NCBI GenBank assembly: GCA_017405875.1
Contig: JAFQZM010000029.1
Coordinates: 1 to 64,000, forward strand
DNA from: a bacterium
GTDB lineage: Bacteria; UBP6; UBA1177
Direction: 5' to 3'
Length of the DNA: 64,000 nucleotides
The position numbers were made by a program, and so were the translations under genes. Below are positions 1-64,000 of this stretch, piece after piece. Numbering within the stretch: position 1 is the first letter of the stretch; each line of letters opens with the position of its first letter. Under the pieces are notes generated by a model. That model had not been told where the DNA came from. It did not search any database and saw nothing but the letters and a program-made list of their open reading frames with translations.

Positions 1-423
1 ACCGAAATCGAGCTCGGAAATGTCTTTTCCGTCATCATCGACTATACGCAGAGCAGCAGGAAGTTTTTCCAGCTGAACATCGCCTTTTGACTGTTTGCCT
101 GATTCGACGGTGATGTCACTGCTACTATCGCTGTAACCGGTTTTTGTCACAAAAAGCGTGTAAGTTCCGGTTGCAACTTCATTGAACTCGAACTGACCGT
201 CACTGCCTGTAACAGTTTTCAAACCGACCGGCTGAAGCTCTACACCGGCATTGATTATGGATTCACCCGTAGCCTTGTCGGTAACAATACCGTAAATCGA
301 ACCGGGCTCGCCGGAATCGTTGCTACCTGAACCGCCGCTGCCTGATCCTTCCGAACCGCCGCAGGAAACGAGAATTAAACTGAAAATCAAGACTAAAGTT
401 ATTAAAATAATTGATTTTTTCAT
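1..423 (-). CDS. Lipoprotein with carboxypeptidase-regulatory-like domain (C-terminus off the left edge)
   Basis: This is the N-terminal 141 codons of a lipoprotein; the rest lies beyond the window. I translated it from the ATG at 421-423, which has a good ribosome site (AGGAGGATGAT) just upstream. It opens with a Lys-rich n-region, a hydrophobic stretch and a lipobox ending VSC-GG, then a Gly/Ser linker. A CarboxypepD_reg-like beta-sandwich follows (SIYGIVTDKATGE to GKQSKGDVQLEK), then the start of a BACON-like domain (LRIVDDDGKDISELDFG). It is nearly identical in this part to the head of the lipoprotein at 11353-13584 and close to that at 444-2939, so it is a paralogue. Its variable middle and C-terminus cannot be seen. 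Confidence 0.85.
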   Translation of the reverse strand, partial: MKKSIILITLVLIFSLILVSCGGSEGSGSGGSGSNDSGEPGSIYGIVTDKATGESIINAGVELQPVGLKTVTGSDGQFEFNEVATGTYTLFVTKTGYSDSSSDITVESGKQSKGDVQLEKLPAALRIVDDDGKDISELDFG

Positions 424-443
424 ATCATCCTCCTTTATTTGAT

Positions 444-2939
444 TTACCTCACACAACGGACATATATGGGGTATGACACAGTATTTCCGTTGCTATATAA
501 GTTGACCGTTTTCTCACTAATTAAATGTCCGGTCATACCGATATTTTCGAAATTTATAAGCCATGCTTGACCATTATAATGATAAAAAAGGGAGGAAGAC
601 CAAAACCTGCCTGATGGCATATCGGGAAAATCAGAATAAGGAGAACTTAATTTACTATAATTCTCAAGAGAGGCCAATTCATTTTTGTTAGGTAATCTCC
701 AGTCAGAATATCCTGCATAATTCAAATCTTCACAATATTTTAAAGCTTCTTGCCATTTTTTATTCATTCCATAAGTCTTCTGCCACATAAGTCCTGTAAC
801 AGAATCAACCACGACATCGTTATTAACCTTAAGGAAAGAACCTTTCGGCAGTTCATTTCCTCGAACACATAAAGCATGTTGGTTTTCTTCTTGCGTCGAA
901 GAAATACTTCCATCATACATATTAACAGCATATTGAGATTTAGAAGTCCATACATAATAGAAAGGTACTTGTACTTGCGCAGTTCCAGTAGATTTCATAT
1001 CTGGAAAATATGTTGTATCTACAGCTGAAGCATATCTGTTGTTATCAACAATTGAAAGAAGTTCTTGCGGATTTGGCAAACGCCAGTCATTATGTGCGCC
1101 ATAATTTGAATTTTCGCAATAAGTTTTTGCATTTGACCAAGTAATTGCAGAAGAAAGTATTTGTTGCCATTCAAGATCAGTATTGTTATCTATAATTGTT
1201 TTTTCACTTGCTACAGTGTCGTCAATAGTGAAACTCTGAGGAAGACAATATCCGAGGGCAGCATATTGTGCATCCTGACCGTAAAAATCATCTGTTGAAG
1301 AGAACTGGCAAGTTGTTGCTGAAGAAGAAGCATTAAAGCAGCCTGTTTGTCCTGTACAGATACTGCCAAAAGCCTTTTTAACACACTTTGTTCCGTTCCA
1401 CTTATACCCGTTTTTACATTCGCAAGAATAATCCTGCCACGAAGTCGCTGTGCAACCAGTAGAATTGGCGACTTCATCACATGGCTCATAATCACATGGG
1501 CTTGTGCATTCTGAATAATACCTATAATGCGTGCTGTCGCATTTATATTTACATTCATTTGAACTTGCTGTTTCGCTGTAAACTCCAATCGTTGACGGTT
1601 GCCAGCCGTTAGTACTGCTCCAAGTCTGGGTTATGCTTGAAACCGTGTTCCACTGCGCATTTGCCGGCAATCCTGTGCATAAAGCAGTTTTTGTGTTCGA
1701 AACGCACTGGTTGTCGTCACGGTGATAACTGTTTGTGCATTTGTAGCGGCATTCTCCTGCCGTTTCACTGTAACTTGATGCATAGCTTGCAGGAATCCAC
1801 TCTTCACCGTTCCAAATCTGGGTAAATTTTCCCTCAGCACCACCGTCATTCCAATCAGTGTTGGCAGGTTTTGATGCACAATCTTCTGTTTTTGTGTTCG
1901 AAACACACTGGTTGTTTTCATGATGGTAATTGTCTACACATTTATATTTACATTCGTTTGTGCCTGCTGTTTCACTGTAACTTCCGGTCGTTGACGGAAT
2001 CCATTCAGACCCGTTCCAAGTCTGTGTTATACTCGAAGCTGTGTTCCAGTGTGCATTTGCAGGAAGTCCTGTGCAGTTTGCAGTCTGAGTGTCTGCTTCG
2101 CATTTTGAATTTTTCAAAGTGTAGTTGGTTTTGCATTTGAAACGGCATTCCGTTTTGCTTGATTCTTCATTGTATGAGCCTTTTGCAGAAGGCTGCCATT
2201 CTTCGCCGTCCCAGCTCTGTTCGATTTCTGAAACAGTGTTCCATTCCGCATTCTCAGGCAAACCGGTGCATTCGCTTGTTTTGGTTGCTCCTTTGTTGAG
2301 AGTCGCCTTTATTGTAAGCTGTTTGTTGCCGTTGTTTGAGGTTACATGAAGTTTTGTAAGGTTTTCGCCTTCACGCAGCAGAGTTCTGTCGATTCCCACG
2401 ATGATTCCCCGCGTGTCGCCGGCTTTAAGTTCTCCTGACTCCTCGCTTAACGATATTATCCATTCCGCGGTCCAAGTGATTTTCCAGTTGAGTGAAGCGG
2501 GGCTGTCGTTAAAAATATTGAACTGACGTGAAACATCAGCAATCTCTGCTCCAAAATCAAGCTCGGAAATGTCGTTCCCTGCATCGTCAACAATTCGCAG
2601 CGTGGCAGATGCTTTCTCTAATTGGACATCGCCTTTTGACTGTTTGCCTGATTTTACGGTGATATCACTGCTGTTGTCGCTGTAGCCGGTTTTTGTCACA
2701 TACAGCGTGTACTCGCCGGCTGCAACTTCATTGAATTCAAACTGACCGTCACTGCCGGTAACAGTTTTCAAACCAATTGGCTGAAGCTCAACACCGGCAT
2801 TGATGACTGGTTCACCTGTCGCCTTGTCGGTGACAACACCGTAAATTGAACCAGGCTCACTTGATCCAGAACCACCGCAGGAAACGAAAAATGCGAGAAC
2901 CGCGAAAACCGCGGTCAAAATCGATAGTGTTTGTTTCAT
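444..2939 (-). CDS. Modular surface lipoprotein with four Cys/Trp repeats and two DUF1566 (Lcl) domains
   Basis: An 831-residue lipoprotein. The order is: signal peptide with lipobox FVSC at residues 18-21; CarboxypepD_reg-like domain (about 30-108); BACON-like domain (about 112-212); four tandem Cys/Trp-rich units of about 65 residues (219-480) with the pattern C-x-GLP-x-NA-x-WN ... QTWNG-x-xW-x-PS ... EC-x-x-KC; a Cys-rich link; then two DUF1566/Lcl_C domains, each with WRLPN-type and FWSSS-type motifs, ending YVRCVR. An AGGAGGT ribosome site precedes the ATG. DUF1566 folds are C-type-lectin-like in known members, so binding at the cell surface is a reasonable inference; the ligand is unknown. 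Paralogues lie at 1, 5555, 11353 and 13610. Confidence 0.85.
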   Translation of the reverse strand: MKQTLSILTAVFAVLAFFVSCGGSGSSEPGSIYGVVTDKATGEPVINAGVELQPIGLKTVTGSDGQFEFNEVAAGEYTLYVTKTGYSDNSSDITVKSGKQSKGDVQLEKASATLRIVDDAGNDISELDFGAEIADVSRQFNIFNDSPASLNWKITWTAEWIISLSEESGELKAGDTRGIIVGIDRTLLREGENLTKLHVTSNNGNKQLTIKATLNKGATKTSECTGLPENAEWNTVSEIEQSWDGEEWQPSAKGSYNEESSKTECRFKCKTNYTLKNSKCEADTQTANCTGLPANAHWNTASSITQTWNGSEWIPSTTGSYSETAGTNECKYKCVDNYHHENNQCVSNTKTEDCASKPANTDWNDGGAEGKFTQIWNGEEWIPASYASSYSETAGECRYKCTNSYHRDDNQCVSNTKTALCTGLPANAQWNTVSSITQTWSSTNGWQPSTIGVYSETASSNECKYKCDSTHYRYYSECTSPCDYEPCDEVANSTGCTATSWQDYSCECKNGYKWNGTKCVKKAFGSICTGQTGCFNASSSATTCQFSSTDDFYGQDAQYAALGYCLPQSFTIDDTVASEKTIIDNNTDLEWQQILSSAITWSNAKTYCENSNYGAHNDWRLPNPQELLSIVDNNRYASAVDTTYFPDMKSTGTAQVQVPFYYVWTSKSQYAVNMYDGSISSTQEENQHALCVRGNELPKGSFLKVNNDVVVDSVTGLMWQKTYGMNKKWQEALKYCEDLNYAGYSDWRLPNKNELASLENYSKLSSPYSDFPDMPSGRFWSSSLFYHYNGQAWLINFENIGMTGHLISEKTVNLYSNGNTVSYPIYVRCVR
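1500..2285 (-). repeat. Four tandem ~65-residue Cys/Trp repeat units inside the 831-aa lipoprotein
   Basis: Each unit is about 195 bases and encodes C-x5-P-x-N-x2-W-N, then TQ-W-N-G-x2-W-x-P, then E-C-x3-C and a closing Cys. The units are recognisably the same family as the nine units in the 1242-residue lipoprotein. The third unit diverges (ASKPANTDWNDGGAEG). Such arrays can expand or contract by recombination. Confidence 0.8.
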
Positions 2940-2953
2940 TTGAGACCTCCTGT

Positions 2954-4693
2954 TTAGTTTATCTTTACTATTTCAGCACTTGAATTCCGGTACTGCGGCA
3001 TGCATTCGCCTACCGGCGCACCGATGTAGGTCGGATCGGAAACTACGAACTTTCTGCCGTCCAAATCGAAGTAAGAGCCGTAGACCTCTTCATCACCGAA
3101 GTTTACAGCTGTCGCCAGATGCTGCGGATAGTGAAGGAGCACGACTTCAAGCCCGAGAAGCTCTCTTACCAGAATCGCGAACAGAATAGAGCGGTCTTCA
3201 CAGTCGGAATACGGATAATAGAAAGTTTCGTCGCCGAAAAGAGGTCTTTCATAGCCGAACTGTTCCTGATCTGTCTGGTATTGAAAAGCTGTCTGCACGA
3301 AATTCATCAGAATATTTGCCGCGTCAAGTTTGGTTTTGCCGCTTATCTGCGCTCTGAGTGCCGGATAGAGTGTATTTTTTATCTCTTCACTCAAGGAAGC
3401 ACGGACATAATCGTCCCAGCTGCCGCTCACCGGATAATCATTGTAGAAATCGATCAGATTTTTGTTGGTAATTACTTCTGCAAATGTATCCTGATACCTT
3501 CTTGACTGGAAGATTTTGCCACTGCCTTTGGACTGCCCCAGTCTGGGTGTTCCGGGCATTTTCAGCGACGCTGTCTTTTCGCGCGGAAAACTCGTTTCAT
3601 ATACCTGGTAAGTACGGCTCTGTCCGCGGGCTTCTTTATCAAGAATGTAATACTTCTTACCGTCACCTAAAATAAAATATGGATAAGTGTACAAATCAGT
3701 TCTGAAAGGAACAAGCAGGATCAGCTTGTCGCCGCTTCTTGCAAGGCGTACTTTGTATCCTGACTGAGCCAGAACAAACATCTGCAGCAGAACTGCCTCA
3801 TTGCTTTCTCCAAGGAAATGTTCACTCATAACGCGCAGCATATCGATATAGCCCCAGTCACCGAGTCTGAGATCATCTTTCAGATCGAAACAGTCTGAAA
3901 GCAGAATGTCGAAATCTTCCGATGACAACTGTTTCCAGACTTCAGCAACAGCTGCTTCTGAAACGTCAGGCAGCGAAAAACGCATCGAATCATAGAAGTG
4001 AACTTTGCAGCTTGCACCGTGATAAAGGAAATTATAATCTCTTTCATATTCTTCGATGATTCCCTCAGCCATGATCGGGTCACCTGCCGCATTGAATCTG
4101 CTGTGTTCAGTCGTCGCCATTATCGGGTCACCTGCTGCGTTGAACCTGCTGTGCTCAGTCGTAGCCATTATCGGGTCGCCTGCGGCATTCCTTCTCATAA
4201 TCGGATCGCCCGCAGCGTTTTTCATGATGGGATCTCCGGCCATGATCGGATCACCCCCATCGTTAAACCTTGCGACGGGTGCAACAGGCTTCGGTTCGTC
4301 ATAACTTTCAGCTTTTACAATTTTATTATAAGACAATTTGACGGCAGTTGTCCATTTATCATCCTTTTTCTCGTAGGGCTTTGGCGGCTCTTTGCTTTTT
4401 GGAACCGGAATCGCGGCATTTTTTTTGCGCGTTGCCCATTTCTTTTTCATCATGTCGGCGAACTTTTCGTTCACTGAACGCCTGTAGGCATCATATTCCT
4501 GCTGCTTTTTCGTTTTGTACTTTTTGTACTGTTGCAGCATATTCTGCTCGTAATCCTTTCTGCTTTTAGCTTTCTCTTTTTTGAACTCTTCTTGAGCTTT
4601 TGCCTGACGAGCCTTGTATTCCTGAAAAGTTTCGGAATATATCGGACTGATCAGAAAACATGCACAGACTGCAAATAAAATCATCCTTTTCAT
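2954..4693 (-). CDS. Secreted transglutaminase-like protein with coiled coil and GDPIM repeats
   Basis: A 579-residue exported protein. A signal peptide (about 1-20, cut after IYS) is followed by a Lys/Glu/Gln-rich segment likely to be coiled coil (21-90), a Pro/Lys linker, and six copies of the pentapeptide GDPIM (about 146-208), two of them inside a perfect 16-residue tandem repeat. The C-terminal third looks like the transglutaminase/cysteine protease fold: Cys498 in SDCEDRS, His525 in PQHLATAV and Asp553 in SDPTYIG form a plausible catalytic triad. In that superfamily members cut or cross-link peptides. The substrate is unknown. It lies 29 bases downstream of the membrane-anchored protein at 4723-5325, which may be its partner. 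The GDPIM block recurs in an otherwise unrelated lipoprotein at 27000-28643. Confidence 0.75.
   Translation of the reverse strand: MKRMILFAVCACFLISPIYSETFQEYKARQAKAQEEFKKEKAKSRKDYEQNMLQQYKKYKTKKQQEYDAYRRSVNEKFADMMKKKWATRKKNAAIPVPKSKEPPKPYEKKDDKWTTAVKLSYNKIVKAESYDEPKPVAPVARFNDGGDPIMAGDPIMKNAAGDPIMRRNAAGDPIMATTEHSRFNAAGDPIMATTEHSRFNAAGDPIMAEGIIEEYERDYNFLYHGASCKVHFYDSMRFSLPDVSEAAVAEVWKQLSSEDFDILLSDCFDLKDDLRLGDWGYIDMLRVMSEHFLGESNEAVLLQMFVLAQSGYKVRLARSGDKLILLVPFRTDLYTYPYFILGDGKKYYILDKEARGQSRTYQVYETSFPREKTASLKMPGTPRLGQSKGSGKIFQSRRYQDTFAEVITNKNLIDFYNDYPVSGSWDDYVRASLSEEIKNTLYPALRAQISGKTKLDAANILMNFVQTAFQYQTDQEQFGYERPLFGDETFYYPYSDCEDRSILFAILVRELLGLEVVLLHYPQHLATAVNFGDEEVYGSYFDLDGRKFVVSDPTYIGAPVGECMPQYRNSSAEIVKIN
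4070..4258 (-). repeat. GDPIM peptide-repeat block, copy 1
   Basis: Six GDPIM motifs are encoded here, with spacers growing from one to eleven residues (GGDPIM, AGDPIM, KNAAGDPIM, RRNAAGDPIM, then twice ATTEHSRFNAAGDPIM). The DNA is rich in GATC because Asp-Pro-Ile-Met is often spelled GAT-CCG-ATC-ATG. A second block, of six motifs, is at 27426-27533. Confidence 0.9.
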
Positions 4694-4722
4694 AGCACCA
4701 AACCTCTTGATTTATTCAGTTT

Positions 4723-5325
4723 CTATTCTTCAGCAGATTCATCTTTCTGCTTTTTAAACCTTTGTTGCATTTTCTTTCTGAAATCGTCCTCATCCTTATT
4801 GATTTTTTTCTTCTCTTCTTTTTTTACGTTGGACGACTTGCCTTCCGGGTCTTTTTCTTCCTGTTTTTCCTCCAGTTCCTCGCCGGTCTTCTTCATTTCT
4901 TCCTTTTTTTCTTCAGCGAACTTTTCACGTTCTTCTTCCGTCATCGGCTTGAAAGCGGGTTCTGCCGGTTTTGGCGCAGGTTCCGCCTTGGGCTCAGGCC
5001 TGCTGTTCCTGTTTGCGCGGTTTACTTTAACAGGCTCTTTTTTGACAGGTTCTACAACTTCCGATTCTGGTTCATGCGCAGCTTCAACTTCCGGTTCAGG
5101 CTCGTTTTCTACTTCAGCAGCAGGTTCCTGCTCAGGTTTTGCTTCAGCCCTTACCACAGGTTTGGGCGCTGTTTTTACTTCAGTTTCGATCGGTTTCTGT
5201 TCAACGACTTCTTCCTGCGGCTCTTCGCCTCCGAAGCACCCTTTAAAAAATCCGACTAATGAAACTCCTGTCAGTGCTGTTATGCACACAATTATCTGCA
5301 GGTAATTTCTGATTTTTTCGAGCAT
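4723..5325 (-). CDS. Membrane-anchored Pro/Glu/Lys-rich protein
   Basis: A 200-residue protein with one N-terminal transmembrane segment (about residues 9-30) followed by a long low-complexity region rich in Glu, Pro, Lys and Val, then a highly charged, probably helical tail (about 125-200). There is no enzymatic domain. The layout resembles the periplasm-spanning parts of TonB- or FtsN-like proteins, but no specific family motif is visible, so that is only an analogy. The start has an AGGAGGTTTAA ribosome site. It is the probable first gene of a two-gene unit with the transglutaminase-like protein, which begins 29 bases downstream. Confidence 0.65.
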   Translation of the reverse strand: MLEKIRNYLQIIVCITALTGVSLVGFFKGCFGGEEPQEEVVEQKPIETEVKTAPKPVVRAEAKPEQEPAAEVENEPEPEVEAAHEPESEVVEPVKKEPVKVNRANRNSRPEPKAEPAPKPAEPAFKPMTEEEREKFAEEKKEEMKKTGEELEEKQEEKDPEGKSSNVKKEEKKKINKDEDDFRKKMQQRFKKQKDESAEE

Positions 5326-5485
5326 TTAAACCTCCTGAAAAAGTTAAAAAAGATATTGTCATAAAAATGTCCTATCTATATTCTCCCGCTTTCTCCGAAA
5401 AGACGGGAAAAATGATCAGTTAACGCTGGTTTTGAATTACTGAATTTCATCATTTTCCCATGCAAAAACACAGATTTACCACACG

Positions 5486-5513
5486 GCTGTTCCCACCCAA
5501 AGATGGGAACAGC
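5486..5513. terminator. Perfect 10-bp hairpin downstream of the 1242-aa lipoprotein gene
   Basis: GCTGTTCCCA (5486-5495) and TGGGAACAGC (5504-5513) form a perfect 10-bp stem with an 8-base loop. It lies about 40 bases beyond the stop of the gene at 5555-9283. There is no immediate T-run on either strand, so it may be an mRNA 3'-end stabiliser or a weak terminator rather than a classical one. Confidence 0.5.
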
Positions 5514-5554
5514 TTCAAAATACCATCTGGAAATGCAGTCACTGAGATCCTCTC

Positions 5555-8500
5555 CTACCTTACACAACGGACATTTCTTTGCATCTCCTTCATAGGATAT
5601 GTATTTGTAACCATAAAAGGAGTAGCCACAAATATTCCTGTTCCGAAATGGACAATGTGATGAACTGAAGAAGACCAAAATTCTAAACTTGGCATGTCGG
5701 GAAAATCTGATGCTGGAGAAACATTGTCATAATTTATAAGCGAAGCGAGTTCGTTTCTGTTAGGTAATCTCCAATCGGAATATCCGGCATACGTCAGGTT
5801 CTCGCAATAAGAAAGAGCCTCTTTCCAGGTTTTGCCTGAAACATAATCTTTTTGCCACATTAAGCCTGTTGTCGAATCTGTAAGAACAATATTGCTGTTT
5901 ACTGTTGTGGTCGTAAATGAAGAAAGAGATAATAAATCCTTTCCCCAGACGCATCTAACCTTAACTCTATCGTCCAATGTTTTTGAAAGCGTTGATACAA
6001 AATCAAAAGCTGTGGTGATGGAATTCTCTCCCAATATCCATGCGTATTCCGGGTCTGAAACGGAGGTTTTTGAACTCCAAAGTGACATGTGTGAGATTTC
6101 TGTGAAATAATTTGGGTCATCTAATGCTACATAAATTGTTAAAAGTTCCTGAGGTGTAGGCAAGCGCCATCCGCTATCATGTCCGCCATAGTTTAAGTTA
6201 TTACAGTAATTTACAGCTTCTTCCCATGAGTAATTTCCACTTGAAATTTCTTGTTGCCATTCTAGTCCAGTGTTGTGATCAATAACGACATTTTGATCAG
6301 AAATCGTTTCGACACTCAAAGTCACAGGGATACACTTTCCTTTAGCGGCATATTGTGCATCCTGACCGTAAAAGTCAGCACTGGGAGAAGTCGGACAAGT
6401 CATTGTTTGACCATAGTTGCCTCCGTTGTGACATACTGTAACACCAGTGCAAATATTACCTAAAGCTTTTTGTTGTTTACACTGTGGATAGCTCCAGTAA
6501 TATCTATTGTCACATTCACAGGAATAATCCCGCCATGAAGTTGCATTGCAGACTGCTGTTGAATTGGCAACTTCATCACAAGGTTCGTAATCACATGGGC
6601 TTGTGCATTGGGAATTATACCAATAGTGAGTATTATCACATTTATATCTGCATTCACTTGAACTTGATTCTTCATTATAAGTACCTGTTGTCGTCGGAAC
6701 CCAGGTTAATCCGTTCCATGTCTGGGTAATGCTTGAAACACTGTTCCATGTCGCATTTGTGATTAAGCCGGTACATGAAGCAGTTTTTGTGTTGGATATA
6801 CAACTTGCTCCACCGTTTTCAGTATGGTAACTATCTGAACATTTATATCTACATTCTGAAGTGCTAGAAGTCGTATTGTATGTAGTTATATTTGATGGAG
6901 TCCACTCACTTCCGTTCCATGTCTGAATTATTGCTGAAACTGCATTCCAGCTTGCATTTGCAGGAATATCAGTGCAACTTGCAGTTCGTGTGTCAGCCTC
7001 GCATTTTGAACCGTCCCATGTGTAGTTGGTCTTGCATTTGAATCTGCATTCTGCACTGCTTGCAGTCGTGTTGTAGCTTCCGGTTGTTGACGGCTGCCAA
7101 CTTGATCCGTTCCAAGTCTGAGTGATGCTTGAAGCAGTGTTCCACTGTGCGTTTGACGGAAGTCCCGTGCAGTTTGCTGTTTTTGTGTCTGCTTCACACT
7201 TTGAGTTCTTCCAACTGTAATTTTCGTTGCATTTGAAGCGGCATTCCGATGTGCTTTCGGCTGTATTGTATGTTCCTACAGGACTCGGCTGCCATTCTTC
7301 GCCGTTCCAGGTCTGTTCTATACTCGAAACGCTGTTCCAGCTTGCATTTGCAGGAAGTCCCGTGCAGTCTACTGTCTGCTTGCTGAATTCACATCTTGAG
7401 TTTTTCCAAACATAATTTGTGTTGCATTTGAACCTGCATTCCGATGTGCTTTCAGTTTCGTTGTAACTTCCAGCTGTTGTCGGCTGCCAATTTTCTCCGT
7501 TCCATGTCTGTGTTATGCTTGATGCGCTGTTCCAGCTTGCGTTCGCCGGAAGTCCGATGCAGTTTACTGTTTGAGTGTCTGCTTCACATTGTGAATTTTT
7601 CCAACTGTAATTGGTGTTGCACCTGAATTTGCACGCATCGGAATTTTCGCCGGTGTCAAATACAGCCTGATTCGACGGAATCCACTCCGTTCCGTTCCAA
7701 GTCTGCTGAACAGATAACGACGGACTTGTCCATGCTGCACTTGCCGGCAAGCCTTCGCATTCAGCAGTTCTTGTATTTGCTTCGCAGGTCGCCCCTTTCC
7801 ATGTGTAATTGGGGTTGCATTTAAAACGGCATTCCGACATGCTTTCTTCTTCGTTGTATGTTCCTGCCGCTGAAGGTAGCCATTCTACTCCGTTCCATGT
7901 CTGCATTATGCTTGAGGCCATATTCCATGCTGCATTTTCCGGAAGTCCTGTGCAGGCTGTTGTTTTTGATTCAGGTTCACACGAACTGCCTTTCCATGTA
8001 TAGTTGGTATTGCATACAAAACGGCACTCATCACTGCTCGGCTCTTCATTGTATGTACCTTCCAACGGTGGAACCCACTCCTGACCGTTCCAGCTCTGCT
8101 CTATTTTTGAAACAACGTTCCAATGAGAATTTTCCAGGAGCCCCGTGCACTTTGAAGTCTTTTTATTGATGCACTTATTGTCTTCCCAAATATAGCCGGA
8201 ATTACATTTGAAACGGCATTCGGTCTCGCTGGATTCTTCATTGTATGTGCCTTGTGTCGAAGGTGTCCATTCTTCACCGTTCCAAGTCTGTTCGATTTCT
8301 TCAGCTTTGTTCCATTTCGCATTCTCTGGAAGATCTTCGCACACTTTTGTCCTTTTATTTGCGACACAGTTGTTGCCTGAATAACCTTCGTGGCAGATAC
8401 ATGAAAAACTTCCGTCTTCGTTCGCACAGTCGGAATGCTCTGGACATTTGTTCAGCTCAGGATCGGCGCATTCGTCTATGTCCGCGCATGTATTTTTTGA

Positions 8501-9283
8501 ATTTATCTCATAGCCGTCGTCGCATTTGCATTCGTAAGTTTCGGGTCCTGTCGACTTGCAGGTTCCGTGACCGCACGGGTTGTTCCTGCAGGAATCAAAA
8601 TTGGTCGCTTTTATCGTAAGCGCCTTATTGCCGTTGTTGGAAGTTACGTGAAGTTTTGTAAGGTTTTCACCGTCACGCAGCAAAGTGCGGTCAATATTGA
8701 CAATAATTCCCAGCGTGTTGCCTGCCCCGAGATTGCCGGACTCCTTACTTATCGACTTTATCCATTCTGCAGTTTTGATGATCTCCCAGTCTATAGCAGC
8801 TGAACTGTCGTTGAAAATGTTGAAAGAACGAGAAACATCATCTACTTCACCGCCGAAATCAAGTTCATCAATATCGTTTCCTGCGTCATCCACGATTCTC
8901 AGAGTCGCAGATTCCTTCTTAAGCTGGACATCACGGCGAACCAACCTGTCTTTCACGGTTATAACAAAATCATCGATAAGGTCGGTGTAACCGGCTTTGG
9001 AAACGGTGATAGAATAGTCTCCTGATGCAAGATTCTGAAATTCAAACATTCCGTCTGAACCGGTCAGAGTCGTATCTCCGCCTGGACGAAGCTGAACATT
9101 GGCATTCGCAACGTCTTCACCTGTGACGAAATCTGTTACGTGTCCGTAAATCCCGCCTGTGCTGCCGGTATTAGTATTTCCTGAATCACCAGTTCCGCCG
9201 CTGCCCGTTGAACCGCCGCCGCAGGCAACGAAAATCAAACTAAAAACCAAAATCAAAAGTGCTGAAATAATTGAGCTTTTCAT
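5555..9283 (-). CDS. Large modular lipoprotein with EGF modules, nine Cys/Trp repeats and two DUF1566 domains
   Basis: A 1242-residue lipoprotein. In order: signal peptide with lipobox FVAC (18-21); Gly/Ser/Thr linker; CarboxypepD_reg-like domain (about 44-121); BACON-like domain (124-226); one EGF-like module (SCRNNPCGHGTC...) and one calcium-binding-type EGF module starting DIDEC (about 231-306); nine tandem Cys/Trp-rich units of about 66 residues (311-905); a Cys-rich link; and two DUF1566/Lcl_C domains with WRLP and LWSS/FWSSS motifs, ending NVRCVR. The head and tail match the neighbouring paralogues while the EGF modules and repeat number differ. A role in surface binding or adhesion is inferred from domain types only. 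Confidence 0.85.
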   Translation of the reverse strand: MKSSIISALLILVFSLIFVACGGGSTGSGGTGDSGNTNTGSTGGIYGHVTDFVTGEDVANANVQLRPGGDTTLTGSDGMFEFQNLASGDYSITVSKAGYTDLIDDFVITVKDRLVRRDVQLKKESATLRIVDDAGNDIDELDFGGEVDDVSRSFNIFNDSSAAIDWEIIKTAEWIKSISKESGNLGAGNTLGIIVNIDRTLLRDGENLTKLHVTSNNGNKALTIKATNFDSCRNNPCGHGTCKSTGPETYECKCDDGYEINSKNTCADIDECADPELNKCPEHSDCANEDGSFSCICHEGYSGNNCVANKRTKVCEDLPENAKWNKAEEIEQTWNGEEWTPSTQGTYNEESSETECRFKCNSGYIWEDNKCINKKTSKCTGLLENSHWNVVSKIEQSWNGQEWVPPLEGTYNEEPSSDECRFVCNTNYTWKGSSCEPESKTTACTGLPENAAWNMASSIMQTWNGVEWLPSAAGTYNEEESMSECRFKCNPNYTWKGATCEANTRTAECEGLPASAAWTSPSLSVQQTWNGTEWIPSNQAVFDTGENSDACKFRCNTNYSWKNSQCEADTQTVNCIGLPANASWNSASSITQTWNGENWQPTTAGSYNETESTSECRFKCNTNYVWKNSRCEFSKQTVDCTGLPANASWNSVSSIEQTWNGEEWQPSPVGTYNTAESTSECRFKCNENYSWKNSKCEADTKTANCTGLPSNAQWNTASSITQTWNGSSWQPSTTGSYNTTASSAECRFKCKTNYTWDGSKCEADTRTASCTDIPANASWNAVSAIIQTWNGSEWTPSNITTYNTTSSTSECRYKCSDSYHTENGGASCISNTKTASCTGLITNATWNSVSSITQTWNGLTWVPTTTGTYNEESSSSECRYKCDNTHYWYNSQCTSPCDYEPCDEVANSTAVCNATSWRDYSCECDNRYYWSYPQCKQQKALGNICTGVTVCHNGGNYGQTMTCPTSPSADFYGQDAQYAAKGKCIPVTLSVETISDQNVVIDHNTGLEWQQEISSGNYSWEEAVNYCNNLNYGGHDSGWRLPTPQELLTIYVALDDPNYFTEISHMSLWSSKTSVSDPEYAWILGENSITTAFDFVSTLSKTLDDRVKVRCVWGKDLLSLSSFTTTTVNSNIVLTDSTTGLMWQKDYVSGKTWKEALSYCENLTYAGYSDWRLPNRNELASLINYDNVSPASDFPDMPSLEFWSSSVHHIVHFGTGIFVATPFMVTNTYPMKEMQRNVRCVR
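6570..8353 (-). repeat. Nine tandem ~66-residue Cys/Trp repeat units
   Basis: Nine in-frame copies of a ~198-base unit. The coded pattern is C-x-G-L-P-x-N-A-x-W-N, then I-x-QTWNG-x-x-W-x-PS, then SECRFKCN-x-NY-x-W-K-x-x-x-C. Copies 5-7 are the most alike, which suggests recent duplication; copy 4 is the most divergent. Confidence 0.85.
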
Positions 9284-9354
9284 GAAATACCCCTATAAAA
9301 AATCACAATATCATAGTTTTAAGCTATCGTTGTATGTTATTTTATCTCCTGTTC

Positions 9355-10419
9355 TCATCTGTCAAAAATTGGCAATTTGTTATAACATCGTTTAGCATTC
9401 ACATGTGCCAAAACATCTCCAGCAGATGTCAAAATAAAATAGGGAGAAATATTGTTCCACCAATGCTTTAATTCTGATAGTTTTTGGTAAGAAGAAAATT
9501 GTTCGTTGAATTTTTCTTCTATATTTTTTTGCAAACGGCTATTTTGTTCATACATACTCCATATGTCGTGCAAAGCTTTTCTTTGATTTTTATTGTATCT
9601 ACCATCAATGGAAAATTTATTTACAATATTTAACCTAGTATAATCATTACAAAATTCATTATCTACAAGAATATCTTGAGGAATATTGTTGAAATCAATG
9701 ATTTCCAAAACTTTTCTATAATTCTCCGAGCTCTTACGAATTCCAGTACAAATATATCCACCAAAATTCTCTCTTAAGCAATAAGGTAGTTTATTTATTT
9801 CGTTATATGGAAAAGTCCGAATCATTCCCAACAATTCTAGATGATCAATCCAATTATATCCTACGGGCAAATCCATGTACATTATTTCTCCAAATAAATA
9901 GTTTAATTTTGAGAGACAATCATTCATGGAAGAACCGGTCGGAACAAATTTTTTAACAGAATAATAAGTCGTTAAACCACAAAGCGCATCGTCATCAATT
10001 TGATCAAGTATTTCGACAACCTTTGTAATGCTCGCTTTTTTCTTAATACTTGACTTGTTTTCAATTCTATGCGCAAGCAATTCGGCAAGAATTTTATAAT
10101 CATAACTTCTTTCTGTGCATGCTGCTGTTAACTGTGCCTTTTTTAAAAGTATTTGAAAAGCTGGATCTGAAAACGAGTTGAAATTTTTCTCAATTTTTTC
10201 TATGTCTGGAATCAGAATGCTTTTAAATTCATCCAATCGTTTATTGGCAATTTCCAAGGCTCCGGCTGTGTTCTCTTCGATTGCTTTTTTGGCAATTTCC
10301 AAACATATTTCACGTGCTCTCTGCTCTGAAATTCCTTGATAAATATTGATTATTTCAGCTTGTATTTGATGCGAATTGTCTCCAATCACTATTTGATTTT
10401 CTTCTGTTTTATTTAACAT
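9355..10419 (-). CDS. LPO_1073/Vpar_1526-like protein (putative defence or conflict component)
   Basis: A 354-residue soluble protein. It starts with a short polar beta-like segment (QIVIGDNSHQIQAEIIN), followed by GISEQRAREICLEIAKKA and then a mostly helical body. The opening, from GDNS to the REI helix, resembles what I recall of the LPO_1073/Vpar_1526 family, whose function is not established; I could not run a profile search. It overlaps the 64-residue membrane protein gene by 11 bases, so the two are translationally coupled. The region is visibly more A+T-rich than the flanking lipoprotein genes and interrupts that cluster, which suggests acquisition by transfer. Confidence 0.55.
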   Translation of the reverse strand: MLNKTEENQIVIGDNSHQIQAEIINIYQGISEQRAREICLEIAKKAIEENTAGALEIANKRLDEFKSILIPDIEKIEKNFNSFSDPAFQILLKKAQLTAACTERSYDYKILAELLAHRIENKSSIKKKASITKVVEILDQIDDDALCGLTTYYSVKKFVPTGSSMNDCLSKLNYLFGEIMYMDLPVGYNWIDHLELLGMIRTFPYNEINKLPYCLRENFGGYICTGIRKSSENYRKVLEIIDFNNIPQDILVDNEFCNDYTRLNIVNKFSIDGRYNKNQRKALHDIWSMYEQNSRLQKNIEEKFNEQFSSYQKLSELKHWWNNISPYFILTSAGDVLAHVNAKRCYNKLPIFDR

Positions 10420-10603
10420 TTATCTCTCCGACTTGTGTTGAATGTGTACCATCCCCATTTGTTTTTTGTATCATCGTTGTTTTTTTTACAGTTATGTTTA
10501 CCCCTATTTTATAACCAAATATTCCACCCAAAATCAATCCAACAACACCAGTTAAAATCGATGTCCCAATGCCATTAAAAACCCATTCATACCAATTATT
10601 CAT
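10409..10603 (-). CDS. Small single-pass membrane protein with glycine zipper and GDGTHSTQ tail
   Basis: A 64-residue protein: a short N-terminal amphipathic start (NNWYEWVF), one transmembrane helix with GxxxG spacing (GVVGLILGGIFGYKIG), and a polar tail ending THSTQVGEINVK. The tail motif echoes the N-terminus of the neighbouring 354-residue protein (GDNSHQIQAEIIN), suggesting that the two contact each other or share a beta-strand module. It overlaps the upstream gene by 8 bases and the downstream gene by 11. Function is unknown; a membrane sensor or effector in a defence operon is a guess. Confidence 0.6.
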   Translation of the reverse strand: MNNWYEWVFNGIGTSILTGVVGLILGGIFGYKIGVNITVKKTTMIQKTNGDGTHSTQVGEINVK

Positions 10604-11258
10604 TTTCTTTGTCCTGATTTTTCCATGTAAAAATTAGATCACTTCTGGGGACATTTTTTATCGAGAGGGAATAAGTCTTGCTTAACTCGTTGAATGTCTG
10701 CGTTATTGATGGAAGATTTTCGCTATCACTATTAATAAAAGTCGCCTTGCCGTTTTTAATAAATTGAGCATCTGAAATATCAATATTAACCATCATATAT
10801 TTTGCGTAATAAGGAATGTGAAGCCCTATATTTCCCTCTTGTAATTTGCGGCTGACAATGACATCTCCAATAAAAAAAAGTGGTTCGTTATCAGGACCAG
10901 TAATTTCATATTTTAAAATGTTTCTATACTCTTCGAATTTGTCTTTGTTCAAAATTTTTTCTTTAGGTTTAAATTCATAGAAAAGAATTTTATCGTTCGA
11001 AGCTTTTACTTCGTCTTGATATTTTACAGGTCTGTGCGGTGCATCGACAAGAGATGAGCCGTGATATATTACTATCGCCATACCGTCTTCTGTCGGAGCC
11101 TTTTTTATCTTAATATTTACCATACCGTATTTTATTGTGATTTCATCTACATCTGGACTTCCATCATCATTAAAAATGGTATTTCTTAGATCTTGCGGGT
11201 TTGGATAGTCTTCATTTTTTGGAACAATAATAAAATTTGAAACATGATTTTCTGTCAT
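10596..11258 (-). CDS. Unrecognised soluble protein, first gene of the three-gene operon
   Basis: I do not recognise this 220-residue protein. It has no signal peptide or transmembrane segment, is acidic and polar, and appears rich in beta strands, with a central basic/polar segment. The ATG at 11256-11258 (MTENHV) is preferred because GGAGAGAG lies directly upstream; an in-frame ATG five codons earlier would place that ribosome site inside the gene. The stop overlaps the start of the small membrane protein by 8 bases. Position suggests it is the sensor or regulator of the module, but the sequence does not show this. Confidence 0.6.
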   Translation of the reverse strand: MTENHVSNFIIVPKNEDYPNPQDLRNTIFNDDGSPDVDEITIKYGMVNIKIKKAPTEDGMAIVIYHGSSLVDAPHRPVKYQDEVKASNDKILFYEFKPKEKILNKDKFEEYRNILKYEITGPDNEPLFFIGDVIVSRKLQEGNIGLHIPYYAKYMMVNIDISDAQFIKNGKATFINSDSENLPSITQTFNELSKTYSLSIKNVPRSDLIFTWKNQDKENE

Positions 11259-11352
11259 ATCTCTCTCCATCAATCAAATTATAAAATGTTAAAAACCTGT
11301 ATTTTTCATCCGTTGCCATCCTTTTATTTGAGTTATCTTACACAACTTTCCC

Positions 11353-13584
11353 CTAATCCGCAGTTCTTACACAACGGACATTGTTTAATGAAGCCTTAGT
11401 GGTAAAACCATTATCTCCATTCGAGAAATCGACGAACACACCATCACTACCATAGGTGGTAGAAGACCAATAATAGCCGTCTTTAAAACTGCCTATCAAA
11501 TTTCTGTTGTTATAAACAATTAAAAGTTCCTCTTTCGTAGGAAGACGCCAGTCGGTTTGACCTGCTAAAAAGGAATAGTTGCATATATCCAGTGCAGTAA
11601 ACCAGGAACTCCCAACTCCTCCGTTTGCATCTTCCCGCGCAACTATCAGACCACGTGATTCAAGAATGACATAAGGCGGAAGTTGTGCTACAAAACTAAC
11701 AATATTTCCGTAAACCATAAGTGTCCCGACTTTTGTATAAGCTCTGACATAATAGGTCGCTCCAGTTTCGAGATCGCTGACTGTGCGTGCATAAGAACCC
11801 GTTCCTGTTCCGGATGCACTTACCGTAAGAACTCCCTCCTCATCAAGGGTCGGAACCTGCATCTTTCCATAAATAAATCCGCGCTCGGTGTAAGCCGGAT
11901 CACCAATGCTTTCTATCGTACCGTTGAATGTCGCGGTCGTATCATCAATATCAGACACTTCCTGAGTTGTTACAACAGGAAGAACCTTGCTGAAATCTAA
12001 CGTAACTTCATTGCCGTAAGATATGCTTTGACTGCTCAGCGCATAGGCGCGAACATAATAGATTTTATTCATTTCTAGTTCACTTACATTCACAGAAAAA
12101 TCGCCTGTTCCTGTGCCTGTGGCAACTTTCTTTGTGTCATCTTGTACCGTAGGATTGTGAACAGTCCCATATACAAAGCCGCGTTCAGTATATGCCGGAT
12201 CTCCCACACTCTCTATTGCACCGTTCAAAGTAGCAGTTCCACCGCTTATGCTTATATTTGTTGGTTCTTTGGTCTGAACTATTGGTTTTTCTGCATTAAA
12301 CTCCAATTTTACTTCATTTCCGTAACCAATTCCCGCCTCGCTTATTGCATAAGCACGAATGTAATAAATCGTGTTTATCTCAAGTTCCGTGACTTTGATG
12401 GAAAAAGCTCCCTCTCCGTTGCCGGTCACTTCTTTTTTGTTGTCGTCTTCCACTGCCGGGTTGTGATCGTGCCCCCAAACAAAACCACGTTCGGTATAGG
12501 CAGGATCGCCGATACTTACTATTGTTCCGTTGAATGTAGCTGTTCCGCTGCCGAAACTGATATTTGTAGGATGTTCGGTCGTCAGTTCCGGAAGACTTTG
12601 ATGAGGTTTGAAAGTTACGACATTCGTGCTGTAAGCAACTCCCGCTTCATTTATCGCATAACCTCTGACATAGTATTCTTCACCGAGCTCAAGCCCTGTT
12701 ACTGTCGCGGAATAAAGATTTTCTTCCGTGACTTTAGCCGTAAGCTGTGCGATCGTGTTTTCAAGTGTCGGATTCGACTCAAGTGCATACACAAAACCGC
12801 GCTCGCTATAGCTCGGAACGCCCTTCGTCAATATCTCGGCATTCAAAACTGCGGTGGAAGAAGTGATATTCGTTGTCTCCAAAGTGTTTAGTGTCGGAAG
12901 AACCGTGGCGTTTGTCGCCTTAACCTTGAGCTGCTTGTTGCCGTCATTGGATGTGACATGAATCGTCGTTACATTTTCACCGCTTTCCAAAAGGCTTCGG
13001 TCGATGTTCACGATGACACCCTGAGTGCCGCCCTCTTTAAGTTCGCCCGACTCTTTGCTGAGAGATGCAATCCAGTTGGCGGAAAATGAAATTTCCCACT
13101 CAAGTTTTTCATATCCGTCGTTGAAGATGTTGAATTGACGCGAAACATCGGAAAGTTTCTCTCCGAAATCAAGCTCGGAAATGTCTTTTCCGTTATCATC
13201 GACGATTCTCAGTGCTGCCGGAAGTTTTTCCAGCTGAACATCGCCTTTTGCTTGTTTACCGGATTCTACAGTGATGGAACTGCTGTTGTCGCTGAAACCT
13301 GTTTTTGTCACAAACAGAGTGTAAGTGCCGGCTGCAACTTCATTGAACTCAAACTGACCGTCACTGCCTGTAACCGTTTTCAAGCCTGTTGGCTGAAGTT
13401 CAACTCCTGCATTGATTATGGATTCACCGGTTGCCTTGTCGGTAACAATACCGTAAATCGAACCTGTTTCCCCAGAATCGTTGCTACCTGAACCGCCGTT
13501 GCCGGATCCTTCCGAACCGCCGCAACTGACCAGAAATGCAAAAACCGCGAAAACTGCAGTTAAAATCGATAGTGTTTGTTTCAT
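11353..13584 (-). CDS. Modular lipoprotein with FN3-like repeats and a DUF1566 domain
   Basis: A 743-residue lipoprotein. Lipobox FLVSC (about 17-21) and a Gly/Ser/Asn linker are followed by a CarboxypepD_reg-like domain and a BACON-like domain close in sequence to those at 1-423. The middle has about four repeats of roughly 90-95 residues with the pattern TATFNGTI-x-S-x-GDPAYTERGF-x-YG ... G-x-G-x-F-S-x-x-V-x-x-LE-x-x-x-x-YYVRAYA, typical of FN3-like beta-sandwich repeats in secreted proteins. A single DUF1566/Lcl domain (WRLPTKEELL, YYWSSTTYG, NNVRCVR) ends the protein. It swaps the Cys/Trp arrays of its paralogues for FN3-like units while keeping the head and tail. Confidence 0.85.
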   Translation of the reverse strand: MKQTLSILTAVFAVFAFLVSCGGSEGSGNGGSGSNDSGETGSIYGIVTDKATGESIINAGVELQPTGLKTVTGSDGQFEFNEVAAGTYTLFVTKTGFSDNSSSITVESGKQAKGDVQLEKLPAALRIVDDNGKDISELDFGEKLSDVSRQFNIFNDGYEKLEWEISFSANWIASLSKESGELKEGGTQGVIVNIDRSLLESGENVTTIHVTSNDGNKQLKVKATNATVLPTLNTLETTNITSSTAVLNAEILTKGVPSYSERGFVYALESNPTLENTIAQLTAKVTEENLYSATVTGLELGEEYYVRGYAINEAGVAYSTNVVTFKPHQSLPELTTEHPTNISFGSGTATFNGTIVSIGDPAYTERGFVWGHDHNPAVEDDNKKEVTGNGEGAFSIKVTELEINTIYYIRAYAISEAGIGYGNEVKLEFNAEKPIVQTKEPTNISISGGTATLNGAIESVGDPAYTERGFVYGTVHNPTVQDDTKKVATGTGTGDFSVNVSELEMNKIYYVRAYALSSQSISYGNEVTLDFSKVLPVVTTQEVSDIDDTTATFNGTIESIGDPAYTERGFIYGKMQVPTLDEEGVLTVSASGTGTGSYARTVSDLETGATYYVRAYTKVGTLMVYGNIVSFVAQLPPYVILESRGLIVAREDANGGVGSSWFTALDICNYSFLAGQTDWRLPTKEELLIVYNNRNLIGSFKDGYYWSSTTYGSDGVFVDFSNGDNGFTTKASLNNVRCVRTAD

Positions 13585-13609
13585 TGAAAAGCTCCTAAAA
13601 TTTATTCAA

Positions 13610-14494
13610 TTACCATCTGACACAGCGGACGGAATAACTTTCCGTAACAGCATCGCAATCCTGACCATGGTTATAAAAATATAACGAGATCGCACCTTGA
13701 TCGCATGAGGAAGAAGACCAATAGCCATCGTCCTCGCCAAAAATATTACCCGAAGCACCATATCTGTTAAGCGTGTCCAAGACATCTGCAGAAGGCAGAC
13801 TCCAATCAGAATAACCGCCTTCTGAAAGTTCGTCACAATAAGTCATTGCAGAGTTCCAATCCAAATCCTGACGTGCACGTGCCGACCAAATGTAGCCGTC
13901 GTACTTGCAAGGAGTTTTGTTACTGGCACCACATTCTGGAAAAACAGCTCCGCATTCATATTCGTCATACTCTGTTGCAATACAAACTTCATTTCCGCAA
14001 GGATTGGAATCGCACGGAGAGACACATTTACCACTCGACATATAACCTTCATTAAAATAACCATCATCACAAATGCAGTTGTAATTATCGTCAACAGTCC
14101 TTGCCTCACAGGTACCATGAGTACCGCAATGATTTTTTGCACACTTATTGGCAATCTGGACATCACGGCGCACCATTTTGTTTTCAACTGTAATTACATA
14201 ATCATCAATAAGATCTCTGTATCCGGCTTTAGAAACTGTCAGTGAATAGTCTCCAGGATTTATATTTCTGAACTCGAACATACCGTCAGAACCAGTTAGA
14301 GCAGTTTCACCGCTTGGACGAAGCTGAACATTTGCATTCGCCACATCATCTCCTGTATCATAATCTGTTACATGACCGTAAATACCGCGGGAATCACTTG
14401 CTTCACCGTCACCAGATCCTTCCGAACCGCCGCAACTGACTAAAAATGCAAGAGCTGCGAAAACCAAAAGCATTGAAATGATTGATTTTTTCAT
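13610..14494 (-). CDS. Lipoprotein with carboxypeptidase-regulatory-like, EGF-like and DUF1566 domains
   Basis: A 294-residue lipoprotein when started at the ATG at 14492-14494, which has GGAG nine bases upstream and gives a standard lipoprotein signal peptide ending FLVSC. An upstream extension would add 41 residues ahead of the signal and is unlikely. After a short linker come a CarboxypepD_reg-like domain (GIYGHVTDYDTGDD...), one EGF-like module (CAKNHCGTHGTC...CICDDGYF), a further Cys-rich segment, and one DUF1566/Lcl domain (WSLPSADVL, YWSSSSC, YSVRCVRW). It lacks the BACON-like domain, so it is a short form of the family. Confidence 0.85.
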   Translation of the reverse strand: MKKSIISMLLVFAALAFLVSCGGSEGSGDGEASDSRGIYGHVTDYDTGDDVANANVQLRPSGETALTGSDGMFEFRNINPGDYSLTVSKAGYRDLIDDYVITVENKMVRRDVQIANKCAKNHCGTHGTCEARTVDDNYNCICDDGYFNEGYMSSGKCVSPCDSNPCGNEVCIATEYDEYECGAVFPECGASNKTPCKYDGYIWSARARQDLDWNSAMTYCDELSEGGYSDWSLPSADVLDTLNRYGASGNIFGEDDGYWSSSSCDQGAISLYFYNHGQDCDAVTESYSVRCVRW

Positions 14495-14570
14495 TTTTCT
14501 TTTCTCCATAACAAATTCCTTGTGAGACATTTTAGAAAACGTCTCTTTGACCCGAACAAAGAACATGCCT

Positions 14571-14611
14571 AAATAAAAAACTTCCGCCGCTTCTTTAAAA
14601 AAGCGGCGGAA
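14571..14611 (-). terminator. Rho-independent terminator after the 108-aa lipoprotein gene
   Basis: TTCCGCCGCTT (14582-14592) pairs perfectly with AAGCGGCGGAA (14601-14611), an 11-bp G+C-rich stem with an 8-base loop. On the minus strand it is followed by G and a T-run (14575-14580), the standard intrinsic-terminator layout. It ends transcription coming from 14656-14982 and separates it from the lipoprotein gene at 13610. Confidence 0.9.
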
Positions 14612-14655
14612 AACCAAGAATCGGATCAGTCTTTTCTGTTAGAAAACTCGCGGTT

Positions 14656-14982
14656 TCACTCTGTTTTTTTGAGTGTTATCGTGATGTTTTCAGTTTCTCC
14701 TGCAACAGGTTTTACAGTCTTGCGGTTGGTAGAGTAACCGGTTTTCGAGACAGTAACGGTGTACTGCTGGACATCCAGATCAGAAAAATCGAAATAGCCG
14801 TCACTGCCGGTAAATGTGCTTTTGCCGCTAGGACTCAGATTGACGCTTGCTCCCTCGATCGCATCGTGGGTGTCAAGATCTATGACCTGTCCTGTAATGC
14901 GCGAAAAATTGCTGGAACTTACGGCGGGTTCGCACGAAACGAAAAATGCAAGAGCAGCAAAACAAAAAATAAGTTTTTTCAT
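14656..14982 (-). CDS. Small lipoprotein made of one carboxypeptidase-regulatory-like domain
   Basis: A 108-residue lipoprotein: signal peptide with lipobox FVSC (about 14-17), then a single CarboxypepD_reg-like beta-sandwich (ITGQVIDLDTHDAIEGASVNLSPSGKSTFTGSDG is split over its first strands). It is the minimal version of the head domain shared by the large lipoproteins, without middle or tail modules. It starts 12 bases after the stop of the gene at 14995-15831, so the two are probably cotranscribed, and a strong terminator follows it. Confidence 0.8.
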   Translation of the reverse strand: MKKLIFCFAALAFFVSCEPAVSSSNFSRITGQVIDLDTHDAIEGASVNLSPSGKSTFTGSDGYFDFSDLDVQQYTVTVSKTGYSTNRKTVKPVAGETENITITLKKTE

Positions 14983-14994
14983 CGTTCAAAACCT

Positions 14995-15831
14995 CTAAAA
15001 ATTAAGATTCATGGCAAGACCGAATGAATAGGGCGTAGCGCTTGGAGCAAAAACAATTTTTTTGCCGTTTTTGTCAAACAGAGCAGGTTTTCCCGGAGAC
15101 ACTATACCGTCAATAATGTTTGCTATGTAGAGTGCGGCGGCAGCACCTACGAAACCCCAACCTGCATAACCGGCGTAATTTGACCAGTCGGTATAACTCT
15201 TTTTTTGGCCTGTATCGTGCGTAGAATTAATTTTGCTTTTGTAATAAGATTTCATGCTGAACGATGCAACAATTCCGCCGATAAAAAGAACTTCTCCGCC
15301 GATGAACAAACCGCCCTTAACTTTTTGACCTTTATATATTTGCGCCATACCTGGAACAAAAACACGACCGGAAAATGGATACTCATCAGAGTCATATACC
15401 TCATCAAACAATTCCGATTTGCCGAGGTCTTTCGGCAGTTGGACCATAATATATACCGTATATTCATTCACACACCTGCCGTCTCTTTTTCTTACTGTTA
15501 CTATAGGCTCCGATTCACGCAATGTCTGATAAGCCACAGTTCTGTATGTAGCATCATCACAAGAAGTCAGTTTGCCGTCTTTAACTATACAATCAAGCCC
15601 GATAAAACTGGCAGCAGCCTTTCCTATCTCGATTTCCGCATTTTTTTTTGCATCTTTATGATTGATTCCAATACCTTTAACAACTGTTATGATTGATTTC
15701 TGACCGCGCCAAGTTCTGCCTTTAGTCCATTCCGGGATTTCAGCTTTTTCAGAAATACATTCTTGAGCGGAAACAATTATTGCAAAAGAAATGAGACTCA
15801 GAAAAAGCAATGCCTTAAAGCAAAGTTTCAT
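14995..15831 (-). CDS. Exported LPP20-like protein with C-terminal membrane hairpin domain
   Basis: A 278-residue protein with a signal peptide (about 1-22, VSAQ) and a middle domain (about 35-145) in which AKKNAEIEIGKAAASFIG and a following VNEYTVYIMVQLPK strand resemble LPP20-type domains. A C-terminal part follows with PGMAQIYKGQKVKGG and two or three hydrophobic segments, similar to DUF5683-type domains of outer-surface or envelope proteins. Family names are assigned from pattern only. It is 13 bases downstream of the lipoprotein at 15845-16510, which also has an LPP20-like body, suggesting a shared envelope role. Confidence 0.6.
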   Translation of the reverse strand: MKLCFKALLFLSLISFAIIVSAQECISEKAEIPEWTKGRTWRGQKSIITVVKGIGINHKDAKKNAEIEIGKAAASFIGLDCIVKDGKLTSCDDATYRTVAYQTLRESEPIVTVRKRDGRCVNEYTVYIMVQLPKDLGKSELFDEVYDSDEYPFSGRVFVPGMAQIYKGQKVKGGLFIGGEVLFIGGIVASFSMKSYYKSKINSTHDTGQKKSYTDWSNYAGYAGWGFVGAAAALYIANIIDGIVSPGKPALFDKNGKKIVFAPSATPYSFGLAMNLNF

Positions 15832-15844
15832 TTATGACTCCTTT

Positions 15845-16510
15845 TTATTCGAATACCTGAGTATTCTCTTTAGCGTGTTTAGCCTGTTCTCCAGCTTTTT
15901 CCGTTTTATAATTGCTGAGAGCTTCTTTCATCTCTTTCTTGAAATTATGATGTTGGAAATCGAGTTTTTCTTTCTCTTCTTCAGAAACCATATCCGGAGC
16001 TGCATCAGCTAAAGCATCTGCAAGTTTATCTCTGGAAATTTTAATTTGCAGATATATGGTTCCTCTGCCATATTTATCAGCTTTTTTCGATTGCTGAAGA
16101 CAAGCGTCTTTTGTCTCTCCCAACATTGTATCTATAATGTGATTAAATCCGTTCTCCATTTTAGATGCAATATCATCACCCTTATTATTGCCGTAGTTGT
16201 TTCTATAGCTTGTCATCAATCCCTGAACAGCATGCTTTGCTTTCTGGGCACAGTCGTCTTGTGCATGTTGACGGGCAAATGTTATAGCATCACCGCGTCT
16301 AGCCTTTGTCGTTGTAACAATCTGCGTGCAAGAAAAGAAGTCGGTATCTGCATCAGCCACAAAACAAGGAATGCTTATGGTCTCTTCATCCCAACTCTCT
16401 TCGTCTTCTCCCTGCTGTCCAGCTGCTGATTGCGAAACCTTCTGCTGTGACGCACATGCCGCCATAAAGAATACGAAAACCATCATTGATACGAACATGA
16501 ATTTTTTCAT
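15845..16510 (-). CDS. LPP20-like lipoprotein
   Basis: A 221-residue lipoprotein when started at the ATG at 16508-16510, which follows AAGGAGAGAAAG. The signal peptide ends in the lipobox MAAC (about 16-19), followed by a polar acidic linker. The body (about 50-190) has a region in which Ala-rich helices alternate with strands (DAITFARQHAQDDCAQKAKH and YGRGTIYLQIKISRDKL), as in LPP20-like domains; the tail is Lys/Glu-rich and likely helical. The palindrome at 16573-16596 lies about 63 bases upstream. Cotranscription with 14995-15831 is likely. Confidence 0.65.
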   Translation of the reverse strand: MKKFMFVSMMVFVFFMAACASQQKVSQSAAGQQGEDEESWDEETISIPCFVADADTDFFSCTQIVTTTKARRGDAITFARQHAQDDCAQKAKHAVQGLMTSYRNNYGNNKGDDIASKMENGFNHIIDTMLGETKDACLQQSKKADKYGRGTIYLQIKISRDKLADALADAAPDMVSEEEKEKLDFQHHNFKKEMKEALSNYKTEKAGEQAKHAKENTQVFE

Positions 16511-16572
16511 CTTTCTCTCCTTAAAAAAAGTTAGTAAAAAAAACCTAAACAAAAAAACTCTTCTTTTTACAT

Positions 16573-16596
16573 TTTTGTTGGATATAGTCAACAAAA
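16573..16596. promoter_or_regulatory. Operator-like palindrome B, TTTTGTTG-N8-CAACAAAA
   Basis: Perfect 8-bp inverted arms (16573-16580 and 16589-16596) around GATATAGT, upstream of the lipoprotein gene at 15845-16510. The same arms and nearly the same spacer occur at 17124-17147. On the minus strand, TTGTTG inside the palindrome could act as a -35 with TGTAAA 17 bases on as a poor -10. A repressor site is the simplest reading. Confidence 0.6.
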
Positions 16597-16646
16597 TTTC
16601 TTTAAAAGGAGAAACGTTTGAAATCTTTAGGTAAATAGAAAAATAC

Positions 16647-17054
16647 TTACCTGACGCACCTAATATCACCTAAGTTTTTGATTTTATTATTACAGTCATT
16701 TTTACCTTTAAAAAACCCGATGCAGGATGCAGAATCCGGATCTTTCTGAGAATCTGACGATGACCAGAACCAGAATTCGTCCGACTTGTCGATCCCGCAG
16801 ATTTTCTGTATTTTATAAATTGTTTTGAGTTCTTCGATCGTAGGAATGTGCCAGTCAGTGAAGCCTCCCAATTTCAGATTTTTTGCGTATTCCATTGCAT
16901 CATGCCAGTTCATCGGGGTTTCGGCACTTCCTTTTTGAATCATCCTGATCGTGCCCAAGGGCGGCACCACTTCAATATAGTCGCCTCGGTCGATAAAATT
17001 TCTTGAAACTTCCGAACTTGACTTATTTTCGGCTGCACCTTTTTTCCGTGCCAA
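16647..17054 (-). CDS. DUF1566 protein without export signal
   Basis: A 135-residue protein if read from the TTG at 17052-17054, which sits behind the strongest ribosome site nearby (AAGGAGGGAGACC). Longer forms starting upstream would place that site inside the gene. It carries a short polar start (ARKKGAAENKSS) and one DUF1566/Lcl domain with WHIPTIEELKTIY, FWFWSSSDS and IRCVR. Unlike the other DUF1566 proteins here it has no signal peptide or lipobox, so it should be cytoplasmic. It is transcribed divergently from an XRE regulator and has palindrome A upstream. Confidence 0.7.
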   Translation of the reverse strand: MARKKGAAENKSSSEVSRNFIDRGDYIEVVPPLGTIRMIQKGSAETPMNWHDAMEYAKNLKLGGFTDWHIPTIEELKTIYKIQKICGIDKSDEFWFWSSSDSQKDPDSASCIGFFKGKNDCNNKIKNLGDIRCVR

Positions 17055-17123
17055 GGTCTCCCTCCTTAAAAACAGCACTTTCACTTCAATATCGAAACTG
17101 CAAAAGTCGCTTTCATATATCAT

Positions 17124-17147
17124 TTTTGTTGGATTTATACAACAAAA
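17124..17147. promoter_or_regulatory. Operator-like palindrome A, TTTTGTTG-N8-CAACAAAA
   Basis: Perfect 8-bp inverted arms (17124-17131 and 17140-17147) around GATTTATA, 70-93 bases upstream of the TTG start of the DUF1566 gene. On the minus strand TTGTTG, 17 bases, then TGATAT makes a plausible promoter overlapping the palindrome. Its twin is at 16573-16596. Confidence 0.6.
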
Positions 17148-17278
17148 TTTTGTTAAAAAATTCGGTTGGCAACATTACAATAATATGACGGTCGATTTGC
17201 TTTACACAAGAAGAAGTTCAATTATCTCGAACTCGCGATTTCTTTTGTATTTTTGCGGCGTTATCATGCTGAAACTCT

Positions 17279-17306
17279 TTGACATCCGGAAACGGATTAT
17301 TATAAT
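17279..17306 (+). promoter_or_regulatory. Consensus sigma-70 promoter for the XRE regulator
   Basis: TTGACA at 17279-17284 and TATAAT at 17301-17306 with a 16-base spacer, both perfect consensus hexamers. It would start transcription about 30 bases before the GTG of the regulator gene. Confidence 0.85.
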
Positions 17307-17341
17307 GCCTGCGATTTTTTTGCTTATTGAGGTCAAATATC

Positions 17342-17623
17342 GTGACAAATGCTGAAATTCGTGCTGAATTCGGAAAAAGGTTAAAGTTTTTGAGAAAATT
17401 CAGAAAAATGTCTCAATGGGATCTTTCCCGTCTCAGCGGAATCGACCGCGCATATATTTCGGAAGTCGAAAACGGAAGAAGTGCCGCTACGATAGACCTC
17501 ATAAACCGCATGGCGAGAGCCCTCGACCTCTACCCTGCCGAATTTCTCGTATTCAGCAAAGAACCGCCGAAATGCTCTTATGAAGGCAATGAACTTGCCG
17601 TTTCCGCTACAAAATTAAAATAA
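17342..17623 (+). CDS. XRE-family helix-turn-helix transcriptional regulator
   Basis: A 93-residue DNA-binding protein. The GTG at 17342 is chosen because GAGG lies nine bases upstream; an in-frame TTG at 17327 would consume that site. Residues about 6-65 form the HTH_3/XRE fold: FGKRLKFLRKFRKMSQWDLSRLSG, then IDRAYISEVENGRSAAT as the recognition helix, then LINRMARALDL. Stand-alone regulators of this size often repress their own or neighbouring promoters. It faces the DUF1566 gene, whose upstream region holds palindrome A; whether it binds that site is untested. It converges tightly with mazG (7 bases apart). Confidence 0.85.
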   Translation: MTNAEIRAEFGKRLKFLRKFRKMSQWDLSRLSGIDRAYISEVENGRSAATIDLINRMARALDLYPAEFLVFSKEPPKCSYEGNELAVSATKLK

Positions 17624-17630
17624 AGCAGAT

Positions 17631-18419
17631 TTACTTTTTCAGATTTTCTTTCGCTTTGAGCCACAACTCTTCAAGTTCTTCGAGCGGTTTGCCGCCTTCG
17701 ACGAAGGTCGGGTCGATGTTTTCCATCTCATCGAAACGTGCTTTGAACTTTCCTGCGCATCTTTTGAGTGCTTTTTCGCTGTCGAGCCCGAGTTTTCTTC
17801 CGTAGTTGACAAGTGCGAACATGAGATCGCCGAACTCTTCTTCGATATGGTCAGCCTCTCCCTGCTGGACTGCTTCGACAAGTTCTGTTTTCTCTTCCTC
17901 GACTTTTTTCCATGTATCTTCAGCGTTTTTCCAGTCAAATCCGACACTTGCGGCGCGCGATGCATATCTTTGCGAAATCAGGACCGAAGGCATCGACTTC
18001 GGAATTCCGTCGAGCAGATGTTTGCGGCTTTCCTTGTTTTTCTTGATGAGGTTCCAGTTTTTAAGCACTTCCGCGCTGTCGGCAACTTTTTCGTCTCCGA
18101 AAACATGCGGGTGACGGGTTATGAGTTTAGCAGTAATCGCTTCTGCTACGTCTTCGAAGCAGAAAAGTCCTTCTTCGCTTGCTATCTGCGAAACGAAAAC
18201 GACCTGCAGAAGAAGATCTCCGAGCTCTTTTTTGAGTTCGGCAAGTGTGTCTGGTTTGTCTCTATCGAATTCGTCAAGCGCTTCGACCGTCTCAAACGCC
18301 TCTTCGATGATGTAAGGTCTCAAACTCTGGATCGTCTGTTCCCTGTCCCACGGACAGCCGTGCTCTCCGCGGAGAGTCCGCATGACTTCAAGAAGTTTTT
18401 CTATTTTTTCAGTTTTCAT
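17631..18419 (-). CDS. mazG: Nucleoside triphosphate pyrophosphohydrolase MazG
   Basis: A 262-residue cytoplasmic enzyme that hydrolyses (d)NTPs to NMP and pyrophosphate, clearing non-canonical nucleotides. The N-terminal MazG domain shows GCPWDREQTIQSLRPYIIEE, then ELKKELGDLLLQVVF with the metal-binding acidic residues, then ITRHPHVFG. A second, weaker MazG half (IEEEFGDLMFALVNYGRKL) follows, giving the usual full-length tandem form. It starts within the last 11 bases of the Nudix gene, so both nucleotide-cleaning enzymes are made from one message. Confidence 0.95.
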   Translation of the reverse strand: MKTEKIEKLLEVMRTLRGEHGCPWDREQTIQSLRPYIIEEAFETVEALDEFDRDKPDTLAELKKELGDLLLQVVFVSQIASEEGLFCFEDVAEAITAKLITRHPHVFGDEKVADSAEVLKNWNLIKKNKESRKHLLDGIPKSMPSVLISQRYASRAASVGFDWKNAEDTWKKVEEEKTELVEAVQQGEADHIEEEFGDLMFALVNYGRKLGLDSEKALKRCAGKFKARFDEMENIDPTFVEGGKPLEELEELWLKAKENLKK

Positions 18420-18864
18420 AATCTTCTCCGAAAAGCTCTTTAAAAGCCTTGATGTAGCAATCTTTTTTGAAAGGAACTATGCGCTCTATCATCTCACGCT
18501 TCGTGATCCATTCAAAGGCGACGAATTCTTCGGTCTCTTCAGCGAGTTTCCAGCCCGAATCTGCGATTTTAAGATGGAAATAAACCTGTTCCTGACCGTC
18601 ATATTTTCCTTTATTTGTTTTCCAGCTTACCGAGCGCGGGAAAAGGTACGAAACCTTTGAAGATTTTGCAATGATTTTAAGGAATTTACTCTCTATCCCC
18701 GTCTCTTCTCTGACTTCGCGCAGCACTGCATCTTCCGCGCCTTCGTCTTCGTCGATCCCGCCCTGCGGAACCTGCCACGCGCCTCTGATATTGCGCCTTT
18801 CGCATGCCAGAATCAGCCCTTCACTGTTTTCGATCACTGCCGCCGCATTCTGTCTTAAATTCAC
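18409..18864 (-). CDS. Nudix hydrolase, RppH-like
   Basis: A 151-residue Nudix protein. The Nudix box is GGIDEDEGAEDAVLREVREE followed by TG (about 36-57), and the flanks NLRQNAAAVI, WQVPQGG and EQVYFHLKI resemble RNA 5' pyrophosphohydrolase RppH, which removes pyrophosphate from 5'-triphosphorylated RNA. The length matches. A role in dinucleoside-polyphosphate cleavage cannot be excluded. The start overlaps nothing; queD ends one base upstream, pointing to an operon queD-nudix-mazG. Confidence 0.88.
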   Translation of the reverse strand: MNLRQNAAAVIENSEGLILACERRNIRGAWQVPQGGIDEDEGAEDAVLREVREETGIESKFLKIIAKSSKVSYLFPRSVSWKTNKGKYDGQEQVYFHLKIADSGWKLAEETEEFVAFEWITKREMIERIVPFKKDCYIKAFKELFGEDYEN

Positions 18865-18865
18865 T

Positions 18866-19243
18866 TTACGCCTCGACTATTGCACATGATTTATCACTTT
18901 CCCAGACACTCACTTTTGACACTTTTACTTCTTTGTCGATTGCTGAAATCTCTTGTTCGGCAAGTCTGAAAATAAGAAGAGCGATGTTTTCGGCAGTCGG
19001 ATTGACTGTTTCAAATTCTTTCAATGAATTCAAGTCCTTATGGTCAAGAAGTTCCATGATTTTCTTTAAAACGGCATCAAGAACCTTGAAATCCATGACG
19101 AAACCCGTCTCGTCAAGCTGATTTCTTGTTACGAAAAGGCGTACACGCCAGTTGTGACCGTGCATATTCTCGCATTTTCCGTGGTAGTTTCTGAGCCGGT
19201 GCGCCGAAGAAAACTGCACCTCGCGGTAAACTTCAAGTTTCAT
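18866..19243 (-). CDS. queD: 6-carboxy-5,6,7,8-tetrahydropterin synthase QueD
   Basis: A 125-residue enzyme of the PTPS/QueD family, acting in the queuosine (preQ0) pathway by converting dihydroneopterin triphosphate to carboxytetrahydropterin. Zinc ligands are visible as the His in FSSAHRL and the HGH of MHGHNW, with the catalytic Cys in GKCEN. Later motifs are VMDF, LDHKDLN, NPTAENIA and SVWES. The gene shares its first base with the stop codon of the upstream cyclophilin gene, so they are coupled. queC, queE and queF are not in the window. Confidence 0.95.
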   Translation of the reverse strand: MKLEVYREVQFSSAHRLRNYHGKCENMHGHNWRVRLFVTRNQLDETGFVMDFKVLDAVLKKIMELLDHKDLNSLKEFETVNPTAENIALLIFRLAEQEISAIDKEVKVSKVSVWESDKSCAIVEA

Positions 19244-19920
19244 TATTTCTTCTCCTTCGGCTGTGGTCTTGCAACGACGCTCATTTTAACGATCTTTACG
19301 TTTTCGACCGGAACGCCCTGATACATGTTTTTATTCGTTACAGGTTTTGCACCGATTTTGTCAACGACTTCAAAGCCTTCGAGAACTTTTCCGAAAGGAG
19401 CATAGCCGTTCGGCTGGTCAAAACTCGGATTCGGATCGAGGTTGTGAGTTGCTTCCAAAGTGATGTAGAACTGGCTTGCAGCACTGTCGGGATCGCGTCT
19501 TCTAGCCATTGCGAGAGTGTATTTGTCGTGGCTTATAAGAAGTTTTCTGCCCGTGACTTTGCCGTTTTCGTCCTTAACTTCGGCACTCGGCGGCATTTCG
19601 AGTTTTATAGGTGCACGAGTCTCTTTTTCGTTCAGATTTTCATCAAGTCCGCCGCCCTGAATCACGAAACCTTTGACAACTCTGTGAAAAATGAGACCGT
19701 TGTAGAAACCGCGGTCAACATAGCCGATGAAATTTTCGACAGTGCCAGGCATTCCGTTGCCGTAAAGACCGAGCGTGATGTTTCCTTCGCTCGTTTCAAG
19801 CAGAACTTTGTGAGTGATTTCAAGCGGATCGGGCTTCTTTTCAGATTCGCCGCAGGAAACAGCAAGAAAAAGAGCCGCCAGAAACAAAAAAACAGGAATG
19901 ATTTTAAGATTTTTTTTCAT
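19243..19920 (-). CDS. Cyclophilin-type peptidyl-prolyl isomerase lipoprotein
   Basis: A 225-residue lipoprotein whose signal peptide ends in the lipobox LAVSC (about 19-23). The body is a cyclophilin domain: GNITLGLYGNGMPGTVENF, then GFYNGLIFHRVVKGFVIQGG with the catalytic Arg, then SQFYITL and APFGKVLEGFEVVDKI. It catalyses cis-trans isomerisation of X-Pro bonds and should act in the periplasm, attached to a membrane, helping exported proteins fold. That suits a genome with so many large secreted lipoproteins. Confidence 0.93.
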   Translation of the reverse strand: MKKNLKIIPVFLFLAALFLAVSCGESEKKPDPLEITHKVLLETSEGNITLGLYGNGMPGTVENFIGYVDRGFYNGLIFHRVVKGFVIQGGGLDENLNEKETRAPIKLEMPPSAEVKDENGKVTGRKLLISHDKYTLAMARRRDPDSAASQFYITLEATHNLDPNPSFDQPNGYAPFGKVLEGFEVVDKIGAKPVTNKNMYQGVPVENVKIVKMSVVARPQPKEKK

Positions 19921-19934
19921 TTCAAACTCCCGAA

Positions 19935-20222
19935 TTATATAGATTTAAGTATATCAAGAATCGAAGTTCTGATCGTTTGACCGAACATTCTGTAAAGGAG
20001 CGGGATTTCGATATTTATATCGATCACACCGTCTTTGAAAGTCATAAGTCCGGCAATTGTTTTTCCTTTAAATTCAACAATTTGCCTCGATTTGTCGACA
20101 AAAAGCCTGATATCTTCGGTCGGAACTTTCCTTTTCACCATTTTTTCAAGGTTTTCATCTATCCAGTTCCAGACATATTCTTCCGGTTTTTCCGGTTTGT
20201 AGCTGATATTTACTGTTGACAT
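19935..20222 (-). CDS. Small protein resembling polyhydroxyalkanoate-system proteins
   Basis: A 95-residue cytoplasmic protein of alternating beta strands and a C-terminal helix. The body (VEFKGKTIAGLMTFKDG then VIDINIEIPLLYRMFGQ) and the final helix TIRTSILDIL recall the PHA_gran_rgn (polyhydroxyalkanoic acid system) family, which is small and widespread and poorly understood. The match is by eye and could be wrong. Its first base is shared with the end of the Lon-like protease gene, so it is translated from the same message. Confidence 0.45.
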   Translation of the reverse strand: MSTVNISYKPEKPEEYVWNWIDENLEKMVKRKVPTEDIRLFVDKSRQIVEFKGKTIAGLMTFKDGVIDINIEIPLLYRMFGQTIRTSILDILKSI

Positions 20223-22603
20223 TATTTCTCTCCGTCTCCTCTGAGTGCTTCAAGTTTTGCGTCTATTTTTGCAAAGACCGAACCTTTCGTGAATTTGCCG
20301 TCTTTTCCTCTCGTTCCCGCCGGAACACCTGTCAGAATCTCGATTCCTTCGAGAACGTTTTTGATTGCGTAGATGTGGAATTTGCCGTTTTCTACTGCTT
20401 TTACAACTTCATCGCTCAAGTTGAGGTTTGCAACATTCTGGATCGGGATCATGACTCCCTGATCGCCGGTAAGTCCGCGGAGGTTGCAGATTTCAAAGAA
20501 ACCTTCTATTTTTTCGTTTACGCCGCCGATAGGCTGGATCTCTCCCATCTGGTTGATCGAACCGGTGACTGCAATCGACTGCTTTATAGGAACATCGCCC
20601 AGAGCCGACATGAGTGCATAAAGCTCTGTCGAACTTGCACTGTCGCCGTCGACTCCGCCGTAACTCTGCTCGAACGCAATTGATGCCGAGAACGAAAGCG
20701 GCTTTTTAACAGCAAAGAGGCCGCCCAAATAACCTGCCAGAATCATTGAACCTTTATCGTGTATAGCACCTGAAAGCATCGCTTCGCGCTCGATGTTTAC
20801 GATCTCACGCTGACCTGCAAAAGCCTTCGCCGTTATTCTCGACGGGATACCGAAGCTGAAATCGCCTATCTGATAGACCGCAAGGCCGTTGATTTGCCCT
20901 ACTTTCGCCCCTTTGACATCAATCAGGATCGTTCCTTTCTTTATCGATTCAAAGTAGTGCTCGCGGAATCTGTCGTATCTTTTTTCACGGCTTTCTATTG
21001 CTGTGATAACCATGTCCTCGGAAACAACTTTTTTGTTTTTGCGCTGTGCCCAGTAAACAGCTTCGACAATGATTTCAACTATATCGCTTGCATGGACTCT
21101 GTATTTTGTCTGATCTTCGGCACGGCGCGAACTGTAGAAAAGAATCCTTCTTATTGCCGAAAGATCGAACGGAAGTTCGCAGTCATCGTTTACGATCCTC
21201 GAAATGAAGCCGATGAGAGTATCGGTCGTTGCTGCATTGACATCGACAACCGATTCAAAGTCGGCTTTGACTTTGAAAATGCGCCTGAACTCGGGATCAC
21301 GCTCGTAAAGAAGATGGTAAATCTCTTCATCGCCGATGAGGACGACCTTGATTTCAAGCGGAACAGGTTCCGGATTCGGTGCCGTTATCACGCGGTATTT
21401 GAAATCGGCATCCATATCCTCGATTTTTATGAATCTGTTGCGGACAGCGCGTTTTAAAGCAGTCCATGCGTAGTAGTTTTTCAGAATGTCGTCCGCCTGG
21501 ATTATAAGAAATCCGCCGTTTGCGCGGTGCAGAGCGCCAGGTTTCAACCTCGTGAAATCAGTAAAAAGCGAATTGTGGTTTTCTTCATATTCAAAGTAAC
21601 CGATGATGTTCTGGAAAGTCGGGTTCGTCTCGTAAATTACAGGCGCACCTTTCAGATCCTTGTTGTTGATGAGCAGATTGACCTTGTATTCCTTGAAATC
21701 GGGAATAAGCGTCTTCATAGGATCGACTTTCCCTTCGAGGAAATCGCGATAAGTGAAAAAATCGGTGTAGTTGTTGACCGTAAACTCAGCAATCGAATCG
21801 AGATATTCTCTGATTCCTTCGTTTTTGCCGTATTTTCTCGAAAGGTCGTTCAGCGGCTCGGAAATTATCTTTTTGACCGTAGTGCGCTGAAGCTCGTTCA
21901 TCTTTTCCTTGTATTCCTTTTCGGTTTTTCTGTCCTGATGAAAGTAAGCGATAAGTTTTTCCTGAAGCGCGCTTTCGTTCTGCCTGATTTTTTCCTTTTC
22001 GCTGTCGCTTAAAGATTCGTACTGCTCCTTGCCTATCGGTTTTCCGTCAACTATCGGATTCAGAACCAGACCGTTTTCAGTCGAACTCAGTGCGAAATCG
22101 AGTTTTGCAGCCTCCGCTTCAAGTTCATTGTAGCTTTTCTGCATCGCATCGCGGTATGTCTGGGCGACTTCGGCACGAAGGCTTTCGAAATTCTCGCTTT
22201 CCATCTGTCTCGGAATCTGCTCGATGAAGCCTTCCAGAAGTTCGTCCATATCCTTTATGAACTTTTCGCCGCTTCCAGCCTTCATGAAAAGCATATTCGG
22301 CGAATCGTAGTCTTCGAAGTTGTAGACATAAAGCAGATCGTCAGGAACAGGCAGATGCTTTGCCATATCCTCAATATACTTTCTTACATTCGAAGTTTTT
22401 CCGCTTCCCGGATCTCCGGCAACGTAAATATTGAATCCTTTTTTGCTGACATCCATACCGAAATCAAGTGCCTCGAACCCTCTTTTCTGGAATGAAAACA
22501 GGGAAACCGGCTTGATATCTTTGGTTGTTTTGCCTTTGTATTTGGCAAGTTCCGGATAGTATCTCAAATCTTTCGGTTTAAGTTCTTTGATCGCCGACTT
22601 CAT
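20222..22603 (-). CDS. LonB-type ATP-dependent protease
   Basis: A 793-residue AAA+ protease. The ATG at 22601-22603 follows AGGAGGAAAAA; an upstream in-frame start adds 11 unlikely residues. Walker A is GDPGSGKT (63-70); a long helical insertion follows; Walker-B-like GGFLIIQADDIL comes later. The C-terminal Lon protease domain has Ser655 in DGDSAS and Lys698 in GGVNEK, exactly 43 residues apart as in the Ser-Lys dyad of Lon. The N-terminal substrate domain of classical LonA is absent, as in LonB and related short Lons. It would degrade misfolded or regulatory proteins using ATP. Confidence 0.92.
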   Translation of the reverse strand: MKSAIKELKPKDLRYYPELAKYKGKTTKDIKPVSLFSFQKRGFEALDFGMDVSKKGFNIYVAGDPGSGKTSNVRKYIEDMAKHLPVPDDLLYVYNFEDYDSPNMLFMKAGSGEKFIKDMDELLEGFIEQIPRQMESENFESLRAEVAQTYRDAMQKSYNELEAEAAKLDFALSSTENGLVLNPIVDGKPIGKEQYESLSDSEKEKIRQNESALQEKLIAYFHQDRKTEKEYKEKMNELQRTTVKKIISEPLNDLSRKYGKNEGIREYLDSIAEFTVNNYTDFFTYRDFLEGKVDPMKTLIPDFKEYKVNLLINNKDLKGAPVIYETNPTFQNIIGYFEYEENHNSLFTDFTRLKPGALHRANGGFLIIQADDILKNYYAWTALKRAVRNRFIKIEDMDADFKYRVITAPNPEPVPLEIKVVLIGDEEIYHLLYERDPEFRRIFKVKADFESVVDVNAATTDTLIGFISRIVNDDCELPFDLSAIRRILFYSSRRAEDQTKYRVHASDIVEIIVEAVYWAQRKNKKVVSEDMVITAIESREKRYDRFREHYFESIKKGTILIDVKGAKVGQINGLAVYQIGDFSFGIPSRITAKAFAGQREIVNIEREAMLSGAIHDKGSMILAGYLGGLFAVKKPLSFSASIAFEQSYGGVDGDSASSTELYALMSALGDVPIKQSIAVTGSINQMGEIQPIGGVNEKIEGFFEICNLRGLTGDQGVMIPIQNVANLNLSDEVVKAVENGKFHIYAIKNVLEGIEILTGVPAGTRGKDGKFTKGSVFAKIDAKLEALRGDGEK

Positions 22604-22700
22604 TTTTTCCTCCTTCGATTCACAAAAACAGAGCACTTTATATTGTTTGAAAATTTTTACAAAGAAATCGGCTGAACAAAAATTCCGGAAAAACTCAATT

Positions 22701-23756
22701 TTAGAAGTTGTCGAAATATTCCTCGAAAGATGAGGCGACTGTCTGATCTTTCGAAATGACTATTATCTCGCGGTTCCGGTAACATGCCGAAGCTGTCCAG
22801 TTCATCGATCCGAAAATTGCCGTAATGCCGTCAATTTCTGCGAATTTGTGATGAAAAAGACGGTTGTCGGTGCTTTCCTGCTCGTCGTATTTCAGGTTTA
22901 CTCCGATACTTTCAAGGTATGCGGCAGCTTTCTTGTTTACGATTTTTCCGTCGTCTCCGCGCCAGTTGTCAATAATCAGCTGCGTTTGTATGCCGCTTTT
23001 CACCGCTTTTTTAAGTCCAGTTATAAGCGGATTTTTCTGAGTCACAGTGTAAACAGCTCCTTTTATCGACTTTTCTGCGGCAAGAAATTCGTCGCGGACT
23101 TTGACGCAACCCTTTCCGGGATTGAAAATTATGGTTCCGATTTCTGTAATGCACCCGTCAGCGCATCTTTTTTCTATTTTTCCAGCAAAAACATCGTCAA
23201 TCTCTGCTTTCAGTATTGCAGCAGCATCGGGAACATTTCTGAAAAGCACGGCATTATTTGAAGCGTCAACCGAAGAAGAGATATTTGCAGAAAGAATCAG
23301 CACATCCTTATCATCAAAAACGAAAAATTTAGGGTGATAGATCCCTTTATCCGTTTTTGCGAGCGAAAAATCGAACGACGGAAGAGTTTTATCCTTGTTT
23401 TTCCCCGCAGCAAGACGCACTTTCACCCCTTCTGAAGCCCGTTTTTCAAGGAGAGCAGTCACTTCGTTTTTTGAATATGTGTAAGTCGCCGCGTCTATCG
23501 TTTTTCCGGCGCTTTTTATCATTTTTTCAACTATTTCCTGAACTTCTCTATCGAAATAAACTGAAATTTTTTCTTCACTTTCAGGTTTTTCCGGCTCGAT
23601 TTGAGGAGCTGTAGTTTCCGGTTCGGGAATCTTCGGAATTTCTTCTTTTTGAGGAGTTTCCTTAAGCAGAAAATAGAGGGAAAACGAGATGAGAACTATA
23701 ATCAGAAATTCAAGTTTTCTTAAATATTTTCCCTTAGTTAGTGATTTTTCACCCAA
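22701..23756 (-). CDS. Membrane-anchored phospholipase D-family protein
   Basis: A 351-residue protein with one N-terminal transmembrane segment (about 15-30), a Pro/Glu-rich linker (35-65) and two PLD-type half-sites: YHPKFFVFDDKDVLILSAN and FHHKFAEIDGITAIFGSMN. Each supplies the HxK(x4)D motif, and the pair forms the active site. Members cleave phosphodiesters in phospholipids or DNA, so the substrate cannot be told from sequence. The start is a TTG with GGGAG nine bases upstream, and it overlaps the chorismate mutase gene by 19 bases. Confidence 0.88.
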   Translation of the reverse strand: MGEKSLTKGKYLRKLEFLIIVLISFSLYFLLKETPQKEEIPKIPEPETTAPQIEPEKPESEEKISVYFDREVQEIVEKMIKSAGKTIDAATYTYSKNEVTALLEKRASEGVKVRLAAGKNKDKTLPSFDFSLAKTDKGIYHPKFFVFDDKDVLILSANISSSVDASNNAVLFRNVPDAAAILKAEIDDVFAGKIEKRCADGCITEIGTIIFNPGKGCVKVRDEFLAAEKSIKGAVYTVTQKNPLITGLKKAVKSGIQTQLIIDNWRGDDGKIVNKKAAAYLESIGVNLKYDEQESTDNRLFHHKFAEIDGITAIFGSMNWTASACYRNREIIVISKDQTVASSFEEYFDNF

Positions 23757-23986
23757 TCAAAGATTCTCCCGTAGATTTCTTTCAAAAGGTCTGCGATCTC
23801 ACTTTTTCCAGCAGTTATCCGCTCAATGATCTCTTTTTCGCGGCTCAGATCGTCTTTGGAAATCCCAGCTTCTTTTTTCAGTTTCACGATCTTTTTTCCG
23901 ATTTCTACTCTTCTCTGAATAAACTCGGAAATTCTGTCGTCAAGCGAATCGAGCTCTTTTCTTAATTCTTTGATTTCATTAGTCAT
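23738..23986 (-). CDS. Chorismate mutase, AroQ type
   Basis: An 82-residue all-helical protein, the length of a minimal AroQ domain. It converts chorismate to prephenate for phenylalanine and tyrosine. Helix 1 has ELRKELDSLDDRISEFIQRR, followed by IGKKIVKLKKEAG and later REKEIIERI, matching the Arg and Lys positions that bind the substrate. It overlaps the EPSP synthase gene by 8 bases and the PLD gene by 19. No prephenate dehydratase or dehydrogenase domain is fused to it. Confidence 0.92.
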   Translation of the reverse strand: MTNEIKELRKELDSLDDRISEFIQRRVEIGKKIVKLKKEAGISKDDLSREKEIIERITAGKSEIADLLKEIYGRIFDWVKNH

Positions 23987-25142
23987 TTTTTAAATATTTA
24001 AAAAGTTCGTAAAATTTTGGAAATGAAATTTTATAGGAGTCATTCATTTTAAAATAATAGCCGCTATCAATAGCTATCAGACTTGAAAGCATCTCCATTC
24101 TGTGATCAAAACTGTGCGGAATATCGCCTTTCAAAGCGTGTTTTGTCACACCAGAAACGCTGAAACCGTCGGCGAATTCCTCAGTTTCAAACGTAAGAGA
24201 AAACCTCTTTACGCTCTCGCTTATGCGGTCGCTCTCCTTGTTTCTGAGCCACGATGCATTTTTTACTGTGAATGTTTTTCCAATTCGTGCCACAATGAAG
24301 GCAACAAAAGGTATTTCATCAATGATTTCAGCAACTTGATTTTCTTTAACATTTATGTCGTGCGCTTCTTTGCAAAGCGGACTTCCCGAAACTTTGAAAG
24401 AATCACCCTCGTCCTCAATTTGTATGTCAAATCCGGCATTCTGAAGCAACAGAAAAGTCGTCATTCTTGAATCATCTTTATAAATATCTGAAATTTCAAA
24501 AGATTTGCCGAAGATCAAAGCGGCACATGCGGAAACAAAAGCAGACGAGGGATCAAGTTTTATTTCAACTGAATAGCCGTGCAGACGCCCGACCGGAGAA
24601 ACTTCAACGGAGTTAGGTTTTTCAACTATCTCTGCTCCCGTTTTTGCAAGAAGATCTTCGGTATTGCGCCGTGTCCTGCTCTTAAAATGAACTCTCCCGC
24701 CTGATTTCAGCATCGAGATGAGGTGAAAAGACTTGAGCTGGGCACTCTCTTTCGTGAGAGTTGTTTCAACAAAATTTCCGTGATAAAGTTTTGCAGCCTC
24801 AGAAAAATCGCTGTGATTACGCGACATTAAGGATTTGTCACCTGTGAGTTCAAAATCATCTCCGAGATAAACCGAAATCCCCATCAGAATGTGCATCATC
24901 GTCGCCGAATTTCCGCAGTCGATCGGACCCGTCGGCTTTTTCGTTTTCCCTGAGATTTTGAAAACACCGCCATTTTGTTTTACAACTTTACCTAATAAAT
25001 TCAAGCAGTTGAGAGCTGAAAGCACATCTTCAGGAAGCACGCTGCCGCAGATCACTTCGACATCATCATCAGTCAGAAGCGAAAAAAGAAATGCCCTTAT
25101 CGCCGAGCTTTTATCTACCGGAATGAATTCGTCGAGTAGCAT
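23979..25142 (-). CDS. aroA: 3-phosphoshikimate 1-carboxyvinyltransferase (EPSP synthase)
   Basis: A 387-residue enzyme that joins shikimate-3-phosphate and phosphoenolpyruvate in the shikimate pathway. Motifs seen are PVDKSSAIRAF near the start, DCGNSATMMHILMG, LMSRNHSDF, DPSSAFVSACAAL, KESDRI and FDHRMEM. It is somewhat shorter than the usual 420-440 residues, mainly at the N-terminus, where the first conserved strand is brief. With the overlapping chorismate mutase gene it forms a small aromatic amino-acid unit feeding chorismate to prephenate. Confidence 0.93.
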   Translation of the reverse strand: MLLDEFIPVDKSSAIRAFLFSLLTDDDVEVICGSVLPEDVLSALNCLNLLGKVVKQNGGVFKISGKTKKPTGPIDCGNSATMMHILMGISVYLGDDFELTGDKSLMSRNHSDFSEAAKLYHGNFVETTLTKESAQLKSFHLISMLKSGGRVHFKSRTRRNTEDLLAKTGAEIVEKPNSVEVSPVGRLHGYSVEIKLDPSSAFVSACAALIFGKSFEISDIYKDDSRMTTFLLLQNAGFDIQIEDEGDSFKVSGSPLCKEAHDINVKENQVAEIIDEIPFVAFIVARIGKTFTVKNASWLRNKESDRISESVKRFSLTFETEEFADGFSVSGVTKHALKGDIPHSFDHRMEMLSSLIAIDSGYYFKMNDSYKISFPKFYELFKYLKND

Positions 25143-25184
25143 GATTCCTCTCTATCTATTCTCCCTCTAAGCTAGAATCAAGTT

Positions 25185-25250
25185 GCCAGTGGCAAGTTGA
25201 TCCGGTGCCCGCAGGGCGAGGGCGTGTGTGGTATTTACGGGCGTGTATTG
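25185..25250. repeat. Intergenic repeat-like element
   Basis: Contains a short inverted repeat (TTGCC-AGT-GGCAA) and CGAGGGCGTGTGTG (25217-25230), which recurs exactly at 47822-47835 and nearly so at 49428-49440 beside REP-like palindromes. It appears to be a fragment of that dispersed element. Confidence 0.55.
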
Positions 25251-25254
25251 CATT

Positions 25255-26799
25255 TTATTCCTCAAGCGGGCATACACCTGTTTCATTGCAATAACATTCC
25301 CAGTCACGCATTATTGCATCTGTGGCTGCAATTTCTTTCCATAAATGCCATTTCCCCCAAAAGACATTGTAGCCCATTATGCTGTCAGGTAATGTTGAAG
25401 TCGTTTTGTCTACAGGGCAATAAGTCTTTTTCTTGTCAAAACGGTAGAAACAGCCGATGACATCAACTGTTCCATCTGATAAAGTGAAGAATTCCTGATA
25501 CGAAGCTCTGTTTCCCAATAACATATCCATTTCCCATCCAAAAGCAGAAACCCTATTTTTTTCTGTTTCATATTCAGTGTATTTTGGATTTTCTAAATCT
25601 TTCAGATCTACTTCGACGAATTTCGGTTTTCCATGAATATTGTAGACAACACGGTATTCGTTTTCCAAATCAATTCTCGGACTGTGACCAAGCTCTTCTT
25701 CTCCAGATTCGTTTTTTCTGTTCAATTTGAAGCACTCGTCAATGTGTTTCGGATATTTCCGCAGATCGCAATAATAAAGCTCGCGGTTGTTTGTAATGAA
25801 AGTCAGGTGGTCTCCGACAATATTACCTTCTCCTGCATAGTTGTTGATTCCTGAAAGTTCATGCCATTCCCAATCTTTTGAAGAAGAATACATCGTTTTA
25901 TCGCTACTCAAACGCAATAATGCCCAGTTCTTTCCGGCAAACGGCGGCATATTCAATCTGTCTTTGTAACCGTAATTATCGCGGATCAACTCGTAGTAAT
26001 AACCGTTTTCTGTCCGCAATACAGAAACTGTAAAAGTTTTGTAAGTGTCTGGATTCTCAATTGGAACACGGTCATAAACCTCAAAAATATAGCGGCCTTC
26101 GTTGAATGCAAGATAGCGATTTTGTCCCAAAATTTTGTATTTATCTTTTTCAGGATCATATTCGAGTATAACACCGAAATGATAACCAAAATCCATTCCT
26201 GCAACACCGTCATACATTCCGTGAGTCCAAACAGTTCCCATACCTACAGTAAAATTATTAACCGTTAGCAATCTGTCGCAGCTGCTGATAAAAGCGTCCA
26301 AAGTTTCTTTTGTTTTTGCATGCATATCAGGTAAAACACATGGCCACGGATAACATTCACGCTCTTTTGTTTGTTGTGGATCTTTTTCCTGTTCCGCAAG
26401 GTAACGCTGATAACTTTCCCAATTCTGCCATTCCCAGATGTTGCGGACGCACTGCGGATCGTTTTCAGTCGGGGTGTCGCAGCCGGGGCGGCAGAAAGTC
26501 GGCTTGCCGTTTTCATCTTTGAAGGGAAACGGAGTTTTAATCGTGTTTTCGTTGTAGCGCAGATCAAGACATTCGACCTTTTCAGAGGTATCGGAATCGC
26601 TGTCTTGACCCGGCACTTCATCTGAATCATCAACGATTTCCGGATCTTGAATGTCAGAATCATCTTCAACAGTTTCTGAATCATGAGTGTCAGTGTCGGA
26701 ATTAGGAACAGTGTCGGAATCATTCTGCGATTTCGATGACGAGCAGGAAACAAGAAGAAAAGTCAGAAAAAGTGCGATAATTTTTAAATATTTTGTCAT
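25255..26799 (-). CDS. Large lipoprotein of unknown function with Asp/Ser-rich linker
   Basis: A 514-residue lipoprotein. The signal peptide ends in LLVSC (about 15-19), followed by a low-complexity Asp/Ser/Glu/Thr linker (about 22-75) in which SD and DSD repeats dominate; such linkers hold a domain away from the membrane and may bind calcium. The rest (about 76-510) is one globular region rich in Tyr, Trp and Asp without a motif I recognise; it includes CYPWPCVLPDMH, KDWEWHELSG and a Cys-rich tail WECYCNETGVC. A strong promoter precedes it at 26826-26853. A binding or enzymatic surface protein is possible; nothing more can be said. Confidence 0.75.
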   Translation of the reverse strand: MTKYLKIIALFLTFLLVSCSSSKSQNDSDTVPNSDTDTHDSETVEDDSDIQDPEIVDDSDEVPGQDSDSDTSEKVECLDLRYNENTIKTPFPFKDENGKPTFCRPGCDTPTENDPQCVRNIWEWQNWESYQRYLAEQEKDPQQTKERECYPWPCVLPDMHAKTKETLDAFISSCDRLLTVNNFTVGMGTVWTHGMYDGVAGMDFGYHFGVILEYDPEKDKYKILGQNRYLAFNEGRYIFEVYDRVPIENPDTYKTFTVSVLRTENGYYYELIRDNYGYKDRLNMPPFAGKNWALLRLSSDKTMYSSSKDWEWHELSGINNYAGEGNIVGDHLTFITNNRELYYCDLRKYPKHIDECFKLNRKNESGEEELGHSPRIDLENEYRVVYNIHGKPKFVEVDLKDLENPKYTEYETEKNRVSAFGWEMDMLLGNRASYQEFFTLSDGTVDVIGCFYRFDKKKTYCPVDKTTSTLPDSIMGYNVFWGKWHLWKEIAATDAIMRDWECYCNETGVCPLEE

Positions 26800-26825
26800 T
26801 TCAGACTCCGCAAAAAACGAGGGAA

Positions 26826-26853
26826 AGTATAGTTTTTATTCGGAAGATTGCAA
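26826..26853 (-). promoter_or_regulatory. Sigma-70 promoter for the 514-aa lipoprotein
   Basis: On the minus strand, TTGCAA (26848-26853) and TATACT (26826-26831) are 16 bases apart, directly upstream of the gene at 25255-26799. Confidence 0.7.
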
Positions 26854-26888
26854 ATAAGACAGACGCAAAAAATGCAACACACTCCACA

Positions 26889-26939
26889 GTCGCTTTGCGA
26901 CAGCTCCCCTAGCTTAGGGGAGCACTTATGATTGTGCTC
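26889..26939. repeat. Compact triple-hairpin intergenic element
   Basis: Three adjacent perfect hairpins: GTCGC-TTT-GCGAC (26889-26901), GCTCCCCTA-GCT-TAGGGGAGC (26903-26923) and GAGCAC-N8-GTGCTC (26920-26939), the last sharing four bases with the second. It lies between two divergent promoters, so it is not a terminator for either gene. The layout is like REP/MITE-type dispersed palindromes. Confidence 0.7.
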
Positions 26940-26942
26940 TTC

Positions 26943-26970
26943 TTGATTTAAAACAGCTTCTCACTATAAT
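26943..26970 (+). promoter_or_regulatory. Sigma-70 promoter for the GDPIM lipoprotein
   Basis: TTGATT (26943-26948), 16 bases, TATAAT (26965-26970), 30 bases before the ATG at 27000. Confidence 0.8.
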
Positions 26971-26999
26971 TTTGCGTTATTTTTTTAGTGGAGGAGAAA

Positions 27000-28643
27000 A
27001 TGAAAAAGTTCTTGATTTCAATTTCTATGGTTTTGATCCTTGTTCTGACTGCATGCGGAAGCAGCAAAAAAGAGAAAGAGCCTGAAAACAACGGTGAAAA
27101 ACAGCAGATCACCTCTGCAAAAATGACCGTTTCGGCAACAGACGGCGGAACGATCGTCACTGAAGACGGCACCGCTAAGATCGAGATCCCGGCTGGCGCT
27201 ATTGATGAAGACACCGAGATCACGATGACCCTTTTTGAGAAAAAGAGTTTTCCGGATGAAGACAAACTAGTTTCAAAGGTCGTAACTTTCGAGCCGTCAG
27301 GCCTTGTTTTCAACAAAGATGTAACTATCACGCTCACTATCGACTCGACCTATACGACTGTTCCCGAAAATATGGCTGTAGTTCCGGCATTCCTCGCAGG
27401 AACGAAGTGGTCTCACCGCGAAGCAGGCGGCGATCCGATCATGGGCGGCGACCCGATCATGGCAGGAGATCCCATCATGGCGGGCGACCCGATCATGGGC
27501 GGTGACCCGATTATGGCAGGAGACCCGATCATGATGAATGCAGGACACTTCTCAAGCTACGCTTTCATACTTGTCGAAACCGGTTCGACACCTGTAGAAC
27601 CGACAACTGATCCGACAGAAGAACCCACCGGTGAACCAACGGAAGAACCTACGGAGGAACCGACCGAAGAACCCACTGAGGAGCCGACTGAAGAGCCCGA
27701 ATTGGTACAGGAATCCTACACTCTTTCCTGCACAGGTCAGACTCTCTGCTACGGAACCGACAACAAACCGCTCGAAGAGTGCGGCAGCGACCCTGAATCG
27801 GGATATTTCGGACAGGATGCACAGCGTACAGACACATGTGCGGCAAGAAACTTCACAACCGGCGGCACGAACACGAATCCGACCAACATCGACAGCAACA
27901 CTGGTCTTGAATGGCAGAAAACCTATAACGGCACGCTTGCGACATTTGAAGAAGCGGTAAGCTACTGCGAAGGTCTTGAATACGGCGGCTACTCAGATTG
28001 GAGACTTCCGGAGATTCAGGAACTTGCAACAATAATCGATTACTCTTTCTACAATTTCGTCGATGAGTCAGTTTTCCCCGATTTCCCGACGAGCGGTGCT
28101 TTCTGGTCGAACACTCTCTATGCTTCAGGTTCCAGCACGGTATCCCGTCTCGGAATAAACTTCTCTCCGAACACTATGACAGGAATCAACGACTATGCTG
28201 AGACCAAAACCAATTACGCCGTATGCGTCAGAGGCGAAGTTTTCAGAAAAGGAACAATCGTTTTCAATGAAGAACAGATCGATGGAGGTCTGGTAATCAC
28301 AGATACGGCAAGCGGACTTCAGTGGACAAAATCGAATGCAACTGGAAAGAAATGGCTCGAAGCACTTGAATACTGCGAAAACCTCACTTTCGGAGGCAAT
28401 ACAGACTGGAGACTTCCCAACATCAACGAACTTATTTCCATCATGGATTACGCAAAATATTCTCCTGCAACGGTTTTTCCGGATATTGACAGTATCACTC
28501 TCTGGAGTTCGACTTCAAAGACTCCCAAAAATGCGACAAGCTCTTCAACATCAGCTTGGAAAATGGCAACGAAAACAGGTCTTACAGCTCCTGCAACGAA
28601 AACCAGTTCATACAATGCAATGTGTGTAAGAGGAGGAAAATAA
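27000..28643 (+). CDS. Lipoprotein with ZU5-like domain, GDPIM repeats and two DUF1566 domains
   Basis: A 547-residue lipoprotein starting at the ATG at 27000, behind GGAGGAGAAA. Order: signal peptide with lipobox LTAC (16-19); ZU5-like beta domain (about 41-130, with GTAKIEIPAGAIDEDTEIT and VVTFEPSGLVFNKDVTITL); six uninterrupted GDPIM hexapeptides (143-178); a short NAGHFSSYAFILVE strand that fits the end of a ZU5-type region; a Pro-Thr-Glu repeat linker (about 198-235); and two DUF1566/Lcl domains with WRLPEIQEL and WRLPNINELI motifs. The GDPIM block thus interrupts or extends the ZU5-like domain. The downstream MFS gene begins four bases after the stop. Confidence 0.82.
   Translation: MKKFLISISMVLILVLTACGSSKKEKEPENNGEKQQITSAKMTVSATDGGTIVTEDGTAKIEIPAGAIDEDTEITMTLFEKKSFPDEDKLVSKVVTFEPSGLVFNKDVTITLTIDSTYTTVPENMAVVPAFLAGTKWSHREAGGDPIMGGDPIMAGDPIMAGDPIMGGDPIMAGDPIMMNAGHFSSYAFILVETGSTPVEPTTDPTEEPTGEPTEEPTEEPTEEPTEEPTEEPELVQESYTLSCTGQTLCYGTDNKPLEECGSDPESGYFGQDAQRTDTCAARNFTTGGTNTNPTNIDSNTGLEWQKTYNGTLATFEEAVSYCEGLEYGGYSDWRLPEIQELATIIDYSFYNFVDESVFPDFPTSGAFWSNTLYASGSSTVSRLGINFSPNTMTGINDYAETKTNYAVCVRGEVFRKGTIVFNEEQIDGGLVITDTASGLQWTKSNATGKKWLEALEYCENLTFGGNTDWRLPNINELISIMDYAKYSPATVFPDIDSITLWSSTSKTPKNATSSSTSAWKMATKTGLTAPATKTSSYNAMCVRGGK
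27426..27533 (+). repeat. GDPIM peptide-repeat block, copy 2
   Basis: Six perfect tandem 18-base units encode G/A-GDPIM without spacers. Codons vary between units (GAT/GAC, CCG/CCC, ATC/ATT), so the peptide, not only the DNA, appears to be conserved. The other block is in the transglutaminase-like protein at 4070-4258. Confidence 0.92.
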
Positions 28644-28646
28644 GAT

Positions 28647-30209
28647 TTGCAAGTTGTTGATTTTATTACTTATTCTTTAGGAGCAGGTGCCGTTCTGGCA
28701 TTTGCCGGAATTATTTGGAGCTACGCGAAAGGTCTGCGCAAAAGTCCGCGCGACATGTGGCTTCTTTTCATTTACAACATAATCGAATACACCGCCTACA
28801 TGGCGATGAACCTCACTCTCACGCTCTGGCTCACGGCAGACTGCGGGATAAGCGATCTCGGCGCTGGATCATACATCATGGTGTGGTCGATACTCCTTTC
28901 GATCATCGGCATGCTGACAGGCGCCGTCGTTGACACGATAGGCATTAGAAAAACGCTCCTCATCAGCATTTTCTTCCTGCTTTTTTCGCGCTTTTTCATG
29001 TCGTTCGTCACCAATCCGGCACTTATTTTCGTCCTCGGCTTCATCCCGATGGCGGTAGGTTTTGCCGTTGTAGGTCCGCTCGTTTCTATTGCTATCAAGA
29101 AGTACACGACGAAAGAGACCGCGGCGATGGGATTCGGCCTTTTCTACGTTCTCATGAACTTAGGCTATGCGATAGGCTCGATGCTTTTTGACAAAATCAG
29201 AGGTTTTTTCTCTGTCACCGATGCGGCAGGAGCTGTCAACGAGAATGCCGGAACAATGTTTTTAGGATTCCATTTCACAACTTACCAGATGGTCTTCGTC
29301 ATCGGTTTCGGCTTTACCATCATCAGCCTCATCGTCGCATTCTTCATCAGAGATCACATTGAAATCAACGATGAAGGCGAACTCGTCAAAACGCCGAAAA
29401 AAGAGCTCGGAAGCGGTCTCGAATCGGTCAAAAACTCGGCAATAGACGTTGCGACGATGCTCAGGAACGTCGTTGTCGAAAAAACTTTCTGGATCTACAT
29501 CGGGATTTTAGCCCTCACACTTTTTGTCCGCTGCGTATTTTTCCACTTCTCCTACACTTTCCCGAAATACGGCATCAGCGTTCTCGGCGAAGGCGCTCCG
29601 ATCGGCAACATCTACGGCTTTCTGAACTCGGTCCTCATCATTTTCGCGGTTCCGATAGTCTCCTACATCACGAAAAAGACTTCATCCTACAAAATGATGA
29701 TCATCGGTTCGATCGTTTCCTCGCTTGCATGCTTCATCGCGGTCATCCCGCCTTCATTCTTTGAAGGTCTGACGAATACTCCGCTCGGTGAGCTTGTTTT
29801 CATAAAGTGGCTCGGCATCGTCGATTCTCCCGAAAAAATGTCGGGGATCACGGCAGTCGCCGAATACTGGCCGCTTATTTTCTTCATTTTCATTTTCACG
29901 ATAGGCGAATCGATCTGGTCGCCGAGACTCATGCAGTTTACTGCTGAGATCGCACCCAAAGGAAAGGAAGGAACTTACATCGCCCTTTCGATCCTGCCCT
30001 GGTTTGCGGCAAAATTCTTCGTAGGACCGATGTCGGGACTGCTTATCAAAATCTACACTCCGTTTGAAAACGGTCATCCCCTTCCCGCTTCACCCGACCA
30101 TGCAATGATCTGGTTCTGGATCGGCGCAATGGCACTTCTCACGCCTATTACGCTATTCTGTTTCGGCAAATTCTTCATGAGAAAACTTTCCGTTGAAGCG
30201 GAAAAATAG
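28647..30209 (+). CDS. Major facilitator superfamily transporter, POT-like
   Basis: A 520-residue inner-membrane protein with about 12 or more hydrophobic helices. The first half contains FIYNIIEYTAYMAMNLTLTL, an MFS-type loop DTIGIRKT between helices 2 and 3, and GFAVVGPLVSIAIKKYTTKE, reminiscent of proton-dependent oligopeptide transporters. The substrate is not evident. The TTG start has GGAGGAAAA inside the end of the preceding lipoprotein gene, four bases downstream of whose stop it begins, so expression is probably linked. Confidence 0.8.
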   Translation: MQVVDFITYSLGAGAVLAFAGIIWSYAKGLRKSPRDMWLLFIYNIIEYTAYMAMNLTLTLWLTADCGISDLGAGSYIMVWSILLSIIGMLTGAVVDTIGIRKTLLISIFFLLFSRFFMSFVTNPALIFVLGFIPMAVGFAVVGPLVSIAIKKYTTKETAAMGFGLFYVLMNLGYAIGSMLFDKIRGFFSVTDAAGAVNENAGTMFLGFHFTTYQMVFVIGFGFTIISLIVAFFIRDHIEINDEGELVKTPKKELGSGLESVKNSAIDVATMLRNVVVEKTFWIYIGILALTLFVRCVFFHFSYTFPKYGISVLGEGAPIGNIYGFLNSVLIIFAVPIVSYITKKTSSYKMMIIGSIVSSLACFIAVIPPSFFEGLTNTPLGELVFIKWLGIVDSPEKMSGITAVAEYWPLIFFIFIFTIGESIWSPRLMQFTAEIAPKGKEGTYIALSILPWFAAKFFVGPMSGLLIKIYTPFENGHPLPASPDHAMIWFWIGAMALLTPITLFCFGKFFMRKLSVEAEK

Positions 30210-30214
30210 AACTT

Positions 30215-31882
30215 TTAGTCAGCCAGATTCTGATAAAGTCTTCTTTTTATCTTTTTAGTCGAAGTCTTTTCGAATTCCTGAGGATGGATTTTGATTTCCG
30301 ATATTTTTGTAAAGGAAGAAGAAACTGCATTTAATTTGACTCGGTTTTCTTCCATGATTTCAGCAAGCTGTTCGTCAGTCACGCCGTCTTTTCTGGCTTT
30401 TGCCGTGTCGGGAAAAACAAAGGCAGAGAGTTTGTGTTCTCTGTTTTCGATAACAAGAGATTCTGCGACATAAGGCATGGTATTGAGTTTTGCCTCTATC
30501 TCTTCAGGATAAATATTCTGCCCCGAAGCTGAAAGAATCATGCTTTTTATGCGCCCTTTTATGAACAAAAATCCTTTGTCGTCAATAAACCCGAGATCTC
30601 CCGTGTGGAACCAGCCTTCGCCGTCGAACGCTTCCGCGGTTTCCTTCTCCATTTTGTAGTAACCTGTGAAGACGTTTTCGCCTTTTACACAGATTTCACC
30701 TACTCCGTTTTCATCGGGAGCATCGATTTTAAGCTGCAGATATTCGATAACTTTTCCGCAGCTTCCTACCGGACGACCGTCGAAATAGTGTGTATAAGCG
30801 ATAAGCGGAGCACATTCGGTCATGCCGTAGCCCACCGTGAATCTGACGCCGCACTTCGCAAAAAACTCTTCGATCTGCGGATTGAAAGCGGCACCGCCGA
30901 TAAGCAGTTCAAAATGGTTGCTGCCGAAAGCGCTGTTTATCTCTTTTCCGATTTTTGAATATATCACCTTGTTAAGAAGCGGGATTTTGATAAGTGTCGC
31001 CAAAAGCCCTTTTTCAAGAAGAGGCACGATTTTAGACTGGTAAATTTTTTCCAGAATCAAGGGGACAGTGACGACAATGACCGGATTTATCTCTTCAAAA
31101 GCCTGAAGGATTACTTTCGGAGTCGGGATTTTTCCGAGGAAATAGATGTGGGCGCCGCGCGCAAACTGAGACAAAAAGTCGTAAGCACAGCCGAAGCAGT
31201 GAGCGAGCGGAAGAAACGCAAGAACATTTCCGGGCTCATCTTTCATAAGGTTGTCAACGAAAAATTTCACATTCACCATAAGTGCGTTGTGAGTCAGCAT
31301 GACACCTTTCGAAAAGCCCGTTGTTCCCGAAGTATACACTATAGAAGCCTGAGTGTCGTTTGAAACTGCTTCGAGATGGAAGTTCTCTTTAACAAGCGGA
31401 TTTTGCTTGAGTTTTTCAACAAAATCAGCATCGTTTTTTTCTGCAGGCGTCTTTTTTTCTTCGTCTTTCACAAAGAAAAATCCGAAATTTTCAAGCGAAA
31501 CCACAGCTTCCGTATTTTCAAGCGAGAGTTTTTTCGTCTTCTCGAAAACAGATTCAGCCGCGAAGAACAGCTTTGAATCTGAATGATTTACGATGTGAAC
31601 GATCTCTTCGGGCGAAAAATCGACCAGAATCGGAACAATTACCGCTCCGCAGGTGACCGAAGCGAGATAAACTATCCCCCAGTTTGATGAATTTCTGCCG
31701 CACAGAGCGATCTTGTCGCCCTTTTTTATTCCGAAATATTTAAAAAGTTCATGTATTCTGACTATGCTTGCAGCAACACCGCCGTACGAGCATGTCGCCC
31801 CGCCGTAATCGCTGAAACAGGGATTATCCCAATTTTTAAGAATTGATTTTTCAAGCGTCTCGACGAGATTTTCTTTTATCAT
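30215..31882 (-). CDS. Long-chain acyl-CoA synthetase (AMP-forming)
   Basis: A 555-residue member of the AMP-binding (ANL) family that activates a fatty acid with ATP and joins it to CoA. Motifs: SIVYTSGTTGFSKGVMLTH for ATP binding, VGYGMTECAPLI, GWFHTGDLGFID, and KGRIKSMILSASGQNIYPEE. The start ATG at 31880-31882 follows GAGAGGAAAA. The substrate range is inferred from similarity to FACS/FadD-like proteins. The palindrome at 31906-31920 lies between its probable promoter and the start codon, which could allow repression. Confidence 0.9.
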   Translation of the reverse strand: MIKENLVETLEKSILKNWDNPCFSDYGGATCSYGGVAASIVRIHELFKYFGIKKGDKIALCGRNSSNWGIVYLASVTCGAVIVPILVDFSPEEIVHIVNHSDSKLFFAAESVFEKTKKLSLENTEAVVSLENFGFFFVKDEEKKTPAEKNDADFVEKLKQNPLVKENFHLEAVSNDTQASIVYTSGTTGFSKGVMLTHNALMVNVKFFVDNLMKDEPGNVLAFLPLAHCFGCAYDFLSQFARGAHIYFLGKIPTPKVILQAFEEINPVIVVTVPLILEKIYQSKIVPLLEKGLLATLIKIPLLNKVIYSKIGKEINSAFGSNHFELLIGGAAFNPQIEEFFAKCGVRFTVGYGMTECAPLIAYTHYFDGRPVGSCGKVIEYLQLKIDAPDENGVGEICVKGENVFTGYYKMEKETAEAFDGEGWFHTGDLGFIDDKGFLFIKGRIKSMILSASGQNIYPEEIEAKLNTMPYVAESLVIENREHKLSAFVFPDTAKARKDGVTDEQLAEIMEENRVKLNAVSSSFTKISEIKIHPQEFEKTSTKKIKRRLYQNLAD

Positions 31883-31905
31883 TTTTCCTCTCAACAAACA
31901 AAACT

Positions 31906-31920
31906 GTCAAAAAGTTTGAC
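31906..31920. promoter_or_regulatory. Operator-like palindrome GTCAAA-N3-TTTGAC
   Basis: A perfect 6-3-6 inverted repeat located between the putative -10 and the start codon of the acyl-CoA synthetase gene. The position suits a repressor site; no specific regulator is identified. Confidence 0.4.
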
Positions 31921-31927
31921 GCGGCAA

Positions 31928-31954
31928 TGTATAGCAAAGTTTCCGACTATTCAA
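31928..31954 (-). promoter_or_regulatory. Possible promoter of the acyl-CoA synthetase gene
   Basis: Minus-strand TTGAAT (31949-31954) and TATACA (31928-31933) with a 15-base spacer, slightly short of optimal. Confidence 0.45.
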
Positions 31955-31962
31955 TAAAATCT

Positions 31963-34140
31963 TTATCTTTTTTGTAAAATCATATCAGAAAGTATAAGAC
32001 AGCCGTTGGCTTCCGGAACGATTTTCAGTTTGTTTCTGCCGCTCTGCATTGTTCCGTCAAATTCAAGGACATAAGGCGAACCGTCATTTCCGGTATCTTC
32101 GTAAGCATAAGCCGCTGATTTTATTCCGTTTATTTCAACAGAAAAATTCGGAGTGCATTTCGTCGGAATCATTGTGATTTTGACATTGTAAATACCTTCT
32201 CGTTTTACAGACTGTTCGAATCCGTAATAGTTTTTTCCCGTATTTTCGCCGAAAATGATGAAAAGACCCTGTCCGTCAAACTTGAAATTGTCGGAAATAT
32301 ACTTTCCTAAAATATCTTCCAGAATCTTGTTGTAGGAATTGTCAAGCACATAAACCATCTGAGGCTGCCCTTCAGCCGGAATCATTTTATGCCCGAAATT
32401 GGCGTAATAGATGCCGTCATCTTCAAGAAAAGAAAGTTTTTCGGCACGGAAAATTCTGTTTGCAAGAGCATTTCCTGCAATATCCTCGCTTACTATTTCC
32501 ATTTTCCATATCGCTTCAAAATCTTTTTCCGAATAGTATTTTCTGATATTTTCATCGGCTTTTTCCCTTGAATAGATAATCAGGTTGCCGTGTCCGTCAA
32601 AAGGCGGATTTTTCTGGAGACGGAGAATCGATTCAAAATGGAACAGCAGATGGAACGGCAGCATAACTATCGAATTTTTTATATTGTTTTCTTCTATGAT
32701 CTTTTCTATTACAGCCGGATTGTGGAGTCCCGGAAGTTTTTTCGGAAAAAGAGGAAAACTGAAAAACATGAAAAAAATCAGCGCGCCTGCGACAAAACCG
32801 TGCATCGAGACAGCCGCTATTTTCGGCAATTTATCTTTTTTGTTGATTAATTTATTATATATTTCAACAAAACCGCATGCGGCAGGAATCAGGATCATTG
32901 CCCCCGATTCCATAAGATAACGCGGTCCGAAATAGTTTCCTTCAAGAAAAAACCAAAAATAGAAACACAAAGCGCAAAGCGGAGTGAAATAGTACGGAAA
33001 GTATTTGTAAGGTTTTGATATTATTGCAGGAAATATAAAAAGCAGCATTAAGGGATGAAATGTTATCCAGTGAATGAAACCGTTGATTCTGAGAAACGAA
33101 ATATGAGCCAGAAACGGGATCGTAGTTCCTTCCAGCGGAGTCCAGCTTCTCAGAGGAGCCACCATATTGCATCCTTTCCCGAGCCCCGGACGGTGACAAA
33201 AATCCTTTATATCCATTGTGTTGAAAAGGACATCCTGCGTGAAAATAAAAGGATCACCCGTAAAAAACCGGTTGTAAACCATCAAAATCAATCCCGCGAC
33301 AACAAACGGAGCAGTAAAAAGCGCCAGTTTTTTCACGCTCTTATCTCTTGAAAGAATAAAAAACGCCAGTGCTGCATAAACATACAACGCATTTTGAGGA
33401 CGCATCATCAGCGAATATGAAAGAATTGCGCCGGCGAACAGGAAATTCAATGATTTTTCGGACTTATGAATCAACAAATAAGATGATGCCAGAACAAGCA
33501 TGAGCCCGAAGTGATGAGAAAAATAGAGAGCACCGTGCATGATATGGATCGGAGCAGCGGAAAACATGAGCATTGCAATCAGCGCCGCATGCCTGTTTTT
33601 CATTTTTTCGGCGTGGATTCCGACCAGAAAAGTGTTTATTCCGGCAATCATAGGATTAAACATATATTCCAAACTGAGTTTTGCGAAAGGAGCAAGAGCT
33701 ATACTGTATCCGGGAAGAAAAATCGAAGTGTATTTATCGTTATTCATAAACATGAACAGAGTGGAATAATGCTCTTCAAAATCGGGCAGAGGAAGATAAA
33801 ATTTACCACTGGCAATAAGTTTTGCCAACCAGACATAGTGTGCTCCGTCATCAGGCATTTCACTGACGATAAAAACGCGGTTTACGGCAAGAGTTATAAA
33901 AAACATTGCGAAAGGCAGAACTGTAAGGGAATATTTGACGGTTATTTCACCGATTTTTGCCGGAATGTCTGGTTTTATCAGATATATTGCAGTAAAAACA
34001 ACAATTGCAGCAGCAGCGCTGATATGAAAATCAGGCCAGAATACCGTAAAATATGTATAAAAACGCAAATCTGTTGCGATAAGAATGTATAGTATGAAAA
34101 AAAGAAACGCGAAGAAAAAAGCTGTGATTTTTTCTTTCAT
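31963..34140 (-). CDS. GT-C fold glycosyltransferase, family 39-like membrane protein
   Basis: A 725-residue integral membrane protein with about 11-12 predicted helices in the first 430 residues. The acidic DDGAH motif (about 97-101, after the first long loop begins) matches the catalytic loop of ArnT/PMT-type glycosyltransferases that use lipid-linked sugars. The C-terminal 270 residues form a soluble, beta-rich periplasmic domain. It probably adds a sugar to a lipid or protein on the outer side of the inner membrane. It starts 22 bases after the stop of the sigma-like gene. Confidence 0.75.
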   Translation of the reverse strand: MKEKITAFFFAFLFFILYILIATDLRFYTYFTVFWPDFHISAAAAIVVFTAIYLIKPDIPAKIGEITVKYSLTVLPFAMFFITLAVNRVFIVSEMPDDGAHYVWLAKLIASGKFYLPLPDFEEHYSTLFMFMNNDKYTSIFLPGYSIALAPFAKLSLEYMFNPMIAGINTFLVGIHAEKMKNRHAALIAMLMFSAAPIHIMHGALYFSHHFGLMLVLASSYLLIHKSEKSLNFLFAGAILSYSLMMRPQNALYVYAALAFFILSRDKSVKKLALFTAPFVVAGLILMVYNRFFTGDPFIFTQDVLFNTMDIKDFCHRPGLGKGCNMVAPLRSWTPLEGTTIPFLAHISFLRINGFIHWITFHPLMLLFIFPAIISKPYKYFPYYFTPLCALCFYFWFFLEGNYFGPRYLMESGAMILIPAACGFVEIYNKLINKKDKLPKIAAVSMHGFVAGALIFFMFFSFPLFPKKLPGLHNPAVIEKIIEENNIKNSIVMLPFHLLFHFESILRLQKNPPFDGHGNLIIYSREKADENIRKYYSEKDFEAIWKMEIVSEDIAGNALANRIFRAEKLSFLEDDGIYYANFGHKMIPAEGQPQMVYVLDNSYNKILEDILGKYISDNFKFDGQGLFIIFGENTGKNYYGFEQSVKREGIYNVKITMIPTKCTPNFSVEINGIKSAAYAYEDTGNDGSPYVLEFDGTMQSGRNKLKIVPEANGCLILSDMILQKR

Positions 34141-34162
34141 AGACCTAAGTCAAACTAAAAAA

Positions 34163-34606
34163 CTATCTGTCGCTCAGGAAACTGATGCTCTGAACATTGT
34201 ACTGGGAGCTGTTCTGACGAAGTTTCTGCAAAGCCCTCATTTCGACCTGACGGATCCTTTCTCTTGTCAGATTCATGATCGTTCCGACTTCTTCAAGCGT
34301 GACACCGCCTTTATCTGCGACATCAAGCGCGCATGTTTCGCGGAGTTCCCACACTTCTTTGCCGGGGAAATTGAATTTTATCGACTTCGTTTCGGGATTT
34401 ACATCAAGAAAAAGATGATATTTGCACGAAACAAAAAGGCACGGTCTCTTGAGTTTGAGACATTCCGAACGGTTTTTCGGCTTCTGATACGACGTGATAT
34501 CGATCAGATCCCAGTAAATCGAACCCTCTTCGAGCTTTCCCTTCTGCTCCGTGATGACCTCGGTGTAAGGTTTCTCCTTCTTTTTGGATTTCTCTTTCGA
34601 TGCCAT
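34163..34606 (-). CDS. Sigma-70 region 4-like DNA-binding protein
   Basis: A 147-residue cytoplasmic protein with a basic N-terminus and a C-terminal sigma region 4.2 helix-turn-helix (about 101-130: [20 protein letters not shown] then [10 protein letters not shown]). The middle, [16 protein letters not shown] then [13 protein letters not shown], matches a type of stand-alone region-4 protein I know from Myxococcota-related genomes. It lacks region 2, so it cannot replace a sigma factor and may act as a regulator or accessory to RNA polymerase. A near-consensus promoter lies at 34696-34723. Confidence 0.82.
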
Positions 34607-34695
34607 TGCTTTACTCTGAAAAAAGTTGGTAATGTTGTATATTCAAACGGTTAAATTCTGTCATCCCACTCACAAAAAAACAAAAACGGCGCTGA

Positions 34696-34723
34696 ATAAT
34701 AGAGCTCATAAGCAGCATGTCAA
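34696..34723 (-). promoter_or_regulatory. Sigma-70 promoter for the sigma-like gene
   Basis: Minus-strand TTGACA (34718-34723), 16 bases, TATTAT (34696-34701), about 90 bases before the start codon. Confidence 0.75.
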
Positions 34724-34778
34724 CACTTTTTAGTTCAACTTATTGATTCTATTAAATATTTTATTCATTTAAAAAATC

Positions 34779-36104
<1,326 letters not shown>

Positions 36105-36151
36105 TTATTTATCAGCCGTTTATATACAAGTTTTTTGCCTGATAGCCACTC

Positions 36152-37159
36152 TCAAACTTTATCATTTTTCTCTTTAGGCTTAAAAAGAATCAAACTCGAA
36201 ACTATTCCCATTGCGATAAGTGTTTTGATCCTCGCGATGAATGTTATGACACCGCCGTCCGCCCCCGAAAATCCGACAAAGTTGAAGATGACGTATCCTA
36301 TTCCCTCGCCCACTCCGAGCTTCATCGGAATGAAAGCAAGAACGTAGTTGCCGAGCTTTATCGCACAAAAGGCAAGCATGATAGTCGGAGCCGGATAACT
36401 GTCGAATCCTGCGAAACGGATGCAGAGAAAATATGAAAAAAGCGCAACCAGTCTTGCAAAAAACTGGATCCAGAAAACTTTTTTATAATCGGAAGGACGC
36501 TCTTTTTTGAAAAGATTGAGGTCTCTATCCATTTTTTTCGCTTTTTCAATAAATTCGTCAGGATTCTTTTTCCCGAAATATTTTAATATCTTAGCGACCT
36601 TTTCCGAAATATTGAGTTTAAGAAGTATCATCATTCCGAAATACGGCAGATACCCCAAAAGCGCACAGACTGCGACTATCATGAATATTTCCGCATTGAA
36701 ATAAGGATCGTCAACAAAAAGATATACGACAAGCGAAAGAAGAACTATGGAAAAAAGAGCGCAACCTTTTGAAAGTTTATAGATATAATTCCACAAAACC
36801 ACGCTTTTTATCGAGTTTTCGGAACCTGTGACCTCTTTGATAAGACCTACCTTTACCAGTTCTCCCACTTCCCATGGAATTATCTGATTTGTAAGCGAAC
36901 CAAGACAGTTTGAGGGAAAAATCCTGAGAAAATTCTTCTTTTCAGGAAGAGTGTAATAAAGCGCCAGCGCATCGGAGCCGTTTTCCAAAATCTCACAGGC
37001 AATAAGTATCAGCATCCCGCCGAATCCGACTTTGACGAAAACCTCGCCGACTTTGTCGAAACCTATCCCTTTTAGAAGGAAAAACAGAATGACAAGCGAT
37101 GTGACAAAAAGCAATATTCTTAATATATTTCTTAACTTAGCTTTCGTTTTAGCTTCCAT
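36152..37159 (-). CDS. Lysylphosphatidylglycerol synthase TM-like (flippase-type) membrane protein
   Basis: A 335-residue integral membrane protein with about eight helices. The pattern LKGIGFDKVGEVFVKVGFGG near the start, IPWEVGELVKVGLIKEVTGS in the middle and FIPMKLGVGEGIGYVIF near the end is typical of the LPG_synthase_TM/UPF0104 family, which includes flippase domains of MprF. The ATG at 37157-37159 is preferred over an upstream start that would add 21 hydrophobic residues. The soluble transferase domain of MprF is absent, so a transport or flipping role is more likely. Confidence 0.8.
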   Translation of the reverse strand: MEAKTKAKLRNILRILLFVTSLVILFFLLKGIGFDKVGEVFVKVGFGGMLILIACEILENGSDALALYYTLPEKKNFLRIFPSNCLGSLTNQIIPWEVGELVKVGLIKEVTGSENSIKSVVLWNYIYKLSKGCALFSIVLLSLVVYLFVDDPYFNAEIFMIVAVCALLGYLPYFGMMILLKLNISEKVAKILKYFGKKNPDEFIEKAKKMDRDLNLFKKERPSDYKKVFWIQFFARLVALFSYFLCIRFAGFDSYPAPTIMLAFCAIKLGNYVLAFIPMKLGVGEGIGYVIFNFVGFSGADGGVITFIARIKTLIAMGIVSSLILFKPKEKNDKV

Positions 37160-37300
37160 TGATAATCTCTCGAACAACACAAAAAAAGCGGTGTATATTA
37201 TAGTTTTACCGGCGCTTGTCAATTTGAAAAAGTGTGAAAAATTTGCTTCGCCGCCGTTTATTGTTAAATTCCGTCTGCGGTTGATTTTTTAAGGTGATCC

Positions 37301-38983
37301 GTGTTCATACCGACTACAAAAAAAGAGCTTGACTCCCTCGGCTGGGAAAAGTGCGACATCATTTTCGTAAGCGGAGACGCCTACATCGACACATACTTCG
37401 ACGGTTGTGCTCTTTTAGGCAAGTACCTGATAAAACACGGATTCCGCGTCGGAATAATATCTCAACCCGACATAAATTCTCCAATAGACATCAGCAGGCT
37501 CGGCGTTCCCGAACTTTTCTGGGGAGTAAGCGGCGGCGCGATGGACAGCATGGTGGCGAACTACACTTCGCTCGGACTCAGGCGCAAAGAAGACGATCTT
37601 ACTCCCGGCGGAATCAACAACAAACGCCCTGACAGAGCGGTTTTGAAGTATGTAAACCTGATTCAGCGCACTTTTGCCGAAAAAAAGCTGATAACGATAG
37701 GCGGAATCGAAGCGTCTCTGAGGCGGTTCGCTCACTACGATTCTCACACAGACAAGATCAGAGGCTCGATATTAGCCGATTCAAAGGCCGACATCCTCGT
37801 TTTCGGGATGGGTGAAAGAGCAAATTTAGAACTTGCCGAAACTCTGAAAAGCGGCGGAAACATTGAAGAAATCCGCGGGATATGCCGCATGTCAAAAGTT
37901 GCACCCGAGGGTTTTGTGCAGCTTCCCGATTTTGAAGAGTGTGCCGCCTCGAAAGACAGATTCCTCGAAATGTCGAAACTCTTTTTCAGATCGTGCAAGC
38001 TCAAAAAAGGGATAACTCAAAAACAGGCTGGAAGATTCGTCGTGCAGAATCCGCCGGCGATTCCTCTCACAAGTGCCGAACTCGACGAGATCCACGAACT
38101 TGATTTTGAAAGAAAAGTTCACCCCTACTACGCTGCAATGGGTGAAGTGAGGGCTCTCGACACGATAAAAACTTCGGTTTTGACTCACCGCGGCTGCTTC
38201 GGCGCGTGCTCATTCTGCTCGATCACGGCTCATCAGGGTGCCGACATCGTTTCGAGAAGCGAAGAATCGATAATCAGAGAAATAACCGAAATTGCGAAAC
38301 GCCCCGATTTCAACGGCGTGATAAACGACCTCGGCGGCCCGACTGCAAACATGTACGGCATGGATTTCGTCAAAGGCAAAAACGGTCACTGTGCATTGAA
38401 AGAGTGCCTTTTCCCTGAAGTCTGTAACAAACTTCCCGTTGACCACTCGCGCCAGATCGCCCTTTTAAAAAGAGTTAGAAAAATCAAGAATATCAAGCAC
38501 ATATTCATTTCTTCAGGAATACGCTACGACCTTATTTTAGCCGACAAAGTCCACGGAACCGAATATCTGACCGAAATTTTGACGCACCACATTTCAGGGC
38601 AGATGAAAATCGCGCCCGAACATATAATCAAAAACGTAACCGACCTTATGAACAAGCCTGACGGCAGAAATCTCAAGGAATTTAAAGAGTTGTTTGACAG
38701 AACCGTAAAAAAGCTCAAAAGTCAGCTGTTCCTCACCTACTACTTTATCGCTGCATTTCCGGGCTGCTCCGAGCGCGACCAGATAGAAGCAAAAAAATTC
38801 ATCTCTCAAGTCCTGAAAACCAACCCGAAACAGGTGCAGATCTTCACGCCCACCCCTTCAACCGAAGCGACCGCGCTCTACTGGACAGAAAAAAGTTTCG
38901 ACGGCAGAAAGATTTTTGTCGAAAAGAATTTCTCAAAGAGAAAACGTCAGAAAGAGATTATCACAGAAAGGAAAAAAATCTGA
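37301..38983 (+). CDS. YgiQ/UPF0313-family radical SAM protein
   Basis: A 560-residue protein with a GTG start behind AAGGTGATCC. The radical SAM cluster motif is CFGACSFC (the CxxxCxxC form), preceded by an N-terminal domain (about 1-270) with SGDAYIDTY and GGIEASLRRFAHYD, as in the YgiQ family. Its substrate is not known. It is shorter than E. coli YgiQ, ending soon after the SAM barrel with a basic tail (KKNFSKRKRQKEI...). It converges with thiF with one base between. Confidence 0.88.
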   Translation: MFIPTTKKELDSLGWEKCDIIFVSGDAYIDTYFDGCALLGKYLIKHGFRVGIISQPDINSPIDISRLGVPELFWGVSGGAMDSMVANYTSLGLRRKEDDLTPGGINNKRPDRAVLKYVNLIQRTFAEKKLITIGGIEASLRRFAHYDSHTDKIRGSILADSKADILVFGMGERANLELAETLKSGGNIEEIRGICRMSKVAPEGFVQLPDFEECAASKDRFLEMSKLFFRSCKLKKGITQKQAGRFVVQNPPAIPLTSAELDEIHELDFERKVHPYYAAMGEVRALDTIKTSVLTHRGCFGACSFCSITAHQGADIVSRSEESIIREITEIAKRPDFNGVINDLGGPTANMYGMDFVKGKNGHCALKECLFPEVCNKLPVDHSRQIALLKRVRKIKNIKHIFISSGIRYDLILADKVHGTEYLTEILTHHISGQMKIAPEHIIKNVTDLMNKPDGRNLKEFKELFDRTVKKLKSQLFLTYYFIAAFPGCSERDQIEAKKFISQVLKTNPKQVQIFTPTPSTEATALYWTEKSFDGRKIFVEKNFSKRKRQKEIITERKKI

Positions 38984-38984
38984 C

Positions 38985-39620
38985 TCAGCAATCAAATTCA
39001 CCTGCGATTATCCTGAGCACCGCGTGAGCCTGATGCGCCGCGCAGACAAGGACTCTCGCTCCGAAAAGGCCGTTTCCTGCCGCGACATCGTTCGTGAGAT
39101 CGCCGCAGAGATAGAATTTGTCAGTAATTTTTCTTGTTTTTATTGAGTTTGCCGAATTGAGACTCGCCATTCCAGAACCTGAAACAAGATAAGTTTCTGG
39201 CATATTTTCCAGTATCGCGTTCACGAGCATCGCTTTTGCCTCGGCCTTGTCGAAAGCCTCGCAGACTACAGTAAAGCCTTTGAGAAGCGACGCGACGTTT
39301 TCTTCAGTAATTTTCGTAACTTCCGCCTCAACTTCGCAGTAAGGAGCTATTCTTGCCAAATTTTCTTTCAAAGCTTGAGCCTTGAACAAGCCGATCTGGT
39401 CTGCAAAATACTGCTGACGGTTCAGATTTGTGATCTCGATTTTGTCAAAATCAATGATCTTGAGCCGCCCTACTCCCGCTCTCGCCAGAGCGATCGCGAT
39501 ATTCGAGCCGAGCCCGCCCGCGCCGCAGACTGCAACAGAAGCTGCCTCGAATTTTTTCTGAAGCTCAAGCCCGTGTTTTGCAGCAAGGCCGTTGAAAAAC
39601 TCTTCTTTTGAAGGGATCAT
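38985..39620 (-). CDS. thiF: Sulfur carrier protein ThiS adenylyltransferase ThiF
   Basis: A 211-residue E1-like enzyme that adenylates the C-terminal glycine of ThiS in thiamine thiazole synthesis. It has the nucleotide-binding GAGGLGSN, then LKIIDFDKIEITNLNRQQYF, and GNGLFGARV near the end. It is the short form of ThiF and lacks the four-Cys zinc site of the longer forms. thiS directly precedes it, and its ribosome site lies within the Gly-rich end of thiS. No thiG or thiH is nearby. Confidence 0.92.
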   Translation of the reverse strand: MIPSKEEFFNGLAAKHGLELQKKFEAASVAVCGAGGLGSNIAIALARAGVGRLKIIDFDKIEITNLNRQQYFADQIGLFKAQALKENLARIAPYCEVEAEVTKITEENVASLLKGFTVVCEAFDKAEAKAMLVNAILENMPETYLVSGSGMASLNSANSIKTRKITDKFYLCGDLTNDVAAGNGLFGARVLVCAAHQAHAVLRIIAGEFDC

Positions 39621-39815
39621 CTAACCGCCTCCCACAAAACTTACAATTTCAATGACATCGTTCTCTCCTGCGACAGTTTCTGCGTATTTCGCTTTCGGAA
39701 CGATGTTTCCGTTAAGTTCTACCGCCACTCTTGCAGGATTATAGCCGAATTTTTCAACTATCTCGGCTATATTGAGACCGGTAACGGCCTCGGTCTTTCC
39801 GTTTACTTTAGTCAT
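39621..39815 (-). CDS. thiS: Sulfur carrier protein ThiS
   Basis: A 64-residue ubiquitin-fold protein ending in the diagnostic VGGG, whose terminal glycine is adenylated and thiolated to carry sulfur for the thiazole ring. The body has VAVELNGNIVPKAKY and DVIEIVSF. The stop is immediately followed by the thiF start, so the pair is one unit. Confidence 0.93.
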   Translation of the reverse strand: MTKVNGKTEAVTGLNIAEIVEKFGYNPARVAVELNGNIVPKAKYAETVAGENDVIEIVSFVGGG

Positions 39816-39885
39816 ATTACCTCCAAGAAGACCAACACGCGCCTTTATCGCTTATTTTTCAGGATTTGGCAATTTAATGAAGTAT

Positions 39886-40491
39886 TTATTTCACGACAAC
39901 GAAAGTCGCGTGCCTTTTCTCGGTCTTGTCCCTGCGGTATGAGAAGTAGCCTTCGCCGCAGAAAGTGCATTCAGACTGGTCGAAAATATCAGTGACTCCG
40001 CCGTTTTGAAGCTCGTTTTTAATAGCGGTCTTAAGGTCGGCATAGAGCTTTCCGCCGCGCCTTTCCGTGGGAATTTCTGCGTTTTTGAACCTTTCTAAAA
40101 GTTCTTCTCCGATCTCAAAGCAGCAGAAACCGATCGCCGGAAAAATCACCGCTGAAATGTTTCTGCAGTCGAGTTCTTTCATCTTTTTGACACCCTTTGA
40201 GACGATCTTGAGCTCAGTTCCGCGCCAGCCGCTGTGGAAAACTCCGGCGATATCCGCAACTCTGTCAAAAAGGACGACAGGCACGCAGTCAGCCGTTCTG
40301 ATGAGTGCGATCGAAGGTTTAGTGATGATTATTCCGTCGCCTTCCCCTTCCCCATCCACAAAAATCGTGTTGCTGTGGATCTGATGAGGCCGCCACAAAG
40401 TTTCGAGAGAGAATCTTTGCTTCAACTCAGCCGCGATCTCATCAAGTTCAGCCTTTGCGTCGCGCTCTTTTATGAAGCCGAAATCAATCAT
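39886..40491 (-). CDS. pgeF: PgeF/YfiH-family protein (polyphenol oxidase-like purine nucleoside phosphorylase)
   Basis: A 201-residue cytoplasmic protein. The family's metal-binding residues are visible as the His in PHQIHSN, the Cys in RTADCVPV and the His in FHSGWRG. Members have been described as purine nucleoside phosphorylases/adenosine deaminases and as a peptidoglycan-editing factor. It is somewhat shorter than usual (about 230-250) at the N-terminus. It overlaps xseB by 8 bases. Confidence 0.88.
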   Translation of the reverse strand: MIDFGFIKERDAKAELDEIAAELKQRFSLETLWRPHQIHSNTIFVDGEGEGDGIIITKPSIALIRTADCVPVVLFDRVADIAGVFHSGWRGTELKIVSKGVKKMKELDCRNISAVIFPAIGFCCFEIGEELLERFKNAEIPTERRGGKLYADLKTAIKNELQNGGVTDIFDQSECTFCGEGYFSYRRDKTEKRHATFVVVK

Positions 40492-40720
40492 TGAAGTCCT
40501 TTCTGCCTAATTTTTCGGGATCGACCGACTTTTCGCCCTCTTCCGTGAGCACGCGGATCTTGGTCTGGGCGTCTTCGAGATAGGTCTTTATCGAAACCGA
40601 GAGCTTGACTCCTTCTTCGTAGAGCTTGACAGCTTCTTCTATCTCAGGATTTTCATTGAGTTTTTCGACGATCTCCTCAAGCCTTTTCATTTTGGCCGAA
40701 AGATTATTCTTTTTTTCCAT
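40484..40720 (-). CDS. xseB: Exodeoxyribonuclease VII small subunit
   Basis: A 78-residue helical protein. The motif MKRLEEIVEKLNENPEIEEA followed by VKLYEEGVKL is diagnostic for XseB, which binds and activates the large subunit XseA for degradation of single-stranded DNA. xseA is not in the window. It overlaps pgeF by 8 bases. Confidence 0.92.
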   Translation of the reverse strand: MEKKNNLSAKMKRLEEIVEKLNENPEIEEAVKLYEEGVKLSVSIKTYLEDAQTKIRVLTEEGEKSVDPEKLGRKDFND

Positions 40721-40848
40721 TTTTGCCTCCCTAAAAAACGAAAAATAGTATCTACAGGAAAGCCAAAAGTCAAAAAGTCGAATTTTTTTTAAAAATCACT
40801 ATGATTCACCGTTTTTTGTTTGTTTCGGACTTTTTTAAGGAGTGAAAA

Positions 40849-42210
<1,362 letters not shown>

Positions 42211-42220
42211 CGGTGGAACC

Positions 42221-44086
42221 ATGCCTAACATAGTTTCAGTTTCGGGTGTGACCTGCATCAAAGCGGAGCGGGTCCTTTTCAAAGATATTTCTTTCGGGGT
42301 CGAAAGCGGCGAAAAGGTCGCACTCATCGGCGTGAACGGCTGCGGAAAATCTACTCTGCTCAAAATAATCGCAGGTCTTGAAGAGCCCGAAAGCGGAACT
42401 GTTGCTATAAACAAGTCGGCTGCGGTCGCTTTTTTAAGCCAGATTCCCGAAATAAATCCAGATGAAACGATCGCCGATCACATATTTTCGGGAAACGATG
42501 AAAAACTGAACCTCATCAAGCGTTACGAGATCGCGTGCAGCGGCTTTGGCACTGAAGATGCTGCGGAACTTGCCGAAAAGATCGACACTTTGAACGTGAG
42601 AAGCTACGAATCTGAGATCAAATCGATCCTCACTCGCCTTGGAATAAGCGATCTCACCCTCAGAATGGGCGAACTTTCGGGCGGAATGGTAAAAAAAGTG
42701 GCTCTGGCGCAGTGCATCGTCAAGGATGCGGGACTTTTGCTGCTTGACGAGCCAACTAACCACCTCGATATCGAAACGATCGTCTGGCTTGAAGAGTATC
42801 TCAAAGAGACGAAAAAAGCGGTCATCATGGTGACGCACGACCGATATTTTCTCGATTCTGTGTGCAGCTCGATTTATGAGATCGAAGGCTCCGACCTTTT
42901 TCACTACAAAGGTTGCTACGACTACTATCTTGAAAAGAAATCAGAATATTTTCATTCACTTGTCGCAAATGAAGAAAGAGTAAGAACGATTCTAAGGCGC
43001 GAGCTTGCATGGCTTGCGCGGGGACCGAGAGCGCGTGCCACAAAATCGAAAGACCGCATCGAAAATATCCAGAAAATGATGCAGCGAGAAAAGCCTGAAG
43101 AAGAAAAAAATATCGAACTCGCAGTTCAGGGAAAAAGGATCGGTAAAAAGATACTTGAGCTCAAAAACATCTCATTTGACTGGAATAACTCCCCTATTCT
43201 GCATGATTTTTCGTTTGCCTTCAAAAAAGATACGAGGCTAGGAATAGTCGGCAACAACGGAAGCGGAAAAACCACATTTTTGGATATTCTCACCGGCAGA
43301 CTTCAACCCAAAAGCGGCGAATACGACCTCGGCATCAACACCGAATTTTCATATTTCGACCAGATTTCACGCGAACTTCCGGGAGATATGCACCTCATCG
43401 ATTTCGTAAAGTCGAAAGGAGAAAACATAATTCTTGCCGACGGCTCCAAACTTTCGGCGGCCCAGATGCTTGAAAGATTTCTCTTCGAACCCTCGATCCA
43501 CTACACAAAAATCGAAAAACTTTCAGGCGGCGAAAAACGGCGGCTCTATCTCGTAGCGATACTTATGAACAATCCCAATTTCATCGTCCTCGATGAGCCG
43601 ACTAACGATCTTGACATCAAGACGCTTTCAGTGCTTGAAGATTTTCTATCTTCGTTTGCCGGACCGATAGTTGTCGTAAGCCACGACCGATATTTTCTCG
43701 ATAGAACAGTCGACACGCTCCTTATTTTCAGAGGCAGCGGCGTCATCGAAAGTTTCGTAGGCAAAGCGAGCGAATGGATCGAACAGGAGCGGAGAAACTC
43801 CAGAGCAGAGCAGAAAAAAGCGGCAAAACCCAAAGAAGATGCCGTCAAACCGAGAACATTGCAGACTGACGCACCCAAACTCACCTACTCCCAGCGAATC
43901 AGGCTTGCCGAGCTCGAAAAACTCATCCCTGAGACCGAAAACGAGATCGCCGGGATAGAAAAAAAGATGGCGAACTACGAAGAAAGCAAAAACAACATGG
44001 CAGAACTTTCGGCGAAATACAGCGAACTCAAGTCAAAATACGACTCTATGTTTGAAGAATACATCGAACTTTCGGAGAAGGAATAA
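42221..44086 (+). CDS. ABC-F family ATPase, Uup-like
   Basis: A 621-residue soluble twin-ATPase with no membrane segment. Walker A motifs are GVNGCGKST and GNNGSGKTT, signatures LSGGMVKK and LSGGEKRR, and Walker [12 protein letters not shown] and [12 protein letters not shown] coiled coil closes the protein (about 560-621), as in Uup. ABC-F proteins bind the ribosome or nucleic acid; Uup-type members affect transposon excision and translation. It lies ten bases after pfk and its stop abuts the convergent gene at 44087. Confidence 0.9.
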
Positions 44087-44902
44087 TCAATTTCCCAATT
44101 GAATCTTCAATTCTTTGAAATTTATCGCGCTTGAATCGGGTTCACCGCTGTAATCGAATTCAACTTTTTTCTTTGAATTTGGAAGAGCGAAAAGACTTTT
44201 AAAAAAACCTTCAGCGTTTTCCAGCACGATCTTGTTGACGTATCCGACTTCATGCCCCTGGTCGCAGTTGTTGAAAAAATCTTCTTTCGCCTTGTTGCTG
44301 AGCAGAGTAAACTGTTCGTAACCCTCTTTGCGGTATTTCGCCTTCACGTCTTCGAACTTCGTTTCGTCCAGCACTTCTATTTTCCTGCCGCTTGCATCTT
44401 TGATTTTTTTGGCCGGATAGCGGATTATCGTGGTGTATTCTGTCTTCCACTTTTCATTTGTCCGCTTCGGACCGATGACTTTAAGCCCGTAAATCACAAC
44501 TTTATCAGAGTCTTCCTTGATGAAAACGTCCTTCAGATCCACGCTGTATGTGGCGTCAAACGAAAATGTCGCAACTTCTAGATAGTAGTCGCGGTAGTTG
44601 TCGCTCCACGGAAAAAAAGTTTTCTGAATGCTCTCCTGAAGCGGCTCTTTGATGAATTTCGTTCCAGAGATCTCGACATTGACCAGCCCGAGTTCAAGAA
44701 TATTGTGGAGTTTGCCGAAATGCAGCGTCGCGTGCTCAGAATGCCGCATCTTCTCTTCAAGATCGCTTATCCGAAGCTGGGCCTGGGAGAGCGTCTCGGC
44801 ATCTGCTTTTTTGTCACCCCAGAATTTAAGCAGCACTACTCCAGAGCCTAACAGGATCAGCAGAACTATCGTGTTTATAGCAACAATAAATTTCGAAAAC
44901 AT
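44087..44902 (-). CDS. Unrecognised membrane-anchored protein
   Basis: A 271-residue protein with one N-terminal transmembrane helix (about 4-27), a short coiled coil (about 33-60: LSQAQLRISDLEEKMRHSE) and a beta-rich extracytoplasmic domain (about 65-255) ending in a Lys/Ser-rich region. I do not recognise the family; the layout is like DUF4230-type proteins but no specific motif supports this. It stands between two ABC-F genes on the opposite strand. Confidence 0.55.
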   Translation of the reverse strand: MFSKFIVAINTIVLLILLGSGVVLLKFWGDKKADAETLSQAQLRISDLEEKMRHSEHATLHFGKLHNILELGLVNVEISGTKFIKEPLQESIQKTFFPWSDNYRDYYLEVATFSFDATYSVDLKDVFIKEDSDKVVIYGLKVIGPKRTNEKWKTEYTTIIRYPAKKIKDASGRKIEVLDETKFEDVKAKYRKEGYEQFTLLSNKAKEDFFNNCDQGHEVGYVNKIVLENAEGFFKSLFALPNSKKKVEFDYSGEPDSSAINFKELKIQLGN

Positions 44903-44997
44903 GAATCACCTCACGAAAACACAAAACACGCTATTTTAAAGGTGTTTGACTCTACGGCAAGTTTTTGATACCGTGCGGCGGCTTTTCGGAGGTTTTC

Positions 44998-46923
44998 ATG
45001 CTTTTGCTGAAAGGGATTTCAAAGCAGTTTTCAGGTCAGACGATTCTCAACGACGTGAGTCTGCCGCTCTCAAAGCACATAACGGCACTTGTCGGTAAAA
45101 ACGGCTCGGGAAAATCGACTCTCATGAAGATAATCGCGGGAATCGAATACTGCGATTCAGGCGAGATCACTTTCAAGAAAAACGCAACAATAGAATATCT
45201 GCCGCAGCAGGCAGTCTACAATTTCAAGGGAACGGTTTTTGAAGAAGTCTCTTCCGCGCTCGATTCGGGAACTTACGATTCTCTTCTTTTAGAACAAGCT
45301 GAAATCATTAAGAAAATCGAATCTTCAAAAGATCCTGACGAAAAGCTGCTTTTAAGGCTCAACGAGATAGTTGAAGAGATCCACAGGATAGAAGTTAAGA
45401 CAAAACAGAAAAATTCGGTCGAAACGATCCTTCTCAATTTAGGCTTCCGCAGAGAGGACTGGCCGCGTCCTGCTTCCACTCTTAGCGGCGGCTGGCAGAT
45501 GAGGATCGCACTCGCCCGAGTCCTTGTGAGAGAACCCGATATCATCATGCTTGACGAGCCTACAAACTATCTCGATATCGTCACAATAGACTTTCTTACC
45601 GACTGGCTCAAAAAATTTGATGGACAGGTGCTCCTCGTTTCGCACGACCGCGATTTTCTCAACAATGTTGCGGAAGAGACATGGGAAATTTTTAACGGCG
45701 ACATTTCGGTCTACAAGGGAAACTACGATTTTTATCTCAGGGAAAGAGAGGCTAAGACCGCACTTTTAGAAAAACAGCGCGAAAAACAGCTTATTGAAAT
45801 AAAGGATCTGCAGGATTACTACGATAAAAACCACACGAATGCGGCTCATGCGGCCTTGGCGCAGTCGAAACTCAAGGCTCTTGAAAAACTCAAAAGCGAA
45901 CTCATCGTGCTTCCGAAAAAAGCGCCGACAATGACTTTCCGCCTTCCCGAACCCAAGCGCGGAGGCGAGATCGTTGCGGAACTCACCAACATTACTCAGA
46001 GATTCGGCGATCTTGAAGTCATTTCAAACTACAAAAGGATCGTGAGACGCGGCGAAAGGATAGCACTCGTCGGAAGAAACGGTTTCGGCAAATCGACCCT
46101 CATCAACATCATCGGGCAGGAGCTCGTTCCCACCGCCGGAACCTGCAAAATAGGCGCCGGAATAGATATCTGCTACTTCAGGCAGCACGAGATCTCTAAA
46201 CTGCCGACCGACATGACTGTTCAGAGTTTTGTCGAATCGATTGCCCCCTTTGAAATGATGACTAAGATCAAGAACATCTTAAGCTGCTTCCTCTTTTTCG
46301 AAGACGACTGGGACAAGAAAATTTCGGTGCTCAGCGGCGGCGAAAAAGTGCGTCTCGCCTTCATAAAATTCATAATGACGCCGGGCAACCTTCTTCTTCT
46401 CGACGAGCCGACAACACACCTCGACATCGATTCGAAAGAGATCCTTCTTGACACCCTGAAAAATATTCCGGCGACCATAATTTTCGTTTCGCACGATTCC
46501 CACTTCATCAATTCTCTCGCAACCTCGGTCGTCTACTTCAAAAAACGCGGCGAGATCGTAAATTTTGAAGGGACTTACGAAGAGTATCTTCAGATGTACG
46601 GTCACGAGATCATCACCGAAGAAAGCGAAGCAAAACCGGCAAAAGTAGCTGCCGAACCGAATGAAAATCAGAAAGGAAAAGTAGATTTCGCGCAGCAGAA
46701 AGAAATGCGCAACCGCCTGAATAAATTAAAGAAAGAGATCGATTCCCTTCAAGATAAAATAGATGATCTGGAAAACGAGAAAAAAGATATCTGCGACAAA
46801 CTTTCAACTTCCGCTTTTGATGCCGCCCTCGCCTCACGACTCAATAAAATCGAGGATGAACTTCTTGAACTCATGGAAAAATGGGAAGAAAAAAGCATCG
46901 AACTTGAGAAAATCTCGGAATGA
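44998..46923 (+). CDS. ABC-F family ATPase, YheS/ABCF3-like
   Basis: A 641-residue soluble twin-ATPase started at the ATG at 44998, behind CGGAGGTTTTC. The first Walker A is GKNGSGKST and the second GRNGFGKST; signatures are LSGGWQMRIALARVL and LSGGEKVRLAFIKF; Walker B motifs are IMLDEPTNYLD and LLLDEPTTHLD. The LSGGWQMR signature suggests the YheS/YdiF branch, which acts on ribosomes. A C-terminal coiled coil (about 575-641) follows. Two ABC-F genes in 5 kb are worth noting but not unusual. Confidence 0.9.
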   Translation: MLLLKGISKQFSGQTILNDVSLPLSKHITALVGKNGSGKSTLMKIIAGIEYCDSGEITFKKNATIEYLPQQAVYNFKGTVFEEVSSALDSGTYDSLLLEQAEIIKKIESSKDPDEKLLLRLNEIVEEIHRIEVKTKQKNSVETILLNLGFRREDWPRPASTLSGGWQMRIALARVLVREPDIIMLDEPTNYLDIVTIDFLTDWLKKFDGQVLLVSHDRDFLNNVAEETWEIFNGDISVYKGNYDFYLREREAKTALLEKQREKQLIEIKDLQDYYDKNHTNAAHAALAQSKLKALEKLKSELIVLPKKAPTMTFRLPEPKRGGEIVAELTNITQRFGDLEVISNYKRIVRRGERIALVGRNGFGKSTLINIIGQELVPTAGTCKIGAGIDICYFRQHEISKLPTDMTVQSFVESIAPFEMMTKIKNILSCFLFFEDDWDKKISVLSGGEKVRLAFIKFIMTPGNLLLLDEPTTHLDIDSKEILLDTLKNIPATIIFVSHDSHFINSLATSVVYFKKRGEIVNFEGTYEEYLQMYGHEIITEESEAKPAKVAAEPNENQKGKVDFAQQKEMRNRLNKLKKEIDSLQDKIDDLENEKKDICDKLSTSAFDAALASRLNKIEDELLELMEKWEEKSIELEKISE

Positions 46924-46926
46924 CCT

Positions 46927-47619
46927 TTAAGCTTTCCTAAAATCGAACTTCTGCACCTCTTCCCAGTTTCTCTTTTCGCACCAGTAAACAGTCCTTTCCG
47001 TCACGTCGTAAACCATTGATACGACTGTCGGACACATTGTCTGAGAAACTTCCCTGAGTATCGAAAAACAATCATTGACATCAAAGTCGTCGTCTGCCGC
47101 CTCAAGCATAGCAACCGCTTTCTGATAGCGGTCCCAGCCCATCCACGGATGAGTTTCGCTATCCATTTTGTAAGGCGAAAAGTTCGTCATCACCTTGTAT
47201 TCCGGCTTCTGGAAATACATGCTGCCCTGCCCGGGAACTATCTGCAGGAGGTTTCCTTCCGCATCGGAAAGCGACGACATGAAAGTAATGCCTGGAACAC
47301 TGCACACCCTGTCAGATTCCGAGATCTCTTTGATTTCATTAAGCGTTTTCTTCATCAAAAGCAGATCTATATCAAGCAGAACGATGTGGTTTTCCCCGCC
47401 GACCGGATCACTCCTTTTGTCAAACGGCCAGCATGTCGGCATTCCCACAAAATCACCGCGAGAATTCGCCCCGAAAAGCGGCATCCACCCTTCTTTTGCG
47501 TCGTTTATTTCGATATATACGCCGGGTTTGTCAGGCCGCACGCGGTATTCCATATCGAGAATATCGAGGTTCCAGCCGACTATCGTCTTTTTTCTGTTTG
47601 AAATGATACTTGTGCACAT
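46927..47619 (-). CDS. Ntn-hydrolase of the C45/linear amide C-N hydrolase type
   Basis: A 230-residue protein beginning MCTSII. In Ntn-hydrolases the second-residue Cys becomes the N-terminal nucleophile after Met removal. GWNLDILDMEYRVRP and later NFSPYK fit the acyltransferase/C45 peptidase or choloylglycine-hydrolase-like fold. The substrate, an amide or acyl-amine, is unknown. It starts behind GGAGGGCGAAT and is transcribed alone. Confidence 0.7.
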   Translation of the reverse strand: MCTSIISNRKKTIVGWNLDILDMEYRVRPDKPGVYIEINDAKEGWMPLFGANSRGDFVGMPTCWPFDKRSDPVGGENHIVLLDIDLLLMKKTLNEIKEISESDRVCSVPGITFMSSLSDAEGNLLQIVPGQGSMYFQKPEYKVMTNFSPYKMDSETHPWMGWDRYQKAVAMLEAADDDFDVNDCFSILREVSQTMCPTVVSMVYDVTERTVYWCEKRNWEEVQKFDFRKA

Positions 47620-47764
47620 ATTCGCCCTCCCTTAACAGAAACGCTGGATTGTAACTATCATTTTGCCGAGGTCAACAAGATGATTCGGTTTCTGACCTCA
47701 TCCCTGACCTTCTCCATTGTGGCGAAGGGAATAAATTCAGGCGGTTTTTGTCCGCTCGCCCGCT

Positions 47765-47823
47765 CGTCATTCTGAGCGTGAGCGAAGAATCTCCGAGATC
47801 TTTCACATTCGTTCAAGATGACG
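47765..47823. repeat. REP-like palindromic repeat, copy 1
   Basis: A 59-base element starting CGTCATTCTGAGCGTGAGCG and ending TTCAAGATGACG, with complementary ends; flanking bases extend the pairing (CTCGTCAT with ATGACGAG). It is 56/59 identical to copy 2 at 49371-49429. Confidence 0.85.
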
Positions 47824-47920
47824 AGGGCGTGTGTGGTCTTATTTTCCATAATAAATTCATGATGTTACAGTTAGCAAGCGCTTCCCCGTCCTTTAAATCC
47901 AACTTTATCAATTTATAAAC

Positions 47921-47948
47921 TTGAATAAAACACTTTTCTAATTATAAT
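47921..47948 (+). promoter_or_regulatory. Sigma-70 promoter of dinD
   Basis: TTGAAT (47921-47926), 16 bases, TATAAT (47943-47948), about 28 bases upstream of the dinD start. I see no LexA-type CTGT-N8-ACAG palindrome around it. Confidence 0.75.
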
Positions 47949-47976
47949 ACCAACCAACTTTTTGGAGGTGATCAAT

Positions 47977-48837
47977 ATGGATAAAATGCAAATTGTAAAA
48001 ATTAAAGAAAATTTTGATGGCACGATTCACAATGTAGCGAATTCAGATGTCGAATTCTGGTATGCACGAGAGCTTATGCCATTATTGGGTTATGAGAGAT
48101 GGGAAAATTTTGAAAAAGCTATCAAGCGTTCAATGGACTCGTGCGAAACAGCCGGAATAACAGTTTCAGACCATTTTCGTGAGGTCACGAAAATGGTCCA
48201 ATTAGGCAGTGGTTCACAAAGATCTGTCAAAGATTACATGCTTACTCGCTATGCCTGCTACCTGATCGCTCAAAACGGAGATGTTAAAAAAGAGGAAATA
48301 GCCTTCGCTCAGGCATATTTCGCAGTACAGACACGGAAACAGGAGTTGATCGAGGAACGAATTTCATATATCGAACGGTCTGTAGCCCGCACAAAATTGA
48401 AAGAATCAGAAAAACGGTTGTCGCAAAATATATATCAGCGCGGAGTTGACGACATGGGGTTCGCCAGAATACGTTCCAAAGGCGATACAGCTTTGTTCGG
48501 AGGATGCTCGACACAAAAAATGAAAGAAAAATTGGGCATAAAGGAAAACCGCCCGCTGGCTGATTTCCTGCCGACACTGACGATAGCCGCCAAAAATCTT
48601 GCGACCGAAATGACAAATTACAATGTCGAAGAAAAGGATCTGTTCGGCGAAGGTGACATCACGACTGAGCATGTTCAAAACAACTCTTCTGTCCGTTCCA
48701 TGCTTGTGGATAGAGGAATAAAACCCGAAGAACTTCCTCCAGCCGAGGATATAAAAAAATTGGAAAGACGCACGACATCTCAAGACAAAAAACTGGCTGA
48801 AAACGCAGGCAAGTTACCGACTGACGAGGAAAAATAA
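47977..48837 (+). CDS. dinD: DNA damage-inducible protein D-like (BRO-N domain)
   Basis: A 286-residue protein starting at the ATG at 47977 behind GGAGGTGATCAAT. The N-terminal BRO-N domain has VEFWYARELMPLLGYERWENF and a later KDYMLTRYACYLIAQNGD segment; the C-terminal half includes YQRGVDDMGFARIRSKGDTA, as in E. coli DinD and DNA-damage-inducible homologues. In E. coli DinD is SOS-regulated and affects RecA filaments. Here it has no obvious SOS box and sits in a REP-flanked segment next to a RelB-like antitoxin, so it may be mobile cargo. Confidence 0.87.
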   Translation: MDKMQIVKIKENFDGTIHNVANSDVEFWYARELMPLLGYERWENFEKAIKRSMDSCETAGITVSDHFREVTKMVQLGSGSQRSVKDYMLTRYACYLIAQNGDVKKEEIAFAQAYFAVQTRKQELIEERISYIERSVARTKLKESEKRLSQNIYQRGVDDMGFARIRSKGDTALFGGCSTQKMKEKLGIKENRPLADFLPTLTIAAKNLATEMTNYNVEEKDLFGEGDITTEHVQNNSSVRSMLVDRGIKPEELPPAEDIKKLERRTTSQDKKLAENAGKLPTDEEK

Positions 48838-48870
48838 TTGTATCTCGCAAGTGGTGGTCACAGAATTTGC

Positions 48871-48940
48871 GACCTTGAAATTCCCCAATAAATTCAGGCT
48901 GTTTGTCGGAGTTCAGGTCCGCTCGCCCGCATTTTTTTGT
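48871..48940. repeat. ATTCAGGC...GTCCGCTCGCCCGC element
   Basis: Shares AATAAATTCAGGC and GTCCGCTCGCCCGC with the sequence at about 47730-47762, and loosely with about 49447-49480. It lies between the convergent dinD and antitoxin genes and ends in a T-run on the plus strand, so it could also serve as a weak terminator. Confidence 0.5.
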
Positions 48941-48970
48941 TTTAAAACAGATCCGAATGAGTTCCGGTTC

Positions 48971-49237
48971 TTACTTTTCGTCAAGTGCGCTTTTGAAAGA
49001 GGAATATCTTTTGTACTTTTCGGGATGCAGAAGCATTTCCTGATATTCGCCCAACGCGGCAAGTGTTTCCTCATTGGGAACTTTCGTTACAGGAAAAGGT
49101 AGGCTCTGTGTTCTGACAGCCTGCTTCAGAAAGATCGTGACGGCTGTCGTGAGATCCATCCCCAAATCAGCGAAAAGCAGCTGTGCACTCTTTTTCAAAT
49201 CGCTGTCCAAATTGATGTTTGTGCTCACTCTGGTCAT
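48971..49237 (-). CDS. RelB/DinJ-type antitoxin with no recognised toxin
   Basis: An 88-residue protein, started at the ATG at 49235-49237 behind GGAGGCAAACAAA. The N-terminus TRVSTNINLDSDLKKSAQLL followed by FADLGMDLTTAVTIFLKQAV is the ribbon-helix-helix domain of RelB/DinJ antitoxins; RTQSLPFPV is typical of the family. Such proteins normally neutralise a RelE/YafQ-type mRNA-cutting toxin encoded next door. Here no toxin follows: the 130 bases after the stop hold only repeats. It may be an orphan antitoxin or a remnant. Confidence 0.83.
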   Translation of the reverse strand: MTRVSTNINLDSDLKKSAQLLFADLGMDLTTAVTIFLKQAVRTQSLPFPVTKVPNEETLAALGEYQEMLLHPEKYKRYSSFKSALDEK

Positions 49238-49269
49238 TTTGTTTGCCTCCAAAACGTAAAAACAGCAAT

Positions 49270-49297
49270 ATTATGCTTGTTATATGTGTTTTGTCAA
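49270..49297 (-). promoter_or_regulatory. Sigma-70 promoter of the RelB-like antitoxin
   Basis: Minus-strand TTGACA (49292-49297), 16 bases, CATAAT (49270-49275), about 30 bases before the start codon. Confidence 0.75.
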
Positions 49298-49370
49298 TAT
49301 ATTACGCGCAAAAACCGCATATATTTATCAAAAAAATGGGTTGCTGAGCCTGGTCGAAGCAACAAGATGT

Positions 49371-49429
49371 CGTCATTCTGAGCGTGAGCGTTGAATCTCA
49401 GAGATCTTTCACATTCGTTCAAGATGACG
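49371..49429. repeat. REP-like palindromic repeat, copy 2
   Basis: A 59-base element that differs from copy 1 (47765-47823) at three positions, and is followed by the same GAGGGCGTGTGT tail. The two copies bracket dinD and the antitoxin gene. Confidence 0.85.
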
Positions 49430-49502
49430 AGGGCGTGTGTTTGAAAATACAGGCAGGTTTTGTCTGTCTCGCCCGCAGGTTTTTTTGAGGTTCAGCTTTC
49501 GC

Positions 49503-49544
49503 CGGATTTGAGTTTAGAAAAAGGTTGAAAATCCGTGTTTTTTT
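49503..49544 (+). terminator. Possible terminator facing the CRISPR array
   Basis: CGGATTT (49503-49509) pairs with AAATCCG (49529-49535) and is followed on the plus strand by TG and seven T's (49538-49544). The loop is long (19 bases), so it is weak. It would stop plus-strand transcription before it enters the array. Confidence 0.4.
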
Positions 49545-49551
49545 AGTGAGT

Positions 49552-50985
49552 TTTGAGAAGAGTAGAAATTTTAACGGTTTAGCAGCCCTTTTGTTCTTGA
49601 AAGGCAGTTTATTAATCTACAATAGTAGAAATTTTAACGGTTTAGCAGCCGCTTTGGGATTTAGAGGAGCAGAGGAAAATCTACAATAGTAGAAATTTTA
49701 ACGGTTTAGCAGCCTTTTAAAATTTCACCAAAAAGAGAAAAAATCTACAATAGTAGAAATTTTAACGGTTTAGCAGCCCATCTTCGATATTCTGAGCGTT
49801 CACAGATCTACAATAGTAGAAATTTTAACGGTTTAGCAGCCTCATACCAGCGGCGAGCGCATCATCTGCATCTACAATAGTAGAAATTTTAACGGTTTAG
49901 CAGCCGTATGACGCAATAAATCAGAGTTGGCTATCTACAATAGTAGAAATTTTAACGGTTTAGCAGCCTACACCGTCATCGTCGTAAGTGTCAACAATCT
50001 ACAATAGTAGAAATTTTAACGGTTTAGCAGCCGCCCCGGTCGAGAGTTCTTTTTCAATTCATCTACAATAGTAGAAATTTTAACGGTTTAGCAGCCCTTT
50101 CTTAGGGGGTGAACAATAAAACTTATCTACAATAGTAGAAATTTTAACGGTTTAGCAGCCCGAAAATCAGCGAAAGCAGTCAGCATGATCTACAATAGTA
50201 GAAATTTTAACGGTTTAGCAGCCGAATGAAACGGGCTTGCAACACGCATCTATCTACAATAGTAGAAATTTTAACGGTTTAGCAGCCGGCGCGATAGCCG
50301 AAATACGATACTTGATCTACAATAGTAGAAATTTTAACGGTTTAGCAGCCAAGCCGTTTGTCGTTAGTCCAAACTTCCATCTACAATAGTAGAAATTTTA
50401 ACGGTTTAGCAGCCAAAATACAGCCACGCGGAAAAATGCCCAAATCTACAATAGTAGAAATTTTAACGGTTTAGCAGCCGCACGAAGAAACAGTAGAAAA
50501 ATGCGCATCTACAATAGTAGAAATTTTAACGGTTTAGCAGCCATGAGGTGAAGAAAATGAACAGAGACGAATCTACAATAGTAGAAATTTTAACGGTTTA
50601 GCAGCCGACTGCTGCAATCTGTATGACACGGGATCTACAATAGTAGAAATTTTAACGGTTTAGCAGCCAAGAGAGGCGGAAAAACTCGCCGAACTTATCT
50701 ACAATAGTAGAAATTTTAACGGTTTAGCAGCCTTTATTTCACAAAAAAGTTGGATACTTATCTACAATAGTAGAAATTTTAACGGTTTAGCAGCCAATGG
50801 TTTTTTCAGGTTGTTCTTCTCTTATCTACAATAGTAGAAATTTTAACGGTTTAGCAGCCGAGATATTGCCGAAAAAACGGAATCAGATCTACAATAGTAG
50901 AAATTTTAACGGTTTAGCAGCCATGAAAAAATTTACTTTGTGGAGTGATATCTACAATAGTAGAAATTTTAACGGTTTAGCAGCC
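49552..50985 (-). CRISPR. Type V-A CRISPR array, 23 repeats and 22 spacers
   Basis: Twenty-three 36-base repeats with 22 unique spacers of 26-29 bases. On the transcribed minus strand the repeat begins GGCTGCTAAACCG and ends with the Cas12a-type handle stem-loop TCTAC-TATT-GTAGA-T. Repeats 2-23, counted from the left, appear identical. The leftmost (49552-49587) keeps GGCTGCTAAACC...TCTAC but has lost the GTAGA arm, as expected for the oldest, leader-distal repeat. This and the position of cas2 show that the leader is at the right end. No spacer obviously matches the window. Confidence 0.98.
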
Positions 50986-51262
50986 CCCTGTTTTCAAAAT
51001 GCGCTACAAACACATAATAAAATCAAGATGTTGCGAAACCAAATTTTGGATATCTTTTAGGGGGTGTATCCCATTAAAGATCAAAAAAAATCGTGCTAAA
51101 CCCTTTGTTGAAGCGGTTTTGGATAAAAACCTGCTTTTTTGGGAAGACTGCGGTTTGCTAAAAACCTATTCTATTCTCAGTTGTGAATGAACCGTCGATT
51201 TTTACTACTAAACCGCGAGACCGAACCTACATATTTTATGAAGCGAAGTCAAGACCTCATCA
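50986..51262 (-). promoter_or_regulatory. CRISPR leader
   Basis: An A+T-rich 277-base noncoding stretch between the first repeat and cas2. It carries the probable array promoter at 51014-51042 and two short pieces matching part of the repeat in reverse orientation: TGCTAAACC at 51094-51102 and TACTAAACCG at 51205-51214 on the plus strand. On the minus (transcribed) strand these read as antisense to the crRNA repeat, and the first is followed by a run of T's. Confidence 0.75.
51014..51042 (-). promoter_or_regulatory. Putative CRISPR array promoter
   Basis: Minus-strand TTGGTT (51037-51042), 17 bases, TATTAT (51014-51019). Transcription would begin about 20 bases before the first repeat. Confidence 0.55.
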
Positions 51263-51535
51263 TCACAAATACACGATATCCTGGTCTCGATGAATAGCAT
51301 TTCCGTATTTTTTCAGTTTCACCGCGGAAACATCAAAAATAATAACGCTGTCACCGCCTCCGAATTTTCTGGAGTATTCATCTTCAATTTTGAGGACAAT
51401 ATTATCCATGACTCTGTTGGAATTATTTACCTCGTAAACAGAATATTGAAGACGGATCGCACCGTTTCTTGTCAGCATTTTAGCAAATCTGCAGCGAAGC
51501 TTGTCATCGCTTATGTCATAACTTATCACCAGCAT
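51263..51535 (-). CDS. cas2: CRISPR-associated endonuclease Cas2
   Basis: A 90-residue ferredoxin-fold protein: LVISYDISDDKLRCRFAKML with the conserved first-strand Asp, then IRLQYSVYEV and VIIFDVSA. Cas2 dimers bridge Cas1 dimers during spacer acquisition. The start ATG shares one base with the TGA stop of cas1, so the two are translationally coupled. Confidence 0.95.
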   Translation of the reverse strand: MLVISYDISDDKLRCRFAKMLTRNGAIRLQYSVYEVNNSNRVMDNIVLKIEDEYSRKFGGGDSVIIFDVSAVKLKKYGNAIHRDQDIVYL

Positions 51536-52515
51536 CAGGCACTGAATTCAGGATAGTTTGTTATCGATTTTTTCTGCATGAAACAGCGATAATAATCCTG
51601 CACATACTTGAAAACTTCCATTTTGTAAGGAATCAGTGCGTCGAAAAAGACGCGGTAATAATCCTGGTTCTTTTCCAACTTCAAGAAATATTCACCCTTG
51701 CGGCAGTTAAAATCTTTTTCCGAGAATTGCTTGCGGTTAAATGCTGTCCGCACAGCCTTGTCCACAATACAGCGAAACGGCTCCATAATATCGCAGACAA
51801 GCGATTTTCGCTTAAACCAAGTCCGGTGAAAAATGCCGACATAAAGATCGAAACCGAACATTCTTAAAAAAGATTCAATGTAGTTGAAAAGTATCGTGTA
51901 TCCGATATCAAGCGTGACATTCATGACATCGCACTTTGTTCTTGGTCTCCTCGCGACCCAGTTCTGATTTTGAAAGTATGCCGAGAAATAGAGTTTGGAA
52001 GCCGCACCTTCGCATCCCATCAATTCAGAATAATCTTCGATATTTTCAACGTTTTTCATAATTGTTGACAACTGCGACTTTGCCTTTTCGGTAAGCTCGT
52101 CCTTTTTCCTTGTATCCTGCAAATTTTTAATTTGATTGGCGATCTTGTTTGCAACAATGATTTTTGCGATCGAGATGTCGTTTTTATCGAATTGATACTG
52201 TTTCTGGTGAAGCAAAAAATTCGCTTCGGCATAGTTTGCCCAAAAGAAAACAGCTCTTAAATTCGGTTTCATGACAACTAGCGAAACCCCGTATTTCTGG
52301 CACTTTTCAATCAACGGCGTGGTTATATGAATATGACCAATGACAAAAAGAGCCAGAATTTTTTGAAACGGCATTTTTGTTAAAGTTTTGGTTCCATCGG
52401 AATTTTCCACTTCTTCCTCAAGCAGCAGTTCCCCGTTGGAAACACGCAGATTGCGCTTGTTTACGCAGTTGATAACAAAAATTGTTCTGTATTCCAGATC
52501 TTTATGAGTAAACAT
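51535..52515 (-). CDS. cas1: CRISPR-associated integrase Cas1
   Basis: A 326-residue integrase of spacer acquisition, read from the ATG at 52513-52515 (MFTHKDLEYRTIFV). An upstream in-frame ATG would overlap cas4 by a further 150 bases with an improbable sequence. It has the beta-rich N-domain (NLRVSNGELLLEEE), then KCQKYGVSLVVMKPNLRAVF, and the helical C-domain (GCEGAASKLYFSAYF, NVTLDIGYTILFNYIES, VGIFHRTWFKRKSLVCDIME), which hold the conserved Glu and His of the active site. It overlaps cas4 by 14 bases. Confidence 0.95.
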   Translation of the reverse strand: MFTHKDLEYRTIFVINCVNKRNLRVSNGELLLEEEVENSDGTKTLTKMPFQKILALFVIGHIHITTPLIEKCQKYGVSLVVMKPNLRAVFFWANYAEANFLLHQKQYQFDKNDISIAKIIVANKIANQIKNLQDTRKKDELTEKAKSQLSTIMKNVENIEDYSELMGCEGAASKLYFSAYFQNQNWVARRPRTKCDVMNVTLDIGYTILFNYIESFLRMFGFDLYVGIFHRTWFKRKSLVCDIMEPFRCIVDKAVRTAFNRKQFSEKDFNCRKGEYFLKLEKNQDYYRVFFDALIPYKMEVFKYVQDYYRCFMQKKSITNYPEFSA

Positions 52516-53068
52516 TTTCCATTTCCGTTTTGTCGCAAAGGTTACAATAGATACAATGCTCGCATTTGTTCGGGTTCGGCGTGAAATTCTGCGCAGGGTC
52601 ATAGTTCCTGAAGCGGGTAATAAACTCTTCAAACTCTTTTTCGTCCTCAGAATTTGGCATATCAACAGGAATCATTTTATTTGTGGATATTTCATAAAAT
52701 GCAATGCTTTCAACCTGATAGCCCATTTCACGCATACAAAACATCTGTGCCCAAAGTTGATAGATTTGCCCCTGAAATATCTTTTTCAACTGGTATTTCC
52801 GTTCTATCAGCCTTTTTTCTTTTACCTTGTACTGATCGATTTTTCCCATGATACCGAAGCGCTCAGAGTAAACAGGCAGAGATAGCAGAACATCGGAACG
52901 GTTGGTTGAAGTTTTATTGTCCGTAGCCTCGTGGGCCAGTTTTCCTCTTGTCTGAGGCGATGCATGATACATCGTCTCATCTGTCTCCATATAGACATTA
53001 TGAAGATATATGGAATAAGGACAAAAGATGAAATCATTTAATGTGGAAATTGAAATATACTCTTCCAT
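52502..53068 (-). CDS. cas4: CRISPR-associated exonuclease Cas4
   Basis: A 188-residue RecB-like nuclease. A first Cys (Cys16, in FIFCPYSIY) and a C-terminal cluster CEHCIYCNLC (Cys169, 172, 175 and 178) form the iron-sulfur site; the nuclease motifs are KIDQYKV, ERKYQLK and QIYQLWAQM. In type V-A systems Cas4 trims and selects protospacers by PAM. Its ATG shares one base with the cas12a stop, and cas1 overlaps its end. Confidence 0.93.
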   Translation of the reverse strand: MEEYISISTLNDFIFCPYSIYLHNVYMETDETMYHASPQTRGKLAHEATDNKTSTNRSDVLLSLPVYSERFGIMGKIDQYKVKEKRLIERKYQLKKIFQGQIYQLWAQMFCMREMGYQVESIAFYEISTNKMIPVDMPNSEDEKEFEEFITRFRNYDPAQNFTPNPNKCEHCIYCNLCDKTEMENVYS

Positions 53069-56000
53069 TAGCCTTTTTTACGAGCTTCTTCCTGAACGAA
53101 CGAAAGCCATGCTACATTTTTTATTGGTTCAATTTTGAATTTTTTCCAGTCGCTTCCTTCAAACTGCTTGATCTGACGAATAAGCCAAAGCCCTTTTCTC
53201 GCAATATTGTAGGCTCCGTTTGCGTCTGCATCCTGCGGAAGAGTTTTGTCGGACTTCCTGCTGTCAAAGTGATTGCCGTTTTTATCGGCGACAGGAGAAA
53301 TCAGATAATCGGTTGAACTGTTCGTGATGCTGTTTCTCATCTGCACCGTCAATTTGAACAGATAAAGCAGTCTTTGGAAGAAATCTTTGCTTGTCTGCCT
53401 TACAATTTCGGCTTTAAGATCGCTGTTCAATGCGATTTTATAAGTCTCGAAATGCTTTTTGAATTCGAGTGTCAGATCGATTTCACGATTATCCCAGTTG
53501 TGATTTTTCTTTTCATTTCTGAAAGTTTCGATTCTTGAACCGATTGTGCAGACGCTCCATTTTGTCTGAGAATCTCCTGCTTTCACAGTGAAATTTTTAT
53601 AGTCGAAAGCAAACTCAAAATGATCTTTTTGCGGATTGTAGCAGATAGAATCAAACTTTGAGAAGAAATCCTTTGCCTTTTCGATGGATTCATAGCGCGT
53701 ATTAAAGAAGTTCACAAAACCTGTGACGGGGTCGATTTTGCTTGTATTCCAAGCCGGAACATAGAAGAGCATCCCGCTCTGTTTTCCTAATTTCTTGAAG
53801 CTCTCGAATTTGCCGGTTAACTGATATGCATGGAAAAGTCCGCCCGGCTCATTCGGGTCTTTCACCTGTTTGTCTACAAGGAAATTCAATTTGTCGATGA
53901 GCTTCTTTTCAAACTGCTCATAGACACTTTTTTCAACCTTCTGGCGACCGCGCATAAAGCCAGCGTTGAGATCTTCAAGAACAACAATCGCTTTGTATTT
54001 TATCATCAGCTGCGAAATTTTATGAATGACCTGACTGAGATAGCCGCTCTTTAAATCTTTAATGTTTTCAACTGATTGCCAGCTTCTGCGTGCAGCGTCT
54101 CTTTCTTTTTCCCTGTTATCAAGGAGTTTATGATAATCTGTGCGGTAATCATATTTGTTTTCACTGACGATTTCATTGAGTGAGATTTGTTCCTTTATGT
54201 TTCCGTTAAGGTCGATAACTGTTACATAGAGCAGATTCCTTTCACCGCGGTCAATTCCAATAATGTTCAGATCATCAGACTCTTTGATATAGTCGCAGAC
54301 AAGAGCGTTTATATTGTCACGATTTCCGGCTTTGAAATTGATCGTCATCGGCACATGGAATTGAAACTTATCTAAGGAATAGCGGCGGTCTTTAATGATT
54401 GGATATGCAAATTTATCTTTCAATTCTGTGTAGTGGTGACCGTGTTTCTGAATTTCATCATTATAGGTTATTGATTTCTTACGGAAGAAAACTTCAGCTT
54501 CGCCGTTGAGTTTGTAAACGACATCTTTAAGGTTGCTGCTGTCAAAAAGCATTCTCCAGTATAGCGTGTGTATATTCGGAGTTCCTTTGCTGTAAGAGGA
54601 AAAATCCTTGTTGTAGATCTGGAAAAGATAGAGTTTTCCCTCGTCAACGAGCTGATTGATATATGATGTTGATACGTTTACAAAGGAGATTTTGTATCCC
54701 TGCTGCTCGACCTCGCGATAAAATTGACTTATATCTTCATAAGATGAGGTGTCTGAAAAATGGAAGTCGAAATCTTGCCAGTCCTTATTCTTCCTGAGGG
54801 ATTCCTTCATGAAGTTGATCCATTTGCGGAGATCTTCCGGCTTAACATTCGGACCTTTCTTGAAAGTCTCTTTCTTTCTGATTTCTAAAATTTCATCACT
54901 CGGGGCGAATTCGTTGATGCGTGATGCTGCAAAGAAAACCTTGGGAAGCATTTTATTCGGACCGGGTAGAAGTTTATAAACCATTTTTTCATAGCAGTCG
55001 CCATCTGATTTTATCTCTTTAGAAGCAAAGATTTTGTTGTTATTTTTGTCCATGATTCCGAGATAATACATGCCATCCTTTCTGAGAAGAACACAAGTGT
55101 TGTCTGACTCTTTGTTCAGATCCCAGCCGTTCAAAAGAGTCGAATTTTTAAAGTTCAGCTTGATCTTTTCGGTCGAGTATGGCTTTCTCGTTAAATAGTT
55201 GCGGACTTTGTTGTATAACAGTGTAAAATTATTAAAGTTTTCATATAGCGGAGAAAATTCGCCGTAAAACTCGGCATTTTTGTCTGATTCGGTTCCCGAG
55301 CCGACCAGAGGTTTCACAAATCTTTGCAAATCCTTGATGGCATCAAGAAAATTCTTGATTTTTTCAACATTCTGCTTGTCGGCAGCAAGTTTATTGCCTT
55401 CTGGATAACTGCAATTCAAAAGGTCGCGAGTGTTGAGATATTGCTTTGAAATTTCAGCAAGCAGGTCGTTCCGGCTATTTTCAGGCTCGCCGCAATTCGC
55501 AAAGTATTGATCAACTCCTTTTTCTTCACCGGCTTCCTTGAGACATTCGTTGATAAAACCAATCGAATAGCTCTCCGCATTCGTCATCTTTTTGATGCGC
55601 TCTTCATACTTTTCAGCCTTTTCTTTGCTTTTTGGCGGATTGTTGCGTTTGAACCATTCCTCGATCGCATTGGGAATAACCGCATAAGAACCGAACATCT
55701 GCTGAGAAATGTTTGTAAGCTGCAAATCGTTGCTTATGTAAATTGTTTTAAGGTCAAAATCTCCAGTTCTTTTCAGAAGCCTACGAAGATTCCCGAAAAA
55801 ATCGACTTCTTCGCTGTTTAGCTCTGTGTAGCATTTTTGAATTTGTTCCAAAACTTCATTATCTGAAACAAAAGCCTCCGGAATCCATGAAAAAGCATTT
55901 CGGTCACTTAAAATCTGCTTAAAAAGCGGCTTGAATTTCGGAAGACGATCCTTTTTCTCGCTCTGCTGCTGGTTATAAAGGTTTATGTATTCATTAAGAC

Positions 56001-56784
56001 CCTTTGTCTTTTCGCCCTGTTTCGGGCTTTTTCCGCCAAGAATAAGGTTGTAAGTTTCGATCTGCGTCTGAGTTAAAAGTGAACCGTAAAATGACAGCTC
56101 AAAAAATTCTGCAACCTTAGCTCCATTCAGCTCGCTGCTTAAATTTTTCTGCAGCTCTTCAATGTTTGATCTTATCTCATCAATCTGCGTGATTTTTTCA
56201 AAGATTTTCATATTGTCGATAAACTTTGGCAGATTTTCATTGATAAGTCGATAAGCAATCGCTGTCGATTTTTCCTCTGCGGAATACATGTTTTTTCTGT
56301 TTTCGTTGAAGCCGGTAAAATAAGTCGTGAAATCATTGAACTCGCCGATTAATTTGCGTTCTTCATCACTTTTTACCGCTTTGATAAGATCCTCGCGGAT
56401 AAGCTCTTTTCCGAAAATGCGTTCGAAAGTCGCTTTATTATTTTCGTTTTTAAAAATACCGGCAATATGTTTTCTGAGGTCAGCTACACAAGTGACGAGC
56501 TCATCTTTTCTGTTGCTGTTGTAACATTCAAAATATTCATCAAGAAGTTTCTTCAACCCGTCTTTTTCTTTTTCAGTCAAATTTGAAAGAGCGTTTTCAA
56601 TGAAAGTCTTGTGATACTCATCAATCAGCTTTTTCACTTTTTTATAGCTTTCAGCTCGCTTCTCGTCTTCAGCCAACAAACCCTTTTTCTCTATGTTCTC
56701 AAGAGTTTTCCCAATAGGTTTAAGCTCAAACCTGAGAGTTTTGCCAAGCGAAAAAAGCCCTGTGAAATCAGAAAAATTACTCAT
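53068..56784 (-). CDS. cas12a: Cas12a (Cpf1) RNA-guided nuclease
   Basis: A 1238-residue effector of type V-A, started at the ATG at 56782-56784 behind GGAGGAAAAA. It begins FSDFTGLFSLGKTLRFELKP, the typical wedge start. The RuvC residues are Asp845 (GIDRGERNL), Glu937 (VLEDLNAGF) and Asp1187 (QDADANGAY), with the Nuc arginine Arg1150 (QMRNSITN); all are present, so it should be active. HVPMTINFKAG marks the wedge region near the crRNA-processing site. Cas12a processes its own crRNAs and cuts double-stranded DNA next to a T-rich PAM. It heads the operon cas12a-cas4-cas1-cas2. Confidence 0.98.
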   Translation of the reverse strand: MSNFSDFTGLFSLGKTLRFELKPIGKTLENIEKKGLLAEDEKRAESYKKVKKLIDEYHKTFIENALSNLTEKEKDGLKKLLDEYFECYNSNRKDELVTCVADLRKHIAGIFKNENNKATFERIFGKELIREDLIKAVKSDEERKLIGEFNDFTTYFTGFNENRKNMYSAEEKSTAIAYRLINENLPKFIDNMKIFEKITQIDEIRSNIEELQKNLSSELNGAKVAEFFELSFYGSLLTQTQIETYNLILGGKSPKQGEKTKGLNEYINLYNQQQSEKKDRLPKFKPLFKQILSDRNAFSWIPEAFVSDNEVLEQIQKCYTELNSEEVDFFGNLRRLLKRTGDFDLKTIYISNDLQLTNISQQMFGSYAVIPNAIEEWFKRNNPPKSKEKAEKYEERIKKMTNAESYSIGFINECLKEAGEEKGVDQYFANCGEPENSRNDLLAEISKQYLNTRDLLNCSYPEGNKLAADKQNVEKIKNFLDAIKDLQRFVKPLVGSGTESDKNAEFYGEFSPLYENFNNFTLLYNKVRNYLTRKPYSTEKIKLNFKNSTLLNGWDLNKESDNTCVLLRKDGMYYLGIMDKNNNKIFASKEIKSDGDCYEKMVYKLLPGPNKMLPKVFFAASRINEFAPSDEILEIRKKETFKKGPNVKPEDLRKWINFMKESLRKNKDWQDFDFHFSDTSSYEDISQFYREVEQQGYKISFVNVSTSYINQLVDEGKLYLFQIYNKDFSSYSKGTPNIHTLYWRMLFDSSNLKDVVYKLNGEAEVFFRKKSITYNDEIQKHGHHYTELKDKFAYPIIKDRRYSLDKFQFHVPMTINFKAGNRDNINALVCDYIKESDDLNIIGIDRGERNLLYVTVIDLNGNIKEQISLNEIVSENKYDYRTDYHKLLDNREKERDAARRSWQSVENIKDLKSGYLSQVIHKISQLMIKYKAIVVLEDLNAGFMRGRQKVEKSVYEQFEKKLIDKLNFLVDKQVKDPNEPGGLFHAYQLTGKFESFKKLGKQSGMLFYVPAWNTSKIDPVTGFVNFFNTRYESIEKAKDFFSKFDSICYNPQKDHFEFAFDYKNFTVKAGDSQTKWSVCTIGSRIETFRNEKKNHNWDNREIDLTLEFKKHFETYKIALNSDLKAEIVRQTSKDFFQRLLYLFKLTVQMRNSITNSSTDYLISPVADKNGNHFDSRKSDKTLPQDADANGAYNIARKGLWLIRQIKQFEGSDWKKFKIEPIKNVAWLSFVQEEARKKG

Positions 56785-57207
56785 TTTTTCCTCCATTTAA
56801 ATATATATTTGCCACCATGTTTTTATCCATACAAACTTCAAAGAACCAACAAAAGATTTTCAATTTTACTCGCCAACTAAGGCATATACCGCCGAAGTTG
56901 GAAAAAATCATGTTTTTATAAAAGAAATCTTGCTCAATCTCCCCGCACTATACCCAAACTCATGCCCTTTTCAAGAATAACCACTTAATTTTATTAAATA
57001 ATTTTCCAATTTTAATCTATGCAGAGTTAAATAAAAACGCTTGATTTTGAGGCGTGATTTTAAACACTACTTTATAATTTGAAGATTAATATTAGATTTT
57101 TTACATTGACTTTGTTGCGTGAATATTTATTATTTGTTTGCAAACGGTTTATTTGGTAAAACGAGATGGAAAATGAAATTGTGATTCACAACGAAACAGA
57201 CTTGCAG
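56785..57207. other. A+T-rich intergenic region upstream of cas12a
   Basis: About 420 bases with no supported gene between cas12a and the azoreductase-like gene. It must contain the cas operon promoter on the minus strand, but I found no strong hexamer pair. One plus-strand promoter-like pair lies at 57106-57133. Confidence 0.6.
57106..57133 (+). promoter_or_regulatory. Promoter-like hexamers pointing antisense into the azoreductase gene
   Basis: TTGACT (57106-57111), 16 bases, TATTAT (57128-57133) on the plus strand. No credible plus-strand gene follows; a transcript would be antisense to 57208-57792. Confidence 0.35.
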
Positions 57208-57792
57208 TCAAAGATTTACACCATTCGGGGAACGGAGCAGCTGCACGATCTGATCTGCCGATTTCTTCATGATTCCGCTGACGTCAGCCCCTTGAATGTC
57301 GAGCCCTTCAGCTTTTATGCAGAGAGTGTTTTTTATTCCGAAAAGGTCGGTGCAAAGCTGTTTCACGTAATCGTATCCGTAATTGTTTTCAGGTATGAAT
57401 CCGCCTGCTGTCGTGACGTAGATCAGTCTCTCTGCTTTGCACAAGCCTTCAGGGATTCCCGCTTCATTATAGACAAAAGTCAGTCCGTTCACGCATATCG
57501 CTTCGATATAGCATTTTAAAACTGCCGGAAAAGAGAGATCCCAGTAAGGAGCGGCAATGACGATCTCGTCTGCAGCACTGAACTGTCTGGCAAAACGGAA
57601 CATTTTATCCGAGTAAGAGCCTTTTTCTATGAATCTGTCGCGTTTTGAAAGCTCGTCATAGTTGAGAGGTGCAATATCTTCCTCGAACAAATTCAGGATT
57701 TCAAAATCACCGGATATCGTCTGCAGTGCTTTTTTGGCAAGACTAAGTGTTCTTGAATCAGGTCTCGCACAAGCATTGATTAACAAAATCAT
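57208..57792 (-). CDS. Flavodoxin-fold NAD(P)H oxidoreductase, azoreductase-like
   Basis: A 194-residue cytoplasmic FMN-binding protein. LLINACARPDSRTLSLAKKAL gives the flavodoxin-like phosphate loop, IVIAAPYWDLSFPAVLKCYI the conserved substrate/FMN region, and YVTTAGGFIPENNYGYDYV the later FMN loop. It resembles AzoR/NAD(P)H dehydrogenase (quinone) enzymes that reduce quinones or azo bonds by two electrons. The start is next to the stop of pyrE, so the two genes form a unit. Confidence 0.82.
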   Translation of the reverse strand: MILLINACARPDSRTLSLAKKALQTISGDFEILNLFEEDIAPLNYDELSKRDRFIEKGSYSDKMFRFARQFSAADEIVIAAPYWDLSFPAVLKCYIEAICVNGLTFVYNEAGIPEGLCKAERLIYVTTAGGFIPENNYGYDYVKQLCTDLFGIKNTLCIKAEGLDIQGADVSGIMKKSADQIVQLLRSPNGVNL

Positions 57793-58467
57793 TTACTTTG
57801 CGCCGTAGATTTTGTAGTAGTCTTCGATCCTCGATTTCATTTCATCGTCAATGAGGACTTTGCCGCCGACCTTTCTGCCGTAGAGGTATTCAACGACTTC
57901 GGCCATTGTGACGATGGAGAAGGTGTTCATTTTGAAATCGTCTCTGATCTCGTCAAGTGCGCTCTTTTCGCCCGTTCCGCGTTCCATTCTGTTGACTGAG
58001 ACCGAAAGTGCCGCAAGTTCGACATCAGCCGCCGCCTTGAGGAGCGGAACAGTTTCGCGGATGCTCGTTCCTGCCGTCGTGACGTCTTCGATTATGAGGA
58101 CTCTGTCTCCTTTCTGGAGTTTGTGACCGATGAGATTCCCGCCTTCGCCGTGGTCTTTCACCTCTTTTCTGTTGAAGCAGAAAGAGACGTTTTTGCCGTA
58201 TTTTGCGTTAAGCGCGATAGCGGTGGAAACTGCAAGCGGAATCCCTTTGTAGGCCGGCCCGAAAAGGACGTCGAACTCCCCTTTCGTGTTTTCCATGATC
58301 GATTCGGCGTAAAATTCACCGAGTTTCGCAATCTGCTCGCCCGTTCTGTATTTGCCGGTATTTACGAAAAACGGGGTTTTTCTGCCGCTTTTGGTGACGA
58401 AATCACCGAAAGTGAGGACTTCACACGCCACCATAAAATCAATGAAATCATGTTTGTAGTTATTCAT
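57793..58467 (-). CDS. pyrE: Orotate phosphoribosyltransferase
   Basis: A 224-residue enzyme that makes OMP from orotate and PRPP in pyrimidine synthesis. The PRPP-binding motif is VLIIEDVTTAGTS; FNRKEVKDHGEGGNLIG is the flexible catalytic loop; FGPAYKGIPLA matches the family. The ATG at 58465-58467 follows AGAGGTCATA and is preferred to an ATG five codons upstream that has no ribosome site. Confidence 0.95.
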   Translation of the reverse strand: MNNYKHDFIDFMVACEVLTFGDFVTKSGRKTPFFVNTGKYRTGEQIAKLGEFYAESIMENTKGEFDVLFGPAYKGIPLAVSTAIALNAKYGKNVSFCFNRKEVKDHGEGGNLIGHKLQKGDRVLIIEDVTTAGTSIRETVPLLKAAADVELAALSVSVNRMERGTGEKSALDEIRDDFKMNTFSIVTMAEVVEYLYGRKVGGKVLIDDEMKSRIEDYYKIYGAK

Positions 58468-58584
58468 TATGACCTCTGACATTCAATCTGTAATTCATAT
58501 TTACCTCCAAGAAAAATTAAACTTGCGAATTATAGTGAAAATGGAATTGAAAACAAGAAGTCTGAGGGTTTTAAATCAAAGAAT

Positions 58585-59502
58585 TTAGAGAAACAGCATC
58601 GAACAACCGTCGGACTTGCTTTCTTCTTTTTCAGCCGGAACTTCAGAATCGGTTGCGGGTGCGGAATCGCCGTCAGCGGTATCTTCAGGTGTTGTTCCGG
58701 TTGTCGGAGCTTCGGTATTTGCGGTGTCTTCGTCTTCCGGAGCCGGAGAAATAACATCGGTATCACTTTCGTTGGCTCCTTCCTCTCCTAAATAAGCAAG
58801 CTGGACATCACATGTTTCGCAACATTCTTTGTTTTCACAACTTTCAGCCGCCTCAACACACTCGAATTTAGTCTTATAGATGTTTCTCATGACCTCGTTC
58901 AGACAGCAGTATGCAATATCTTCAGCCAATCCGCTTTCCCTGCCGACACTGTTTACCGGAGTATCGAGGATTGTTTCGATTTCTTCTTCAGTGACAGGTT
59001 CAAAGCAGGTATTTGTGAAAGTCATTTCATAAGAAACGCATGCATTGAGAATTTCAGAATCGGTGCACATCGTTCTTGGAGTAGTCGCTAATTCCATTCC
59101 ACATTCTGTTTCCAAAGCTGCCGTACAGCCTTCCGCACTGAAATTTTCGCTTGTTCCTGTTTTAGTTTTAGCTCCGAAAACACCCAGCAGACAGGTGCAG
59201 AAATATTCGCCGTTTGCATGCAATGTGCAGTTTCCTGCTTCGTTTTCGCAAATGTAGTCAGCATCGTGACAATAATCTCCGTCAAGCTGAGCCAAGCATT
59301 CTTCATCATCCGGGAAAAAATTTGTTTCTTCCGCATAAGAAATTTCTTTGCCGTTGCGGCAAATACATTCAATGTCGAGCATCTCACCTGAACGCTCGAA
59401 ACTGCACTTTCCACTGTCTGATTCACACGAAACTTTTTCGTTTTCAGCAAAAAGAGTTGTCGCAAGCGCAAGCATTGCGATAAAAATCAATGATTTTTTC
59501 AT
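58585..59502 (-). CDS. Cys-rich exported protein with acidic low-complexity tail
   Basis: A 305-residue secreted protein starting at the ATG at 59500-59502 behind GGAGACTACA. A signal peptide (about 1-19, ending LFA) precedes a Cys-rich body (about 24-235, roughly 24 cysteines, including EKVSCESDSGKCSFER and ENKECCETCDVQ). A Ser/Thr/Glu/Pro/Asp-rich tail (about 240-298) follows and ends SDGCSMLFL. I do not recognise the domain; the cysteines imply a disulfide-linked fold outside the cytoplasm. The abrupt hydrophobic end recalls a shortened C-terminal sorting tail, but there is no basic residue or full helix. Confidence 0.65.
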   Translation of the reverse strand: MKKSLIFIAMLALATTLFAENEKVSCESDSGKCSFERSGEMLDIECICRNGKEISYAEETNFFPDDEECLAQLDGDYCHDADYICENEAGNCTLHANGEYFCTCLLGVFGAKTKTGTSENFSAEGCTAALETECGMELATTPRTMCTDSEILNACVSYEMTFTNTCFEPVTEEEIETILDTPVNSVGRESGLAEDIAYCCLNEVMRNIYKTKFECVEAAESCENKECCETCDVQLAYLGEEGANESDTDVISPAPEDEDTANTEAPTTGTTPEDTADGDSAPATDSEVPAEKEESKSDGCSMLFL

Positions 59503-59612
59503 TGTAGTCTCCATTAAATAAATTAATAAATAAACAGCAAACAGCAAAATTTGTTTGCCCACATTTATTTAGTTACATGAAGTACTGATTTTTCTGACTC
59601 AAAAATAAAAAA

Positions 59613-61694
59613 TTATTCAAAAACGATCTCTCCGTCTATGATTTTGTAATCATCGCCTTCAACGAAACCTCTTTCCTCCAAATATTTCAAATATTCTTCA
59701 CGCAATTTGGCTTTTCTTTCTGCGGTGTAATAATTATTCATGACTTCTTGTTTACGACTCAAATGTTCTGCTTTTTCTGCTTCTGTTGTTAATTGGGTGT
59801 ATTTTGCTCCTGAATTCATCAAATCATCTAAATTTTCTGCAAGAATCACACCGTTAAGACCGAATATTGGGCTGTTTTCAGAATCAATACCATCTTCTCC
59901 CTCGTACCCTAGCCCCATTATTCCGGCAGAATTAAGACTCAAAACTGCCCACTCATCAAATGTACAGTCACATGTTGGTTGAGCATAGGGTCTTGTGTCA
60001 ACACATGCTTGTTTAGGCGATTGGTTCGCTTCCGCAACAGAATTAAGACAACCATTTTCTCCGGTGTTAGCCCAACCTTGTATTACGTTATTGTAATTCC
60101 AATCAAGCTCTTGCCTATTTGACGAATTATCTGTTGAATATCTCCAAACACTATCAGCAATAATATATGGAGGAAAAGAAAACTCTATATTTCTAGGTGC
60201 CCCGGAGAATTGATACCTATAATTCATTACGCTACGATGGATTTCACTTTTACCACTTTGATCATTACCGTTGTGTGTCAGCATAAAAGCATGCCCCATT
60301 TCATGCATAGTTGTTCCGGTATATTGTTCTTGGGTAGCAGGTGAAATGATCCCATTAACATTATGTGCTACATAACCTAACGAAACAATAACCCTATCAG
60401 TTCCTATGCCGCTTCCAGTACTACCGCAAGATATTCCTGAAGATGTTTCTCCTTCCTTGGTATGTCTGTTTGTTGCAATAACCCAATAATAAATACCATC
60501 ACGTGAAGATGTAAAATCCACACTTTTTTTATCATATGTGTTGTAAAAATTATTAATTGTCCAGTTCGGATTATCTGCCTGATTAAAATGAGAAGATTTA
60601 CACAAAGCTCCTTTAAGAGATGCGCTATCTGACATTTCTCCAAGATTGTCATCTAGATCTATATGAAGATTAATATTTCCATATCTCATAAAGGAAGCAG
60701 AAAGTTCTGTTTTTATAAAAGTTTCGTAATCCTTGAAAAAATATACCCAATTATTATTTATCTGTCTCTTAAAATAATCCACCTCTACGAACACATCTTT
60801 CTGAGTCGGACTAGCACCTTCCCAAGGAAGAGGTAAAGCCTCATATCCAACAGTCTCAATATAATCATTTAAACCGTCTTTGTCAGTATCTCGAGCGGAA
60901 CCGTTTAGCATTATAGAAGCTGTTCCCAAAACTGACTCAAGTGCATCAGACAAACCGTCATGATCCAAATCACCCAAATTAGTGTATGGATCAACTATAA
61001 GTCTTGCGTTGCCTTCAGACGCAGCATTGTAAGCTCCTCCATATATGTAACAACCGGAAGAACACGAACCTGTTGTTTTTGTTATTTTAGAAGTTAATCC
61101 TGCGCCAGCGTCATGATCGTAAGCCACAATTGCATTATTTGAAACAAGATACAACACGTTGCTTGCCGCTGATGCTCCACCGCTTGCATTCTTGTCTGTA
61201 TTGAAATAATAAAAATAGAGTTTTCGCCAAGCAACAATCGGCGATGTCTGAGAATAAGCATCCCAAGCAGGAATACTTTGCTTTATTCCGCCTAAAGGAG
61301 CATTGCTAACAGATGTTCCCAATGTTCCATCAATATATTGTTTAATATTTGCAGTAACTCCAACTTGTCCGGAAAAATAATTTCGCATAACAAGATTATA
61401 AGTTCCTGTTGTCGTAGGTGTGTATGTGAGTGTCGAATCATTGCTGTCCTGTGTTGATAGACAGTCTGAGCCGCAGTCATCATTCATAGCAACCTGAACA
61501 TTACTGCTGTTCAAAAGATAAAGAACCGAGTCTCCGCTGGAAAATGTCCTGAATTTGTACTGTTTCCCTGCAGTTAAGCTAAACTGTCTTCTGTAAATTC
61601 TGCTTGAATTTGCAAAATCATTAACTTGCGGAGTGTTTGCCGCCGATACAAAAAACGGCATGAAAAATGCGCATAAAATCAGAAGTTTTTTCAT
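59613..61694 (-). CDS. Secreted metzincin-like zinc metalloprotease
   Basis: A 693-residue exported protein starting at the ATG at 61692-61694 behind GGGGAGAGTAATC. Order: signal peptide (1-18); PPC-like pre-peptidase beta domain (about 28-120); two calcium-binding-type acidic loops, DLDHDGLSD (242-250) and DTDKDGLND (269-277); a catalytic domain with His464, Glu465, His468 and His474 in HEMGHAFMLTH; and a Met-turn Met490 in SVMNYRY. The spacing equals the metzincin motif HExxHxxGxxH, with Met in place of Gly at position 8. A Cys-rich segment follows. It should cut proteins outside the cell; the target is unknown. Confidence 0.82.
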   Translation of the reverse strand: MKKLLILCAFFMPFFVSAANTPQVNDFANSSRIYRRQFSLTAGKQYKFRTFSSGDSVLYLLNSSNVQVAMNDDCGSDCLSTQDSNDSTLTYTPTTTGTYNLVMRNYFSGQVGVTANIKQYIDGTLGTSVSNAPLGGIKQSIPAWDAYSQTSPIVAWRKLYFYYFNTDKNASGGASAASNVLYLVSNNAIVAYDHDAGAGLTSKITKTTGSCSSGCYIYGGAYNAASEGNARLIVDPYTNLGDLDHDGLSDALESVLGTASIMLNGSARDTDKDGLNDYIETVGYEALPLPWEGASPTQKDVFVEVDYFKRQINNNWVYFFKDYETFIKTELSASFMRYGNINLHIDLDDNLGEMSDSASLKGALCKSSHFNQADNPNWTINNFYNTYDKKSVDFTSSRDGIYYWVIATNRHTKEGETSSGISCGSTGSGIGTDRVIVSLGYVAHNVNGIISPATQEQYTGTTMHEMGHAFMLTHNGNDQSGKSEIHRSVMNYRYQFSGAPRNIEFSFPPYIIADSVWRYSTDNSSNRQELDWNYNNVIQGWANTGENGCLNSVAEANQSPKQACVDTRPYAQPTCDCTFDEWAVLSLNSAGIMGLGYEGEDGIDSENSPIFGLNGVILAENLDDLMNSGAKYTQLTTEAEKAEHLSRKQEVMNNYYTAERKAKLREEYLKYLEERGFVEGDDYKIIDGEIVFE

Positions 61695-61696
61695 GA

Positions 61697-62254
61697 TTAC
61701 TCTCCCCAAATTTGTTCTTTTGTTTTTGCCAGTTCCTCGTCGCTTATTTTACGTCCCGATTTTTTAATTTCTTCAAGATAATCAAAGTATTTTTGTTGTC
61801 TTTGTTTCTGTTCTTCAGTAAGCTCGGTTTTATATCTGCTTTTTCCTACCGTGGCGAAAAACTTATTCTCAACATAATCCCGTTCTCTGGTATACCATTC
61901 TGGAATCGGCGGCAAATCGGGGTTTTTCTTAATTGCAAAATCAAGTTTGGCATCCAATTCTTCATATCTTTTTTGCAAAGCCTCTCCTTCCAGTTTTTCA
62001 ACTTCGTTAAAAGGAAGTGGTTCCAAACCTGTCTGCTCGTTGAAAATTTTCTCGGAATCGACAGGTTTTAACGATCTTTTCAAAGCTTTTGTCATATCAG
62101 AAATTTGTTTTTCCTTTTCTATCTGTTGTGCTTTGATATCGTTGCCTCTTTTTGGCTCATAAGTTTGATCTTTGGGAGTATAACCCACTAAAAAAAGTAC
62201 GACACCGATAAAAACTATTACCGCTAAAATAATAATTATTTTACTTTTACTCAT
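61697..62254 (-). CDS. Small membrane-anchored protein, metalloprotease partner
   Basis: A 185-residue protein, started at the ATG at 62252-62254 behind GAGGTG. One N-terminal transmembrane helix (about 6-25) is followed by a charged, mostly helical domain rich in Glu, Lys and Gln (YTKALKRSLKPVDSEKIF is typical of its composition). No known domain is seen. It ends two bases before the metalloprotease start and shares its promoter at 62287-62314, so it may tether, chaperone or inhibit that enzyme. Confidence 0.6.
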   Translation of the reverse strand: MSKSKIIIILAVIVFIGVVLFLVGYTPKDQTYEPKRGNDIKAQQIEKEKQISDMTKALKRSLKPVDSEKIFNEQTGLEPLPFNEVEKLEGEALQKRYEELDAKLDFAIKKNPDLPPIPEWYTRERDYVENKFFATVGKSRYKTELTEEQKQRQQKYFDYLEEIKKSGRKISDEELAKTKEQIWGE

Positions 62255-62286
62255 TGAAAACACCTCTTTTTCCAAAATAACGGAAT

Positions 62287-62314
62287 ATTATACAAGAAAT
62301 CGAATTGCTGTAAA
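62287..62314 (-). promoter_or_regulatory. Sigma-70 promoter of the metalloprotease operon
   Basis: Minus-strand TTTACA (62309-62314), 16 bases, TATAAT (62287-62292), about 30 bases before the start at 62254. Confidence 0.7.
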
Positions 62315-62412
62315 CACTAAAAATAAACGGAACGAGAAATTAAAAAGTCGCCGAAAAAACGATTTCAGAAAATTGACATAGAGAAAATAATCGGAAAATA
62401 TCAGTCAAGGAA

Positions 62413-63620
62413 TTATTTCTTGCCGAACTTTTCTTCGTAAAGTTTTTTGGAATCCCTTGCAAGAACGAGCTCTTCATTTGTCGGGATGACCATAACTTTA
62501 ACTTTGGAATCGTCTGTGCTGACGACTGCTTCGGTTCCGCAGATCGTGTTGTTGAGCTCTTTGTTCATCTTGATGCCCATGAACTCAAGACCTTCGACCG
62601 ATCTTTCACGGATCTCACCGACGTTCTCGCCTATTCCGCCCGTGAAGATGACTACATCGACTCCGCCCATTGCAGCAGCGTAGGAAGCGATGTACTTCTT
62701 GATTCTGTAGGTGAACATTGCAAGTGCAAGAGCAGCGCGTTTGTTGCCCTCGTCACGAGCCTTGCGGATGTCGCGCATATCGTTGGAAATGCCGCTTACA
62801 CCGAAAAGACCGCTGTTTTTATTGAACATTTTATTAACTGCCTGATGTCCGCCCTCTTTGTCAGCAAGGAAGAAGATGACGCCAGGATCAACGTCGCCCG
62901 AACGGGTTCCCATCATTACGCCTTCAAGCGGAGTCATACCCATCGTGGTATCGATCGATTTTCCGCCGTCAACTGCAGCCATCGAGCAGCCGTTTCCAAG
63001 GTGGCATGTAACGATCTTGAGGTCTTTGATGTCTTTGCCGAGCATTTCAGCGGCTCTGTTGGAAACGAAGAAGTGGCTCGATCCGTGGAATCCGTATCTG
63101 CGGACTCTGTATTTTTCGTAGTATTTGTAGTCGATCGGATACATGTAAGCGTAGTCCGGCATCGTGTGATGGAAAGCGGTGTCGAAAGTTCCCGACATGA
63201 AGGTGTCCGGGAAAAGTTTCTGGCAGGTTCTGATGCCGATGATGTTTGCCGGAATGTGAAGCGGTGCGAGGTCGTTGCATTCCTGGATTCTGAAGACGAC
63301 GTCGTCCGTAACTTCAACGCTGCCGTGGTAGTATTCGCCGGCGTGAACGAGTCTGTGAGCGATCGCCGTGATCTCCGATTGTCTTTGATAACGCCGTTTT
63401 CGGTCATCATATCCATGATTTTGTTCAGAGCGACCGAATGGTCTGCAAGAGGAAGATTGACTTCGATTTTGTTTTTCGGGTTCGTGATCTTAAGTTCGAT
63501 GTGACCTTCGGGGTTTCCGATCTTCTCTGCAAGACCTTTCGCGATGACGGTTTCGTCCGTCATGTCGAAAAGCTGGTATTTGATTGAAGAACTTCCGCAG
63601 TTGAGAACAAAAATTTTCAT
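62413..63620 (-). pseudogene. ackA: Acetate kinase, split by a one-base frameshift
   Basis: AckA phosphorylates acetate with ATP (reversibly acetyl phosphate to acetate plus ATP). The first 80 or so codons (KIFVLNCGSSSIKYQLFD ... ENGVIKD) are followed by out-of-frame sequence, while the correct continuation (SEITAIAHRLVHAGEYYHG ... MSGTFDTAFHHT) is found in another frame through to the normal C-terminus. One missing base near 63379-63381, in AAAGACAATCGG (minus strand), explains it: restoring it gives K-D-K/N-S-E-I and about 402 residues, the usual length. Either the gene is broken or the assembly has a base error there. Confidence 0.93.
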
Positions 63621-63663
63621 GAGAGCCTCCTAAAAAATTGTTAAAAGAATCCAAAGACGGGCG

Positions 63664-63692
63664 ATAGTAGCCTATCGGATTTTCATTTTCAA
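63664..63692 (-). promoter_or_regulatory. Sigma-70 promoter of ackA
   Basis: Minus-strand TTGAAA (63687-63692), 17 bases, TACTAT (63664-63669), about 45 bases before the start codon. Confidence 0.6.
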
Positions 63693-63705
63693 GAAAAAAT
63701 CTTTC

Positions 63706-64000
63706 TCAGAGAAGCCTTTCGAAATTGGCAAAATGAGTCTTTGCGATTTTGTTAAATATATCATGACCGTATAAAGCCGAAATATCTTCAAGAAGCTTGT
63801 CCGATTCGGAACCGCTTCCCGGAATGAGGCTGAACTTGTTTTCAAGAACAGTTTCGCTTATCTGGCGCAAAGACAAAAGATAGCCTGCCCTCGCTATGAC
63901 TGAGGCAATAGCTACCGCCGGATCCTGCTCTGCCCTGACTTGAAAATTGACCGGAATTTTGCCGGCAGCCGCGATTATTCTCGCATTTGCGGAATATGAA
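63706..64000 (-). CDS. rnhC: Ribonuclease HIII, C-terminal part (N-terminus off the right edge)
   Basis: The last 98 residues of a type 2 RNase H, which removes RNA from RNA-DNA hybrids. AEQDPAVAIASVIARAGYL is the conserved active-site region containing a catalytic Asp and the Ala-rich helix, followed by LIPGSGSESDKLLEDI and HFANFERLL at the end. The GSGSESD loop and the HFANFE tail fit RNase HIII better than HII. The TGA stop is at 63706-63708; the start lies beyond the window. Confidence 0.85.
   Translation of the reverse strand, partial: SYSANARIIAAAGKIPVNFQVRAEQDPAVAIASVIARAGYLLSLRQISETVLENKFSLIPGSGSESDKLLEDISALYGHDIFNKIAKTHFANFERLL

Follow-up and report, generated by a model that had tools for sequence, protein, structure and literature searches.

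The arrays of the window and their host genes

The window, that is, the whole stretch of 64,000 nucleotides analysed here, contains two genes that encode tandem copies of the pentapeptide Gly-Asp-Pro-Ile-Met (GDPIM). The one in which the repeat was found (the finding gene) encodes an exported protein, in which a signal peptide is followed by a K/E-rich, coiled-coil-like helix, a Pro/Lys linker, the GDPIM array and a transglutaminase-like C-terminal domain:

2954..4693, minus strand: finding gene, 579-residue exported protein with signal peptide (first to last: helix, linker, array, C-terminal domain)
4415..4633, minus strand: K/E-rich helical segment, residues 21-93 (low-confidence AF2 model and composition)
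4070..4255, minus strand: six GDPIM units (exact pattern), at 4241-4255, 4223-4237, 4196-4210, 4166-4180, 4118-4132 and 4070-4084
3035..3202, minus strand: candidate catalytic residues of the transglutaminase-like domain (conservation; PF01841 sub-threshold), Cys498 at 3200-3202, His525 at 3119-3121 and Asp553 at 3035-3037

A sequence-only reading of this DNA had placed six GDPIM motifs between a coiled coil and a Cys-His-Asp domain. Exactly six are present in the gene, between the K/E-rich helical segment and the domain carrying Cys498, His525 and Asp553, with an irregular spacing of 6, 9, 10, 16 and 16 residues. Two near-identical 48-bp units (MATTEHSRFNAAGDPI), evidently a duplication when their letters are compared, are separated by 6 synonymous changes and no amino-acid change. 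The transglutaminase-like label proposed by the same reading is plausible but weak: the Cys, His and Asp residues are kept in 4/4 full-length sequences (the finding gene and its orthologs), whereas the match to Pfam Transglut_core (PF01841; E = 0.017, 15.8 bits) falls under the 23-bit cut-off, so that the assignment is made because of one sub-threshold profile match and three conserved residues. A PDB search found no significant relative of the protein, and its AF2 model (pLDDT 40) is too low in confidence for judging the Cys-His-Asp geometry, the fold or the array.

Only 6 genomes, including its own, yielded full or partial orthologs of the finding gene. The array is the hypervariable segment among them (6 units in G000, 5 in G011, 3 in G008, 2 in G009 and 0 in G004), while the remainder is conserved; in G004 the transglutaminase-like domain is present and the array absent. 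With 0-6 units among orthologs, a tag function would therefore be dispensable in this protein, and the array is an optional insert that is not evidently the partner of the enzyme domain.

The second array gene lies on the opposite strand:

26988..28643, plus strand: lipoprotein with ZU5 domain, GDPIM array, PT-repeat linker and two Lcl_C domains
27138..27335, plus strand: ZU5 domain core (Pfam PF00791, E = 2.9e-6)
27429..27533, plus strand: six GDPIM units with a period of 18 bp (GDPIM plus one residue)
27546..27554, plus strand: His-Phe-Ser motif (residues 187-189), by homology the predicted ZU5/GAIN-type self-cleavage site, right after the array
28293..28631, plus strand: best Lcl_C domain (Pfam PF07603, E = 2.6e-47)

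As judged from Pfam, profile and predicted fold, this main type of host domain is a real ZU5. A profile search matched it to ankyrin-3 (E = 1.5e-7) and also to the ZU5 domain of ZO-1, and Foldseek matched its AF2 model (pLDDT 79) to the ankyrin ZU5 (E = 1.5e-5), to UNC5b and to the BAI3 GAIN domain. In the model the array is a long loop ahead of the penultimate strand, and the predicted cleavage motif HFS is found at the turn joining the last two strands, with strands predicted on both of its sides. Self-cleavage has been proposed for bacterial surface ZU5 domains (PMC3482391).

Elsewhere in the window, three lipoproteins of one family (444-2939, 5555-9283 and 11353-13584) carry a carboxypeptidase-regulatory-like domain and C-terminal WRLPN (Lcl_C) domains, as assigned by Pfam for the first and by eye for the other two, together with Cys-rich or other tandem repeat segments. 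A Type V-A CRISPR locus, whose proteins were identified by eye, spans 49549-56796 and includes a Cas12a-like protein (53068-56796, minus strand), a Cas1-like protein (51535-52665, minus strand) and an array in which the repeat ATCTACAATAGTAGAAATTTTAACGGTTTAGCAGCC recurs at intervals of about 64 bp.

Spread of the repeat and selection on the peptide

The genome from which the window comes (2.51 Mb) contains 62 exact matches to GGNGAYCCNATHATG in nine clusters and 0 to the reversed pattern; the nine arrays comprise the two of the window and seven elsewhere, of which the sequence-only reading had noticed that of the finding gene but not the other one in the window. Adjacent unit pairs in the two window arrays number 10, as against 0 in 200 base shuffles. 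The unit has the form xGDPIM, mostly with 1 or 4 residues between successive units. Matches were also found in 23 of 24 relatives of the same genus, family or order (3-114 per genome, control 0), the exception being G014, a member of the same genus with no array at all. Three genomes of another family of the phylum gave no match, and none of 358 genomes outside the phylum exceeded 4, with no tandem copies and only scattered ones among the matches listed. The matching contigs, again among the matches listed, are apparently from UBP6-type metagenome-assembled genomes of rumen, digesters and sediment.

Beyond this clade, at least 8 of the 139 genomes in a family that depositors assigned to Sphaerochaetaceae, Spirochaetales or Spirochaetia encode one array each, placed in a small lipoprotein or exported protein. 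Other carriers include at least two genomes labelled Bacillota and Limnochordia (L228, L241) and one labelled Bacteroidales (L214/L323); for all non-UBP6 carriers the count is a lower bound and the taxon labels are those of the depositors. The small Sphaerochaetaceae-labelled lipoproteins consist mostly of the array and have GDPIM at their end (L159 7351-7746, L216 2544-2909, L147 998-1357), and a topoisomerase-like gene is found nearby in two genomes (L147, L215). No GDPIM array was found in viral contigs; spread by viruses or plasmids was considered and rejected, plasmid and phage matches being only weak and partial.

Within the clade, 130 of 139 sampled array loci encode ZU5-type exported proteins, several of which, among those scanned, add Lcl_C domains. 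In all 130 an H[FYL][STG] or NFS motif, mostly GHFS or GHFT, follows within 40 residues of the array, and its likeness to the ZU5/GAIN sites makes this H[FY][ST]-type motif a likely self-cleavage site. The nine other hosts are transglutaminase-like proteins (4), alpha-2-macroglobulins (A2M; 3), an alpha-amylase and a beta-helix lipoprotein, and simple motif rules give 9/9 a signal-like start. By the same rules 14 loci lack a signal, those shown being mostly end-cut frames or misplaced starts. The search for tandem GDPIM and its accompanying domains that the sequence-only reading had proposed returned ZU5, A2M, alpha-amylase, beta-helix and transglutaminase-like domains, all in exported proteins; this recurrence in one clade, named beforehand as favouring a dedicated exported module, supports that guess. 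The HF[ST] motif is absent from four ZU5 proteins that have no array (L303, L304, L311 and that of G014). Three of them, L303, L304 and L311, are lipoproteins whose ZU5 domain has a short loop and precedes an FGE-sulfatase-like domain identified by eye.

The array regions contain 1003 perfect units and 24 that are one residue off (about 98% invariance); half of the latter are GDPVM, and Pro is changed in none. Many loci were fetched by the exact pattern, which favours perfect arrays, and a Pfam ZU5 survey made without the motif arrives at the same arrays. Codon identity is 0.545 between adjacent units (0.514 expected from genome codon usage) and 0.491 between units of different arrays (0.502 expected). 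With a near-constant peptide and synonymous codons close to chance, it follows that the peptide is selected and that the copies are old or recoded; to judge from the codons, the likeness of the units is not maintained by recent amplification or conversion of DNA. In the Sphaerochaetaceae lipoproteins, an independent lineage, the units differ by 82 amino-acid and 364 synonymous changes, as against 352 and 394 in the linkers. One ZU5 lipoprotein (L310, G007) has a decaying array (GVPV, GDQVM, GEPIM, GNPIM, GEPTM, GDPVM), useful as a view of an array once constraint is gone.

Metal binding alone does not predict that Gly and Pro should be invariant. No Pfam or NCBIfam profile covers the array, with at best sub-threshold overlaps (e.g. 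PGDYG), and the libraries and literature searched contained no family, solved structure or paper that describes GDPIM as a repeat, in agreement with the sequence-only reading, which knew of no described repeat of this type. We therefore consider the repeat new in kind.

The residue preceding Gly

The residue before Gly (position -1) varies by genome, as a dialect. Most of the genus has Ala and some Gly; G003 and the remaining genera of the family have Ser, and the count for Ser in G015-18 is 62/64; G019 has Gln (30/30), family f3 Ala and G011 Leu or Met (42/46); G005, a 77% complete genome that may be contaminated, is mixed. In the nine-spaced units of G003, Ser is found at -1 in 35/35 and Ala at -2 in 35/35, and in G000, Ala is found at -1 in 38/38; since the neighbouring Ala at -2 is constant while -1 differs, overall composition is not the cause. 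In G003, as in G016/G018, TCN and AGY codons are both used for the Ser at -1. The Leu dialect of the G011 genome is used also by its ortholog of the finding gene. Among the Sphaerochaetaceae the residue is not uniform (A/G/S/T).

The dialect is common to unlinked genes and unrelated hosts of one genome. The overlap of dialect profiles between large C18-type proteins and ZU5 lipoproteins is 0.664 in 14 genomes (0.312 when shuffled), a value reached by 0/10,000 shuffles. Because the C18-type proteins are themselves ZU5-like, the stronger test for unrelated folds is the comparison of transglutaminase-like, A2M, amylase and beta-helix hosts with ZU5 ones, which gave 0.759 as against 0.350 when shuffled in 11 genomes; the shuffles ignore relatedness, and independent lineages with a dialect of their own number only about six. 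The ZU5 tree, computed free of the arrays from a short alignment and with many unresolved forks, spreads the Ser-type genes of G003 over separate clades among Ala/Gly-type relatives. L148 (G003) and L184 (G006) have a common array skeleton (xS-LN-xS-LS-VT-NS) and differ mainly at -1.

The simplest account of a dialect common to unrelated folds is one shared partner, be it an envelope molecule or the arrays themselves, by which the motif is read, and we infer that the dialect co-evolves with such a putative partner. A residual possibility is that the dialect was spread by old gene conversion, followed by synonymous saturation.

Possible functions and relation to known systems

With these observations, the reading that we tentatively prefer, at somewhat less than an even chance, is that GDPIM arrays serve as an extracellular peptide tag specific to the lineage and recognized in trans by a shared putative envelope partner. 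Exported proteins of unrelated folds would display the tandem copies in surface loops or linkers, and the partner would anchor, sort or cluster the tagged proteins, several copies providing avidity. If the partner of each genome prefers one class of -1 residue, all arrays of that genome would change together. In the ZU5-Lcl_C lipoproteins the array lies just ahead of the predicted HF|[ST] site, so that after cleavage it would form the tail of the lipid-anchored half. The variable number of units in the finding gene, the mixed residues of G005 and of most of the genus (Ala/Gly), the non-uniform residue of the Sphaerochaetaceae and the array-free G014 speak against a tag. Its broadest form, a genome-wide surface code on unrelated exported proteins with one co-evolving partner (or the arrays themselves), species dialects and presence in a few members of other phyla, is also proposed tentatively, as something rather less than probable.

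Genome-wide dialects and tandem copies would also be accounted for if arrays on different proteins of one cell bound each other, as stacked turns or strands and with no separate reader, so that the same -1 residue would be demanded throughout the genome. The short bridges formed by the Ile-Met pairs of two successive units in the AF2 model of the ZU5 domain, and the Sphaerochaetaceae lipoproteins made mostly of array, are in line with such self-association. However, that model has low confidence in the first units (blocks of 49 and 45) and reaches only 73-85 in the last, an invariant Pro per unit is unusual in stacked strands, and the motif is kept also by genomes with a single array, so that this alternative is judged unlikely. 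The same grade is given to a structural role, in which GDPIM would be a favourable beta-turn/strand unit that lengthens a loop with no recognition in trans. The single xGDPIM at a natural loop position of one A2M homolog (L330), the one fixed ZU5 loop used in the main host and the variable linkers are consistent with a spacer, which does not predict a genome-wide dialect common to unrelated folds and leaves the degree of invariance, Ile and Met included, unexpected. If it were a spacer, the repeat would be just one of the short tandem repeats of surface proteins, a known kind.

It is improbable that the array acts mainly in ZU5 self-processing, by shaping or gating HF|[ST] cleavage or by holding the two halves together. 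The motif after 130/139 sampled arrays and its absence from 4/4 array-less ZU5 proteins would fit, but three of those four look orthologous, leaving few independent cases, and arrays are found in the nine non-ZU5 proteins and, in other phyla, also outside ZU5. A neutral minisatellite or mobile DNA repeat, in frame by chance, is hardly credible. Copy number does vary among orthologs and the finding gene has its duplicated pair; however, synonymous sites are near saturation with the peptide almost constant, even that pair differs only synonymously, and among 1353 matches (overlapping loci counted) the shortest open frame is 71 residues, so that no match is plainly non-coding. As an account of the present state, minisatellite, gene conversion and mobile DNA were rejected, the codons being randomized and array skeletons conserved between related genes. 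Equally remote is the suggestion of the sequence-only reading that the array is a cross-linking substrate of the transglutaminase-like domain. Domain and array do occur in one protein of the window, with Lys, Arg, Asn or Gln in the linkers of the arrays of this gene, but nearly all arrays are in proteins free of the domain, most array-bearing genomes have no detected ortholog of the finding gene, G004 has the domain and no array, and GDPIM itself contains neither Gln nor Lys.

If the preferred reading of a tag recognized in trans is true, it would represent an unknown bacterial way of labelling a whole set of surface proteins, and the dialects, changed in concert in several lineages, would be a natural experiment. 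Through them the partner could be sought by co-evolution and recognition tested in vitro. The tag would also help to explain the surface role of the expanded ZU5-Lcl_C lipoproteins in a barely studied UBP6-type group of rumen and sediment, and might serve as an orthogonal peptide tag.

Among known systems, RTX nonapeptide repeats are similarly exported, Gly/Asp-rich and often of period 9, and gave very weak phmmer matches (E = 0.15). However, GDPIM arrays lack the GGxGxDxUx consensus, have a conserved Pro-Ile-Met and also a period of 6; no RTX family of the Pfam and NCBIfam profiles matched them, and no common fold was shown. In PEP-CTERM, LPXTG and similar systems, a short conserved C-terminal sorting peptide is found on many unrelated exported proteins per genome, whereas GDPIM is mostly internal, tandem and in loops, with neither a transmembrane tail nor a known processing enzyme. 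Nucleoporin FG repeats and the heptads of the RNA polymerase II CTD are tandem short motifs under peptide-level selection that are read in trans; they are, however, eukaryotic and intracellular, with other motifs, and we know of no homology with GDPIM. To our knowledge, no member of the ZU5/GAIN (GPS) autoproteases (PIDD, the FIIND of NLRP1/CARD8, adhesion GPCRs) has a GDPIM array in the preceding loop. With these proteins the main host shares, by Pfam, profile and fold, the domain itself, along with a similar terminal motif (H[FL][ST]-like) that falls between the final two strands.

Follow-up and report, generated by a model that had tools for sequence, protein, structure and literature searches.

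The commonest target domain of diversity-generating retroelements is reported to be DUF1566, a domain of C-type-lectin fold, and several variable repeats per template have already been reported for such systems (PMC6642488). A surface lipoprotein diversified by a retroelement is known in Legionella (cited in PMC8144416), and targets lying far from the reverse transcriptase (RT) form a class that could not be detected in the metagenome survey of Roux et al., according to its authors (PMC8144416). The phylum UBP6, to which the genome studied here belongs, has been reported from the rumen (PMC7820578). We found no paper joining diversity-generating retroelements and UBP6 in a search of the literature outside most subscription journals and preprints. 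The present analysis concerns a set of predicted surface lipoproteins of a UBP6 bacterium, in which DUF1566 domains (Lcl_C, PF07603) are combined with tandem arrays of a Cys- and Trp-rich unit.

The window, i.e., the whole stretch of 64,000 nucleotides that was analyzed, encodes two such proteins on its minus strand, P0001 (1242 residues, 5555-9283) and its paralogue P0002 (831 residues, 444-2939). A first-pass annotation had described a unit of about 66 residues, repeated nine times in the former and four times in the latter. A profile built from the 13 units places nine of them at 6599-8350 and four at 1500-2279, in agreement with both copy numbers; the unit spans about 65 residues, with a spacing of 64-67 residues to the next. 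The repeats are read from the minus strand; over 6570-8353, the plus strand has 21 stops in frame 1. The motifs previously noted (LP-x-NA-x-WN, QTWNG-x-x-W-x-P and EC-x3-C) are all present in the consensus of the 13 units (TxxCTGLPANAxWNxxSSIxQTWNGxEWxPSxxGxYNExxSxxECRFKCxxNYxWxNSxCExxTx), together with a fourth invariant Cys, absent from that description, which lies about 10 residues past the third and completes the set C4, C45, C49 and C60. The 13 units match the profile with E values of 8.9e-34 to 1.7e-23, which are partly circular, the profile having been built from the same units; the search proposed in the first-pass annotation also recovered hundreds of units in genomes that did not contribute to the profile. 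The repeats are thus real and far beyond chance, an origin by chance or low complexity being ruled out by the profile scores and the conservation of the unit.

Examination of 417 distinct near-full units shows that the four Cys residues are conserved at 99% or more, followed by P30 (97%), W13 (95%), W28 (94%), P8 (93%), W55 (90%) and W23 (84%). Four Cys occur in 396 of these units, six in 15 and five in 6; the number is thus even in 411 of the 417, which fits disulfides. The unit fold was predicted with AlphaFold2, using 118 sequences as input for a two-unit model (units 6 and 7 of P0001) and 100 for a model of unit 6. Both point to a confidently predicted all-beta module, with a mean pLDDT of 97.3 and a pTM of 0.78 for the pair and a pLDDT of 90.4 for the single unit. 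The Cys spacing and the positions of the hairpins suggest that C49 pairs with C60, bridging the last hairpin, and C4 with C45. Foldseek searches of the PDB with the one- and two-unit models returned no significant relative (best E values 8.7 and 6.6), a BFVD search gave no match at E of 0.001 or below, and a VIA comparison yielded no structure at a Z of 5 or more for either model. The lack of a known fold in the PDB does not prove that the fold is new.

The first-pass annotation had also called the domain possibly undescribed, no match to a common domain being apparent, and this requires some modification. The window units are uncovered by any curated Pfam or NCBIfam family at its cut-off (the NCBIfam scan giving no consistent match), and the PDB sequence and Foldseek searches were null; DUF5874 (PF19202), the closest curated family, nevertheless comes near. 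This family aligns to positions ~22-64 of the unit in window units 6 and 7, at 21.8 bits compared with a gathering score of 27.1 bits, and it exceeds the cut-off in one reading frame of a unit-bearing bin, L127 (27.9 bits). At E values of 0.01 or below, it is matched by 31 of the 118 two-unit fragments and 17 of the 100 single units (best 4.1e-7), so that roughly one in four of the scanned fragments shows a match, which takes in the C-terminal two thirds of the unit. The unit may therefore be a distant branch of DUF5874 rather than wholly new, to judge from these partial alignments. On the other hand, the N-terminal third of the unit, with C4 and LPxNAxWN, is left uncovered; the alignment extends over ~43 of the 74 model positions, and some genome matches fall in other registers. 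DUF5874 is not matched by unit 6 taken singly and is absent from the Pfam matches of P0001, and among the 28 genomes of the phylum it exceeds the cut-off in two, in both solely when neighboring matches are summed. DUF5874 is itself uncharacterized, and no paper naming it was found in the literature outside most subscription journals and preprints.

A further resemblance is to EGF-like and sushi (CCP) modules, which are likewise small, disulfide-rich, beta, tandem and extracellular, with a similar final hairpin. The end of the unit, C-x2-N/G-Y-x6-C, resembles the C-terminal hairpin of EGF; the best sequence match in the PDB (E 0.14) is an EGF-type domain of a merozoite surface protein, and the best VIA scores are with EGF and sushi proteins (1n1i, Z 3.2; beta-2-glycoprotein I, Z 2.4), in a range of Z 2.2-3.2 that the tool itself rates as noise level. 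EGF-like domains are defined by six conserved cysteines, however, whereas the unit follows a pattern of about C-x40-C-x3-C-x10-C with exactly four Cys in 396 of 417 cases, and sushi modules have a Cys spacing of their own, unlike that of the unit. The unit array of P0001 has no Pfam EGF or sushi match, sushi being unlisted for P0001 at E values up to 1, and Sushi/CCP (PF00084) is matched at E of 0.01 or below in only 3 of the 118 two-unit fragments. That the unit is a divergent DUF5874 member, or a small disulfide module of the EGF or sushi type, is a real possibility, though the less probable one in our judgment, and would be compatible with the role proposed below.

The modular composition of the host proteins places the units between an N-terminal anchor and C-terminal Lcl_C domains. 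Neither this anchor nor these heads had been recognized in the first-pass annotation, and the same applies to the retroelements found outside the window (see below). P0001 begins with a lipoprotein signal peptide (9221-9283), read by eye as a lipobox that ends at Cys21 (LIFVAC, followed by GGG). A CarboxypepD_reg module (PF13620; residues 45-121, 8921-9151, E 1e-11) comes next, then an Ig/BACON-like region and two EGF-like modules (residues ~230-308, 8360-8596; EGF_CA at 268-308, E 4.2e-9). Units 1 to 9 lie at 8162-8350, 7964-8158, 7769-7963, 7571-7768, 7379-7570, 7181-7375, 6986-7180, 6785-6985 and 6599-6784, respectively. The array is followed by a Cys-rich, EGF-like linker that was read from the sequence (about residues 896-940, 6464-6598) and by two Lcl_C domains (5948-6289, E 4.8e-20; 5558-5884, E 4.6e-25), the second of which ends in NVRCVR and the stop codon. 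P0002 has a P0001-like anchor (58% identity), four units (2085-2279, 1890-2084, 1689-1889 and 1500-1688) and two Lcl_C domains. The Lcl_C scores of the two proteins, 139.4 bits for P0001 and 150.3 bits for P0002, both exceed the Pfam gathering score of 34.9 bits. P0001 and P0002 are predicted to be surface lipoproteins, a localization judged from the lipobox, which was recognized visually or with a simple pattern.

Two additional paralogues are encoded on the same strand. The first (743 residues, 11353-13584) contains fibronectin-type-III (FN3) repeats in place of the units and one Lcl_C domain, and its N-terminus is 72% identical to that of P0002 over 224 residues; it also carries the sole Pfam BACON match, to BACON_2 and below the cut-off, the corresponding stretch of P0001 being merely BACON-like. 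The second (335 residues, 13610-14617) consists of CarboxypepD_reg, an EGF-like region and Lcl_C, without units. The same anchor and type of head are therefore joined by nine units in P0001, by four in P0002 and by FN3 repeats in the protein at 11353-13584, and it is chiefly these exchangeable middles that speak for the unit acting as a spacer. Elsewhere in the window, short tandem repeats coding for GDPIM-type peptides occur at 27428-27533 (plus strand) and 4067-4189 (minus strand), within two proteins that are predicted to be secreted and are otherwise unrelated (26988-28643, plus strand, with two Lcl_C domains; 2954-4693, minus strand). The window also contains a Type V-A CRISPR system, with Cas12a (TIGR04330, 1497 bits; 53068-56796, minus strand), a type V Cas1 (447 bits; 51535-52665, minus strand) and a CRISPR array at 49549-50986 with the repeat ATCTACAATAGTAGAAATTTTAACGGTTTAGCAGCC.

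The combination of units and Lcl_C extends well beyond the window. The profile identifies 70 units in 21 reading frames of the source genome (frames being distinguished by contig and frame length), and 18 of these frames also contain Lcl_C, for which 132 matches were found overall. Among 105 distinct closed ORFs with units, 95 have an Lcl_C-like domain, which in 84 of them lies within 15 residues of the C-terminus; a lipobox-like start, by a simple pattern, is found in 81 of the 105, as opposed to 80 of 2523 other ORFs. The counts over these 105 ORFs are partly biased, some loci having been retrieved through Lcl_C or retroelement queries, and copies from overlapping loci were counted once. We suggest that each unit, some 65 residues long, folds on its own into an all-beta module stapled by disulfides, and that tandem arrays would form a stiff stalk of adjustable length in surface lipoproteins: the N-terminal lipid anchor would fix the protein in a membrane, the array would project outward, and the Lcl_C domain or domains at the C-terminus, which have a C-type-lectin fold according to the literature, may bind ligands. 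A long stalk fits less well with the 39 of the 105 ORFs that contain a single unit and with the 21 of the 95 ORFs with both domains in which no Lcl_C follows the last unit.

Alternatively, the units themselves may bind, their conserved Trp and Asn residues holding plant or host glycans multivalently while Lcl_C adds specificity. The four strongly conserved Trp residues per unit, the rumen setting, the arrays of up to 14-15 units and the existence of single-unit proteins would suit such a function. Conserved Trp residues in a 65-residue module can equally be core residues, however, and the replacement of the array by FN3 in a paralogue that keeps the anchor and the type of head, as well as the location of adenine-specific variation in the heads, outside the units (see below), argue against it. 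We regard binding by the units as unlikely and retain the stalk as the preferred reading.

The source genome contains two RVT_1 genes, both outside the window and each adjoining Lcl_C genes, on contigs C14 and C46. Both cassettes comprise a target gene, the RT and a template repeat 129-134 nt in length; between target and template lies an Avd-sized ORF of 128 residues (with a weak 23S_rRNA_IVP match in one case, E 0.023). The RTs, with RVT_1 scores of 73.3 bits (C14) and 66.6 bits (C46), carry the sequence IGNLTSQ, which we take to be typical of the RT class of diversity-generating retroelements. The two templates are nearly identical (about 97% over 123 nt), and adenine accounts for 37-38% of each; the C14 template translates as WSSSTQSDNTDNAWNVNFNNGNVNNNNKTNNNNVRCVR, that of C46 differing in one residue, and is rich in asparagine codons. 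In both cassettes the RT thus lies beside a template and a variable repeat that differs from it at adenines: all 16 mismatches of the C14 target, which has no units, and all 21 of the C46 target, which has four, fall at a template A. Compared with the C46 template, the same holds for two genes on contigs without an RT match, namely a 860-residue frame with seven units on C18 (19 of 19) and a 404-residue frame with one unit on C16 (20 of 20), which brings the three unit-bearing genes to 60 of 60 mismatches at template adenines. Near the start of contig C18 there is also a short tandem repeat of GGAATCA (L181, 1-120).

Other repeats are less specific with respect to the C46 template: 24/28 and 21/36 on C38, 28/37 on C2, 18/32 and 24/40 on C13, and 23/33 for a second repeat on C14. 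A control set of 23 Lcl_C 3' ends from the source genome, which did not include the genes on C46 and C18, was compared with the templates. In two of them, the C14 target and the gene on C16, every mismatch fell at a template adenine; in the others this fraction lay between 0.34 and 0.86. By this signature, three unit-bearing proteins outside the window appear to carry variable repeats of the retroelement type.

P0001 and P0002 could themselves be current targets of these retroelements, as they end in the same manner as targets (VRCVR and a stop codon) and their 3' ends agree with the C46 template over 22 nt (P0001) and 19 nt (P0002). Over the variable-repeat stretch, however, their mismatches to the template are not adenine-specific (22 of 47 at A in P0001 and 21 of 37 in P0002) and resemble those of non-target heads. 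This largely refutes their assignment as targets, which we consider very improbable. As judged from these alignments, the two window proteins belong to the non-diversified part of a repertoire, other members of which show variation of the retroelement type.

Among the 28 phylum genomes examined, 14 contain RVT_1, including the source genome. Of 20 RT loci examined, the two of the source genome among them, 11 show a repeat pair in which 75% or more of the mismatches fall at A, and in two of these 11 the neighboring target bears units (C46 of the source genome, and C35 of genome G004 with 21/22). Other specific unit-bearing genes are those of G004 C67 (21/24), G013 C34 (23/28) and G007 C3 (21/21 and 22/23 in one gene and 19/21 in another), the latter scored against the template of the source genome, as no RT was found in G007. 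Specificity is absent from other unit-bearing genes, for example those of G010 (C29, 16/24; C27, 18/29; C11, 22/32) and an 822-residue unit-bearing frame of G004 (20/29 and 28/37). The link between the stalk and diversified heads thus recurs in relatives and is not general.

The units themselves are widespread in UBP6, occurring in 25 of the 28 genomes. All 15 genomes of the genus have them, as do all four additional members of the family and four of the six further members of the order; of the three remaining genomes, two give matches, which are weak and partial only. Named relatives include bacterium UBP6_UBA1177 and UBP6_UBA1209. Weak matches in genomes G026 and G027 were rejected as full units, parts of the motif being missing, and a match in G033 (E 2.7e-4) looks spurious, consisting of one short match in a 67-residue frame. 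Outside the phylum, a Gracilibacteria bin has 10 unit matches, in frames that the standard code interrupts at TGA. At the one locus translated with table 25 the frame is open (L111, 2527-4269, plus strand), and the encoded protein carries Cys/Trp units behind a prepilin-like N-terminus, a setting unlike that of the lipoproteins. Among 379 genomes surveyed from the phylum of this bin, units are clear in that bin, with a weak partial match in one more. An Absconditabacteria contig contains tandem unit arrays followed by Flg_new repeats, and a high-GC bin labeled Deltaproteobacteria has single units in three long frames. These Patescibacteria and the high-GC bin thus combine the unit with other partners (Flg_new repeats, a prepilin-like N-terminus) and without Lcl_C, such that the association with Lcl_C is not universal. 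The bins L127, labeled Fermentimonas, and L120, labeled Treponema, look mis-binned, because the former closely resembles the Absconditabacteria locus L123 and the latter has UBP6-like Lcl_C and units. Occurrences outside UBP6 look sporadic and have perhaps arisen by transfer. A mobile or phage origin of the unit was rejected: units 6 and 7 have no match in phages or plasmids (tblastn, E of 0.001 or below), and none was confirmed in viral contigs.

Taken as a whole, we consider it probable that the array is a disulfide-stapled stalk between a lipid anchor and Lcl_C heads, a subset of which is rewritten by retroelements, and that the window proteins are non-diversified; from the evidence described, we infer surface exposure, disulfide pairing, stalk function, ligand binding and retroelement activity alike. 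The two retroelements would appear to rewrite adenine-encoded positions in some heads, including unit-borne ones and partly in trans, and P0001 and P0002 would be ordinary, non-diversified members of a large head family. More tentatively, and with rather less confidence than we would place in its absence, the unit could represent a new fold family whose standard role throughout the phylum is that of the stalk displaying the heads of a surface-variation system. In the source genome, the 132 Lcl_C matches would then be presented on swappable stalks (nine units, four units, FN3 or EGF), two templates would rewrite several heads near to and far from the RT, and P0001 and P0002 would be stable or retired members of that repertoire.

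The analysis adds a compact, confidently modeled and apparently uncatalogued module, predicted to be extracellular, whose clear boundaries should ease expression and structure solving, and it ties this unit to binding heads that are predicted to be diversified by retroelements in an uncultivated rumen phylum. The candidate targets distant from the RT would belong to the class that the survey of Roux et al., by its authors' account, could not detect (PMC8144416), and the genes form a concrete set that can be tracked directly for variation in rumen populations. Like the known DUF1566 targets of diversity-generating retroelements, the system has Lcl_C heads and multiple variable repeats per template; it differs in that the diversified heads sit on arrays of Cys/Trp units, and in a bacterium of the phylum UBP6.
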